Of a stretch of DNA of 64,000 nt, positions 1-64,000 are shown one piece after another. This DNA comes from Sporobolomyces roseus. Taxonomy: Eukaryota > Basidiomycota > Microbotryomycetes > Sporidiobolales > Sporidiobolaceae. The stretch spans positions 2,232,001-2,296,000 of the forward strand of contig JADILM010000002.1 of the NCBI GenBank assembly GCA_016617785.1. Direction: 5' to 3'. The translations under genes were made by a program, and so were the position numbers. Every line of letters starts with the position of its first letter. Position 1 is the first letter of the stretch. The notes under the pieces were generated by a model. That model was given only the letters and a program-made list of their open reading frames with translations, was not told where the DNA came from and did no database searches.

Positions 1-2158
1 TCTGTACATGGAGAGAGACGATCAGTGATCGAGAAGCGGGACGAGAGTAACGAAACTCACAGATTTGGAGTAAGATGAAACCGAACAAGTACATCGACTC
101 GAGCTTGTTCACTAGCATCGAGAAGAAGTTTGGCAGTGGTCTGACACCTCGAGAGATGGATAAGAGGCAAGATGGAGCGGTAGCAAGAGAGCAAGACGTA
201 CCGGTAGACGACTCTCCGTAACTGAGGAAAAACGAGAGCGAACCAAATAGCTGAAATAATGAGCTTGATTGGCGTTTCTGTACTTCGTCTTTCACCGTCA
301 GCTTCCGTGTAGAGTTGCTGAGAGGAGAGTCGAGCGTACCTGCAGGCTTGATGAGAAGCGGGAAAAGTCCGCAAACTCCGGCTACAGCTGCGATTCTGAA
401 CGCTCTGAAGTGGTTGTCGTCCTCCGTTGACACCAGGCTGTGGGAGACCGTTCCACCTCAGCTACGGTAGCCTCTTGATTTCAGCCTGGGATGGAGGTGT
501 CCCTCACCTGAGAGGAATGAGGAAAAGCAACACAGCTTTCTCGTGAACATGCCAACCCCACAAGAAACTAGTCATTGCGCTCAATACGACTGCATCCAAG
601 AATTTCTTGTATGTCGGGTTGAACCAGAGTTTGACGAGATAGATCGAAAGGAACGAGAAGGTTAAGAGGAAAGTCGTCGTTGGAGTGATGTTGGGGAGAA
701 CTCCGAAGGTTGTTGAGCCTATCAAACCTCGGGAAGAAGATGTAAGTGCCTCAGAAGAGATGGAAACCCCTCGTGAAGCGAGATCTGTGCGCAATGAATG
801 GTGAGCGTTCTAAAGCGAAAATGAGTGAGAATCGCCTTTCGCAACGCACATTTAACGAGCACGCGATCTGCTGCACTGACGAGAGCCCATGCGTTCCCAG
901 CCCAATACGCGTGGTTGAGTCCTCGTTGGAATGGGAATAGCCGGGTAACGATTTGTTGGATTTGCGAGAAACCTCCAGCGAGAATGAAAGGTACGAACGA
1001 TAATCCGCAGACAATCAATACGATCAATCCTAATTCGACGAGTCGATCTAGTTGGAAGCCTATGCGCACGTAGAGGTGTTAGGCTACACGTAGAAGGGAG
1101 AGGAGATGAGATTGGGACGAACGACCGCCGGGAGGGAAACAATGTCTTCGGAAGAGGAACACGAGGAACGGTGGAGCGAGGTAGATGAAGATGTGTTTGA
1201 AGTTGAGCAGAATGGCGAACAAGGCAGCGCAGAGGTAGAGGTTATTCTGCGAGATTCATCGAGTCAGGCCAAGCAATGGGAGGTTCAGGAAGAATGGCGA
1301 CTCACCTCTTGCGCAGCAACAAGACTCCACAACAGAATGCCGAGGAGAAAGCCGTTGTATTGAAAGTGGGTGTGGTCGACAATGATCAATCCGGGGTGAA
1401 AGAGGAGGGAAGCAGCAATTGCGAAAGCTGTGGTTTGATCTGGTTTTTGAGATTGACGAGCCCATCTGTAGTCGTCGATCCTCAAGTAATCAGCCTCTGT
1501 CGATGAAGATTACTTGTAGTAGACGCCTACCTGAACAGAGCGAACACGAGGACCAGCTCTGAGACGACGACTGTCGTTCTCTGAAACGCAACAGCTGTTG
1601 AAGCTTCATAACCCAGATTCTCGAGTTTGACAATCCTTGGGTCGACGATATAGGCGAATAGAGAGAGCAGGCGTTCGAAGTACGCGAAGAATGGAGGGTA
1701 ATCGAGAGTCCATTCGGAGGTTGTCTGCGAAAAGAGAGCGGAGAAACAAAGTGAGCGAAACCTCGAAGGAGGGGATCAACGAGCTCACGTCGTAGTACCA
1801 CTGGCTCAATGGAAGTGTATGTGTGATCGCTAGCCTGTCAAACGCGTTCCTGACTTAGCTGACGGGCCCGAATTGATGAGAGATTTCAAGCGAGACGTAC
1901 CAGTTTCTATGCACCTCAAAATCGGTTGAACGGCTATACAGAGAGTCCAGTAAGTTCTATGTATCTCCCGAGATCAAGAGAAAGGACTCACTAGGCTGAG
2001 AAGAGCAAGACTTTGAGTAAAATTGAACCGATCAAAACATCTCTCTCCTTCGTCGCCAATCGATACCATGGACGAGCGGTGGCTGCCTCTACCTTGTTCT
2101 TGAGCTCATGATCTTGACTGCTAGCACGAGCCGGTGGAGGTTGGTGTATTCGGCTCAT
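1..2158 (-). CDS. ALG8: ALG8, dolichyl-P-glucose alpha-1,3-glucosyltransferase (3' end missing)
   Basis: This enzyme adds the second glucose to the dolichol-linked oligosaccharide in the ER lumen, before transfer to proteins. The gene starts at the ATG at 2158 and is spread over at least nine short exons, including 2158-1992, 1933-1901 (33 nt), 1834-1789, 1724-1531 and 1465-1306. Joined in phase they read the family blocks YRSTDFEVHRNW, LAITHTLPLSQWYYD, TSEWTLDYPPFFAY, DHTHFQYNGF and, further on, WGWHVHEKAVLL and AETPIKLI. The block HFQYNGFLLGILL after DHT fits ALG8 better than its paralogue ALG6. The sequence is rich in hydrophobic stretches, as expected of a polytopic ER glucosyltransferase. 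A splice acceptor lies at the very left edge, so the last part of the protein is outside the window. The exon boundary near 1040-1080 is uncertain. Confidence 0.9.
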
Positions 2159-2394
2159 CTTCGAAGAACGTGGGAGGAAACAGAGGGGAAGGAAGGGTCT
2201 CGAAGCTTATCGCTGCAACCGTTGAGTTCGATCAGCGGATCAAGGCCACGCTACTGACATGACGTAGCGACGGAACGACGCAATTCCGAGATTATGTTGA
2301 GGCCCTTTCGCAGCGATTTCGCGAGTTCTCAAACAATGTTATAGTTACAAGCTACTACCACATCGTCCGAGGATCTCCTATATACACAGAGATA

Positions 2395-4099
2395 CTACAT
2401 CCGTCTCCTACCCCACGCAGAGACAGCCGCCAAAGCGACCGCTGCACCAGCTGCCGATCCAATAGTCATGAATAAACTGAGTTTCGAAGCACTCAAAGTC
2501 ATTTGATCCGTTCCCGAAACCTCGTCTCGCTTTGAAGAGGAGAAAGAGTACCAAGGGCGATTCATCGGGACTCCTGCGGGAGAAGATGTCGAGGGAGATG
2601 AGACGCGGTTGACGATTGCTTCGAGGGAGTTTAGGCGAGAGGTAAGGGAGCGGAGTTGGGTGAGGAGGGCGTAGACGTCCCGTGAGGCAGAGGGAGAGAG
2701 GGCAACGGAATCGGAAGAAGGAGGCGTCGTTGGTGGGGTGGAAAGACCATCTTCTTCGTCGGAGAGTTCTGATCCCGAGGCGGAATCGTCGTCGTCGTCC
2801 TGAGTTGGGGGTGATACTGAGGAAGTTCCAAGAAGTGGTGGTGGCCAGCTGTCGGCCTCTTTCGTTGGGCCCTTCGCGGCTTCACCTAATTTGACGAGTG
2901 ATTTCGGTAACATTGTTTGAGTGACAGTTTTGAAGACAGCGTTCGGAACCCAAGCTGTACAATCACGACATTGATTCAATAAGTAGCGCCGATGCAACAA
3001 TTGAGAAGAGATCTGAACGTACACCCGAGTCCTGATAGATCCGTAATTTGAACGATTCTACTTCCTTCGCCTTCCTCCTCGATCAAGAATCCCGAAACAC
3101 CCAATTCCATCCGATTGAACGATGAGGTAACAGGTGCATTAGCGTGCTCTACCGAAGTAGACGCGCAGTAAATTCTGAGCTTATCCGCGACTGGGCCAGT
3201 CGTCGTTGGAGAATCGGAAGCTGTCGGTAATCGACCTGGAATTGAAAGCAAGACCAGATCCTTCGCTTTAACCATCGGCATTCCCTTCATTTTCATATGA
3301 GATATGTTTGCCTTCTTCCCTCCCACTTCGAATCTCTCGACTTCATCCGCTCCAGAAGTCATCGTATCCCAAACTGACCTCGACTGAATATCGACCAATA
3401 CCTCGTACAGCTTCTTGATTGGAACATCTGGGAAGTGTGCTCCGATACCGTACAGGGTTTTGAGAGTGGGATGTTGCAGAACTGTGATCGAATCTTGTTC
3501 GTATAGATTCGTCCAGGTTGACATTGAGGCGGGAGGGATCTTGGTCGAAGGTGTAGCGTGAGGGATGTGAGATAGGAAGGAAGGTTCAACGGTGGAGAGG
3601 AAGTTGGCGACGTTGTCATCGAGTTTCTCGACTGGGAAAGGAGGAGGAGGAGAGGGAAGGGAGCGGAGTTTCGTTCGTCGACTACGGATTGCTCGAGGAT
3701 TTACGACGGGGGTTCCTTCGATGGCCTTTGATGATGTAGACTTCTCCGATCTGACTTCTGTTATTGTCGCTTCGGGAACGGGGAGGGAAGGGGTAGAGCG
3801 AGGGAGAGATGGAGCGGAGGGATTCGACTTGAAGCTGGGAATTACGTCGAGAAGGGATCGCAGGACAAGCAGAAGTACCACTTGCAGCAGTCCCACATGG
3901 AGATTATCGATTCCTAATCGTGCTGTCAATCGGATTGAGCGAAGAAGTTAGCGAAAGTCGAACGAGAAATCCAAAAGAGCGAGAACTCACATCTGGCACC
4001 GACAAGAAAGTAGATCGGCGAGAGGGATAGCAGGAGAGCTACAACTGACTTGCTTGTGTCTTGCAGAGGCGAGACTTGCTGCCTAGTAGCGACTGACAT
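2395..4099 (-). CDS. START-domain lipid-transfer-like membrane protein
   Basis: Three exons (4099-3991, 3922-3023, 2954-2395) join in phase to give 522 residues. The N-terminus holds two hydrophobic segments, one in exon 1 (about residues 20-36) and one at the start of exon 2 (about 45-60). A basic, proline-rich linker follows, then a START/StAR-type fold from about residue 170 to 410. It carries recognisable blocks such as YEVLVDIQSRSVWD, MKGMPMVKAKDLVLL and SGLGSWVPNAVFKTV; the last is formed across the exon 2/3 junction using the donor GTACGT. An acidic, serine-rich region follows, and the C-terminus ends in another hydrophobic segment followed by GRRRM. START domains bind a sterol or phospholipid in a hydrophobic tunnel. 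Membrane anchors at both ends suggest action at a membrane or contact site (inference). I cannot name an orthologue. Confidence 0.78.
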
Positions 4100-4574
4100 T
4101 TTCTGGAAGTAAGTTGGGAGAGAGAGGCGGCAGAGGAAAGGGGCGAAGCCGTGTGGTCGAAGGATGAGCTAGCTGATTGTGTTCGTTATGATGCGCTGAC
4201 ACCCTGCTAGGCTTTTAGGATGCGGGCGAGAGGGGCTGGATTTGATCTTCCGATGATGAAACCAATTCGATGTAGTCAGACTGTAGCGTTTGATTCGTTA
4301 CTTTGACCGGGATTGCTACTTGTGTCGAAGAAGGAAATGATCCTGGAAGAGGAAGGAAGGGAGAGAGAGAGAGAGGAAACAGAGTATTCGGCGACTTGGA
4401 GACAAATTCTCAAGAATTCGCCGACGGGTCGCAAGGAAAGAGAGGGAAAGGGTCTCTATCATCTAGTTGCAAGGAAGAAACACTACTAACACATCTATAT
4501 TGGAACACAGGGTACAACAAACATAAACGACAAACGAACTAGATAGAGTTGCGAGAGAGACAGAGAGGGAACAT
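4100..4574. other. Intergenic: promoter side of the START gene and 3' flank of MDN1
   Basis: This gap lies between the minus-strand START gene start at 4099 and the MDN1 stop at 4575. It should hold the START promoter and the MDN1 3' UTR. The 4303-4542 ORF on the plus strand is low-complexity and I do not believe it codes. I see no other structure. Confidence 0.6.
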
Positions 4575-7500
4575 TTAACGATCCGAAGAAACGGCTTCGA
4601 AGAATTGTCGAAGGGTATCACTGAGGATATCGGGGAGACCTTCGACCGTGCGGAGGACGACAAAGTGTTCGAAGGGGAAGCTGTGTGAAGAGGAAGAAAG
4701 AGAGCGTCAGTAAGGCTAGAAGGGGAGAAAGGGAGAAAGAGCGAGAACTCACGAATCGATGTAGCGATTCAATTTGAGTGCGAGACGACCATCAGGTCCA
4801 GTCTCGTATTGAACAGTCTTCATAGCGAGGATGGACTGTTGATTGACATCGGAAGCGGAAGGAGCGGGAGTAGTGGGAGTCGTGGTTCCCGAAGCATCGT
4901 TCGTTCGTTGATGGAGAGAGTCGATGACGACAAAGACGAAGAGGACCTTTTGTTCGGAAGCTTGACGTAGGAGGGCGCTTCATGAGAGGGAAAGATCGAG
5001 GTCAGCTACTGGAGATTGCGATTTCAGAGCAGGAAAAGGAGTAAACTCACCGAAGTCGATCGTGATCTTGACAGTGACCATCCGAGATGATAATTTGAAG
5101 TTGCCACAAGTCACCAGCTGCTAGACTGGACTTGCCAGAACGAGCTGACTCCTTGGCTGCAGCGAGATGGGCGAGAGAGCGTTCAACGAGTAATCGAACG
5201 TCGGTCGTACGTTGAGCGAAGGTGAACTTGTTGAGGAGGTTGGCACCAGCGTCATCTGATACAGGTCCTCCTTCGAAGGGATGAAGAACGTCCATTGTTT
5301 CACCGAATCGACAGATTGAAACACCTCCGACTTCGAGACGAGTGAGGGCGCGAGTGATAAGAGCGAGAGATTGGAATGCGAGGTGAACAGAGTGAGAGTC
5401 GGCCATCGATTTTGAGTCGTCGATGGCGATCAAGACTTGGTATTCACGTTGAGAGGGACGAGTGCGTCGGAGCCAAATCTTGTCTTTCGTAAACTCTGAG
5501 GCTATGTAAGGGATAATCTTCTTCATGTTGAGACGCTTGCCAGATCGGTAATCACCCTTGAGACGAGTAGCGAGAGTAGGTTCGAGGATGAGACGAAGTT
5601 GTTCCGTGAGGGCGAAGGAGAGATCCCGAGTGAGGGATTCGTAAAGACGCCATACTCCGTCGGCGTTGAGAGAGGAGTCGTCGCCGTTTCGCCAGTTAAG
5701 CATTTGTTGCTCGACTGCTGCATCTTCAGCTTCGTCGATCGGCGGGGCAAAGGTGGAAGATGGCAGATCCTCCTCCATTCGCTCGATCTCTTCCTCCGTC
5801 TCGAGCTCTTCTTCCTCGGCAGCACCTTGATCTTGTCGAACCTCGGACGAAGGAATAGCTTTCGCTTCGGACTCGGCGAGAGTCGAACCCTTGAGCTGAA
5901 CGGTCGAAGGAGCTTCGGGCAGAGTAGGCTGTTGTTGATCGTCGACGTTCATGTCTTCGTCGGCTTGGAAATCTCCAGCTTCTTGCTCCTCCCCGATGTG
6001 GAGTTGTTCGAGTTTCTGAACTTGTTCCTCGTTGGCAGGTCCAAGTGCTTGCTCGTCAGCTTCTTGCTCGTCTCCATCTTGAACGTACTCGACCGCTCCT
6101 TCTTTATCATTCGCATCCGGAGCTTTCGACTCGGGTTGAGGTTCTTCTTCAGGTTGAGCCAAGTCGCCGATAGCCTCGAGACGTCGTCGCCAGTTCTGAA
6201 GAGCATCACCGAGAGAGCGTTGAGGTTCGGCAGGAGAGCGATCTTGTGGTTGCGGAGCAGCTGAAGGATCGGAGGAAGGTTCGGCACCAGTCTTCTGCTT
6301 CGACGGACCGTTCGCGGATGCAGAGGGAGCAGTCGGAGCGGGAGCATTCTCATCCTCCTCCTCCATTTCAGCATCAACTTCCTCCTCCTCGTTGGCACCT
6401 TCTCGAGGAGCATCCCGTTCTTGAGTCGACGAATCAGCTTGAGCTTGAGTACCGGATTGTTTCGATGCCTCGGCGGAAGAATCGTCAAGGTTCGCGGCGG
6501 TAGCGTCTTGTTCGCCTTCACCTCCGGTTTCACCTTGATCGGCACCTCCGAGGGAAGGATCGAGAGAAGGGTCTTCTTCCGTTGGCTTGTCCTCCTCGTT
6601 GCCTTGTTGATCGGTTTCAGGGTTGCCAGCGAGAGGATCTTCGTCTTCCTCAGCTCCATCTTCTTTCGAATCGCCCATTTCGTCGAGTTGATCTGGTCGT
6701 TCGTCATTCTCTCCTTCTCCTCCATCGTCAGGGTTATCTAAGAATGTGCAGTGGTGTCAGCGTTGATCGAGAAGTGGAAAAGAATAGCGAAAAAGAAAGG
6801 CTCACCTTCGGGAAGATCACCCATCTCGTCGTCAAGGTCGAGTCCATCGTCCTTGTCTTTGTCCTTGTCCTCTCCATCGAGTTGCATGTCTTCGGGCAAG
6901 TCGAGGTTGTCGGCTTCTGGCATACGTTCATCGAGTTTCTGACCATCTTCTTGAGCCGCTTGATCACCCTCTTGTTCTTCCTCTTCGACTCCTTCACCTC
7001 CATCTTCCTCTCCTTCAGGAGCTTCTCCATCTTGCTCCTCACCTTGCATCTCTTCGCCCTTCTTTCCTTCTTGTTCTTCCTTCTCAGCCTCTTCCTTACT
7101 AGCGTCTTCACCTTGTTCACCTTTGGGTTGAGGAGCATCTTGTTGGTCGTCCTTCGCAGTCATCTCTGACTCTCCAGACTGTTGTTTCGTTTCCTGATTG
7201 ACCTCGTCCGATTTCCCTTCTTTGTCTTCTGCAGGATCGTCGTCTCCCCAGAATTTCTCATCGACAGAGGAAGGATCGAGAGGGTCCACGTCGGCGATTT
7301 GTTCCTCGGGTTCCGTCTTGTCCTCATCTTCCTCGTCACTGTCCCCATCTTCATTCTCATCCTTCTCTCCATCTCCTCGATCCTCCATCTGACCTTCGAA
7401 ATCGGCATTCATCTCGACAGCATCATCATCTCCTTCTTCCTCGTTCTGATCTTCTGGCTTGTTCTCTTGAGGAACATCACTTTGGAGACCTTCGAGTTGT

Positions 7501-10500
7501 GACTCGTCTTCGATTTCGTTCGAAACGTTCTTCGCACCAGTTCCTTCTGCCATTCCCGTTCCCTCGGTCGTCTTGCCATCGGTCTCGTTGTCTCCTCCTC
7601 CTTTGCCGTCGTCTTCTGCTGGTCTGCAGAATCCTTCGGTAGCGAGATCTTTGAGGATAGAAGCGAGGACGTGGTTGAGCTTGAGCGAAGACTTGTGCCA
7701 TTCAGAGAATCTCGAGAGGTTTCGAGAGAGTAGTTCAGAGTAGAGGCGGAGGAAGGGAGCGACACGGGCGAGAAGAGCGTTCGTTGGATCGATCTAGTGA
7801 TCGAGACACTATCAGTCAACGGTAAGAGTGAGGGTGAGAATCGAAAGCGGAACTCACTTGGTGCGAATCAACGAGGTTGCGAGAAGCTTCACGAGCAAAG
7901 TCTTCGATTTGCGTGCTCATCTCGGCGAGGCGAAGGGTAGAGAGAGCAGCTCGAAGTTTCTTGTTCGCCGTGATTACTCCACCGTCTGCGAGATCTTCAC
8001 CTTCCGAAACCTTTGATTCGTCGTTTCCAAGCTTGAGGAGTTCTTGAGCGACAACGAGAATTGAGCTGATGAGGTTGTCGTGGCTCGCTTGTAGGGTCGA
8101 GAGGGAGTAAGTGGGAGTAAGAGCGGGTTTGGTGTTGTCCTCCTTCAAAGTTGAGAGGAATCGATGGAGAGGCTCGTAAAGGTAGACGAGGGAAGACGGA
8201 ACAATGATCGAAGTCAAGGATGCGACGGTCGTGTTGAGATGTTCGTGCGAGTTCGAGATCAAACTGATTTCATCGGCGGTCGAAAGGATAGGATCTCGAG
8301 CACCCATCGACGAGACCACGTCGGTCAGCCGGTCTCGATCTTTTCCGAGGGTCGCGATCGAGTCGTTGACGACGGAAGAGAAGTGAATCGCATCAGTCGG
8401 CGAGTCGGAAGCTGATCGATACCTCGACAACTCTTCTCGAGTTTCGCTCAAAGCGTCGAATGCTTGAGAGACGGCGACGAGAGTTTGTTGGGCGAGGGGG
8501 AGAGCCGGAGAGGAACCTTGCAAAGCTACTGAGGTACTGACAGACTCGATGCGATTGATGAGACGATCGAGATGAACTTGTTTCGAAGTTGCGTCGATGA
8601 GTTCAATTCGTTGGTCGAAGGTGAGGGAAAGAGCGTATTGGATGTGGCCGAGAGCTCGTTGAATATCTGGCGTCCTGACATCAGCGTTGTGGGAAGCTGG
8701 GTAAGTCTTGAGAGTCGGGAGTTCAGAAAGAAGTCGGTAGTGATAGGCGTCCGCTTTTCGAAGTCGAACTTGAACGTCTCCCGGAAGAGCCGAACTGTCG
8801 AGAGCGAGTAGAGGTTGCGAAGGGACGAGGGAGTAAACTTGTCCAGCATCTTCAAGTCGAGCGACCGTCTTGGGCGATGGTGAAGGGGAAATACCGATTC
8901 GCTTGAGTTCGTTGAGGAGATCTCGCCAAGCCCGACGTTTGCGTTCGATCAGGTTCTTGACTCTTGCTTCCCGACCTTCCTCCTCCCCGAGTGGTTCGTT
9001 GCGAAGATCCTTCGCCGTAGTGACAATCTCGCTCGAGAAATCTTCGAGGAGGACAGCAAGATCTTGACCGACGATCGATACCAACTTGTTGGTGGCGAGG
9101 GAGCTGAGGCGCTTGTAGGTTTGATCGAGCTGAGCCAAGTGAGACTTTGACGAGGGAACGAGATCGGTGGGAAGAGAGGGAAGAGAGATTTCGATGGGAA
9201 GAGAGAGGGCGTTCGAGATCCTGACGTGAGAGAAACGTTGAATTAGTCTATGCCTCTTGCGATGACGACTCAGTGAATACATTAACTCACGAAGCAGATC
9301 CACCTTGTTCAGCTTCAGGAGGGTTGAAGAAATCGCTGGCAGGTTTCTGAAGAATCGCTCGAAGTTTGCGAACACTCTTGTAAAGTTGGTGATGAGATCG
9401 AACGGCACTGGCTCGGAGTGCGGCGACGTTGACATCCTTCCAGCTTGCGAGCTTGATGAGGTTCTGAACGTCCTTCTCGACCTTGTTTCGTTCTACCGTC
9501 AAGAACGAACTGATTCGAGCTGTGAATTGCGAGTAGAAGGCGTAGACGTTGAGAAGGATGTTAGAGATCTTGCGAAGCGAAATAGCTCCATCAGCGCCGA
9601 AACCCTGTGCAAGTAGAAAATGGCGAGTCAGTCTTGAAAAAAAGAAAGCGAAATTGCAAGGAGAAATTGCTTACCTCGGTCGAGTTGCCAGCGTTGGCCA
9701 ATTCATGAGCATACTGACCGAATGAGAGGACGAGGTTGAGTCGAGCGACGAATTGACCGACCGAACAGGTGCGGAAGAAAGAGTCGAGAAGTTTGACGAG
9801 TTCGCTCCAGTAAGAGGCATCCGTCTCGACCTTTTCTTCTCCCTCCGGAGCCTCTTCGAGTCCGGGAGCACTCCTGATCATCGTCTCGTAGAAGCGGAAC
9901 CACCAGTGCGCGACGGGTTCTTCGAACTTGTCTTCGACGGTGTGAAGGAGTCGACTCCAACAGGTCAATTCGAAACGACGCCATTCGACGATCTGATTGA
10001 TGATCGAAGTACGGTTGGCGCTGATCGAATGTTCTCTGTCGGCGTACTTCTCCCAGTCCTCTGTCTGCTGAAGGAGTTGTTCGAGAGCGGTAAGGATTTG
10101 AGCGATGGGTGAAGTCGAGGAGAACTTGAGAATGGCGTTGCATCGATCGCGAAGACTCTGGAGGACCATCTGTTCAGGCCAGATAGCGATGAGATCGGAG
10201 AGTCGAGAGACCATGGCCAGAAGGATTGGGACCGCTTTCGCAGTCTCTTTCGGGTTCGATTCGGTGTAGAAGTCGTGATGAGGAGCTTCGATTCCTTGAG
10301 GAGGATCGACGGCGCGAGCGAGTTCGACGAGAGTGCGGATTCGGTAAACGGAACTGTTGCGGTCGAGAGTTTCGTCGAGTCCCGAGTAAAGTTTCGAAAC
10401 GAGGGTGTTGACAGTTGAAGTTCGAATCGTTTCGAAGAGTGACGAGGAAGTGAAGCATTTAACGTTCTTGGCGAAGAGACCGATGTGAAGTTGGTAGAGG

Positions 10501-13500
10501 ATGAGCTCGTCGTGAGATTGAACGAAGCGAGGCGTCTTTGTCGGTGAAACTCCGTTCGTTGTTGCGGGGGTCTCCTCTCCGTTGTTCGCATCCTCGTAGC
10601 TCGGGAACAGCTTGGCGAACTCTTCAGCTTCTTGCTCCTCGTCAGTTGCAACTTGCTGAACATCGACTTTCGCTTTGTAAAGCGAAGCTGCTTCTTCGGC
10701 CTCCTCCTCCTCGTGACGACGATCTGTCGACCAGAGATGATGAAGGCGTTCGTAGAGTTGGGTGAGTCGAAGGGAGGCACCGACGTTCCAGTTCGTTTCG
10801 GTCGAGCGATGAGTCGAGAATGCGGCGAGTTGAAGAAGAGTCGCTTGAGTGGGATGTTGAGGAGCTTCTCCTGCCTTGATGCTGAGGGGTAGTTCGGCAG
10901 AAGAGATGACTGGGAATTGCGCAACAGTCGGGAAGCTGGCGAGGTTCGAAAGAAGGGATCGGAATGGTTCGTGTCCAGAGGGAAGGGAAGCAGCTTGAGC
11001 TGAATGAGCGAGGAGAGCGAATCCGATCTTGAGCGTGCAGAGAGCTAGGCGGATAGGAGTGACGATGTCGGGAATCTCGGAGTAGGCGTGATCGATTCGA
11101 CGAAGGAGGGTATCGACGGAACGTTGTAGATTGGCTTCACGACTCGCGGCAGTGGGCGACCAAGGTCGTTCGAGTTCCTCCACCAGACTATCGAGTTGAT
11201 GGTCTCCGACGATTTGATCTTGGAACGCTTTTAGCTCGGCGAAGAGAGCGGAAAGTAGAGCAGGGTTTCCTTCTCGAGTTACAGGCGCGACTCCAGCTTG
11301 TTCAAGTTGACGTTGGAGCTCAACGACCTCCTTCGTGACCCTCTCCATCTTGGCGTTCGAGGCATTCCCGATGAATGCGAGCTCATCGGCTTGTACAGCA
11401 GCGAGAACAGCAGACATGGCGGCGAGTTGTCTTCCGACGAAATTGGCGTGAGCGCGGAGGGCGACGGCGGGATCGATCGGAAGATTCGGCACGTAGAGGT
11501 GCCACAGGAATCGAGAGAAGGCGACGAATCCACCGGCAACAGTCGAAAGCGAAACTTGAGGAGATTGAAGAGAAGGCAAGTCCTTGATGAGGTAGCGCTC
11601 GGCAGCTGCTTGGAGAGGAGTCGAAGGTCGAGAGGCGATCGCGGAGACAAGGTCTTGCGCATCTTCTACAACTCCTTCGTATTCTTCGTCGCTGTTCGAA
11701 ACGATCTGTGGGCATTTGCAAGCTTGTTTGAGTTTCGGATTGTTGGGAGATAGGGGAAAGAAGCGACTCACGAGACCGATGAGTGCGAGCAATGCAACAC
11801 GAAGAGACTCGATACGAGAGTTGCGGTCGGTGGCAGTAGCGGCGAGTTGAAGGTTGGCTGCATCAGCTAGTGCCTTCGATTGAGTGACCAGATTTGCGAG
11901 AGTCGGCGTATCGGCGAGGCTGTAGCAGACACAAGTGATCAGCGGGAATACCAGAAGAATCAGCAAAGTAAATTACCGAAGTTCGATAGTCTTCTTGAGA
12001 AGAACTGGTCGAGCGAGATCGGCAGGCGAAATTGAATCGTCAAGCTGCGAAATGTAGACACAGGTCAGCCCGACAGGATCGTGCATCCTTTGGTAAGACG
12101 TCACACACCTTGACGTGAGCAAGAGCGAGATGTTCAGCCCAACTTGCGAAAGTAGCGAAAACGACTGCTGGTTTCGCAACATCGAGAACTGCAGAAGGAG
12201 GAGGCAGGAGTCAGCTGGTTTCAGATTGCGGAAGAGTAGAGAAGTTTGAGCGCACCTTTTGACTTCAAATCAGGCCAAGATGCGAGTTGATGAACGGGAA
12301 CCAAATCCGTGAAAGGAATTGATGAAGCTTGACGAGCGATTTTGACGAGAGTATCGGCAGCGAGCGTCTGCGGGGAGAAGAGAGTCAGCATCGTTCGTAT
12401 TGGAATCGCTCGCAGCAAACTTACGGAAGCTTGACCTGAAAGTGCGTTCGCGACTGTCGCTAATTCAGCGACGAGCAGAGTAGACGAATTGGAAGCATCG
12501 GTCAAAGCAGAAGCCTCGTCACGTTCCTCGGTTGACGCAGCAGGAAGACGCTGTGAACGAGATAGAGTGAAGTCAGAAACGAAGAACCAATTAATTGGAA
12601 AGAATAGAAACTCACGGAGATCAACTGATCGACAAGCTGAGCTGCTTCGCTTTCCAAACGAGTATTTGGTACTAGCTGAGGGACTCCTAGAGCGATACTG
12701 AATTCGAGGAAAAGGTTTGCGAGATCTGCGAGGGACAAGCGTCTCGTCAATTTGCAATTTCGACGTTTAAGGAGAAGAAGGAGTGGAAACGTACCCTTGG
12801 TCCAGACTTGCTCTCTATTCGAACCTCTTTCCTTCAAGCGAGCATAGGCGTTGGCCAGCGATTCGTTGTTCGGCTTGTAAGGCAAGGAAGCTTTCCAAAT
12901 CGCCGACATCGCTTTTCCGCTCGTCAAGGTGAGGGAGGTACGGAGAGGTTCGAGTTGACGTCCAGCGTCGACAGCGAGGTGTTCGAGGGATCGAGGAAGT
13001 TGTTGCAAGGCATGTTCGACCCATTCGACGACATGATGAACAGTTGAGACGTCGAGATCTTGAAAAGCTGAGACGGCTTCGAGCTCGAGGGCGAGAGCTT
13101 CGATAGACTTGATCGAACGAGAGAGGGCCTTTTAGGAGGAACGAACGTGTCAGCAGGGAGTGAGATGAAGGCAGACACAGAAGGAAGCGGAACATACCTC
13201 TCGTTCGTCGGAAGAAACGGAATCGAGAGCAACTCCTGCGAGTTCACCGACAAGGCGACCGAGACTGACGAACAGAGGGAAGAGAGCCAGTAGGATCGAC
13301 TCATCCTCCTCGAGCTTGATCTTGTCGTGACTAGCTAGGAGAGACTTGTCGAATACGCTGAGTGATCGAGTCGGCTTCGAAGCGGAACGACGAAGTTGAT
13401 CTGGTCCAGACGACGATGCGAGGAGAAGGGCAGCCAATGCTTCGAGGGCTGCGGAGATGGAGTCGTAAAGCTTTGAAGCGTTTCCTCTCTCCGATGCGAC

Positions 13501-16500
13501 ATCGAGAGGTACGAGGGAAGAATCGATAGGCTGCATTGCATGACGACAAGGGAAAGTACAACAAAGAGGGTCTCAGCAAACTGAATCCAGCGTATTCTAG
13601 AGTAAAGCGAAATGGATTAGCGCGCACCTGAAGAGCGAAAAGATTGAATGGCACTTCCCGCGTTGTAGCCTGCTCCTTCTTGCTCGACATGATCGATCGA
13701 ACGAGAGCGTGTCTTTCCATTTGACGTAACGTGTACTCAACATTTGATGCGTCGAGCAAGTTGAAGGTTCTCAAAGCTCGAAGAGCAATTGAGTATTGCA
13801 CAGGTGAAAGAGTCGAGACGAGTTGTTGAGCGACTGCGGTCGGGAGAAGAGGTCGTTCAGTTGAAAGAGACAAGTTTGCGAGTCGAGCAATTGATGAAAG
13901 CGTTGGCTCGCGGTACTCGTCGGACGTGAAGCAATGAGTCGAGTCACTGATGGAGGTCGATTCTTCGTTTGATGAAGGTAAAATGGCGATCTCGATACCT
14001 CGATTTCGCATTGCTCTTGATAGTTCTCCGTTGCGAGGGTCGAGAGTCATGACAAGACGGAAATCTGGATGAGGTTTGATGATTTGGATCTCACCGTTGA
14101 CGGGACCTCGTTCAGCGAGTTGAAGTCTGCCACCTGTTTCAAAGAGAGAATTGAGTCGATCGAGGACGGAGGGACTGCAAGTGTTGGCATCTTCGATGAG
14201 AAGCCAATCTCCGTTCTTCATCGCTCGAACGAGAGGACCGTCGATCCATTCGAAACGAGCGGCGGAGGAAGTCGAAGCATCAGTCGTGATGGCTGATTCG
14301 ATACGAGCTTGAAGTTGTGCAAGTGCTGACGAGTCGATACCTGTCGAAATGTCGAGAGCGTGCTGAATGGTCGATCCGATTGAAGAAACGTCGAGACCGG
14401 ATTGGCCAGCTGCGAGGATAACTTGAAGTTCTTGAAGAGTGTGAGCGGCTTGATGCACTTCAGAAGTTGAAGAAGTCGCGAGTTGAGAGGAGGCGAAAGA
14501 GAGAAGGAGGGAGAGGGAATCGTCGAGGATGGTCGAGATTTCCCGCAATCGATCCGCTTGTTCGAAACTACCGAGGAGCTCGAGTGTGTCGACCTCGGCA
14601 TTCATTGAGAACTCCCGTAAGCGTCGACCAGCGAGCGCCGAAACTTGACGAACGAGTGAAGTTTTACCTCCAGCTCGAGGACCGGTGAGAATCGCTAACC
14701 AACCCATATCGAGACACTTGACGAGAGCTTCGAGTGGTTGGAACGATCTTTGAAGGAGGGATGGAGAAGTCGAAGGACGTCCACTAGCGATGGTCGAATC
14801 GGTGCGAGGGAGAAGGGAGTGACCGATCGAAGAGAAACGAGAAGTGAAGGAGGGGAAAGGTCGTTCGAGGGGATCGACCGATTCACCGAAAGCCTCGAGG
14901 AAGAGTTGCGCCACCTTCGTTCGATCGGAGAGGTTGCGGAACCTTTGAAGGTAGAGAAGTCCGAAGTACTCAATCGCTTCTCCTTTCCTTGCATCGAGAC
15001 CCGACGAAGATCGAACGAGGGTAAGCCATCGGAGGACGTCTCGAAGATTGAACTCCCAGGGTGACCCCTCCATTCCGAACGAGCGAGCCTCCATCGTCAG
15101 TTGGTGAACTCGAGAGTTGAAGGCGATCATGTTGCGAAGGATTTCGGAATCGATGTCGGGGAAGAGAGCGGCAGCGATAGCGTTCAAGTCGGTACTGTCG
15201 AGTTCCTCCATGTGAACGACACTGAAACGATCGAGGAAAGATCGAGGAAGACCTTTCCTTCCTCCTCCTTGACCGAGAGGATTTTGAGCGGCGAAGATTC
15301 GGAAATCGGGATGTCGAGAGAAGGTTCGATCGAGTTCAGGGATGTAAACTTGTCCACGATGGTCGAGACAAGAGTTGAGACCTTCGAGAACCGACTGAGA
15401 CGCCAAATTCATCTCGTCGAGTAGTACCCAATCTCCTTGTTGCATCGCTGCGAGGAAAGGTGCGTCCTTCCAAGCGAACTCTCCACTCTTGCCTCCTTCG
15501 ACTGGTAGATCGCTACCGAGTAGATCCATCAAATCGGTTTGATCCGAAAGATTGATCCGGACGAGGTGGTGACCAGTAGCAGCGCTGATTGCGGTGACGA
15601 GGGAGGTTTTACCGACACCAGGAGAACCTTCGAGCAAGACGGGTTTCGATAGTTGAAGAGCACGAAGGAGTCGCATAGCGTTGAGTCGAGTAGTAGGAGC
15701 GAGAAGAGTGTAGTCGACTTTGGCGGGAGGGAGTTCACCTTTCTTGACACCGAAAGGACCGATTGAGAAGATACCGTTTTGATCTTGCACGTCGAGCGGA
15801 AGGTTCTCGGGAGCCATGGTAGTAGGAACGAGAGTTTCGAGGTACCTCCAGCACGAAGTTCGAAGTTTCTCGAGTCCAGTCCTCGAGAGACTTGAGGTTG
15901 CAGGGAGAGCTCCGAGTCCATCGACGACCGTCATCAGAGCACCTTGACAGAAAGTATCGGCGACATCGAGGGTACTGCAGAAATACGCGGAAAGAGTCAG
16001 CTGGAAGATTCGAAATAAAGTAGAGAAAGAAAAGAGTAGCTAACCTGGATTTGGCAGAAACCGCATTTAAGAAGTCCACCCACCCCAAGATATCCCTCAA
16101 TCCGATCCCTAGACCCTCCGTCTGTCCAATCTCCAACGCGAACCATTTCGCGAATTCGATAATCTTCTGTCCGAGCGGTTCAAGTTGTTCGTTCCTCCAT
16201 CGCTTACCAACGATATGAAGGAGATCATCAACGTCGTCAACTGCTGGAACCCAGATCTCGGTGAACCGATTTCGTAAAGCGGGTGAGAGCTCCTTCTTTC
16301 CAAAGTCTCCTCCAGGATTCATCGTAGCGAGGATTTGGAAACCTGGTTCTCCGACGACTTGAATGTCAGAGAGATCTCGTCCTCCTTTCTCGGCGAGTAC
16401 TAGTGTCCGCGATGGTTCGAGGACAGAGTTGAGACGTTCGAGGACTGAATCGTCTGCGAGAGAGATTTCGTCGAGAAGGATGAGGTCGCCTCCGTGCATC

Positions 16501-19500
16501 GCTTGAACGAGGGGACCGTCGTGCCATTCGAAGAGAGCAGTAGTAGCACGCATTCGATCTGCGAGCTCCTTCGCTTTCCTTCGTATCCGTACGTCGATTT
16601 CGTCTCCACCCTTCGCCAATTCTTCAACCTCGGTAAGGACATCCTCGAAGTCCTTCTCCTCGTCGATCATTCGCTCCGCTTTCGAAGCCAACTCGGAAGC
16701 CTCCTTGGTGAGGGACGCTTGAATGGATGCTCGATTCCGTAATGGTCGTTGTCCTCCAAGAAGATCGGCAGTTTCGGTGTTTTGATGACAACCGACGATG
16801 TGAAGTTGACGACCAAGAGCGAGAGCGAGTGATTGACAGACCGACGTCTTGCCGGATCCAGTTTCTCCGACGAGAAGAACGGGTTCGTTGCGGTGGAGGG
16901 AGGCGGCAATGAGGAAATAGAGTCGTCGCATGGCGTTCGTCCAAACGAGATCAGCGTTCTGAGGCTGTAGAGCAAACGAAGGAGAGTCAGCTCGATGGAA
17001 GGAGAGAGAGAAGGAAGGAGAGAGAAGGGAGAACGTACAGGAACGGGTAAACCAATCTCAGGTAACCTTGCGAAATCGTACAATTTCTTCTCATCGATAG
17101 TGACTTTGAGGACCTCTTCCAACACTTCCTTCACCACTTGTTTGTCATCCGGTCTCCTCGCACGTTCGGCCAATAACATGTAACCATCTTCGGCGAGTTG
17201 TTGAATGTTCTCGACTGGACCTCGACCTCCCCATCGGAAGAGATCTCGGAGGGTGACGAAAGCTTGTTTCTGTTCGAAGACTCGACCTGCTTGACGACGA
17301 CGTTGAAGTTCGAGGAAGACGTTGACGGTTCGTTCGGCGTGAGAAGGGGCGATCCTACACCTCCGTTCGAGAATCGTCTTGAGTTCATCTTTCGGGACGT
17401 CGCCAAAGTGCATTTCGAGGAAACGATTTCGGAAAGCGCGAGAGAGAACCTTTCGACCACCGTAGAGACCTGGAGGATTTTGGGTAGCGAATAACATGAA
17501 ATGGGGATGTGGTCGAACAACTTCTCCAGTTTCGGGAATCAGGAGTTCTCGATTATCGTCGAGGAGTCGATTCAGCGCTTCGAGGACGTCGGTAGGGGCG
17601 AGATTGAGTTCGTCCAATACGATCCAGTCTCCTCTCCGTAAGGCTCGAACGAGGACTCCTTCTTGAAAGACGAGTTTCCCGGAATGAGGATCCGAAACGT
17701 AAGTTCCGACGTACTCTTGAATGTCCGTGTGCTCGTGATTGTTGATACGAACGAATCGGTGACCAGTACGTTTCGCGAGGTATTCGACTACACTCGTTTT
17801 ACCAGCCGAAGTCGGACCTTGAATGAGCACCGGAACTTTTCGAGTGAGAACTGCTCGAGCGAGATCGCAGACTTTCGCTTGAACCGACGGAGTGAGAATG
17901 TAGTCCTCCGGTGTTTCGGGTTCCTCCTCCCCAAGTGCGAGCCAGTAATGGTGAACTCGAATAGCGTCTTCGAGATCTGCTGGTTTCGCTGGTGCCTTCT
18001 CCATCATCGATCGAGGATTCTTCGCAGGTTGAACGATGTGCTTGTCGATGAGAACCTTGACGACCTCCTGAGATTTCGGGTCGAGGAGCATCGTGAACGC
18101 CATGACGAATCCTTCGTAGAGTGAACGTCGAAGACCGAAAGTAGGAGCGAATTCGGAAGCGAAGGAGAGAGCTCGAGCGAGGGTACGCATCGAGAAGTGA
18201 GGAGGGAGATTCTGACCATCGGCGAGTTGAGCGCGAAGGGCGAGAGATTTGACCGTAGAGTAAAGTTCAGCGATGTCGGCGATGACTTGTCGATCCGAAA
18301 CTGCGACTCTTCCGATGTAACCTTCGACGATCGTCCGTAACGCATCTCGATCTTCATCCGGTGGAGGAACCCAAAGTTCAGTGAATTTCGATCGAAGTCC
18401 AGCGGGAAGATCTCGTTTTCCGACATCGGTAGCTGGATTCATACATGCGAAGAGTCGGAAGTCGCGATGTCGAGGGATGGGTTCGAGATCACCTTGTTCG
18501 GTAAGGACGAGAGAAGAATCGGGAGCTTGAAGGAGAGTCGAAAGGGATTCGAGAGTTTCAGCCGAAGCGAGATTGACTTCGTCGAGTAAGACCCAGTCTC
18601 CAGATCGGATCGCTTTCGCGAGAGGACCTTCGACGAAAGAGAAGACGAATTTCGCTTTCCCTTTACCTCCTGTCGATCCAGGTTGAGCGTGTCGAGTGTC
18701 GAAGTCGGCGATGAGGGAGAGATATTGTTTCCAACGATGAATGAGGTTCGCCGTCGCTGCTTCCAACTTTCGCTTCTTCCTGGGTGCATCTCCGTTCTCT
18801 CCGGCTGATACAGCATCCATATCATCGAATCCACCTAATCGATCACTCGCCATCCTCGCCGCTTCCCTCCAAAGTCCGACCAGTCGAGGGTAACGCTTCT
18901 TCGCAAAGGCTTTCTTGACGGCAGTGACGAACTCGGCGTTTCGAGAAAGCGAGAAGGTTTGTCCAAAGAGATCGACGAAATGATTGACGAGTTCGGAAGC
19001 GGATCCTGAAAAGAAAGAAAAAGCGAAACAAATCCAAAATCAGTTCCGAAGATCGTTCGGACCGACAAGAGATGAGGAAAGAGAAACATACGTCTAGCTT
19101 CCTCAGCTTCATCGATTGGTCTGAATCCTCCAACCAAATCACCACTTTCCGTCTGATTACTCAAATTGATAGCCGTCAATCTTCTCCCCATCATTTCCGC
19201 CAAATATCCTACCGCAGCAGTCTTTCCAGTTCCCGTCTCACCCACCATCAATACCGGTTCCGCCAAACTCAAACACGCCGCCAACTTTTCGAGTACGATC
19301 AAAGAAGGTTTCGTCAGGGCGTAAGGTCGAGATGGTGTTTTCGACGAGGAAGTGGAAGCGACTGGTTGATAAGGTAAAGAGACTCGACCGATTTTGACGT
19401 TCTGAGTAGGAGTAGAAGTCGAAGGAATTCGTCCGGTAGAAGTATCGATATTCGGCATAACTAATTCTGGAACTCGTCTCCGTAGAGCCCACTCCATTCG

Positions 19501-22054
19501 TTCGTCGCTGAGTCCGAGTGAAGTTGCGAGAGTTCGAGAAATAAGAGAGTATCGATCGGATGAAGTCGGTTGAAGGGGAAGAGAAAGGGAACCGAGGAAA
19601 ACGTCGCGAGCTTCGATAAAGACTTCTTCTTGTAGAGTTGGATTCGAGGCGAGAGAAGGGAGGGAAAGGGAGGGAGGAAGTAACGCCGAAACTCTTCGAC
19701 ACCATCTACCAATCCCTCAAGAGTAATCAGAGTCAGCAACGAAAGATCAAAAGAGTCGAGTTGGGAGAGAAGGGAAGGGAAAGGGAAGGAGCGTACCTGA
19801 GAAGATCTCTAACCCCTACATCTCGTTTACTTCCCCCAACTTCTTTCGTCCCACTCTGTCTCGTATTCCCATCCCTAACCTTCTCCCAAGCCCCGACCAA
19901 ACATTCCCTCAATCCTACAATCCTCTCCAATGCCTCATACCTCCCTTTCACAATCTCTCCAACTTCGTCATTCGATAGGGGTTCCAAAACGACTTCTTGG
20001 AAAAAATGACTCGCAAAGAATGAAGCTTGAGGTGCGGTGACGACTCCTTCTTCTGAAAGCGAGATCGAGGAGATAGGTACCGATCTCGTTGCGAATAACA
20101 TGAATCCTTCTCTAGCTTTGATCCATTTCCCGTCCCCCAACCTTACTCCAACTCCACCATCTTGTTCCTCACTCCCCAAACCGCCTCTAGATAAACAAGA
20201 GGAATGCATTCGTTCAGCGACAATCTTGATGACGCTCAACAACTCTGGAGCGGCTTGATCGATATTCAACAAGAGGGTCCAACGTCCTTGTCGTAAAGCA
20301 CGAGTTAAGGGTCCTTCGATGAAAGTGAATTCACCTGCTCCTGAAGTAGAGGTCGAAGTTGAAGAAGAAGAAGAAGGAGCGGAAGAGAGAGATCCGAGGA
20401 GGGATTTCGAATCGAGCGAACGATCCGCTAGGTTGATGATTACTAGTCCACGTTTCTTTGCTGCTTCCGTCTTCTTTTGTGATGAGGATGAGGATGACGA
20501 GTTGGGCGAAGAGTGGACGAGGTTCCAGAGGTGATTGATGGAGGATTGTTTTCCGGATGAAGGGGAACCGGTTAAGAGAACGGGTTTGCGGGTCGGGAGG
20601 TGGGAAGCGAGGGTACGTAAGAGGGTAGAGTGGGAAGAGGTCGAAATGAATGGTTCGGGTTCTTGTGTGGTCGTCGTCGAGGACATGAGTGATTCGGTGG
20701 ATGAAACGGAGGCAACTGCTGTTGATTGAGAAGATGAAGAGATTGATGGAATGAGTCCTTCTCGAAATGCAACGACTCCTTCGATCACAACGACGAGTTT
20801 ACCGAGTTCTGAAGGTTGAATTCCTAAAGAGAGATCCTCCGAATCGAGATATTGAAGATCCTCCTTCCTGTTCTGGATCTCGTTTGATCTGACATCCTCG
20901 ACGAGAGGGAGGATCCAAGGATCGACTCCTCGTTGCCTAACCATGACTTCCAATCCACCTTCGATTAACCTCGCTCCTTCTTGTCCTCCAACAACCTCCT
21001 GATCCCAACTTCCAGGTGGTAACAAGTCTTCTTCTCCCTCATCCTGACCTAGTGCTGACGTGTACTCATCCTTGAGATCCGATGGGTATTGAGGCATAGG
21101 AGAAATCTCATCCACTTCGTTTCCTTCTCCTCTTTGCAAGACCCAACGTGATTTGAGGTCTTCCCCAGTCCCAGCATACAATCCTAACCAAGCACGAACG
21201 CACCTCCACGCGACGAGGCGGATTGCGCGAATAGAGTGAGTCTTCATGAGTAATTCGAGTTGGGATGGGAGAGGCCAGGAAGCGATTGAGGGGAGAGTCG
21301 GGAGGTGATGAAGGAGGGAGTGGAGAGTGAGTAAGGAGCGAGCGAGAGTCGAAGGGTCGGCATCAGAAGGAGGGAGGGGAGGTCCTCTTTGAAGTAAAGG
21401 GTGACGGCAGAGTAAACGCAAGAAACTGAAACAGAAAGAACCAATGACACTTTCGAGATCAGCAGACATTCGGGAGGGAAAAAGGAAAGGAGAGTATGAG
21501 AGTGAGAGAACGTACGGTAATGCTTCTTCGCGTAATAGAGGTAGAGCTTTGGTTAAAGCGAACCAAACTTTTTCTACTGCGTCTCCTTCTCCCTGAGCTT
21601 GTTCTACTCCTTGTTCACCACTTCTCCAGTTCCCTTGATCGTCCAGCCCGAGTAATTCAAACCAATTCCCTACGATCGCAGTTGCGAGTGGTCGGTAAAT
21701 AGAGAGGATTTCGATAGTGATTGAAGGAGAGAGTGACAGTCGACAAAGAGTGCTCAAGATGGCTCTTCTCACCGTGGGAGTGAGTTTCGCTGGTTGTACT
21801 GTGAAGGGGAGGTTGGTAGGGATTGCTGGAGAGGGTAGGATAGACAAGAGGAGTTGAAGATCGGAGAGTGGAATTAATCCGAGTAAAGTCGAATAAGAGA
21901 CGACATCTTGACGAATTAGAGACTTGTTGGGTGATTGACTAGTGGGAAGGAATCCAATACGTTCTAGGAAGAGTTGAGTAGAGTGTGAGAGGTCTAGAAG
22001 TAAAGGTTGTTGTTGAATTGTTTGAGAGGTCGACTCCTGGACATCCACGTCCAT
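4575..22054 (-). CDS. MDN1: Midasin (MDN1/REA1), dynein-like AAA+ ATPase of 60S ribosome assembly
   Basis: Midasin uses ATP to strip assembly factors (the Rsa4 and Ytm1 complexes) from pre-60S particles in the nucleolus and nucleus. About 21 exons give roughly 5,300-5,400 residues, slightly longer than the yeast protein. Six AAA units run from the N-terminus. Walker A motifs GETGTGKT (near 19.24 kb), GPTSAGKT (17.80), GETGSGKT (16.86), GSPGVGKT (15.61) and GPRAGGKT (14.67) follow a degenerate first unit, GSPSSGKQ (20.55). Walker B blocks such as LLDEVNLA, VLDELNLA and LLDEISLA are present. A long linker (about 13.5-7.9 kb) leads to a very acidic D/E-rich region (7.55-5.6 kb) and a C-terminal MIDAS/VWA domain with DDSKS near 5.4 kb. 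The protein ends in FPFEHFVVLR...LRQFFEAVSSDR. One 90-nt intron (21515-21426) keeps the frame open and is easy to miss. The first ATG is at 22054. Confidence 0.96.
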
Positions 22055-22232
22055 GACTGTTGAGTGAGTAGTTGAGTTGGGTTTTGCCTACAGTCTACTG
22101 AGTGAGAAGGAGGACTTTATTGGGTGAGAGGAGAGGAGAAGAAGAAGGCAAGGTTTTTCTTCACTCTCTCTTCTCGAGTGAGCTCGCTCTTGCCTCAACC
22201 CCCATCTTTCCATCTTTCGGCTTTAATCTACA
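22055..22232. promoter_or_regulatory. Divergent promoter between MDN1 and AIM41
   Basis: The 178 bp separate the ATG of MDN1 (minus) from the ATG of the AIM41-like gene (plus), so both promoters and 5' leaders must share it. It has pyrimidine-rich runs near 22150-22215. No TATA box is evident. Confidence 0.6.
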
Positions 22233-22817
22233 ATGCTAAAGAGAATACCAACATTGATCCTAGCCCAAAGATGCTACTCTACTTCACCTTCGACTACAGC
22301 TCATCCACTTCAAACTCAACTTAGATCTGCACTCAAATCCTCCATGCTAGCTAGAACTCAATCAAGGACTGGTGTAATAAAGTACAATACTCTCTCTCTC
22401 TCTCAACACTGTAGCGCTAGAGCTAACTCATTCGACAGATCTCTTCTCGCAGACCTTCAAACTGCTTCTCACACTGGAGGTTCCCCTCCCTCACCTTACA
22501 AGACTTTAGCACTCTCCATCTCTCGGCGATTGGACGCAGCACAAACATTCCGTTCTTCCTCGCCACCTCGAACAGATCTAGCAGATCAATACGAAGGAGA
22601 AGTTGAAATCTTGAAAGAGTTTGCACCGAAGAAACCTGAGGCTATGAGTAAAGAACAGTTGGAAAGCGTCGTGAGGGAAGTTATCGACATGTGTGAGTTG
22701 AAGAGAGTCGAGGGGAAGGATACGGGCAGAGTCATTAAATTAGTTAGGGAACGAGTTGGAGATAGGGCAGAGGGAAAAGATATTTCAGAAGCGGTGAAGC
22801 GATTCGGAGCGGCGTAA
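22233..22817 (+). CDS. AIM41: AIM41-like mitochondrial GatB/YqeY domain protein
   Basis: The reading frame starts MLKRIPTLILAQRCYSTSPS, a basic leader typical of mitochondrial import. The body matches the GatB/YqeY family: a first helix LRSALKSSMLARTQSR, the motif R-T-x-V-I-K-S-LLADL, and the C-terminal pattern MSKEQLESVVREVIDMCE, then GRVIKLVRERVGDRAEGK. The V-I-K-S-LLADL motif appears only if a 57-nt intron is removed (22382-22438, GTACAA to GACAG, with branch-like GCTAAC). That intron is a multiple of three and leaves the ORF open. The spliced product is about 175 residues. Yeast Aim41 is mitochondrial. The family resembles the tail of the GatB amidotransferase subunit, but its biochemical role is not settled. 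Confidence 0.85.
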   Translation: MLKRIPTLILAQRCYSTSPSTTAHPLQTQLRSALKSSMLARTQSRTGVIKYNTLSLSQHCSARANSFDRSLLADLQTASHTGGSPPSPYKTLALSISRRLDAAQTFRSSSPPRTDLADQYEGEVEILKEFAPKKPEAMSKEQLESVVREVIDMCELKRVEGKDTGRVIKLVRERVGDRAEGKDISEAVKRFGAA

Positions 22818-23430
22818 GATGGAGAATGCGAGGTCATTGAGGGCAGGTCATCCTGTATTTGTCTGTTTTTACTCGTCGCATTTCTTTTCGCAAACCATTC
22901 GCAAAATCACCTCATCACCTCATTCTACACGTCGACGCCGAGGCTTACGACGAATCGCCTTCAACTCGACGCAGATGTCGGCGAAGCGGAGCAATCGACT
23001 CTTCTAGCGCGGGCAGGTACCTCGAGGTCTCGAAGAAGCAAAACTACCGTTTCTTCTACGGAAGAGTCTCCTATCTTTCACTCTGCTCTTATTACTTTCC
23101 CTGGCGAGATTCGTCGATCTGTCCATATGCTCACTGATGTTGAACGTGCAAAAGAGCTTGCCCTTGCGAAGGAGAGAACGTTTAACCCTTTTTCGCAAGC
23201 GAAGTTTTGGGAAAAGCTCTCTCTTTCGTCCACAAGCTGCACTTCTTCGAAGCTCGAATCTACCTGAGTCAGCGAGCTCTCTGATTTCTAAGGATGATTG
23301 AACTCTTTAGAAGGTGCGCGAAGCGGACCGAGAAAATTCGGAGGCTTTTTCTCACCTTTTATCTCTCCCTCCACCCCTCGCGACTATATCTAATCTATAC
23401 TTAATCAATCAGAAGAGACTCTCCATCTGA
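22818..23430. other. Intergenic between AIM41-like gene and Zn2Cys6 gene 1
   Basis: 613 bp between two plus-strand genes. Short overlapping ORFs near 22819-23137 have no recognisable content. The stretch contains two TTTCGCAAA-like words (22885-22906) and a perfect CCG-N8-CGG palindrome (23328-23341, listed separately). I see no RNA gene. Confidence 0.5.
23328..23341. promoter_or_regulatory. CCG-N8-CGG palindrome upstream of a Zn2Cys6 gene
   Basis: CCGAGAAAATTCGG reads as an inverted CCG/CGG pair with an 8-bp spacer and extra dyad symmetry (CCGA/TCGG). Dimeric Zn2Cys6 factors commonly bind inverted CGG triplets with fixed spacing. It lies 90 bp before the ATG of the adjacent Zn2Cys6 gene, so autoregulation is possible but untested. 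Confidence 0.35.
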
Positions 23431-25832
23431 ATGCCCCCTATTCGAACTCAAACTGCTTATTCATCCTCCTCATCATCATCAACCAACACTTCCAATTGTA
23501 TCCCTTCCACTTCAACCGGTCGCAGGAGTGCTCCGGGAGCAAGAGGTCCAGCTCCGAGTTCTTGTGAGTGGTGTAGAAGGTTAAGGGCAAAGTGTGTTAG
23601 ACCTAGTGGGGGAAGAGGAGGCGAGGAGGATTGTTTAGCTTGTTTGAAGAAAGGTGAGTCTTTTGGAGAGTGCATTCTATTCACCGGAAGTTGGCTGATG
23701 AGATCTGAGGGTGTAGGTATCGAGTGTAAAGTACCTCAAGAGATCACTCGTTCGTTTCCAAACCCGTCCTCTCATTCGGCCGCAACGCACTGCTGAACTC
23801 TTGTGAATGAATTTCAGGACGAGCTCCTCCAGTACTCAAAGCAGAAGAAGGAATCGTTACGACTCAATTATCGATCGCGAGGGGAACGGGACTGTTTGAA
23901 CTCTACTTTGACGATTCGAGAGTTGGGGTCGAAACCAATTTCATCCCGCTTTGTTTCCATGATCCTTTGAAAACTCAAGCGAGGTTTGAAGCAGTGTATG
24001 TTTCGAGACTCTTACTCCCTCTCTAATGAGCTCCCAGCGCTGATGTCATTCGAGGAGGGACAGAGGGAGAAAGTTGGAAAGCTTAGAATTGCATGAACAA
24101 GTACGTCTCTTTCTTTCTCCTGTCTCAATTATATATCTTCTCGTCTTGACATGCATGGAATGTGATTAATAGCTTCGATGCAGGTTGATCTGGGCGGCAG
24201 CGGCGAAACGATGGCTCACTTCAGATCAAACGACGATTGAATCAGCTGCGAAATCGGTTCAACTCCTCAAGAGTGCACAAGATCTAGCAGACACTTCTGC
24301 AGTATGGCGAACACCAACTCTCGCGAATTATACGAGCCTGCTGCTGTTGTACTTCGTCACGGCGTTCGGAGACCTGGGAAACGAGGAATCACAATATTAC
24401 CTCATTTCGGCTTGCGCCCAGTTTCGTCAACTCTTCAGAACGCCCGAGTCGCTGTTCAATTTTGAGGGGAGAGCGGAATGGGCGGCTTGGAGTTCTGCGA
24501 TCGTCGACACGGGTAGAGCTCTCGATACTGGTACCGCTCCTTTCCTGTACGTCTCCCTCTCCATTCCCTCATCCTCGTTTCTCCTCACTGCTCTTCGTGA
24601 ATGATCGTTACTTCCGCCGATGTAGGTCCGCTCAAGATTTCTCCATCTTCTCACCAACAAATTCGACACCAGACTATCTCCCCGACCCTTCATTCCTCGC
24701 ATCCTTTCTCCCGAATCACGCACTACAACTCATCGACCAGCTCACTCACGCCGTCACGTTCTACCTTTATACCGGAAGAGAAGTCGCAACACATTTCGCA
24801 AAACCATACCCTGCGACCGTTCAAGAAGATTTCAAGACTTTACAAGCGGCATGGAATCGATTGGATACGTTAGCGAGTTGGATCGGGGATTGCGCAAAGC
24901 TGTTCTGGGCGGAGAACCTAGTTGAATCTTACGGATTGACGGCTCTTCGAGTGAGTCGATGGAAATCTCCTACAGCTTCTTCGCTCTGCACAGCTGAACC
25001 AAACTGGTCTCCCCCCTCCCCCTTGCAGTCTTCCCTGATCATCTCTTGGATGTCATCACTCTTGATCGAGTTCACCATTCTTCGATACCTCGATCGACGA
25101 CTCTCGAATCTCTCTGAAAGTCACGCCGATTTCCCAAACGATTCGACAAGTTCCGTCAACTTCTCTTCCCTCGCATCTCTTCAGTCAGTCGCCGATCTAC
25201 GATGTAAAAGAGCTCTTTGTGTCTTCTTACGACACACGCGGGTGAGTAAACCTTTCTCTCTCTTTTCCTGCTCCCCTCTGAGCTCACATTTCGATTCTCA
25301 ATGTAGAATCGAGATGGTGTTTACTTCCTCTCCGCCGCTTCAGGCTACCAATGCTCAGTAGACCGTCTGAATGGACTAGCGACATCACTGGCGAATGCTC
25401 AAGTCGAAAACTACGATCTCTTTCCTACCGGTGCTCCGGACAAGTTATCAAGCGTTACATTGTACGCATCCTCTCCGTCGAGTCTTTTCCCTACTGACGG
25501 TTTCCCCCTGCCTTACTTCCTCTTCTAGCTTCCTCAAGACTCTTGAGAATACTCAGCAGATTTATCAAACCGCTCGTTTGGGGAACTCGATCACTTCTCT
25601 CACTACGATCCGAGCGACGCTGGAAGGGGAGATTGGGTGCACGGGAGAAGCGGCTCTGGCTCTGTTCAGTACGTCGATACCGTACCCTTTCCGACTCTGA
25701 ATGATTTCACTGACTGATTCGCGATTCGTTTCTCTAGCTACTCCTCCTCCGAGTAGTGGATTCATCGCGGCTGTTGGACCTGGTTCAGTCATGACGCAAG
25801 CAGCGACCTTTGTTCATAAAGGAACGTTATAA
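23431..25832 (+). CDS. Zn2Cys6 transcription factor, gene 1
   Basis: The zinc cluster occupies residues 45-78 with the spacing C-x2-C-x6-C-x12-C-x2-C-x6-C (starting CEWCRRLRAKC). Its last Cys is brought in by the second exon (23717-23749) after the intron at 23654-23716. About ten short exons follow. I could phase the first five by hand; exon 2 ends at a GTTCGT donor. Downstream exons encode helical sequence rich in Trp and Leu (for example RLIWAAAAKRWL, LIISWMSSLLIEFTILRYLD) of the kind found in the middle region of fungal regulators. I could not identify a specific Fungal_trans signature. The gene ends with GGA ACG TTA TAA at 25832. Nuclear DNA binding is expected; the targets cannot be told from sequence. 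Confidence 0.8.
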
Positions 25833-26182
25833 TTACTCTTGTCGTCAATAACGAAAAGGAAAGAGGGGAAAGGGATCGCAGATTCGTTTGTGTTGTACAT
25901 GTTTTTAACAGACTCGCACTATCGCAACATCGCAAAGACACTCGTTATCTCTCTTGTTGGCTTCACTTGCACTTGTGCAACAAGGAGAGACACGAACAAA
26001 GCACTTCGTAATCGACAATCTCGCTCGTATGAGTTTCTCGCCTCTCTGCAGTCTCTCTCGCTTCAGCTGCAGCGAGACCAAGAGACAAATGTTTCAGACA
26101 GTATCGTGTTTCGTATACACCCTCGACTACCATCCCCCAACAATTCGACTCTTCTCTCGCCCTCTTTCTCGCTACTCCTTCC
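25833..26182. other. Convergent intergenic region
   Basis: 350 bp between the stop of Zn2Cys6 gene 1 (plus) and the stop of the four-helix membrane protein gene (minus). It presumably holds both 3' UTRs. Nothing else is seen. Confidence 0.5.
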
Positions 26183-27295
26183 TTACGATTTCTCCCTCGT
26201 GCTCGATTTCTTCCCCGCTCGAATCTTCTTCAAATCGTAAGGAGGCGTAGGAGATTCGATGTCGATTCCATACTTCTCAGCGGCTTCGATGTCGGCCAAT
26301 TCGTCGAGGTAGTGAGCGACCATCAAGACCAAGTAGAGTTGGATCAAGATACCGATCACGTATGCCTGCGAATTGACACCTGAATTCACGATCAGCTCGT
26401 CGTGATAGTGAGAGCTGGGTCGACTCACGAAGTCGATAAGGAGTAGATGTTTCTTGACGGCGGAACTGCAGCTCAATGCGAGATTCGCAGATTGATCGGC
26501 TGTCACGACATGGTTCGGAGGCAGCTCTTCGGCTAACTTGACGAAAGCGATGGCAGTACTGTCGACCACATTGATCTCGCTAGTCAGCTCTGGGTAGAAA
26601 GGATGACTGGAAAGAACAGCACGACTGACCAGATAGCAGCTCGATAGTCTTTCGCGGCGGGTAAAGAGAAGACGACGATTCCGTAGGTACCGAGAACAAC
26701 GTTGATCCAAAGATGCCACTGTCGAGTGGAAACGGTCAAGGTGTCAGTTGATAAAGTCGGCGAGTCTCGAGCGCGAAACAACGACGAATCGAGCAGAAAC
26801 AGAGAAGGCAGGTCTCTTACCCAGAGTAATCTGTGAATCACGACTGGTCTCGAGCTCAGATTTGTTACAGTCTCGAGAGAAAAGCGAACTCACTCGTAGT
26901 ACCATTCGACCCAATCGTAATGCTGTCGAACAGTTCCGAGCCAACCTGCGGATCAGACCACGCCATCAGCTGTGATGTACTTGCTGATAGCGCCGTTTTG
27001 ACTCACCATAGACGCAGACTACTACGAGACTCCACCAAATTACGCACTCGAGCAAACAAACCCAAACGACGAAACCCGAAATGAAATTGTCCTCTGTGAA
27101 GATCACCTTTCAGCTACTACTGACACTAGTAGGCGTGAAGGAGGTGAGCTCACGGAAGAGAGCTACTGTAGCCTGAAGTGCGAGGGTAGCCGAAATCAAG
27201 ATTGAAAGGGTCGACAACATCAAAGTTCCTACTCGAGCTGAGACGCAGAAACAACATGTTCGTGATTTGACTGAAGACGCTTGAAAGACGCCCAT
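26183..27295 (-). CDS. Four-helix integral membrane protein of unknown function
   Basis: About six exons make a protein of roughly 250 residues. The first exon (27295 to about 27154) reads MGVFQASS, then a Cys cluster CCFCVSARVGT followed by a hydrophobic helix. The next exons encode two more hydrophobic segments (FVVWVCLLECVIWWSLVVVCVYG and the NVVLGTYGIVVFSLP segment). The last exon carries a fourth, AYVIGILIQLYLVLMVAHYL, then a charged cytoplasmic-type tail with YGIDIESPTPPYDL. The CC-x-C motif directly before helix 1 is shared by several small four-helix families (LAPTM-like and fungal relatives). I cannot assign one, and the function is unknown. The gene is divergent from the large nuclease gene. 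Confidence 0.65.
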
Positions 27296-27901
27296 CTTGC
27301 TGTATCTTTTGAGTGGTAGGCGAATGGGAGTGAGCGGCAGAGGATGAAGGAGTGAGCGAAAGAAAGCGAAGAGTCAGTGCTCACACCCAATGTGCTGACC
27401 TGAGAAGCAAGAGCTCACCTGTCGATTCCAGACAAAAGTGATGGGGAGGAGGAAGAGAGTGAACAGGGAAGACTCTCTCAGGATTGCGAATGAACGCCGC
27501 GGATCTTACGGAGCTGACTCGGTCCGAAGAGCAGCAATCTTAGCGAGAGAGAGAGAACAACAACAACCTAAATGAACGAGCGTAGGGAGTCAGAAGAGGC
27601 GAGATTTGTCGAGACGAGAGGTTCGAACTTTCCAGAGACGGCGACGCTTTCCCCTCCTCTCTCACCCTCTATTCTGCTATCAAACTCTTAACAGACCAGC
27701 ATAGCGACGTCAAGAGCAAGCGAGCACTCCCCATCACCTCTGTCACTCCTCATAGTCACCGCTCTCCTCTTCCTCCTTCCTTTCCATCGATCTCTTCTCA
27801 ATCCTCTGACCGCTTCAACTCCCTCTCTCGCTTACTGAGAATCGGTACCTCAGCTTCAAGTAATTCAGTTCAACACTTGAAGACAGTATAGCAGCGAGAC
27901 G
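27296..27901. promoter_or_regulatory. Divergent intergenic region before the XPG-Fanzor gene
   Basis: 606 bp between two divergent start codons (27295 minus, 27902 plus). It contains a GA-rich stretch near 27540-27570 and a CT-rich, TATA-less stretch near 27640-27840. I found no terminal inverted repeat matching the downstream flank of the plus-strand gene. Confidence 0.5.
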
Positions 27902-30900
27902 ATGGCAATCAGAGGGTTAAACAAGTTTCTGGAGCAAAGAGGTTCAGAACATCAATGGGAGAAGAAGGCAGAAGAAGCTGAGAAGGAGGCGAGCGCGAAG
28001 GAAGCTAAGAGGTCTACGAAGAGGAAGAAAAAGAAAGTAGAGACGAAGGAGGAGAAGGAAGCGAGAGTTGCAGAATGGATTTCGAAGAATCGGGATGAAA
28101 CAAAAGAGTGGCACGTTACCTTTACGACTGAACGAGAAAGGGTTGAGTGGATTGAGAAGAGGAGGGTTCACTTGGGCCTTGATCCCAGTAAGCTGCGCCT
28201 CAGATTCACCCGAATTCGAAAACGAATGCTAATCTCTCCCGTCTTTGCTCACAGTCGACGCCTCCGTCATCGATATGGGTCTCCTGTATCCCTCGCGTAT
28301 GTATCTTCCCGTATTTTCGATCCAACGAGTGTGAGCTGATCACTAGTGATAGAGAACGATCATAGTCATCAAAATCCGGAGCAAGCTCTACAACGCTTAC
28401 CGCCTCGGTCGTCTCGACGCTTTCGAAGTCAATCGAATCCATACCTTCGGCCACCTGCAACTCTGCAACATCACCATCCAGCAGCACCAGGAGCACTTCG
28501 GATCTCATTCAAGGCTCCTCGCCGCTTTCGACCACCACGATCAGCGGGACCAGGAGAAGGAGAAGACTGCGAAGGAGAGGGCGGAGGTAGAGATGAAGAA
28601 GCGAGCTGTCGGAATTCAGGTCAAAGAGTCGAAGAAGTTATACGACGAGAATCAACAACGGAGGAGGAACCATCGTCGGGAGAAAATTGCGAAGAAGAAT
28701 GGCGAGGAAGAGAAGATTGGGATGATTATTGAGGAGGAGATTGCGGATGGATTAGGAGATCAGAAGGAAGTGGATCAAGATTCGAATCATGCAGAGGATC
28801 AGGTCATGTCTGGAGAGGAAGGGAACGAGGGGAATCCTGAATTGGGAAAGGTCGTTGAGCGAGTCGAGTTATTCATTGTAGAAGCTGAAGCAGAGGGAGG
28901 AGGACAGGCTGGATTTGACGGTGCTAGTAGGGAGATTGAACTTGAGATCGAGGGAAATGGCAAGAAAGAAACTACTTCTCGTTCGAAGGGAAAAGGGAAA
29001 GAGCGTATGTTCTTCCCTCTCTAGCACCCTCTCTCCCCTTCAAGCACTGACACGCTAGGCAACGATATGCAGTTCTTTCTATGGATAACCTCTTCCTTCC
29101 TTGGGCACCACTCGATATGGACCAAATCGTGAGCTCTTCTCCCGCTCCCCCTTTATCCACCTCTTCCTCGTTGCTGAGGTAGCTCGTCCTTACAGGATCA
29201 CCTCGAATCTGAAACTCCTCTAGGACGAGCCATCATTGACGAGGCACTCCTACTTCTTACAACCGCTGATCAAGCTATCGCTAAGACAGAGGCAGACTAC
29301 CTCTTGCGCCCTTACCTGACCGGAACCGACCTCTCCACTTCTCCCTTAGTCGATTGCTATGTCCCTCGCTGGTCACCTCTTCAGGCTCCACAAGGTTCGA
29401 GTCAGTACAGGTCGTCACCTGCTGCAGATCCCTCGGCTCCTTCCTCTTCCTCACCAGCTGCTCCCACTTCTTCTTCCCAACCTACACCTCTCGTCTCGGC
29501 AACTTCTATCACACTCTCGCAAGATTCCGATATTCCCGCTTCCCTCGACTACTTCTCCACCGCTTTCCATCTTTCTTCTCTCTGGAGGAACGGCGTTTTA
29601 TTACATCGAGTAACCGATATGGCGGGAATGGCGGCAGCGTTAGGTTGGAGTAGTAGGTGGACTGTGGCAGCGCTAGCAGGATTTGCCGGGAATGATTTCG
29701 TTGAGGTTGGGTTGGATGGGGTTGGGTTGAATCGGTTGTCAGATCGAGAGGACGATAAGGTGGAGGAGCTTTGGACGAGTGTGGTTGAGCCAGCGGAGGA
29801 ATGGATTACGGCTCGGCGATCATTCCTTCACGAAGAACCCTCGACCCTCTCCCTTTCCCTTCCTCTTCACTACGGCCCTTTCCAAGCTTTCACTATCGAA
29901 GAGATGAGCGTTGACTTTGACGAATCTCTCGATCCCTTCTACGCCAACAAACCGACTCACTCTCCCCGACTTCACTTCGACACTTGGGCCAACTCGGTGG
30001 AGATTCAAGCAGGGAATGGAGGTAGCGGGGAACCAGTCAGTAAGCGAGTGATCAGGAAAGAGGTTGAATTCGAGGTGATAGAGAAGAGGAAAAGAATGAG
30101 AAAGCGAACGAGGGGACGCAGGAAGTCGAGCGAGAAGTTGGGAGTTTCGAAGGAGGAGGCGATGGAGGTTGAGTTGGAGTGTGGAACATCAAACGGTACG
30201 GAAGAGATGGAGATCGAAGTGAAGGAGGGTATCGCTAGGAAAGGAGCTCTGTCGTCGTCATCGAAGCAGAAGAAGGAGGAGGAGGAGGACCACTCTTCAC
30301 CACGACAGCCTCGCAATCATCCTATCCTCTTTCCTGATCGTTCTCCGACTGCTGCACTACAATTTGATCAACTTCGTCCACTACCGAATATTCCTTCAAC
30401 GAGTCAATCAAACAAGCGAAAACCTCGCAACTACCGTCGCCGTCCTGCGCCAAACGGAGCTCAATACTTCCAGCTTCTCGAGCATGAGCGAGCCGAATAC
30501 CAGAACAAGCTCTCGACTGGGGTCACCGACGCTAGCACCGACGATGCTTCGGATCTCGACTCGGAAGACGACGATTCCATCGGTCCTTCGAAGAAGGCCA
30601 AACTTCGAACTTCGACAGCTTTCGACACCGACGAATCGACCTGGAAAGGGAAGGGGAAGGGGAAAGGGAAAGGGAAGGGGAAGGGGAAAGGGAAAGGGAA
30701 GGAGAAGGAGAAGCCGAAATCGAAGACCGAGGCCAGCGAGGGGAGTACGGACGAAGAGATAGATGACGGGAAGAAGTCGAAGAGCGAGAAGCAGGGGAAA
30801 CGTCTTCACTTTCCCAACGATGAACGGAAGGCGTACAAGAGTGCTGTGCGACCTCTTTCGAGTGGAGTTTTGCGCTCTTGGAGTGAACATCCCGGTACGT

Positions 30901-33900
30901 TAAAGTCTCTTCAATCTCTTCGTAACCTTCGACTGACCGAGGCCTTCACCTTATAGACGCACCGGAAGCGCTCCTCGACGTGTTCTCGTGGATTCGTCAA
31001 CTCTGGATCGGCGAAGTACCAGCCAAACTCGACATCATCAACAGGATCTTGTTCTACTACTCGATTTTCGGTCAGATTCAGTTTCAGCCCATCATCAACG
31101 GAGGTCAACACTTCACCTCGTGGGCTGCCTCTCAGTCGCTACGCTTCGAGTGGTTGAACCAGTACATGGAAGATCACCGAGACGTCAAGGGAGGGAATGA
31201 TTTGGCGAGTCGTGATTTGGTCACTGTTGCTTTCAACGAGGTTTTGGCCTTATCATCAAGTGATCGAGAGCGGGACCTGATGGATCTGGTAATGGGAATG
31301 CGATTGAGTCGAAACGAGGTGGAGTTTATGCGTGTAAAACGAAACGACAAGGTAAGCAACCTCTTTTCTTCCCGAATTAGCGCTAACTACGGTTAAATCT
31401 GAGCTGATCTCGAGTGGAAGTACAGCTCGATGCGCTGTGCGATCTCGCTCTTCTCGCCCATCGTCGATCAGGAGGAGTCATTCCAATTCTCAATTCCGAC
31501 GATTTCCTCAACCGTAACTTTGTCAATCTCGCAACAAATTTCTCCAACATGACCCGTTCACATGCTCGCCAAATCGACTTTATCTTCGCCTCGATCATTA
31601 CGAAACAACCTTCCTTCTTCCTCGTTGACCATCGCTCGACGCCGTTTCGAATCCCGACCCGACCGATTCTCGAAGCGTTCGCTCGACTTGACGAAGATGG
31701 GATAGGACTTCTGGAGCGGGTCGCAAAATCGGTTCCTGCTCATCGAAGGGTGCGGGAGGTACTGACGCAAGTACGAATTGGGCAAGTCACTCCTCAAAAC
31801 GACAATCTCGCGTTTCACCGATCTAGATTGGCACGCCAACTGTTTCCCATTCTCTCTTCCCTCGCTATCGCCACCAGCACGGACTCAACTTCGGCGATCT
31901 TCGCGACTCTGCAGATTCCGACGATAGTCGAAGGAGTTATTTCGTTTATGCTCGCTCAAGTCGAATGGACCGTGGAGAACTGGAGAGTTGCTTGGAAGGG
32001 AACAGGGAATGCTGTTAGTGACGTGACAACGATGGGAGAATGGATAGTAGCTTCAGGAGGAGAGGAGAGGGAGGTTCACGATGATGATTGGGTTCGGGGG
32101 AAGAAAGGAAAGAAGAACGGGAAGAACGGGAAGAACGGGAAGAACGGGAAGGATGTCAATCACGATGAGGAGATTCCGGATACCGAGAACAAGGCTTTGG
32201 TAGGATTGAAGGTGTTGATGGGTCGATTCGCACATTTTCGTCGTCGACCTCTGGTAAGTCAACTTTCGGTCAAGTCTCCCTTGATTCCGTCGAGACTGAC
32301 GGTTTCGGTTTGTTACAGCGCTGGTCTCCCACTACTTCATCTTTCAATCCCGAACTCTTGCATGCGTTCTTGGCAGATGGATTCATGCTCGGTACCAAGA
32401 TCAAGCTCGACATCAAACGACGCGAGATCGCTACCGACCATCAGAATGCTCGAATCAGCTTGAAGTCCGAACTACCAGCTTTCGACCCATTCACCTCCGA
32501 AGACTCCCTCTCTCTGTCTGGAACCATCGCGTCGACCGTCGCTCGTCGACGTATTCTGCGTTACGCCGAGACCGATTCGACAGTACATCGACAGCTCGAA
32601 CATCCAAGAAAGGTCGTCTTCTCTACCACCAACGCATGGCGATCAATTCCTTTCCCCGACGACGCTTCCCCTGGTCCACTCTTGGTTCAGCGGCTCGTGC
32701 CTGACGTCGACAACTACATCAACAAAACTCTTGCAACCGCACGAGAGCTCTTCAAGGCCCTTGGCATCACTACGACGGAAGACTTCCGACATGGAGCGTA
32801 TTTCGTCACTGAACTGCTGTTCAAGCCGACTTTCGGTCAATGGCTGGTCAACGGAGACATTACAATCTCCGACAGTCGAATCATCCTTGGCTGCGTTGAT
32901 CATCGTTATCGTTCTCGCTCAATGGTCGAAACACGTGAGTCACTTCTGAAATCTCGAACGAGGTCGACAAATCTTCGTAAACTGACCCCTTCTCTCTCAA
33001 CGATCAGTCGAAGAACCGAATCTACCTGCACGCGAACTTGTACTGAAGGAGCTCAACGCCGACAAGCGAGTTCTACCGGTCGCGGTCAAGTTATCGAAAG
33101 GTCTCGCCTCCAAGAAGCAAGTTCGAGTCCGAAAGATCCAGATCCCGGAGGAGGAACGACAAGATGTAGTCGACGAGAAGAAGACGGACTCCCAGAGGAG
33201 AAAGCTTGAGTGGCAATCGAAATCGCCGGGAGAGAAGGATCGAGCGATTGAGCGAGAGAAGGAGAGGAAAGTCAAGCTCAGCGAGGCATGGCAGCAATAC
33301 CACCTTCAGAAGAACGACGATCCAACGCTTCAACCTCCTCAATCACAACCTCGAATTCGACGTCGTGGGGTGCCGCGTTATCGTCAAATTCGGGAGGAAA
33401 TCTCCTTCGTCCCCCGGTTCTCTCTCACTGCCTCGCAGAAGAAGTTTCAATGGTCTCCTCGATCGTCCAAATCGTCGCCTCTCGCACCTCCTCCCTCTAT
33501 CTCGCCTGTCTCCCCTTACGAGCGCCGCCCTCCCCACCTCTTCGTCAAGGGAGTTCCCGAAGGATCCAAACCTCTCGATCGACCCGTTCGAGCACGAGAC
33601 GCTGGTCAAGCCTTCTGGAAGACTGTCAAGGAGAAACCCGAATCGCGACCGGTCATGGTCACTCACGATCCTGGGGAGGTGGTAGCCGATGTCGTCGCCA
33701 TTCTGTCGTTCACAGAACCAACTTCGGAACGACATTTGATCGGAGGGAAACAGTTCTTGAAGCGACAGGTCGAAGATGGACAGATTGCGAGAGAGCTGGC
33801 GAAGTTTGGACCTTCGAAGCGATTGTCGGAAGCGATGAATGGTGCGTTCTTCGTTTCCCTCTTTTTGAGCGAGCGAGTTCATGACTCATCGTCATTGGGG

Positions 33901-34982
33901 CCCACAGGTGCGAGCGACAATTCAATGCATCTCTCCGAACTCTTCCAACGTGAACTACAAGCCCCTTCACTCCCTTCGCTCTTGAATCCCCACGCTTCGC
34001 CTCTCAACCCTCCACTCTTCTCTCACGAACTCTCCTCGCTCCCATTGCCCCTTCTCTCCATTTCAAATACTCGACAGGAACATCTTGGTCTCTTACGGTC
34101 CCACGAGGTGCAACAAGTCCGCTTGCAGAAGCAACAGCGATTCTCCTCGGACGAGATCAAGTCGACTTTGAGGAAGCCCGACGGTTGGAAGATCGACTCT
34201 GCCAAGCAAGTCGTCCTGAACGTTGTACCAGCTGGAGCTACCCCTGCCCACGGTGGATTCGGCACATCTGTCTCGAGCGTGATCGTCGGATCCACTTCGA
34301 ACGGATTGAGGAGTCTACCTTGGTTGGATGTGACTACGATCTCTTGTGGAGAAGGACACACAAGCTCGACATGCATCGACCCCCGTTGTCGTTCGAGGTG
34401 AGCTCTCGTCTGCTATTCTCGTCAATAGGTTCCTTTACTGAAGCTGTCGAATGAAATAGTCTCCTCTCTCCCTGTTTCCTCGTCTCTCCCGACGCCTCTC
34501 CGATGAATCGAATCAAGTACTGCCTCTGGGCTCTAGCAATGGACCACCGAGATGGCTTGGCGACGTCGAACATCGCCAGCTTGGTCTACTTCAACTCTTT
34601 CGAACTCGGCGAAAACCCACTCTCTCCTGAGTTCGGCGACAAAGTTGGACGGAAGAGACACTTAGTAAACAAGGCTGCGACAACAAGAATGAGTCGAGCA
34701 CTGCATCGAGTTGTCGAGGAGCAAGGGGAGGAGGAGGTCAAAGAGATGTTTGGGAAACTTAGTCGAAGCGATTCGATGGATTCGGCTAAGAAGTTATTGA
34801 GGACATGGCTAGAAGAGAAGATGAAGGGGAGTGGGGTCGCTCTTGAGGAGGAAGAGGATGGAGAGGGAGAAGTGAAGGTAGAGGAGAAGCGTGAGAGGAG
34901 GAAGGGGAGGAGGGGAGGTCGAGGTAAGAAGGGTAGACGCAAGGACTACGATGACGAAGATCCGATTGCTGAGGAGGAATAG
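27902..34982 (+). CDS. XPG/FEN1-like nuclease fused to a Fanzor (TnpB-like RuvC) domain
   Basis: Eleven exons (27902-28187, 28255-28296, 28366-29004, 29073-29128, 29196-30894, 30957-31351, 31426-32253, 32319-32934, 33008-33841, 33908-34397, 34460-34982) sum to 6,408 nt and join without a frame break into 2,135 residues. The N-terminus MAIRGLNKFL, D97 (IDAS), D165 (AFDHH), E373/D375 (TEAD), D451/D453 (SQDSD) and D508 (GNDF, followed by GVGL) follow the order of the XPG/FEN1 active site. The C-terminal part has D1741 (THDPG) followed by SERHLIGGKQF, E1947 (CGEGHTSSTC) and D1993 (DHRDGLATSNI). These match RuvC-I, the Fanzor-type glutamate at the zinc ribbon, and RuvC-III. The middle (about 900-1600) is unrecognised and lysine-rich in places. 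The TnpB-like match is my motif reading; a search is needed. Ten introns argue for a resident gene rather than a fresh insertion. Confidence 0.7.
30645..30713 (+). repeat. In-frame (Gly-Lys)n tract
   Basis: A purine-only run of AARGGG-type units encodes about nine Lys-Gly pairs and then Lys-Glu pairs inside exon 5 of the nuclease gene. It lies around residues 825-850, between the XPG-like part and the middle region, and is probably a flexible basic linker. Confidence 0.85.
32113..32151 (+). repeat. 9-bp tandem repeat (AAGAACGGG)n
   Basis: About four copies of a 9-bp unit encode repeated Lys-Asn-Gly in exon 7 of the nuclease gene. The unit keeps the reading frame, so copy-number change would alter only linker length. 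Confidence 0.85.
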
Positions 34983-36356
34983 ATTGAGAAGTATTAGTTG
35001 GTGATAGAATGTAAGAGTATATTTATCTCGTATCTATCTGCGCTCCGAGGGAGTAGAGAGAGGAATTATTGCGTTCGATTTTCGAGTGTCCTAACGAGCC
35101 AGCAGTCTGACACGGCGGTGATCAACCCTTCTCAAGCTATGCTTGGTATACGTAAACGAGAGAATCCGATATCGTCGAAAGGGCGAGTTCGACGCTGATT
35201 TGCGATCCACTCGCAACGAAGAAATTGCGAAATCCGAAATTTCGCAAATCAGCGCTATTTGATTGGGATCGAGATTGGTTTACGATGATTGCTCCGCAAT
35301 AGTATTCTAGCAGAACTAGCACGCAAAGGTATTTGCGAGAAGAAGAGAATCCAACTTGTTCGTTTCTCGCACTTTCACTTCACTCGATTCTCAACACAAC
35401 TCGCGAAGCACCATACAGATATCCTCATCTCTACCCAGCAATTCTATACAGCTCTACGACAGGCTTCGAATGCGGCAAGTGGTTTGGAAAGGAGGGAAAA
35501 TTTATGGGGAGATCAAGTCGCAAAACAGGGCGACATACAACACCGGGAGGAAAGAAGAGGCTACCGAAACATCTGATTGACCCATCATTAGACCTCTACG
35601 CAAACTTGCAGCCTTAAAGAGCCCTTGCAAGACCAGCAACAGCCAATCTTCTCGAAAATTGCAACCCTCATCCCTCAAGATGGGCTACAAGGTCACTGAA
35701 GAGATCCGAGAGGGATGGGAAGCTGATTGGGAAAGGGTCACGATCAAGATAGAATCGGATCAGCGAAACGGGATTAGGTCAGTTAAAGGAGAGAGAAGGG
35801 ATAGCCCACTTCAAAAGGAATGCCTCGCGGGTGAGTTCTGTTCAATTCCACATATCCAATTGATTGGAGAGCTGAGCCTCATCCACGGCTGCATAGGCCT
35901 CTGAGTGATATCGAAGGATTACCCTGTCATCGTTTCGTTTCGCAAATCCCAACCTCCTGCCCTACAGCCCTCCTTTCGCCTTCAGGCCAAGCCGTACCCA
36001 GCATGGAATTCGGCTAGTCCTACTTCGCTGTAAATTGCCTCGATGTGCAACGTTAGGAACCGCTTTGTCGCAAAGATACTCCGAGAAAGCAGCGAGAATG
36101 GAGAGAGTTCAACAACTGCGATCCCGTAGACAAGGACGAGACTCCCGAACACTTCACGTTCTACTCGAGAATGGGTAGTGTAGTATTTCGAGTGCAGAAT
36201 AAACGTGACAAGTAGGGTTACAAAGGAAATTGATTTGACTTTCTTCAGTTGGCTGATCTGCAGTAGTTGAGGGAAGGAAAGAGGCGCTGATCGTTGTTGC
36301 ATGAATATGAGGGGGTAGGTGTAAGCTGAGGGAATCAAAGCGGTTGACTGGAGGCA
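34983..36356. other. ORF-poor region downstream of the nuclease gene
   Basis: 1.37 kb between the nuclease stop (34982) and the stop of the next minus-strand gene (36357). It contains a long inverted repeat (35193-35254). Short plus-strand ORFs around 35289-35617 and 35659-35904 overlap in several frames, and none resembles a known protein. A splice-like GTGAGT lies near 35830, but I could not build a convincing gene. Fanzor guide RNAs are usually encoded at or just past the 3' end of the protein gene, so the first 300 bp are a candidate region. No guide RNA can be called from sequence alone. Confidence 0.4.
35193..35254. repeat. 13-bp perfect inverted repeat, 36-nt loop with nested dyad
   Basis: Arms CGCTGATTTGCGA (35193-35205) and TCGCAAATCAGCG (35242-35254) are exact reverse complements. 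The loop holds a second dyad, ATTGCGAAAT against ATTTCGCAA, which partly shares the right arm, so two alternative hairpins are possible. It sits about 210 bp past the stop of the nuclease gene. Confidence 0.8.
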
Positions 36357-36901
36357 TTATTGTGGAGCGAAACTGCGAAAAAGAAGGAAAGATGAGTCAG
36401 AAAGCACCGGATTGAGTAGGAGCGACCGTACGAGGCATACCTAGGGAGAGGTAGAGTCTTAGGATAGGCTCGTCCAGGAGGAGTAGGATGATACTGCCCG
36501 GGAGGAATCGGAGGAAGGGGAGGCGGCGAAGAGGGTCGTTGACCCGAGAGTGCGGCGAGCTCTTTGTGGTAATATTCTGTTCTGGGCTCGCCCCTGAGAA
36601 CCGGCTTCCAGTTATTGGGTTGAAGCTCCGCCTTAGACGAGGAAGGAGGTTGAGCCTTGACTGCCTCGTTCTTGACCTTGTCCTTCTTTCCCTTCTTCTG
36701 AGGTTGCAAAGTCTCGCCTTCCTCGTCTACCGCTTTGACACCTCCTCCTATGCCCATCGATCTGAACTTGGCCTCCTCGTTGTAAATGACTGGCGTACCG
36801 CGCTGACGTCGAGGACGAGTCGATCCAGTAGTAGCGTTTTCGGAGGGAGGAAGGACTGGAAATTCTAGAGAGACTCGTTCGAACTCTCGACTGGACGACA
36901 T
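36357..36901 (-). CDS. Small proline-rich hypothetical protein
   Basis: Two exons (36901-36441 and 36372-36357) join in phase to give 158 residues ending PLPSFAPQ. The second exon is only 16 nt: donor GTATGC, acceptor CGCAG. The N-terminus is MSSSREFERVSLEFPVLPPS. A basic segment RPRRQRGTP and the lysine run QPQKKGKKDKVK follow. Near the C-terminus is a proline-rich stretch SSPPPLPPIPPGQYHP. No domain is recognised and the protein looks largely disordered. A further 5' non-coding exon is possible because splice-like sites occur upstream near 36960-37010. Confidence 0.6.
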
Positions 36902-37526
36902 AGCGAAACTGTCCAGGTACAGGCACAAGCGAGATGTCAGATTCGGAGGAGATAAGAGGATATAGAAACGCAGAAAAAGTCTGTAAAGAGAAAAGATTGT
37001 TCGACTTACTGATTTGTGAGAGAGGGTAGCTGTCCGGTATGTTTGATTGAAGTTGAAAAGGGCTTGAGTCCAGTTGAAGTTGATTGCAGGGAGAGAGAAG
37101 CAGGAAGCGGGCGATTTCGAGTCGAAAAGCTTTTGCGGAACAGGACATCGCAGCGAGGTCCCTCTCAAATTCAGTTCTCGCTTCGACCAAGTCAGTGTAT
37201 ATTGCTATCAATCTATGTGCTACGAAGCAGATTCGAAAGAGAGCGACGCTGCGCTGCGAGAGTCGAAAATTCGGTCAAAAAATCGAAGACATCTTCGGAT
37301 GAGGTGTGGGGGTGGAAGAAAAGGAGCAGAAAGGAACTTTCCTCTCTTTCCTTCCTTCTCTTCACTTTTCGACTAGAGAACAATGATCCTACTCAAACTC
37401 AGCAAGCAACACTGCTTCTACAAGCTTGAGGGTTTCCTCTAAAGAGGGTTAGTGCTTGAAAGTAAGCACCCTCTCTCTCTCTTCTCCTCTCTCCTCTCTC
37501 CTTATGCTTACACCTCACTCATCTAG

Positions 37527-37859
37527 ATCACGCTTTCATCAAAACACGCTTGCAAATCCGAACTCGGTCATACTGTTAATAATGTACTTCTCTCACGAAA
37601 GGTGAGTTTCCCTCTCTGCCTTCTCTTCGACGAGTACTGATGTCGTTTGATCAAGTCGCATAGGTCTCGTCGAACATTAATCTCTGCTGGTCACCCCTAA
37701 TTCACGTTTCCACAACTGTCATACGGACTCGATCACAATCCTCTACAAGGGTAAGCTCTTCTTTCTCTGTCTACTCGAGGTTGAAGAGGACGAGGGAGCT
37801 GACGAACGAGGCTAAACTTCAACAGGCTGTTGGTACATTGTACTGGTTCTCCTCCTAAA
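37527..37859 (+). other. Candidate small spliced transcript, start not found
   Basis: Three plus-strand exon-like segments (37527-37601, 37664-37750, 37827-37859) are separated by 62- and 76-nt introns with GTGAGT and GTAAGC donors and pyrimidine/AG acceptors. The first two are 75 and 87 nt and are open in one shared phase; the third ends in TAA after ten codons. No in-frame ATG is visible, and the upstream exon-like segment (37383-37460) has stops in the needed frame. It may be a very small protein gene or a spliced non-coding RNA. Confidence 0.25.
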
Positions 37860-38162
37860 CGGAGTTGTAGGACGCCATCTGAATTTTCGAGTTCGTTTGG
37901 AAAGGTATCTTGTGCTGGTGAGTAACACATCTCACTTCATCCGAACGCAATGCAGGTCAACTGATCGATACTGTCCCGCTCTCTAGGATCGTCTGTGTTC
38001 GTTGTGGATTCCTCTTCTCTCCCCCTTCTCGTTCCTCTTTTGCTTTCTTTTCCTTCAGACGGGGATATATCCTCGTCTACTCCTTTTTACTTGTAGGATA
38101 GTACGTTCGCGCCGTGGCTGTAGCGCCCGCGCAAAAGATTTCGAAAATTAGTCTGACGGAGA

Positions 38163-38176
38163 ACTTTATATAAAGT
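38163..38176. promoter_or_regulatory. TATA-box palindrome ACTTTATATAAAGT
   Basis: A perfect 14-bp palindrome containing TATATAAA, in a region with no assigned promoter. It lies 126 bp past the 3' end of the minus-strand Zn2Cys6 gene 2. It would be a strong TATA box on either strand, but the transcript it would serve is unknown. Confidence 0.35.
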
Positions 38177-38301
38177 GGATCTTCGGACTCTCGGAGAGTG
38201 ACGAAGGGAGAGCCGCACTGCGCTTCTAGTATTGTCAACAACGAAAAGAGTGAAACAGTGTAAGGAGTAAAACAAAGGAGTAAAAGTCTACAACGACATG
38301 T

Positions 38302-41300
38302 CTAGTTCTGCGAAGGGTTGTTTCCGAGAGATTCCGCCCCTACAGCACAAGCACGATCATCAGCAACGAGTCAGAGAGAGAAACTCAGAGTACTCACAGG
38401 TAGACCAGCCAGCGGCACCATGAAGAAGCGGATTTGGAGAAATTTGATGCGAGAATCCTAGAGCGGGATAAGCTGTAGGATTTGGACCATTCGACCAGTA
38501 GTTGAGATTCGGTGATTGCGGTTGATAATGTTGTTGGAAATCGTAGGGCTGTACAGGATCTTCATGAGGTTGAGCTTGCGGTTCTACGGGACGAGGGATA
38601 ACGAAACGAGTTGCTGTGTAATCGGGTTCTTGCTGATGCTGATACTGTCCGTACGATGGCTGAGGAAGAGGAGGGACTTGTTGATAGAAAGACTGAGAGT
38701 CGACGGGTGCGAGGATGCTGAGGTTCTGTTGCGAAGAGGACTGAGGGTATACTTGCTGAGGGTAATCGGCGGGAGTGTATTCGGTAGGGGAGGAAGAAGA
38801 TGGCGAGATGTTGGGTGGCACAGAAAGTGAACCGACTTGACTACCGCCGTTTGATCGAACACGAGATCGAGAGAGGCGAGTCGAAGTACCGAAATCGACT
38901 TTGCGAGAGGTGGGTATAGTAGGTTGCGAGAGAGGATGAGGGATAGTTTGCGCTTCTTGTAGAACGTTGTACGCCTTTTGCCGGAGCGATCGAACTCGAG
39001 GGAGAAGGGCGATGACGGGAGCTCCAGTTTCGGAAGCGATTTCGAAGATGTTGCAAACTTCGTTCAGTTGCTCCCATACCTCTGTCAATAGCAGTCAAAA
39101 GGGCTGTCAGCCATTCGCTACGAAAGGATAGGCACAAGGTAGGGAAACTTACGAGGTACGAGGACCGAAGTGGGCGCTTTGATGAGTAACGAAGCTTGCG
39201 CGACGGCAGCTGTCCAAACATGATAGTAGATCGTCCACCATCTCGCAGATCTTTCGGGATCGAGGCAAGTCGTCCAAGAACGTCCAATGAGAACGACGAG
39301 AGGACCGATTTCGAGGAGAATCGTTCGAACTGATCCGGTGAATGGTGAATGCAGAGGTTCAGCTTCTTCAAGTGCTTGGCTGAAAGGGATCTTATGACAG
39401 GCTGCGATGAGAACAAGCCGGAGTGAGCTTTGTCAGACTGCTACTGGAGGGACAGGGGAGGAACTGACCGATGAAGAGAGCAGCGTGTATCATGGCGAGA
39501 GAATGCGTTTCCATCACAGTTGTTATTGAAGGGTCGTTCGGGTCGACAGGAGTGAGGTGAGCTTTGATGTTTGGTCGAGAACCAGATACGAAACTATCGT
39601 GTGGGAGATTCGCGCAAACTGCACCAGGGCCGACCTCGGCGCAGACTCGCCTCAGCTCGGTATCGAGGCTTTGGACGACTGTGTACGATGGAGACTTGAC
39701 TGAGAAGAGTTCGTCGATGATGCGTCCGATGAAACAAGAAGCTTTCCATCGACCGATCAAATAGTCGTTCGCGTTTGTCGGCATTCGAGTATCGAAATGA
39801 ATCTCTTGAATCGTGTCTGCCGGTAGCCGAGAGGTCAAGAGTGGTTTCTATGAGGGACGAGGCAAAGAGGGCTCTTACAAGGTCGACCGCTTAATAACGC
39901 TTGCAAGCGATCAAGCTGAATGAGGACGAAAGCAAGGTCAGTACCTCCCTCTGATTGACATTGACAATGGATCTGAGACTCACAGAGAAGACCTCCCAAA
40001 AGATCAGCCTGCGTCTATTCGCTTCCTCTTCCTGAAGCCCCCAACTGCTCGGATCCCGATGCAATCCCATTGTTACGACTTGTTTCACTGCGATGCCGAG
40101 TAGGTTGAAAAAGGTTTCTCCAAACTCTTGTGGCTTGTGTTGATTCAAGTAGACGTTGCCGCAAATGTGTAGAGCTTGAACACCGGCCTATCGAAAAGAG
40201 AGAAATCTCAGCACTTTCCCTAACGTTCGCAAGAAGGAGAGGTGTAACCTACGAGAGTAGGGTTACACAGGAACTGAGAAGCAGATAAAGCGGTTTGTCC
40301 GAAAGTCATGTATCGAAACGCTTGTTGACTGGCTTCGACAGCGGAAATATTTCGATCGACTTGAACTCCGAGGGCGAGAACGAGGAAAACGCAGGCTAGT
40401 TTCGGACCGTAAGGTAAGTCAGAGTATGCTGCTGGGAGGTAGTCGGAGTAAAAGATGTTGCGCTGTGAAAGTAATCGTGGAAATGAGCAAAGAATAACGT
40501 CGACCTGGAAGAAACTCACGTCGATTGGACAGAACAACGCAATTGCATACTTCCAATATAGCTCGGATAGTCGAATTGCTTCTTCGTAGGGTGGGAGAGC
40601 TGCTCGCAAAGTCGATAGATTCGTTGGAGATGCACCGAAAGGAAACGAAGGCTGGATTCCGTCAAAGTTGTTGGGATCTTCTGGTGAAACTGATCGGTCT
40701 TCTGCATCGTCTGATTCCTCTCCTTGCTATGAGCGGGATAAGCTTTTGTCAGCTCAATTCCCGGAAGAAGGGATCAAGCTAATCCCGCTCCACTTTCGGA
40801 AAGAAGGAAACGACGACTTACCTCCCCTTGAAACGCCATGAGAGCGCAAAGCCCTAGGAATCGACTGCTCCCGTCTTCTCCTACGGTCAAAGATCCCACT
40901 CCTCTCTGAATGACCTCGACTGGATCCCCTTCTCGACTCCCTCCTCCTCCATTTCCTGCGGCCTCATTCCTACCCGTTTTCAACACCAACTGAGGAGGAA
41001 CCAAATCCTCTCTCCCCAAATCCTTCAATTGTTCTTCGAGTAGAGCAACTCGTTCTGCGAGCGCAGCTGCATCTAGAGCTAATTTAGAAACTCTCCCACT
41101 TCCTTCTTTCACTCCTTCCGGACACAACCCAGCGCATTTCCGTTTGATGCAGGATTCACACGGTACAGTTCTTGAACATTTGAGCTTGAGTCGTCGACAT
41201 TCAGCACCTTTGCAAGGAAGGAAGGCGGGAAGAGGGTCAGTTTCTTCGAAAGAGTGGAGGTGTGAGAGAAGAAGAAGAACGAACAGGAGAGGTGTGCACG

Positions 41301-41345
41301 CTTTCTTCTAGGTTCCAGAGATGATGATGGACCTATAGCGCTCAT
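38302..41345 (-). CDS. Zn2Cys6 transcription factor, gene 2
   Basis: The first exon ends in a T that joins across a GTTCGT-donor intron (41284-41208) to form the first Cys of CAECRRLKLKC. The cluster then continues ...CESCIKRKC. A short coiled-coil stretch, ERVALLEEQLKDL, follows, as in many zinc-cluster dimers. Later exons hold the fungal regulator middle-homology signature: MGLHRDPSSWGL, RRRLIFWEVF and, across an intron near 39.93 kb, LDRLQALLSGRP. The C-terminal exon (about 39.09-38.40 kb) is Gln/Pro/Tyr-rich and resembles an activation domain. A final short exon ends GNNPSQN-stop at 38302. The protein is predicted nuclear; its targets are unknown. Exon edges in the middle of the gene are approximate. 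Confidence 0.85.
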
Positions 41346-41824
41346 CTAGCGCTCGAAGAGTGTTGAGGAGAAGGAGAGAGGGAAGAAAGAAATCCTGCAA
41401 GAGAGTTCGATCATTTTTTTCTTTCGAAAACTCGGTCACTTTGATTTCGCACGAAGATCTTCAAAGATCTTCCTGGAGTTTTGTCTCAAAACTCGGATCG
41501 AACGAGAAAAAGAGAAGGATTCTCCCGTTCATCGCCGTACAGAAATGTAGAGCACGTTGGACTTGGAAGACGCAATTCGAGGTTGTCGCAGCCTGAGGGC
41601 CTTCGCCGGAGTTCGACTCCCAAGGTCGATCCGACAGTGCAAGCCTCGCACGGGCGGATGTGAAGGGGTAAGTGAGCAAGCACTTTTTAAGCTTTCCTCT
41701 TTCTCCTCGACGAATCCTTGCACAGGCGTCGACGGATCACAGAAGGCTCACGTAGACAGTCTGTAATACGATAAAGTTGGCTCGATTGAGTCGAAGCCCG
41801 ATTGCAATTCGACTGAATGAGCGT
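41346..41824. other. Intergenic: promoter of Zn2Cys6 gene 2
   Basis: 479 bp between two minus-strand genes. Overlapping short ORFs exist on both strands with no recognisable content. A stretch near 41600-41625 looks superficially like a tRNA T-arm but fails on loop length. Confidence 0.5.
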
Positions 41825-43243
41825 TCAACGGGGACGACAAGTGAGTTTGTGAACTTTCCAATTCCCCTTCTGGCACGCCGGCGAGCAGAACAAAACGCTG
41901 TAGCACCCCGTACCTGTGACGAGACGTTCGCACAGTCAGTCTGGGGCGGAATGACTGTGAAGCGAAAAGAACTACAAACTCACAATATTTCAATTCTTCG
42001 AAAGTATGAAGGGTCCCGCATCCGTGACATTCCCTCTTGATTGCTTGAGTGAACTGAGGGTGCATGTACTTGGCGACGAAAGCACAAGGATTCGTTTGAC
42101 CTGCGGGGACTCGCACTTGCTTCCTGACTTCTTCGCTTGGAGCTGGATATCGGAAAGTCGAAAGGAAACCGTCGATTCGAGTCAAGTCGATTTCGCTGAG
42201 ACACGGTTGTAAGTCTTTTGGTGTGTAGTGCCCAACAGAAGGGAGGCCGCTGGAGAGAGGGATGTAGGAGGTTTTGGAGAAGTCGAGGAGGGAAGGATGG
42301 ATTTGTTCGTATTGATTTGTGGTAAAGGATGATCGAACCCTGAGGAGCACATATACGTGAGCCTTGGTGAGTGTATACTTTGAAGATGTAGAGGGTAGCA
42401 CTGAGAGCTCACCATTCAGGCTTCGGTAGAGTAGGGAGATATGTGAGGAGATTCAGGAATCGTTGAGCGTGACATCTCATCTGCTCCTCATAATCCCTAT
42501 ACATGGAAGAGGATGGATCAGCTGTCGTTCCCGGTACTCTCGAGGCTGTGTAATGAAGGGCAAAGGCAAGACGACGATATGCTGAATGTGAGGGAAATCG
42601 TACTTTTCGTAAGCGTTTCCGCAACAGTCTATAAAGTAGAAGCATGAGCGGCTCTCCACAGATCGTAGATCAGAGCCAAAGGGAAAGGGACGCACCACAG
42701 ATTCGATCTCCCATCGCATTCAGCAGAATCCACCTCTTCCCTGTGCCGTCGCAAAACGCCAATTGACCCCAATCAAGCGTACTGCGACCGTGTCCCTTGT
42801 AGAGCTGTGTGGATCCGCTTCGTCAATGTCTCGTCCCCGAAACATCAGAGTCTAGAGGGTAGAAAAGCAAACTCACCTCGAATTTGAACAAAACGAGCGT
42901 CCAACCCATCTTGGCGAGAACCGGATCTTCCTTACATTTCTGCATGATCGATTCCAGTAGTTTCCGCTGCATAGCTTTGTCCTCCTCGTGAATATCTGGG
43001 GTCTCATGTTGAGGTTTGTAGTACTTTTTGCTGACATCACATTGGAAGACACCGCACGCACTGCAGCGTCTGTGGGTCAGTATGAGGTCCTCCTTGCGAT
43101 TGAGAGTGGTCTTACGGGATCTGGATGAGTCGTTTGACAGCGTTCGATTCCGAGAGATTGAAATTCGCTAGCTGTCCTCCGAACTGCCTGGAAGTGTCCC
43201 TGATCAGAGCGTCTCGAGCAGCAGCGGTTTCAGCGAATCCCAT
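41825..43243 (-). CDS. MYND zinc-finger protein, paralogue 1
   Basis: Starting at MGFAETAAARDALIR, several short exons give a protein with the block NLSESNAVKRLIQIP, then a middle region with LYKGHGRSTLDWGQLAFCDGTGKRWIL and CCGNAYEK, then EIDLTRIDGFL. It ends in a complete C-terminal MYND finger: C-x2-C-x11-C-x2-C-x5-C-x3-C-x7-H-x3-C, ending TCRPR. The third Cys codon is split T|GT by an intron (donor GTGAGT), exactly as in the two paralogues at 49.9 and 51.6 kb. MYND fingers mediate protein-protein contacts; no catalytic domain is visible. The upstream ATG choice follows paralogue 2, which aligns from the same point. The gene is clearly related to the two plus-strand copies and lies in opposite orientation to them. 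Confidence 0.82.
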
Positions 43244-43683
43244 TGTCGAGGTGAGCCGAAGCGACAGAAGGATTGTAAAGAGCGAAAGAGAAAGTGACTT
43301 TTCGCAAGTTTTCAAAGTGTTCACGCTCAATCAGGCGATCAAGTTGCTTTGGTTGTGTTCGATAGACGCTCTCAGTCCCTCGGCGGGCCTTGACGGCGAG
43401 TCGACGAGTCAAGGGCGATGAAGAGCAATCCCAATTTTCGTTTTTGTCAAATTGCGAAAGTGTCTCCCTCGCCTACCGATCCCAACCGCTCGACAGGAGA
43501 GAAGCTATACGCATTGTGATTCCAACATACAAGGAGAATTCTACTACTTTTATTGTCGTTTTGCGAGGAAAGGGGAATATTGTAAGAGTTTCTTGAGAGG
43601 TATCCTTGAGTCTTCACACGCCGCGTTTAGCGCAATAGTAAGATAGGAGATTTGCCTGTCCACGCGAAGGGGATGAGCTACTA
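43244..43683. other. Intergenic: promoter of MYND paralogue 1 and 3' flank of STU1
   Basis: 440 bp between two minus-strand genes. It carries the words TTTTCGCAAG (about 43300) and ATTGCGAAAG (about 43448), similar to words in other promoters of this window. No gene is seen. Confidence 0.5.
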
Positions 43684-46600
43684 TCAGTGCGTGACGACTT
43701 GGGAAGTAGCAAAGTTCTTCAAACGGACCTGATCCGGTTCCAGTCCGTCGATCATCTCCGTCAATTTCTTCTCATCCCTCAGCACACTTTGCGCAGACAC
43801 GAGTGCATTGATAGCTGCTCTCCTCAGATCTCCAGATGACTGGTCAGGCAAGGCCTGCGAGCAGATTTCTGTCGAATCAGCTTCGTTTCTCCGAAAGAGC
43901 GATTCAAGATGTTCACCAACTCACCTTCTTGATGAGATCCTTTGACTGCGGGAACACGTCTTCGAGAACCTCTGCTGGGAGGGACTCGAAGAAACCACCG
44001 ACGAGTTTGAGGGCGAGTGCGAATGAACGAGCTTTTGCGTCTTGAGGAGCAGAAGATGATTCCAGGTATGAGGTGAGAGAGGGACAGAGTGTGCCGAGAC
44101 CGTAGAGGGGTTCGATGCGTGATGTGAAGGAGGTCGCGATAGATTCAGTTGCTGCGATAGTCTGTACTCCTCATCTTTACATTAACAACCGCAAATCGGG
44201 CTGAAGGAGAAATGAGGACGTACTGTTCGTGATGGATCTTCTCGGAGGCGAAACAAGAGCTCAAACATTCCCGCTTCATCACCTGAGAAACATGGAAACT
44301 GATTCTCGACCAAATCCCGAAGAACGACTAGAGCCATATCTCGCGAGTTTCCAATCTGTACCGCCGATTACCCTTCTCATAAGCACCTCATTTGAGCGTG
44401 TATGAGGCGAGTTGAACGCACCTGATCAGACCCAAATAGCTGTCTTCGAACTCCTTCATAAGCTCTCTCAAACCTCTTCCCATCCCTCCACCATTTCGCT
44501 GCTGATCCTCCCCGTTCCTCCTCATCTCCTTCTCTCACCGGTCGTTCCCTCGAAAGCTGGGAAAGTTTCTTCATATCATTCGAATCGATTTCGAGTGACT
44601 GCAAGCCCGAAATCAACGAATCAATCTCGTCTGTACGTTCTTGCGAGTCGACCGGTAACGGTGTCGATCTCTCAAATTGAGCAACTACGCTCTCAAGCCT
44701 TCGCGTATCAGCACCTTCGAAATGAGGAGGATGCGTCCAGATAGAGAGACGTACGATTCTTTCTCTCCCACCAGATCCCTTTTCCTCCGCCTCCATTCCC
44801 ATCCCTCATATCCGGACTATCCCTAAACACATCGTTTCCCCCTTTCCTCCCAAACAACAATCCCCCTCCATTCCTCTGAATCGGAGTTTGCATAGCTCCA
44901 ACTCGCAGTCCCTTTTCGATCGGTCTAGGAGTCGTCGATATCGATCTTGACTGCGATTCTTCTTCTTCCTGAGCGATCTCCAACAAACGTTCAGCGGTTT
45001 GTTCAGCTTGAGAGGCTTGTTCCATGAGGGACTCATCGACGACTGGTTCGAGAATCGGGAGGTTCACTCGAGTTCGCGAAGAGGTCGAGGGAGTTGGGCG
45101 TGATCGAGGTTGCGAGGAACGCGAGGGAGTTCCTTGTTGTTCTTCTTCGGAAGGGAGGAGGGAGGGGTTGTTGAAGGGTGAAGAAACATCTTGGAGAGGA
45201 GAAGATTCGTCGAATGAGTGGGGAGTAGGTCGAGAAGGTGTGGAGTGATTCGATGGAAGAGGTGGTTTCGAAGGAGTTGTCGTCGGGGTAGGTTCGAGTT
45301 CCTCTTGTTCTTGTTCTTGTTCTTGTTCTTGTTCTTGTTCAATCTTTGCCGCTTCTTCCTCCTCTGCCAACTTTTTCCTCTTTGCAGCCAGCATCAATTC
45401 CCTCACTGTCGGTTTCTTTCCCTCTTTCTCTACCTTGACTCCCACATCCTCCTTCATAGCCGGTGCTTTACCCCTCACACTCTTCCTCAACGACGACGTG
45501 TGCCCTCCATTAACCACTTTCGTTTCCTCCTCCGCATCTCCCGTCGGTCTAACTTTATCCAACAATTTCTTAGCTTGACTATCCAACCCTTCCCTAATCC
45601 CTTCCGCATCCGATTCCCACTGCTTCCAGAACTCCCAAAAAGCTTTCCTACTATTCTCCCTAACCCCGGCATTAGGATCGACCAATCCCTTCTTGATCCC
45701 TTCTTCCAAATCTTTTGTTCCACCCGTTGAATCCATCGAATTCTTACTTTTCTTGCCATGTACTCGGAGGAACGTATAGAGGTGAGAAGAGTAATATTGT
45801 CTCGCTTGAACGACTTTATCACTCATTCCGATTAAGAGGAGTTGGGTAGTTTTGTGGTGGTATGAAGAATGGGTTATGAAGGATTCGACGGTGGTTTGTG
45901 AGGCTGATGCTACTATTTTCTTGGTTTGGGAAGACATGGAGAGGGTGTGGGGTAGGAATGGATCGAGGATTGAATCGAGTAAGGAAGGGGGAAGGGAGGT
46001 GGAGAGTGTTGTTAGAAGCGTTAGAGCTGAAATGGCGAGGGTTGTTCGAAGGGATGAAGACTATCATCAAAGAGTCTAAATCAGCAAGAGTTTGATTAAA
46101 AAGACAAGTGGAAAGAGACTAACAGTTTTAATGATTCCATCCTGAACCTCTTTGATACACTTTACAAACTCTTCCTTCCATTCCTCTTGATCCCTCTCAC
46201 ACACACCTCCAGTCAACATTCCCCTAATCTCACCAATACTCTTATCCCTCTCGATCCAATTAAACTCTGTCTCTTTCCCTTCGAAACAAGGTTTCATCCT
46301 CTCAAACGAACTTTTCATATCTTGTATCGAAGCCAAATAAACCGGTTCGATACTAGTTGTCGAAGTATGAACTGCTGTTGGATCTGAAGGGAACGCTGTT
46401 GAAGGAAGGGAGGATAATAAAGAAGAAGAAGAAGGATTCCCAGAATTAATCGATGAGGAAGTGGTGGAAGCGACCGCAGCTCTGGTTCTCGTTCTAGTTG
46501 CTGGTCCATTCGTTTGCGGAGTTGTCGAAGTCGATCCATTCTCGGATGAACTTGCTTGACTAGTCGTTGTGGTTGACCTCTCCGTTCCACTTCCTGAGAG

Positions 46601-47582
46601 GACACTCTGTAAAACATGATCCTGAACTTTTTTGGGCAAGTCGAGTTTGGTCATTTCTTTTTTGAGAGCGGTTCGGGCCGTGGTGTTGACGAGAGGGGAA
46701 GAGAATATGGAGATTGTGGTCGAGAGGGCGGTGGAACGGACTGAAGGATCGGAATCGGCTAGTAAGGGGAGGAGGAGTGGGGTGAAAGGTTTGAGAGGTG
46801 GGAGAGGAGAATCGGAGGAGGAGGAGGAGGAGGAGGAGGAGGAGGAGGGTGTTCGAATGGCGAGGAGGAAGAGTAACGCCTGTGCGTAATGGAGGGAGAA
46901 TCGAATCAGTTGGTTGTGGGAGATTATTTCGTAGATTCCTCGACCTTTACGCACCTGTTCCCTCGCTTTCGGATTCTTACTATGAAACCCATTCTCCTTG
47001 ATGCCCTCCTCGATCATGGTCCAAATCGGTTCCTTCTCCTTCCCACTGACACTCTGGATCCCTATTCCCAAGTTGACTCTCGCAGCATTCTCCAAAGTAG
47101 CTCTCGCCCATTCCCTCGTTTGTAGTTTCGTATCCCCTAGTTTCTCGAGTAGGCCGGGTAGGAGTTGAAGGAGTGCATGTTTGAGTGAGAGGGGAGAGGG
47201 AGGGAGGTGAGAAAAGTAGAGGGGGAGGAGGGAGAGAGCTGCATTGGATACGTGAGAGTTGTTGGACTTTAACGAAGACTTCAAAGTAGTTGCTAGTTGA
47301 TCAGAGTCGGAGATGGGAGACTGAATTTAGAGAGAAAGAGAGTTGTTTAGTGATGACAATCTCGACTTGGAAAGAGAGAGAAGTTGCTTACTGATTCATC
47401 TGTTTGGTTCTCAATGAGTTCTCTGAGTGAGGTTAACCCTTGTATCCGTTTATCGTTATCTAGAGAGAGAGAGAGTTAAAGGTTGAGCGAAACAATAAAC
47501 TAAACGCCACAACGAGGAGAGAGAAAAGAGACTGACCTGGATGCGAGAGTGACGATTCTAGTGATTGCCATTCTATAGACAT
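43684..47582 (-). CDS. STU1: STU1/CLASP-like microtubule-associated TOG protein
   Basis: CLASP proteins bind tubulin through TOG/HEAT-like arrays and stabilise spindle microtubules. The gene starts MSIEWQSLESSLSHP at 47582. The exons that follow (including 47284 to about 46125, then 46079-44750) carry HEAT-type helices such as SLLPLYFSHL, VSNAALSLLP and a second array VQARQYYSSHLYTFLRVHG...NAGVRENSRKAFWEFWKQW, typical of the CLASP N-terminal TOG domain. A basic, Ser/Pro/Glu-rich linker follows with a KGKAPAMKEDVGVKVEK stretch. A C-terminal helical part ends near 43684 with LEPDQVRLKNFATSQVVTH. Two coding microsatellites lie within it. The length, roughly 1,100 residues, is ordinary for fungal Stu1. 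Assignment to CLASP rather than another TOG protein rests on the CLASP-type second array. Confidence 0.8.
45304..45340. repeat. Hexanucleotide coding microsatellite (CTTGTT)n
   Basis: About six copies of CTTGTT encode a Glu-Gln run on the minus strand within STU1, in a low-complexity charged linker. Confidence 0.9.
46814..46848. repeat. Trinucleotide coding microsatellite (GAG)n
   Basis: About eleven GAG/GGA units encode a poly-Ser tract on the minus strand within the first TOG-region exon of STU1. Confidence 0.9.
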
Positions 47583-47711
47583 TGATAGCGTTGAGAGGAG
47601 TCAAGAGGTGAAGAGTCAAACTCGATGAATGAATGCTTGATCCCCCAACCTCCTAAACTCTTCTACTATTCATTATTCTGACCCAGTCAACCATTCAAGA
47701 AGCAAAACAAA
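47583..47711. promoter_or_regulatory. Compact divergent promoter STU1/ARG8
   Basis: Only 129 bp separate the two start codons, so STU1 (minus) and ARG8 (plus) must share promoter DNA. No TATA box is evident. Confidence 0.6.
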
Positions 47712-49523
<1,812 letters not shown>

Positions 49524-49917
49524 GAGGAGATATAGATTTTCGGGTTTGTCTTTGCTTCTTATATGGTTGTTTTCTTGGATCGTTCGGCTTCTCTCTCTGT
49601 GTACATTGTATTGTGAGTTCTCTCTTTCACCTTCTCAAGCTTGCTAGAGCGCTCGAGCTGAATTGATTGAACGTCGAGAACACAGATTTATCTGAAACTA
49701 TCATAGATTTCTCGCTTTCGACTTGTCTTCTCGCATGAACTCGCTTCACGCTGTTTTCCTCTCATCATTAGTATCCGACTCTTTGAAGTATCCTCCGGAG
49801 AGTTCCGCGGGGTTTGCGATGGGAAGAAGAGAGAATTTTCCCTTTCCTCTCTTCTCTCTCTCTCTTCTTCTTCTCACCTTTCGAACTCGGTCACGCTCGC
49901 TCTGGCGCTCGGATACT
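49524..49917. other. Intergenic between ARG8 and MYND paralogue 2
   Basis: 394 bp of ARG8 3' flank and MYND paralogue 2 leader. An in-frame ORF extends upstream of the chosen ATG, but it is not shared with paralogue 1. Confidence 0.5.
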
Positions 49918-51356
49918 ATGTCTATCAATCCAGATGCCGCGATCCGGGATGCTTCGATTCAGGCTGCTACTCGAATCGCTGTAGACAAGCAACAACTCGC
50001 AAACTGGAATCTATCCGAATCAATCGCTATCAAACGTATTCTCCAAATCCCGTGAGTCCTCTTTCATATCCGATCAACTTGCAGTAAGCTAACGCCTGGC
50101 TCTGTTTGCTTGATCGATAGCTATCTCGGAGTCACAACGAACGATGTTTCATTGAAGCTTTATAAGCCTGATTGGAGCACTACCGATGTCAACGATGATG
50201 ATAAGAAGACTAGGAGAGAAGTATTTGAAGCGTTCATGAAGCGTTGTAAAGAGAATCCTGAACTTCGTACGATGAATTGGACTTTGGTTCTCTATCAATA
50301 CGAGGTCAGTCCTATTTCCTTCCTCGTTTGATTCTTGCACGGACGCTCACGAGAGTGGAGAACGCGAGCAGCTTTACAAGGGACATGGGAGGAACTTTCT
50401 CGATTGGGGTCATCTCGTGTTTTGCGATAACACTGCTACGAGGTGGATTCTAGTGTCGAGTTGGGGAGATAGGGGTTGCGGTACGTCTTGACTTCTACCT
50501 ACTCTAAGATCTGATCCTGATGTAGCTGTTCCTCCTGGTGCACAGAATGTTGTGGAAACCCTTACGAAAAGTAAAGTAAAGTTCCTTTTCGCTCTTCGGC
50601 TGTCGATGCTTTCAACAAACACACTCTCAACCGACGGGGCTTACTCCTGCCGTGTCTCTCGAATAGCTACTGACGCTCTCTCCGTGAACACAGAGATTAC
50701 GCCGAGATCTTGCGCTGTCAAACTCAACGTTTCCTCAACGCCCTCAGCTACTTGCCATCGATTCCGAAAGTCAAGTGGCAAGTCTACTCTTTCTCCGCAC
50801 AGTCTGTAAATAGCTCACAACAATCTTTTCCTTCTCAGGGTTCGAGGAACTTACACGACACTTCAGCACCCTCAGCTTCACCCTTCTCTCCTCGATTTCA
50901 GCATGACCACTTCGTCTCCCCCCCAGAATGGACTTCCCGCTCTTGTCCACCTCACTCCCGACTCTCTCATTCCATGTCTAAACGAAGTCGACCTGACCCG
51001 AATCGACGGATTCCTCAAAGCCTTCAAAGTCAATCCACCGAACGACGAGATGAAATCGAAAGTTCTCGTACCTAGTGGCAAGCCCAACCCTTGTACTATC
51101 GTCATTCACCATGTTCATCCGGATATGAATGTAGAGTTGAAGAGGGAATGTCAGGGATGTGGAAATCGTTTCGGTTGGGTTCAGATCAAATATTGTTCGT
51201 TTCCCCTTCTCTTCTTTCTTTTCTCTATTTTCGACGAGTGCGACTGATATGGGCTTTGAGTGAGTAGGCACGGGATGTTATGGAGTGTTCTTCTGCTCGG
51301 CAGAGTGTCAGAAATCGAATTGGAAAGTTCATAGGCTCGTCTGTCGCCCTCGTTGA
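49918..51356 (+). CDS. MYND zinc-finger protein, paralogue 2
   Basis: The chosen start MSINPDAAIRDASIQ aligns with paralogue 1, and NLSESIAIKRILQIP follows. Further exons give LYKGHGRNFLDWGHLVFCDN, the short exon with CCGNPYEK, RCQTQRFLNALSYLP and DLTRIDGFLKAF. The C-terminal MYND finger keeps the family spacing C-x2-C-x11-C-x2-C-x5-C-x3-C-x7-H-x3-C and ends VCRPR-stop at 51356. One intron (50778-50838) has a GC donor (GCAAGT) with a normal AG acceptor, and the intron in the finger (51195-51267) uses a GTTCGT donor. Both are supported because they restore alignment to paralogue 1. Function is unknown beyond a likely zinc-dependent protein-binding role. Confidence 0.82.
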
Positions 51357-51569
51357 GCTGATCGAAGTCGCTACTATTTCGTTTGCAATCCTTTCGCTTC
51401 TCATCTGATTTCGACTAGTGAGCAGAATGGATGCCTCGTCGTGTTGAACGACGGCCGGAGAATCCGCGGTGTTTTGGCTCAAGATGAAAAAGGAGAACTT
51501 TGCTTTTCTCTCTTTTCCATCTCACTTCCCACATCACCTCTTCCTGATCCCCAATATCTAGATACTGAG

Positions 51570-52981
51570 ATGCTACCAGCTCGCATACCTCAAAATATGT
51601 GGTTCAGCGAGTCTCTCAAGGCGGCTCCTGACTACGTTCGAAGAGCCTGCTTGGAACAAGCTAAGGGAGACCCCATTCTTCACCTCAACTCAGCCGACAA
51701 TGTTCTATTGTTACGACTCTTACAGCTCCAGTGAGTTCGAGCAAGGTTTCTCACGCCTCTCGACACGAATCGCTGATGTCGACTTGCAAAAATTCTGCAG
51801 CCTCGTTGGTTCTCTCGTACGCGATACGGTTATGACTCGCACGAGCAGCTGGCCAGATCTCAACGCTGCAGAGCGTCACATTATTGAACAGGTGGAGAAG
51901 TTGATGAAGGGTGACCCTCAGATTGCGAAGGAAGGTTGGCAACTTGTCATTCAGCATTGGGAGGTCAGTCTTATCGCTACAATTCTTCCCGTCTGAGCAT
52001 GGCTAACCGTCCAAGACCGCGAGTAGCTCTTTGTCGGTTCTTCAAAGACCGTCGGAGAAGAGGGACATCTGATTTTCACGGACCACAGTCGAACGAAGTT
52101 CGTTCTCATCAATTTCTTCCCGTACTTGCCCAGTAGGTCGTCATGTTCTCGCACACATCAATACGAGAGCACTTACGCCTTGATTGTTTCGAAGGTGAAC
52201 ATTGTTTCATGAAAGGGTGAGTCATGGAAGCCACTCTTTATGTAACAGTCACAGTCGTTCCTGCTCTGACCCGCAGCCTTCTTTGAACCTGCTAGGGATG
52301 GAGAGATGATTCTTCAGCGTCAGTCCATGCGCTTCTTAGCATTAGCCCACTATCTCCCCATTCCCAAAGTGAAGTGGTGAGTATTCCTCTATACCCGGAC
52401 ACTTTTCCAGCTTCTACCCGAGCTGTACTCATCTTCTTGCGCTTTCATAGGGTTCGTTCAACCTACACTAGTCTCGAATATCCAACGCTCCAGCCTCAAC
52501 TTTTCGCGCCCGACGAGTCGATTCCTCCGTCCACTGCTTCAACCTCGCCTCAAATCCTTACTCTCACTTTGAACGATGTCAAACAGTGTCTCTACCCAAG
52601 CGAGCTCCGCAAGATTGACGTTTTCCTCACTCATGTCAAGCTGATGCCGCAAAAAAACGCAAAAAGTCGAATCCAACTTCTCGAGGATAGCAAAGATCCC
52701 TTCCCCCTCAACTACCGAGTGAAAGTATATGGAGACTACTTCGCTGAAACAGTCAAGCAAAGCTGCATGAATTGCGAGGTCGATAAGCCTACAACCGAAT
52801 TGAACATCTGTTCGTCTCGGTTTCACTCGAGCTACTCTCCGCTTTGCACTGACGACGACAGTGGGCGCTCTGGGTAGGTACCGGATGCTGGAGCATTCTA
52901 TACTGCGGTCAGGCCTGTCAGCGAGAACACTATCCGACCCACAAACGCCTCTGTGCGAAGAAGGAGAAGAAGAAAGAGTGA
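51570..52981 (+). CDS. MYND zinc-finger protein, paralogue 3 (divergent)
   Basis: It lies about 210 bp after paralogue 2 in the same orientation. The start MLPARIPQNMWFSES and the middle blocks (WPDLNAAERHIIEQVEKLM, EGWQLVIQHWE, QRQSMRFLALAHYLPIPKVKW) correspond in order to the other copies, but the sequence is much more diverged. The finger has identical Cys/His spacing. Its intron (52810-52877, GTTCGT donor, acceptor GGGTAG) again splits a Cys codon T|GT. The C-terminus is lysine-rich, ending AKKEKKKE. An in-frame ATG upstream at 51441 is possible but is not supported by the paralogues. Function is unknown. Confidence 0.75.
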
Positions 52982-53478
52982 AGGAGTACTAGCTAGACAG
53001 ACAGAGGGAGGAAAGACGCTTCAGTAGTACAGGAAACTTTTGTGCCGTTTCGAGTTGCACTTGTATAGAATGATTGCTCTTTTTCGCAAACGAGACGAAC
53101 GCAACTCGCAAGGACTTACTTCCTTCGCGGCTCGCGCTCTCGAGACTACTGGACAGAACTGAGAAGCGCCATTTAGTTAGAGACGGAGACCCGAATTCGA
53201 ACTCAAGACTGTAGTAGGATTTACTTCGTTTCATGTACAATTCACTATGATCTACTTTTCTACTTGTCTAGAATGCTCGAGGGTGGGAAGTATGCGTAAG
53301 ATGATATCATCAGAGAAGACGGCGAGGAACTGGGCAGAGTAAGATGGGAAGGGAATAAGTCGCAAATAGGATCGTCAAGGAGTCGAAGAGAAGGAGGGAG
53401 TGCAAAGCGAAACGTTGTAAGCGTTGATCAAGATTGATACAAGCCTATCGTGAGCAAGAGCATAAGTGACGGTACAAT
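52982..53478. other. Convergent intergenic region
   Basis: 497 bp between the stop of MYND paralogue 3 and the 3' end of the first F-box copy. It contains one TTTTCGCAAA word (53081-53090). Nothing else is recognised. Confidence 0.5.
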
Positions 53479-54477
53479 CTAAACAAAGGAGAAAGAGAAC
53501 TTACTGAAAATATCGACGTTGCCAATCAAATCGAAAACAAGATCTATACCAGCTTGGTCGCACCTGGCTGGAAGAACCCCGAGTGTTGCATTTGAGCGCA
53601 AGCTGGGCAAACTAGTCGGAGATAGGCGTAATCGACTAACGCGAATCGGAGGTGCTAGAGTAAGCCGACCAGCGAGTAGACTCAAAGGTGCGGTAGTCGG
53701 AAAGGCGAGACAGATCTCGTGAGTCGGCAACCACTCGAGCAGCTCGATGCATAGAAGTTGTTCCTGATACGACCACAAATTCTGAGGTTCGACGTAGAGA
53801 GAGCGAAGCTGGAGGAGTGCGGAAAGATCCGGAGGCTGGAACACCCCATCTTCAGGGACCCGTATGATCAAGTAGAGGTGTACTAGAGTGGGGAGAAGGG
53901 AGAAGTTGATGGGGACTGCGTTGAGGGGAACTCGCAGAACTCGGAGAGCGTGCGAGAAACAAGGTCAGTTTGAGCGAGTGCATCAATAGAAGGAAGAACG
54001 ACATACGCGACGAGGTAGTGAACGGAGTTTGAGAAGCGAGAGTCGAGTCTGACTCTCAACATTCGAAAGCAAAGCGAAAACGTCTTGCATGACCTGTTCT
54101 CGCGTCTTTGCCGATGGTACTGGCGAGGAGACCGTACATTCAATATCCAGGAAGTGAAGTGAGTGAGGTAGCTGGCGCAGAAAGAAGTTGTTCTGGAAGG
54201 TTCGAAGGAGAAGAGCTGTTTTCTTCGAAGGGAGAACGAGGCTTGCGGGTCGACCCAAATAGCCGTCTTGACGTTGATTCGCAATCACTTCGCTGAAGTA
54301 TACGTCGAGGTGTCTGTAGAGTAGTTTACGAGCTGGATTGAGGAATTGTCGAGAGATTAGGCAGCATTGAACGAGGTCTTGTTTCGAAAAATTCGCTTCT
54401 TGCATGATCTGTTCGACGAGCTCGGTGGGGAGCGAAGGGGCAAAGTGAGGGGTAGTAGAGGGAGTAGCTGGCTGCAT
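53479..54477 (-). pseudogene. F-box protein copy 1, probably decayed
   Basis: The 5' part reads MQPATPSTTPHFAP and then an F-box, LPTELVEQIMQEANFSKQDL...LISRQFLNPARKLLYRHL, close to copies 2 and 3. After SNV, near 54065, homology to the siblings jumps to another frame (VRLDSRFSNSVHYL matches VKFDTRFSASEHLA of copy 2). It then jumps again to a third frame (LRVLRVPLNAVPINFSLLP) at about 53935. The roughly 60 residues that separate these blocks in copy 2 are missing. The C-terminal frame continues to a stop at 53479 with the sibling motif LVFDLIGNVDIFSKF. No intron with usable splice sites bridges the jumps. A frameshift plus deletion is the simplest reading; a cryptic intron is the alternative. 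Confidence 0.6.
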
Positions 54478-54579
54478 TGCTGAAGTGGTGGTAAGGGAAG
54501 GAAGAAATGAGGAGGAAGATTCGAGGCTACAACAAGCATCGGAGGGTCAAGAAGCGCTTCCCAGTCCATACAGTAGTGA

Positions 54580-54840
54580 ATATTAGCTTACAAAAGTAAT
54601 CTGTAGTCGCGGTTGAAGCTGTTCGAGCTGTTTCTGACTGAGTGTACAATCGTAGTTGATGAGAATTCGTCAAGGTGAATTCGGACTGTCTGAGGCGCTG
54701 GGAGCCCTGCTGAGTGAGTCGCAGTAGCTTTGTGAGCAATTCGAGCTGATCCGAAGGCGAAAGCAGAGTTTAAGGTGAAGCGTCGAGGTCGAAGAGAAGA
54801 AATCTCTAGATTTCGCAGATTCGAGATCGTTCAAATTCCT
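54580..54840. repeat. Duplicated F-box upstream element, copy 1
   Basis: Contains the block AGTAGCTTTGTGAGCAATTC followed by GAGCTGATCCGAAGGCG, AAGCAGAGTT and a TTTCGCAG word. The same order occurs upstream of F-box copies 2 and 3 at 56795-57055 and 58870-59115. Confidence 0.75.
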
Positions 54841-55074
54841 TCAGTTTGTTCAATGTAGCGCTCGATCCAGTCGAAATCATCTTCTGCGAGCGGTCCCAGA
54901 AAGAAGGAGCCGAGCCAGTCTCGAACAACGTTCCTCTCAAGTTTCGCACTGAGGACGACTTTCGCAGAATGCGATCAAGCCAGCGTCTCTCCTCTCCTCT
55001 CTCACTGTCCACTCCACATGTCTCCTCTTCTTGAGGGATAGATGGCGAAGAGCGGAATAGAGAAAAGTCGATTC

Positions 55075-55215
55075 GGGACTTGCGATCATTCGTTTCATTC
55101 CAAAATTCGTTTCGTTACAAGCAATCGTTCGTTCGATCGTTGGGTAGAGGGAGATCGGCGTTAGGCACAAATAGAGGTATGAAAGTGGCGGCTAGTGGGA
55201 GATCGCTGTCGGAGG
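55075..55215. repeat. Duplicated F-box 3' flank, copy A
   Basis: The words TTTCATTCCAAAATTCGTTT, CGTTACAAGCAATCGTTC and GGTAGAGGGAG recur in the same order at 57296-57425. This shows that the duplicated unit includes DNA beyond the gene. Confidence 0.75.
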
Positions 55216-55353
55216 TAGGAAGGGAGTGGAAATGCTTCGAAGGGAAAGAGTCGGGTTTTGCGATTTTGGAAGAGTTGAGTTCAACGGCGGAGGAAGGAGG
55301 AAGGCAGGGATAGCAAAGCTGTGGAAGATAGATTCAAGCACAAAGGTTAAAGT

Positions 55354-56556
55354 TTACAAACCTGCTCGGAGTCTGCGTGTCAGAACCTCAACAGGAACAG
55401 GAGGCGGAGGAGAAGGGAGAAACTCACGGAAAACATCAATCTTCCCCTGCAAGTCACACAAGAGTTTGACATTCCTATTTCTGCACTCGGCACGAAGGCT
55501 GACGAGGCCTGGAGAAGAGAATGGTCTCGGTTCTTCTTCGCGAAGGAGGCGAATATGGTCCGTGACGAAGGGAGTCGTTCCGCGCAAGTGTCGCACGAGT
55601 GGGTCGTACGGAACATATGAGGGGAAGTCGAGGCAGATCTTCTGAGGCGGAGAGCTCGCCAGGAGCTGGTTGAACATGATTTCGACTCCTGAAGAGCCGT
55701 TCGCGGATCTGCGACCTTCGAGACGCAGAGTCTGCAGTTGAGTGAGACCGGAGAGATCCGACCCGTGTTCGAGGGTGCTTCGACAGTGTAGGATAAGGTA
55801 GTTGAGGTCGGGAAGGAGGGAGAAGTCGATGGGTTCGAAGACATCTGAGATTCGCAAAATTTTGAGGCGCTGTGAGACTGAGGAGGGGGGAACGGGGATG
55901 TTGCAGATGTCGAGGACTTCGAGGTTTGAAAGCAGTGGTCTCGAGAGGGCTGAGTCGTCGGCGATACTGATCCCTGGAGTCTTGAGTTTCCTCAGATTCG
56001 GCATCTTGCGAATGATAGCGATTTCCTTGTCTCGCAAGAAGGCGAGATCGAGGCTCGTGATTGTGGGTTGCCTAACGACGGCGCTTGATGCGAGATGCTC
56101 GGAAGCAGAGAAGCGAGTATCGAACTTGACGTGATTGACATTTGGGGTTGACATGAGAACTCCAATAACGACGTTTGAGCTGATATTTCCGGTGGGGACC
56201 GATGGTTGACGGTCGATGGCACTTTGGGAGAGATGGAAGCTGAGCGATTGAACAATTTGACGAATATCGGGGCTGCGTTCGAGAGTTTTGAGAACCATTT
56301 CTGTCGAGCTGATCGGACGGACCATGCACGGCGATGTCGTAGGTGTCAGACCATTCTCTACACTGTCCCAATACAGTTCTAAATGACGATACATAATCCT
56401 CTGAGCCGAATGGAGGAACTGTCGAGAGATGAGGGCTGATTCCGAGAGTTCTTCATTCGTGAAACCTCCCTGTTGCAAAGTCTTGTCTATGAGCTCAGTA
56501 GGAAGGTTGAAAGTGGTGAACGCCGTGGGTGAAGGGGTAGACGTGGAGGATTGCAT
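55354..56556 (-). CDS. F-box protein copy 2 (intact)
   Basis: A single 400-residue open frame. The F-box lies at about residues 17-60 (LPTELIDKTLQQGGFTNEEL...LISRQFLHSAQRIMYRHLEL). A C-terminal region of short leucine-rich strands follows (for example ITSLDLAFL, MPNLRKLKTPG, LSNLEVLDICNI, LKILRISDV, LTQLQTLRLEG), resembling a degenerate LRR array used for substrate binding. F-box proteins dock Skp1 in SCF ubiquitin ligases. It is the middle of three tandem copies with shared flanking repeats. Its substrate is unknown. Confidence 0.75.
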   Translation of the reverse strand: MQSSTSTPSPTAFTTFNLPTELIDKTLQQGGFTNEELSESALISRQFLHSAQRIMYRHLELYWDSVENGLTPTTSPCMVRPISSTEMVLKTLERSPDIRQIVQSLSFHLSQSAIDRQPSVPTGNISSNVVIGVLMSTPNVNHVKFDTRFSASEHLASSAVVRQPTITSLDLAFLRDKEIAIIRKMPNLRKLKTPGISIADDSALSRPLLSNLEVLDICNIPVPPSSVSQRLKILRISDVFEPIDFSLLPDLNYLILHCRSTLEHGSDLSGLTQLQTLRLEGRRSANGSSGVEIMFNQLLASSPPQKICLDFPSYVPYDPLVRHLRGTTPFVTDHIRLLREEEPRPFSSPGLVSLRAECRNRNVKLLCDLQGKIDVFREFLPSPPPPVPVEVLTRRLRAGL

Positions 56557-56794
56557 TGGGGTCGAGATTTGGAAAGAAGCGAGGAAAGCGAATCGGATCT
56601 ATGTTCACGCACTCGCGAGTCAGCGTTGTAAGCAATAGTACGTGGAGCTATAGACCGTAGTACCGACGTAGAGCTTGTTCTGGTACTCGCTGAGCTGGTT
56701 CTCCTTCTGAGAGAGGTGCCGACGATTCGCTCTGTTCAAAGAACCAAGTGGGTCAGCAGGAACGAGGAAAGACCATGTAGAGATGTCGAAATAG

Positions 56795-57055
56795 CTTACA
56801 AGAGTGAACTGCAGCAGCGCTGAAGCTATTCGAGCTGTTGCTGTCGAGTTTCGACACTAGATTTGATGAGGATTCGTGGAGGCGATTCGAACTGAGCGAG
56901 CAACTGTAAGACTTGCTGAGTGACTTTCAGTAGCTTTGTGAGCAATTCGAGCTGGTTTGTAGGCGGAGGCAGAGTTATTGGTGAAGTGTTGAGGCCAAAA
57001 GAGAAAATCCTCGTCAATTTCGCAGAGTCGAGATCGTTGAATCTCCTTCTGGTCT
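56795..57055. repeat. Duplicated F-box upstream element, copy 2
   Basis: Shares AGTAGCTTTGTGAGCAATTC, then GAGCTGG, GGCAGAGTT, GGTGAAGTGTTGAGG and TTTCGCAGAGTC with the elements upstream of copies 1 and 3. It begins about 240 bp before the copy 2 start codon. Confidence 0.75.
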
Positions 57056-57295
57056 CTCAGAGAAGGTCTACATCAAAAAAATGATACTTGCCTCCTGATC
57101 GGACTCAGGAAAGGAAGTCCAGCAACTTTCGAGAAGCGTCTCATTCGAGACTCGCAATACGACTTTCGCAGATTGGCATCTCTCATCTCTGACTTCCCAA
57201 CTGGCCTCTTCTCGTCAGCAGACTGATGGAGAGGAGAAGAGCATCAGCATGGAAGTAAACGGAGAAAAGAGAGGGACAGAGGCAAGAGTTCAGCG

Positions 57296-57425
57296 TCCGA
57301 ATCATTTCGTTTCATTCCAAAACTCGTTTCGTTACAAGCAATCGTTCATTCGGTTCATCAGGTAGAGGGAGTACATTGTTGGTCGCAAGTAGAGGTATAG
57401 AATCGTGGGTAGTGTAAGATCATGG
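57296..57425. repeat. Duplicated F-box 3' flank, copy B
   Basis: Matches 55075-55215 in order and orientation (TTTCATTCCAAAACTCGTTT, CGTTACAAGCAATCGTTC, GGTAGAGGGAG) and reaches the 3' end of F-box copy 3. Confidence 0.75.
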
Positions 57426-58754
57426 TGGAGGATTCAGGGATTTGAAGTGCTTCGTGAAGAGGAAAGAATCGGGGGTTGCGAGTGTGAAGGAGCTGAATGG
57501 AGAGAGGATTAATGGAATGTGCAGGAGTAAAAGCTGACGGTGATCACAACCCTGCGGAAAAGCAATCCTTGAGATAGTGTTTTGAGCAGACGAGGAAAGC
57601 GAGCTTACGGAAAAGTCGGACTGCATGTTATCCCTCGAAGCGAATGAAAGCGCTATCCCGTTCTTCTCGCAGTTGAGGCGGAGTAGAGCGAGAGAGGAAC
57701 GCATTCGGGGATTGTTGAGGCAGAGATCGGAGAGACACAATTCGTTGGCGAGGAAAGGTGAGGGACTTTCGAGGTGACGGATGAGCGAGGTCCAAGGTAC
57801 GAGGGAAGGGAAAGCGATGCAGATCTTCTGAAGGGGAGGGAAGGCGATGAGTTGGTCGAAGAACGCAGCGTCATCCAGTGAACTCGAGGGATTGGTGTTG
57901 GCAAATGGGATGTCATGGAGGTACAATAGTTCGAGTTTCTTGAGACTTGCCAAGTCGAGATCGTGTACCAGTTCTTCTCTTTGTGAGAAGAGATCCAGCC
58001 AGAGGCGTTCGAGCTGTGGAAGGAGAGAAAGGTTGAGGATGTAGCCGGGTTTCAGGAAAACTCGGAGGGCTCTGAGTTGTTGCGAGATGAAGTGCGGCGA
58101 CGGAAGATGTTTTAGAGGTGGGAAATCAAGCACTTCAAGGCCTGGTAGTAATGGCTCCCGGTCACTTGACCCTTCATTGATATTGATGCTGAACTGGAAA
58201 GAAATTCTAAGTTTGCGAAGATTGCGAAGTGAGGGGACAACCTCCGGCGGTAATTGGAAGGTGTCGAGACAAGTGATATTTGCCCTTGTGCCGAGGCCAC
58301 ACGAGACGAGATGTTGTGGCCTGGAGAAGTGATCATCGAGTCGGAGGTGTTTGACGTTCGGCACCGATCGTAAGGCCGTCTCGATCAGATGCATGTCAAG
58401 CGCTCCCACTTCATTGACATACTCGCCGAGCTTCACCTTGTTGATACTGAGAGCAGAAGGCAGGGATCGGAGAACAGCGTGCTGTCGAAGGGTGTCGAGG
58501 AGGAGAGTTGTCGATTTGGTTGAATACAAGACAACGCTCCTTGTCCCGTGACGATTGCGTTGATCCGGTCCACAAAACAAGGCTAGCTGGTTGTAGAGTT
58601 GTTTGCGAGAGGTAGGAAGGAATAGTTTCGAGACGATACAGCATCGAGCGAGATCCTGCTTCGATAAAGTTTCGACTTTCAAGATCTCATCGATGACTTC
58701 GGTGGGGAGGATAAGAGTAGAGCGAGAGGTGGCGGAGGGAGTGGTTGGCTTCAT
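57420..58754 (-). CDS. F-box protein copy 3 (C-terminus uncertain)
   Basis: The open frame gives up to 444 residues. The F-box is LPTEVIDEILKVETLSKQDL...IVSKLFLPTSRKQLYNQL, followed by leucine-rich strands (VPNVKHLRLDD, LRNLRKLRISF, LPGLEVLDF, LPQLERLWLDL, LKKLELLYLHD) and the shared block PPLQKICIAFPSLVPW. After MQSDFS a strong donor, GTAAGC, lies near 57605. An intron there would give a shorter tail that may better match copy 2. It is the most upstream member of the tandem array. Its role as an SCF substrate receptor is inferred from the fold only. Confidence 0.72.
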   Translation of the reverse strand: MKPTTPSATSRSTLILPTEVIDEILKVETLSKQDLARCCIVSKLFLPTSRKQLYNQLALFCGPDQRNRHGTRSVVLYSTKSTTLLLDTLRQHAVLRSLPSALSINKVKLGEYVNEVGALDMHLIETALRSVPNVKHLRLDDHFSRPQHLVSCGLGTRANITCLDTFQLPPEVVPSLRNLRKLRISFQFSININEGSSDREPLLPGLEVLDFPPLKHLPSPHFISQQLRALRVFLKPGYILNLSLLPQLERLWLDLFSQREELVHDLDLASLKKLELLYLHDIPFANTNPSSSLDDAAFFDQLIAFPPLQKICIAFPSLVPWTSLIRHLESPSPFLANELCLSDLCLNNPRMRSSLALLRLNCEKNGIALSFASRDNMQSDFSVSSLSSSAQNTISRIAFPQGCDHRQLLLLHIPLILSPFSSFTLATPDSFLFTKHFKSLNPPP

Positions 58755-58869
58755 GGCGAGAGCTGAATCGGTGGTAAGGGAAGGGAAAAAGTGGGAGGAA
58801 GACTCGAGGCTATAAACAGGCGGTGGAAGGTCAGCGAGCTAGCACCAGGGCATTAGAAGATGTAAAATA

Positions 58870-59115
58870 CTCACAAGAGTATGCTCTGAGTGCAGTCTGA
58901 GCTATTCGAGCTGATCTGACTGAGTTCCAACCCCAAGTTGATGAGAGTTCGTCGAGGTGATTCTAGACTGATCGAGCTGCTAGGAGACTTGTTGCGTGGA
59001 TTCTAGTAGCTTTGCGAGCTGCTCGAGCTGATCTGAAGGCGAAAGCAGAGTTGTCGGTGAAGTGTTGAGGTCAAAGGAGCGAATCTCGCAAAGTTTCGCA
59101 GAGTCAACTTCGCAC
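58870..59115. repeat. Duplicated F-box upstream element, copy 3
   Basis: Shares AGTAGCTTTGCGAGC, GAGCTGATCTGAAGGCG, AAGCAGAGTT, GGTGAAGTGTTGAGG and TTTCGCAGAGTC with the other two elements. It fills much of the 593-bp gap (58755-59347) between F-box copy 3 and VMA8. Confidence 0.75.
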
Positions 59116-59347
59116 TATCTTCCTCTCGTATCGACGCTGGGCAAGAGTACATAAGCATGAGGAGATGATTGCGAGGAACTGAAAGAGATTTAAACAATAG
59201 GAAGCTGGATAGTAATCGCGTAGAAAGGAAAGTAAGGGGAGGTTTCGACGGCAATAGCTAGATACGAAGTAGAGATGGGGTTGTGAAAGAATAGACCACA
59301 AACGAGAGAAAGAGAGAAGATAATGGGCGATCAGAAGATAACTGTGT

Positions 59348-60511
59348 TCATTCAAAATCTGCGATCAGTATCGAAGTTTCAATTGAGCGCAGAAATGAGA
59401 AACTCACCATCATCGTCTTTCCCCTCGTTCAACAGATCCCCTTGACTCTTGACTTCCTTCTCCTTCTCTTTCTCCCCTCCAGCTTCTTTCGCTTCCTTCT
59501 CTTCCCTCTTCTTCTTCTCCTCCAATTCTTTCTCCTTCGTATCCTTCTTCTTCTTCCCCTGAATCTTCTTCAACCTGAAGAATTCCTCCCTATCCATCTC
59601 ATCCAACTCCGAGTTGATGTACGAAATCGTGTTCTCGAGTCGAGGGATCACGACGTGTTCCAAGGCGTTCACTCGTCGATTCGTCATTTTAATAACTTCA
59701 TCTAGGATCACGAACGCCGTCTATTCGAAAAGGACAGAGGTCAATGAGAGTAGAGAGGAGAGCGAGGAGAGGAGAGGGGAGAAGCGTACTTGGAGAGAAG
59801 CGAGTTCTACTAGTACTTCAACAGCTTTCGAGAAAGTTTCTCGACATTTAGTGATTTGTTGACCACCTCTTCCCAAACCCGTCAAATTCAAACCTATAAG
59901 ATAGATTCCCAGACTTCATCAATTCCCACGTCTCAAGCGGAAGGTGGATAAAGCGAGAGAAAATCTAGCTTACCTTCAGATCCCTTCGAATTCTCTTCAT
60001 GACTTCTATCTTTCTCGAACGCGGGTAAAATCGTACCACTCACGTTCTCCTGTTTCGCCTTGACCCTGAAACTAGCGGTAGTAACACTCTCCTGAATCTG
60101 ATAACTGATATCACCCGTCGCATAAGTCACTTCGGCCAAACTAAACGCCGCAAGTTGCATAACCCTTCCCATCTTTCTCTTTGCTTCATCGATTTTCGCT
60201 AGGATCGCTCGGAAACGCTGCACGCCCCAAAGAGGTCAGTGAAGGGACAGGGAAGGAGAGAAAGGGGAGAGATATGGAGTTTACTTTGTTGAGAGCATCT
60301 GATTTCTTCTTTAGTAGTGAATGACCCGTTTGTGCACCCTTCAAACGAGTCTTGGTAACTGCTAGATTCATTCGAGTTGGGACTGAGGAGGAGAGAGGAA
60401 GGGGGGGTTCGAGGAGTGGGGAGTGAACGTCAGACTCTTTCAACTTGGGGAGAAGAGGAGGGGAGGGAAGGACAACTGACAGACATTCTCCCTAGGACCT
60501 GTACCTGACAT
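59348..60511 (-). CDS. VMA8: V-ATPase subunit D
   Basis: Subunit D forms the central rotor stalk of the V1 sector, turning with ATP hydrolysis to drive proton pumping into the vacuole. The first exon (60511-60481, 31 nt) reads MSGTGPREN and joins through donor GTCAGT to give [20 protein letters not shown], the family N-terminus. [18 protein letters not shown], a central block with [20 protein letters not shown], and the diagnostic [19 protein letters not shown]...[16 protein letters not shown] follow. A lysine/glutamate-rich tail ends in DDDFE after a last short exon (donor GTGAGT, acceptor CGCAG) with its stop at 59350-59348. The gene is divergent from SAR1. Confidence 0.94.
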
Positions 60512-60631
60512 AGTAGGAGCTTTGTTTGATCGAATCGAGAGTGGGAAGAGAGAGAGATTTGAAATCGCCGTTTCGACGACGACGACGAAACTTCCTTTCT
60601 CCTATCCTCTCCCACTCCAATCAATCTAGTC
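60512..60631. promoter_or_regulatory. Compact divergent promoter VMA8/SAR1
   Basis: 120 bp between start codons on opposite strands. It contains CGACGACGACGA-type repeats and no TATA box. Confidence 0.6.
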
Positions 60632-61903
60632 ATGTCATTCTTCAGTGGTATTTTCAACTATTTCTGGGATGTACTCGCTTCATTCGGTTAGTCCCTCCTT
60701 CCTCCTCTCTCATCGCTGATTCAATTCACTCTCATCACGATTTCAATCTCATCAACACATCTGCTGACACTCTCGCTTCATGTTTTATAGGTCTCGTGAA
60801 CAAGGTTAGTACACTCTCTGATCGAGTGTGAATCGATCAGGGTAGAGCGAAGAGTGCCACCTCATCTTTCCATCTCGCTGTTAATAAACTTCTTCCTCGG
60901 AATCCAACTGACGATTCAACCCTGTTTCCTCCCTCACTCTGTCCTCTCGTTTGCATGATTCATTATATATATAGAACGCGAAAATCTTGTTCTTGGGACT
61001 TGACAACGCTGGTAAAACCGTAAGTTATCTCTTCCCTCTCACCTCTCCCCCTCTTCTCCCCGTTCTCTTCTGTACTATTCACCGTAGAGTAGTTATACTG
61101 ACTCGCTCTCGGTACGTGCGTGTAGACCCTTCTTCACATGTTGAAGAATGATCGTCTAGCGACTCTTCAACCTACTTTACATCCCAGTGAGTACATAGCC
61201 TGCTCCTACGCACTCATCCTTACAGAGACTCATGTAGGAAGTGGTGTAATCTTACAGCTTCGGAAGAATTGGCGATTGGCAATGTTAAATTCACGACATA
61301 TGATTTGGGAGGACATCAACAAGGTATGTTTTCCCTTCTTCCCCCTTCCCCGTCTCCTACCGTCTCCCGTCTTCATTCTACCTTCGAACCCGTCGCTGAC
61401 GCTCCCTGTTTCCTTCGTTTACAGCTCGTCGTTTGTGGAAAGATTATTTCCCCGAAGTAGACGGAATCGTGTTCCTCGTCGATTCACAAGATACCGAACG
61501 ATTCCACGAATCGAAAGCTGAACTCGACGCTTTACTCTCGATTGAAGAGTTGAACAAAGTTCCATTCTTGGTTTTGGGAAATAAGATTGATGCGCCCGGT
61601 GCGGTTTCGGAAGAGGAATTGAGGTATGCTTTGGGAATGCACGCTACTACTGGAAAGGTAAGCTCATCTTCTGTTTGGAGTGAATGAGGAGGGACAGTGG
61701 CTGATGAATGAGTGTGAGAGGGTGAAATAGGGTAAGGTCCCATTGACGGATATGAGACCTATCGAGGTATTCATGTGTTCAGTCGTTATGCGTCAAGGTT
61801 ACGGAGAAGGTATGTCTCATACTCTCTTCATCTTTACCGATCGGTATTGATGTTGAGTGGATGCGCGAGTACAGGTTTCCGTTGGATCGCACAATACGTT
61901 TAA
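60632..61903 (+). CDS. SAR1: SAR1, COPII coat GTPase
   Basis: Sar1 starts COPII vesicle formation at the ER when Sec12 loads it with GTP. Eight exons are in phase: 60632-60686, 60791-60804 (14 nt, GLVNK), 60975-61019, 61126-61186 and four more. The N-terminal amphipathic helix [18 protein letters not shown] inserts in the membrane. G1 is GLDNAGKT, split from the following [10 protein letters not shown]. The switch-1 region LQPTLHPTSEEL is Sar1-specific. G3 is DLGGHQQARRLW, G4 is NKID, and the C-terminus is [11 protein letters not shown]. The length is typical. Confidence 0.96.
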
Positions 61904-62483
61904 ACTCCCTATGAGATGTCAAAACGGATTAAACGGACCCTTGGAGTAGTGCAGGGAAAGTAGGAGACGGGAGGAAAGTCTGGGTAGCGAGTAGTTGTAG
62001 AGGCAGACGAAGGAGTAGTTGAGCGGAATCATTTTTTACCCTTTTCAAGTTTTGTGTCCTTTTTCCATCGTTACCAATTTCTCTCCTTTCTTGCACCACC
62101 GTAATAATCAAAACGAGTATCTCCCTATCTCCTCTCCCCGACGAATTGGCTACGACAGCGAGAATGAAAAGATGCAGTGAGAGAAATTGCAAAGACTGGT
62201 CAGAACACGGGGAGAAGGAATACTGCTTTCGATGATTGATACGACAAAGATTGAACGAAATGGGAACCGTGGTAAAGACTAGACGAGGGAAAGGTATAAA
62301 GACGATACAACCGAGGGGAGGAAAAGAAGAAGGGGATCAATACATAATGAGAACTGATAAAACTCGACGACGTAACAACACTAATCCACGGGACAGACGA
62401 CGGTCCGAAGGAAAGACAAGAGGCGGACGGGTTTTGAGTGAGAGAAAAATGCGATTCTAGAGTCTTGGGAGGAAAGGAGAGAT
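61904..62483. other. Convergent 3' region between SAR1 and the transporter
   Basis: 580 bp with no supported gene. Plus-strand ORFs at 62236-62460 and minus-strand ORFs near 61929-62192 are compositionally biased (Arg/Lys-rich or low complexity) and match nothing I know. Confidence 0.5.
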
Positions 62484-64000
62484 CTAGGAAGGAGTCATTT
62501 TATACCAAACGAGACCAGCCTGTCGAGAGAGTATCGTCAGCGATCGCGACACGAGTAGCGGGAAGTAGCGAGGAGAAAGGGACGTACAGTAGCGATACCA
62601 TAACCGACGCATTGAGTTGCCGTCAACTGTACCAATCCGACATCCCTTCGAATCAGCTCGATTCTCCGATTTCGTAAGGTCACGGAAGACGTACCGATTC
62701 CCCCAACAGTAGTGCCGGAGCAACCACCATCAATACGTCTTTAACGACCTTACTCAAACTCAAAACCATACTACTCAAACCAATCAACATGACAGCGCTC
62801 AAATTCAATCCAAAAGTCAAACTCGCATTACTCGTAACGATCCACCATCCCAATTTGATGGGGATTTCTCGAAGTGCTTGGAAACCTTCTAGAGGGAGGA
62901 GGAGGGCGAGGTTGAGGAGTAAGCAGATTGGCGCAAAGTAGTAGAGGGATTTTAAAGGGGACATGGGGGATGAGGGTTTGGATTCGGAGGTAGAGGAAGA
63001 ACTGGTGAGGAGGAGTTGGATTAGGGTTACTCGAGTCGCTTCGATAGCGATTGCGACCATCTGAAGACGAGAGGAAGGGTTAGTTCAGCAAGGGAATGGG
63101 AGGGAGCGAGGGCGTACTTGAATCATGAAGCCCGTCAAGTTGAAGTTGACTTCTGCTGCACTAGCTACTCCGACTGTGTGGAACTCAGAGCGTACAATCA
63201 GCGATTCGTTCGAAGACCAAAAATGGACCGTACGAAATGATTCGCTCACCTCCCAATGAAATAGTCAATACGATAGCGCACAACTTCAAGCTGAACTGTT
63301 TCGTCCTGAACGCGAAGGCTGCGAGGAGGATTGCAACGGGGGAAATGGATTTGAGGATATGAATGAACGCTACTGAGCAATACAGGTAGGCCCAATTCGA
63401 GAGTACCAGACTCAACGAAAAGAGGATAGCGATCGGTAAGCTGTACGAACATTCATCTCCTTCATCAGCTTCGAGTGACAGAAGGAGATGCTGAGGAGAG
63501 ATAAATGCGTACATTTCTCGAACCCAAACATTCCACTCCATCGCAACGCTCAACCTCTTCCACCTCTCTTTATCTTCTCGATCCGTATTTGGAGACTTGA
63601 TCGCTCCTTCATGAACTGAAGATGCATCGTATTCTTTGAGTGGGACAGAGAAGTAATCGGAAGAGGATTGGAAAGTTGCTGGTGGAGGACCTGAGATCAG
63701 GTCGGTGTATCTATGGAGTAAGCGAGTAGCTAGGGGAAAATACTTGAGATGTTAGCGAGAGCAAAGGAAGAGAAGGGCGAGGGAGGGAGACGAGGGAGCG
63801 CACCGATTGTTTGAAATGCGAGATGAATCGAGGTGAGAGTGATGGGGTATGCGAACTTCCTTCCTACTAGGATCTCACGGCTGTCAACTCAAACGCAGCC
63901 TCATCAGTATCCTTCACTCCGAGAGCCAAACTGAGCAGAGGGAGTTGTACTAACTTCATGAAGATAACTGCCGTACTCAATCCTATCCATCCGAGAATGA
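62484..64000 (-). CDS. Triose-phosphate/nucleotide-sugar transporter family protein (5' end missing)
   Basis: The visible exons give several hydrophobic helices of the drug/metabolite transporter fold: ILGWIGLSTAVIFMN at the right edge, then FAYPITLTSIHLAFQTI. After these comes the TPT-domain block AYLYCSVAFIHILKSISPVAILLAAFAF, with the characteristic Lys-Ser in the KSISPV motif. Further on are VASAAEVNFNLTGFMIQ, MVAIAIEATRVTLIQLLL and, near the C-terminus, SLSKVVKDVLMVV. The tail AGLVWYKMTPS ends at 62484. TPT-family members carry sugar phosphates or nucleotide sugars across Golgi or ER membranes; the substrate cannot be told. At least seven short exons are present, and the start codon is beyond 64000. 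Confidence 0.85.

Follow-up and report, generated by a model that had tools for sequence, protein, structure and literature searches.

The window, a stretch of 64,000 nucleotides of DNA, carries a gene of 11 exons for a protein of 2,135 residues, to which we refer throughout as W (Table 1). The original prediction had read these exons as a single protein flanked by ordinary splice sites, and an independent rebuild from the raw sequence recovered that reading exactly, with introns of 62–74 nt that are GT..AG in every case. The splice sites of W are predicted from its own letters and from its relatives; around exons 3, 4 and 5 further splice pairs would also keep the frame open, and the pair chosen has the best-looking sites. 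Sequence comparison confirms that the gene is real, and the reading is not due to chance because the motifs, the motif order and the intron positions recur in relatives at 20–56% identity. Two separate genes in place of one appear unlikely, since the layout of W is seen in a set of six, proteins and gene models taken together, with lengths of 1,859–2,135 aa (among these six, the annotated P0002 is without the XPG_N part), and since introns are shared between relatives.

W belongs, together with its relatives, to an old multi-copy family. Four further such genes are present in the same genome (genomic loci L016, L017, L018 and L031), of which L016 is 29% identical to W and the near-identical pair L017/L018 20%, while two annotated proteins of S. 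roseus, P0002 and P0003, are 56% and 29% identical to it. W can be aligned nearly end to end with L016 and L018, as well as with P0002 and P0003, and 8 of its 10 introns recur in both L016 and L018 with unchanged phase and at positions that agree to within 3 columns. As the annotation of P0002 begins downstream of the XPG_N part, this protein is informative for the remainder only. In the tree, W groups with P0002 (100) and L016 with P0003 (91), and no more relatives were returned by two protein searches with 7,998 scored candidates each. The C-terminus of L031 was modelled with a 224-nt GT-AG intron, which agrees in phase with its counterparts in the relatives and replaced a dubious join through a three-residue micro-exon; the Pfam, PDB and profile results held after this change. 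Weak matches to PF07282 at C9 and C1 were dropped because the open frames of at least 120 aa on the matching strand were unlike family genes.

In W, low-complexity linkers and a conserved middle region connect the N-terminal nuclease-like part with the C-terminal one. This middle region has no Pfam match and may occupy the place of the WED and REC parts in a Fanzor.

Table 1. Predicted features of the W gene and its 3' flank (window positions)
Feature	Position	Strand	Remark
Gene for 2,135-aa W	27902..34982	+	11 exons, rebuilt from raw sequence
Exons 1–4	27902–28187, 28255–28296, 28366–29004, 29073–29128	+	
Exons 5–8	29196–30894, 30957–31351, 31426–32253, 32319–32934	+	
Exons 9–11	33008–33841, 33908–34397, 34460–34982	+	
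XPG_N-like segment, aa 1 to about 200, exons 1–3	27902..28640	+	invariant columns of A3/A6
D102 codon	28272–28274	+	invariant column in A3/A6
D165 codon	28530–28532	+	invariant column in A3/A6
XPG_I and helix-hairpin-like segment	29196..29900	+	hhalign of A6 with XPG nucleases
First codon bases of E373, D375, D451, D453, D508	29289, 29295, 29523, 29529, 29694	+	GLDGVGL after D508
Conserved middle region, aa about 908–1598	30957..33241	+	19–55% identity to relatives
RuvC-I motif D1741-P-G	33667..33675	+	D and G invariant in 5/5 of A2
Alternative RuvC-II glutamate E1947 in E-x2-TS-x2-C, with zinc cysteines C1954 and C1959	34351..34389	+	
Third zinc cysteine C1983 and RuvC-III HRD (aa 1991–1993)	34521..34553	+	HRD at 34545–34553
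Strong hairpin region 3' of the W stop codon	35133..35282	+	weak guide RNA candidate

The two nuclease-like ends

At the C-terminus, THDPG (D1741), GEGHTSSTC (E1947, C1954) and HRD (1991–1993) are found where the original prediction had placed them, and the spacing from E to C to RD is identical in all five proteins of the family alignment A2. The motif published for Fanzor and TnpB proteins is D-X(125,275)-[TS][TS]-X-X-zinc finger-X(5,50)-RD, and W fits it, with 208 residues from D1741 to T1950, followed by C1954 and by RD at 1992. DPG together with the alternative glutamate is described as a fingerprint of Fanzors (PMC10711439). Both W and L031 (DPG, PEAYTSQLC) carry this fingerprint; in the remaining four proteins DPG gives way to DTG, DGG, DEG or DLG while the glutamate is retained, and the Fanzor-specific glutamate is accordingly seen in all five A2 proteins and in L031. 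Three cysteines of the zinc ribbon are invariant. Its fourth position is an alanine in W, which does not have the four-cysteine zinc finger of Fanzor/TnpB proteins; the fourth cysteine is also replaced in P0002, L016 and P0003, and is kept in L018 and L031 (CLWCKIHWHRD in L031). Among the segments measured, RuvC-II/III and the zinc ribbon are the most conserved, with 80% identity to P0002.

The original prediction was to be given up if nothing matched RuvC/TnpB at the C-terminus or XPG at the N-terminus; profile matches were obtained at both ends. For the C-terminus, the TnpB/Cas12f domain PF07282 (cut-off 26.3 bits) was matched by L018 at 29.6 bits and by L031 at 41.9 bits with the preferred splice or 40.9 with the other join; singly, the two exons of L031 scored 20.1 and 14.8, under the cut-off. 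W, P0002, L016 and P0003 did not reach this cut-off, and the full W protein gave zero Pfam model matches at either end. The best PDB match of the L031 C-terminus was the Fanzor1 of Guillardia theta (E 0.062, or 0.18 with the other join), and a PDB profile search with the C-terminus returned no nuclease, only chance ribosomal matches. When profiles were compared by hhalign, the W clade matched the L018 C-terminus with E 4.4e-11 and the corrected L031 with a score of 39.1 (maximum of 100 shuffles, 17.1). These scores lie above every shuffle, the exception being a 65-aa piece of the G. theta Fanzor1, which taken alone scored 16.7, below a shuffle maximum of 18.9.

At the N-terminus, D165, E373/D375, D451/D453 and D508 stand as originally proposed in XPG/FEN1 order; D97 does not, the first aspartate of the XPG series that is invariant across the family being D102 (VIDMG). 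Across the family, five of the seven acidic positions of FEN1/XPG nucleases (for which we assume the FEN1 residue numbering) are invariant, the sixth is D or E, and the seventh is D in 4/5 proteins and, by alignment, E in L031. All seven occur in order in W, L016, P0003 and L018, with E for D at one of them in L016. W begins with MAIRGL, and L016, P0003 and L031 have an MG start. K174 and R181 of W have the K-x6-R spacing of EXO1 (residues taken from the EXO1 sequence), a weak likeness in a basic-rich stretch.

The trimmed N-terminal alignment of five members (A6) matched XPG nucleases in hhalign over 104 columns with a score of 41.3 (E 4.9e-5), above 300/300 column shuffles (maximum 25.1), the reversed profile and a C-terminal control. 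The alignment runs in register through EAD, DSD, G(N/C)D(F/Y) and GxGL; XPG_I and the hairpin fall within it, whereas XPG_N lies outside. Much of this score comes from including the divergent members and from trimming, and it falls to about 27 without them: W, L016 and P0003 only gave 26.5 (shuffle maximum 21.2, E about 0.008), and an untrimmed set with L018 gave 27.5 (shuffle maximum 20.2, E about 0.008). These two sets were above 150/150 and 100/100 shuffles, so that the N-terminal profile comparison exceeded all shuffles throughout. Pfam XPG_N and XPG_I had zero matches in W or in the relatives scanned, and an XPG_I scan of the genome of W gave seven matches, none within the window. A PDB profile search with the alignment A3 found FEN-1 (1b43) weakly, at E 0.79 and in the right register, and one with A6 gave no XPG match. 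An AlphaFold model of the P0003 N-terminus, built on four alignment rows, had a mean pLDDT of 45.9, too low for a fold search. The original claim that a single protein combines an XPG/FEN1-like N-terminus with a Fanzor-like RuvC C-terminus is thus supported, mainly through the relatives.

Mobility and guide RNA

L017 and L018 sit in a sharply bounded 10.8-kb repeat that was recently duplicated, and therefore at least one lineage moved or was duplicated. Both copies are open and differ by 50 synonymous and 60 non-synonymous changes, a dN/dS of 0.37 over 1,980 codons (Fisher test, p 6e-7). Neither terminal inverted repeats nor a 3–4 bp target duplication were seen in this unit, and a genome search with its ends found only the two known copies and two 59-base partial matches.

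The W copy looks stationary. Its 3' flank is single-copy, housekeeping-type genes lie some 6–13 kb off on both sides, and it has an apparent orthologue in S. roseus. Two inverted pairs of 17 and 16 nt, among the 25 of 41 listed, flank the whole gene, and as terminal repeats they were judged to be due to chance; the longer one is purine-rich. With no convincing terminal repeats, a single-copy 3' flank, housekeeping-type neighbours and the S. roseus orthologue, W is probably a retained copy, host-used or ancient, rather than an active transposon.

The hairpin downstream of W has a z of -3.21, and 120 random windows reach -3.45. There was no Rfam match in 26000–37500, and no shared structured 3' RNA signal was found downstream of the family members. 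A downstream guide RNA at W is therefore unsupported, the hairpin lying within background and the relatives having no such signal in common.

Interpretation and known systems

We consider it likely that W is a giant Fanzor-type protein, with an N-terminal FEN1/XPG-type nuclease and a C-terminal Fanzor RuvC, from an old multi-copy family. Both sets of active-site residues are kept in distant copies, within this genome and in the related yeast S. roseus, and W therefore looks like a real DNA-cutting enzyme design; by its residues, each active site would bind metal and cleave DNA. Most likely the Fanzor half, probably guided by an RNA encoded at the locus, would open and cut a target, and the FEN1-like half would trim the resulting 5' flap, displaced strand or junction. 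A more far-reaching model, which we put forward as doubtful, is that of an RNA-guided enzyme with two active sites, in which the removal of the displaced 5' strand after the guided cut lets one polypeptide give clean gaps or excision; this design would predate the split of the four lineages and would survive today in a unit that looks mobile as well as in stationary copies that may serve the host.

Alternatively, W may be a host genome-maintenance enzyme, a double nuclease domesticated to act on branched DNA, whose Fanzor half has kept its RuvC and lost RNA guidance. This would be consistent with the absence of convincing terminal inverted repeats around W, its single-copy 3' flank and housekeeping-type neighbours, with the apparent S. 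roseus orthologue and the pairings in the tree, and with the lack of a common downstream structured-RNA signal, but less so with the bounded repeat that holds L017/L018 and with the retention of the Fanzor fingerprint residues. We regard domestication as quite possible without favouring it; it opposes the RNA-guided step and not the architecture, and its odds overlap with those of the Fanzor-type reading.

It is improbable that the N-terminus is another acidic, PIN-like or unrelated domain that acquired the XPG motif order by convergence. The absent Pfam match, the weak PDB profile matches, the unusable AlphaFold model and the far lower profile score with closer members only or without trimming would fit such a domain; against it stand the in-register XPG alignment, which outscored all its controls, the smaller sets, which still exceeded every shuffle, and the invariant acidic columns of the trimmed alignment, all of which are XPG catalytic positions.

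AcademX elements have an XPG nuclease and a DDE transposase. Although such transposons encode a nuclease, which gives an XPG nuclease in a transposon a precedent, and make 3–4 bp target duplications (PMC10045372), an AcademX-like transposase whose C-terminus was misread as Fanzor is very unlikely here, given the TnpB/Fanzor zinc ribbon found by Pfam in two members, the Fanzor glutamate throughout A2 and in L031, the TnpB-type RuvC partner and a repeated unit without visible terminal inverted repeats or target duplication; this comparison covered the features described for AcademX elements.

The Fanzor-type reading can be placed against known systems at both ends. Like Fanzor1 and Fanzor2, W has a RuvC with DPG, an alternative glutamate just ahead of the zinc ribbon and an RD-type RuvC-III, and its motif spacing is within the published range; two members of the family pass PF07282. 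Known Fanzors are several hundred aa long; unlike them, the family is about 2,000 aa in length with a FEN1/XPG-like N-terminal nuclease, the zinc ribbon of W, P0002, L016 and P0003 has 3/4 cysteines, and no omega RNA was found. With FEN1, EXO1, XPG and GEN1 the family shares seven ordered acidic positions, including the E-x-D and D-x-D pairs, together with K-x6-R, GxGL after the last aspartate and, in L016, P0003 and L031, the MG start; unlike these enzymes it falls under Pfam detection, has long low-complexity inserts between the two halves and is joined to a RuvC nuclease. The pairing of Fanzor/TnpB with XPG in one protein, which the original prediction had thought undescribed, looks to be so in open-access papers, where our searches found no earlier description of this joint architecture.

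To our knowledge, known Fanzors work through a single nuclease centre, and the processing of ends falls to the cell. A family with its own flap-type nuclease would, if true, show a eukaryotic extension of the RNA-guided cutter and would supply a natural starting point for one-protein cut-and-trim editors. The role of Fanzors in their hosts has been called unknown (PMC10432273), and it would become testable in a yeast-like fungus in which stationary and repeated copies occur side by side.

Gene model and family members

Rebuilding the window gene from raw sequence recovered the 11-exon, 2,135-residue model of the original prediction, with GT-AG introns of 62-74 nt; splicing these out leaves 2,135 uninterrupted codons and a stop. 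The frame also stays open with alternative splice pairs around exons 3-5, near which GTATGT/CAG and GTGAGC/CAG form the best-looking pair and give the predicted length. All of the motifs cited for the protein were found, except that D102, and not D97, is the first aspartate of catalytic type. A long KGKGKG repeat is encoded in the linker joining the two nuclease-like parts, and lysine-rich linkers also occur near this position in four aligned relatives.

A whole-protein search of the genome (22.4 Mb, 15 contigs; the window is C2:2232001-2296000) found on contig C3 a second gene with the same layout, L016, about 29% identical to the window protein; C2 and C7 gave weaker matches. Spliced alignment gave proteins of 2,078 residues for L016 and 1,982 for L018, the C7 copy of a repeated unit; the C2 copy, L017, is open across 1,984 codons when cut by the L018 exon model. 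A further family gene on C5, L031, was revealed by the Pfam profile PF07282, which brings to five the number of such genes that the searches made detected in this genome. A protein collection holding some 5.8 billion sequences, of which the 8,000 candidates sharing most words were scored, yielded only two relatives, P0002 (1,859 residues; its annotation lacks the XPG_N part) and P0003 (2,099 residues), both from Sporobolomyces roseus and both labelled 'hypothetical'; two more searches of this collection gave no others. The window protein is 56.1% identical to P0002, 29.2% to L016, 29.0% to P0003 and 20.5% to L018, and L016 and P0003 share 38.0%. The tree groups the window protein with P0002 (100) and L016 with P0003 (91), which suggests that the two lineages had separated before the species diverged. 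With the aligner guided by the window protein and not supplied with the window intron positions, eight of the ten introns were matched in both L016 and L018, in the same phase and at most three alignment columns apart.

Coordinates of the window features and of related loci in the same genome
Feature	Sequence	Positions	Strand	Remarks
Large reading frames in series	window	5050-22087	-	
Midasin-like frame	window	13337-16039	-	
KGKGKG repeat	window	30640-30720		
Stable hairpin, arms GCTGATTTGCG/CGCAAATCAGC	window	35133-35282		z -3.21 (120 random windows reach -3.45); single copy
L017 copy of 10.8-kb unit	C2	1605669-1616479		
L018 copy of 10.8-kb unit	C7	1209809-1220609		
Second reading frame in unit	L018	7626-8618	-	opposite to gene
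L031	C5	1506001-1515900		gene about 1440-8629 within locus; no full splice model

The C-terminal Fanzor/RuvC-like part

The Fanzor/TnpB motif is given in PMC3627910 as D-X(125,275)-[TS][TS]XX-zinc finger-X(5,50)-RD, and PMC10711439 describes a Fanzor fingerprint, found in <1% of TnpB relatives, of a RuvC-I DPG together with a glutamate relocated to six residues before the zinc finger. The window protein has D1741-P-G, E1947-GH-TS-ST-C1954 and H1991-R-D, with both elements of the fingerprint among them, and the 208 residues between D1741 and the threonine lie within the published range of 125-275. The spacing from glutamate to cysteine to RD is the same in all five aligned members, in which the RuvC-I aspartate and glycine, the glutamate, three cysteines and HRD followed by NI are invariant. 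DPG itself occurs in the window protein and L031 only, with DTG, DGG, DEG and DLG in the other four proteins. The window protein differs from Fanzor/TnpB in lacking the four-cysteine zinc finger, the fourth cysteine having been lost from it and from P0002, L016 and P0003, whereas the C-terminus of L031 is fully canonical, with DPG, the alternative glutamate and four cysteines.

When the window protein, or the clade it forms with P0002, L016 and P0003, was itself searched against Pfam and PDB, no nuclease was found. L018 matched PF07282, the zinc-ribbon domain of Cas12f/TnpB, at 29.6 bits (E 7.7e-07; cut-off 26.3), and L031 did so at 41.9 bits (E 1.2e-10) with two exons joined across a 224-nt GT-AG intron in the phase seen in relatives, at 40.9 bits with an alternative join including a dubious micro-exon, and below the cut-off with each exon singly (20.1 and 14.8 bits). 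The top PDB match of the L031 piece was Guillardia theta Fanzor1 (E 0.062; the other match up to E 10 was at 3.1); with the micro-exon join this was the sole match (E 0.18), in register through VPExYTSQxCPxC. In hhalign, the window clade scored 82.4 against L018 (E 4.4e-11; maximum of 100 shuffles 24.6) and 39.1 against the L031 piece with the 224-nt intron join (E 2.8e-05; 100 shuffles, 17.1), and its score of 16.7 against the Guillardia theta Fanzor1 piece alone was not above shuffles (18.9).

The N-terminal FEN1/XPG-like part

No member tested matched any XPG family in Pfam. In an alignment of five members from four lineages with linkers trimmed (window protein numbering), the invariant columns include D102, D165, K174, R181, E373, D451 and D453; the D375 column holds D or E, and the D508 column D in four members and E in L031. 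These acidic columns correspond in order to the catalytic positions of FEN1 and EXO1, the latter read here from its residues, and no other acidic column of the alignment is invariant. EXO1 also has the K-x6-R spacing, a weak point in a stretch rich in basic residues.

The five-member profile scored 41.3 in hhalign against a small XPG set (E 4.9e-05), aligning 104 columns with the motifs EAD, DSD, GNDF/GCDY and GxGL in register, as compared with a maximum of 25.1 in 300 column shuffles, 11.7 for the reversed profile and 14.6 for the C-terminal profile. The XPG signal is present in every set and strong with divergent members only, because the window protein, L016 and P0003 alone scored 26.5 (E 0.0077; 150 shuffles, 21.2), and these untrimmed with L018 scored 27.5 (E 0.0083; 100 shuffles, 20.2). 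In a run against four own-genome proteins alone, the match was limited to 23 columns at the hairpin (E 0.0014). In PDB profile searches, archaeal FEN-1 appeared at the place of the XPG match with E 0.79 and was missed by a second N-terminal profile, and an AlphaFold model of the P0003 N-terminus (pLDDT 45.9) was too low in confidence to use. The putative XPG membership is supported by residues and profiles, not by Pfam or structure; convergence is a rival explanation of this resemblance.

Genomic setting and proposed function

L017 and L018 each sit in a sharply bounded unit about 10.8 kb long, 96.1% identical between copies, for which we found no terminal inverted repeats, no clear target duplication and, elsewhere in the genome, no copies of the ends bar two 59-base partial matches. 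This unit may be a transposon or a segmental duplication. Divergence is uneven along it, identity being 99.2% 5' of the gene, 98.2% in exons and 97.6% in introns but only 92.4% in the 3' part. Both copies are open and differ by 50 synonymous and 60 non-synonymous changes (dN/dS 0.37, p 6e-7), which argues that the protein has been under constraint since duplication. The second reading frame of the unit matches Pfam FOXP-CC (29.5 bits; cut-off 28.9), shows zinc-finger-like motifs by eye and may encode a transcription factor carried along as a passenger.

On one side the window gene has a midasin-like gene as neighbour, and on its downstream side, at some distance, a CLASP-like gene and one for a class-III aminotransferase. 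Of the series of large minus-strand frames, the one tested matches AAA_5 and the midasin AAA lid in Pfam and is likely a midasin. The sequence 3' of the window gene is single copy, and a look for terminal repeats around the gene gave none that convinced. An Academ-like transposase is one rival identity for the protein. The best reading of the copy in the window is of a stationary gene that has been retained. The hairpin starts about 150 nt beyond the stop codon. A guide RNA is likely by family; one was looked for at the locus and none was shown, and a guide-free host repair enzyme is a further rival reading.

The predicted XPG/FEN1-like and Fanzor-like architecture is conserved in relatives, and residues and profiles support both ends; as the original prediction held, we found no description of such a system in the open-access literature searched. 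On sequence grounds we regard this two-nuclease architecture as real and file the protein as a new form of Fanzor without the four-cysteine zinc finger, in which, to judge from its anatomy, a Fanzor-type RuvC centre and a flap-nuclease centre would work at one DNA site.
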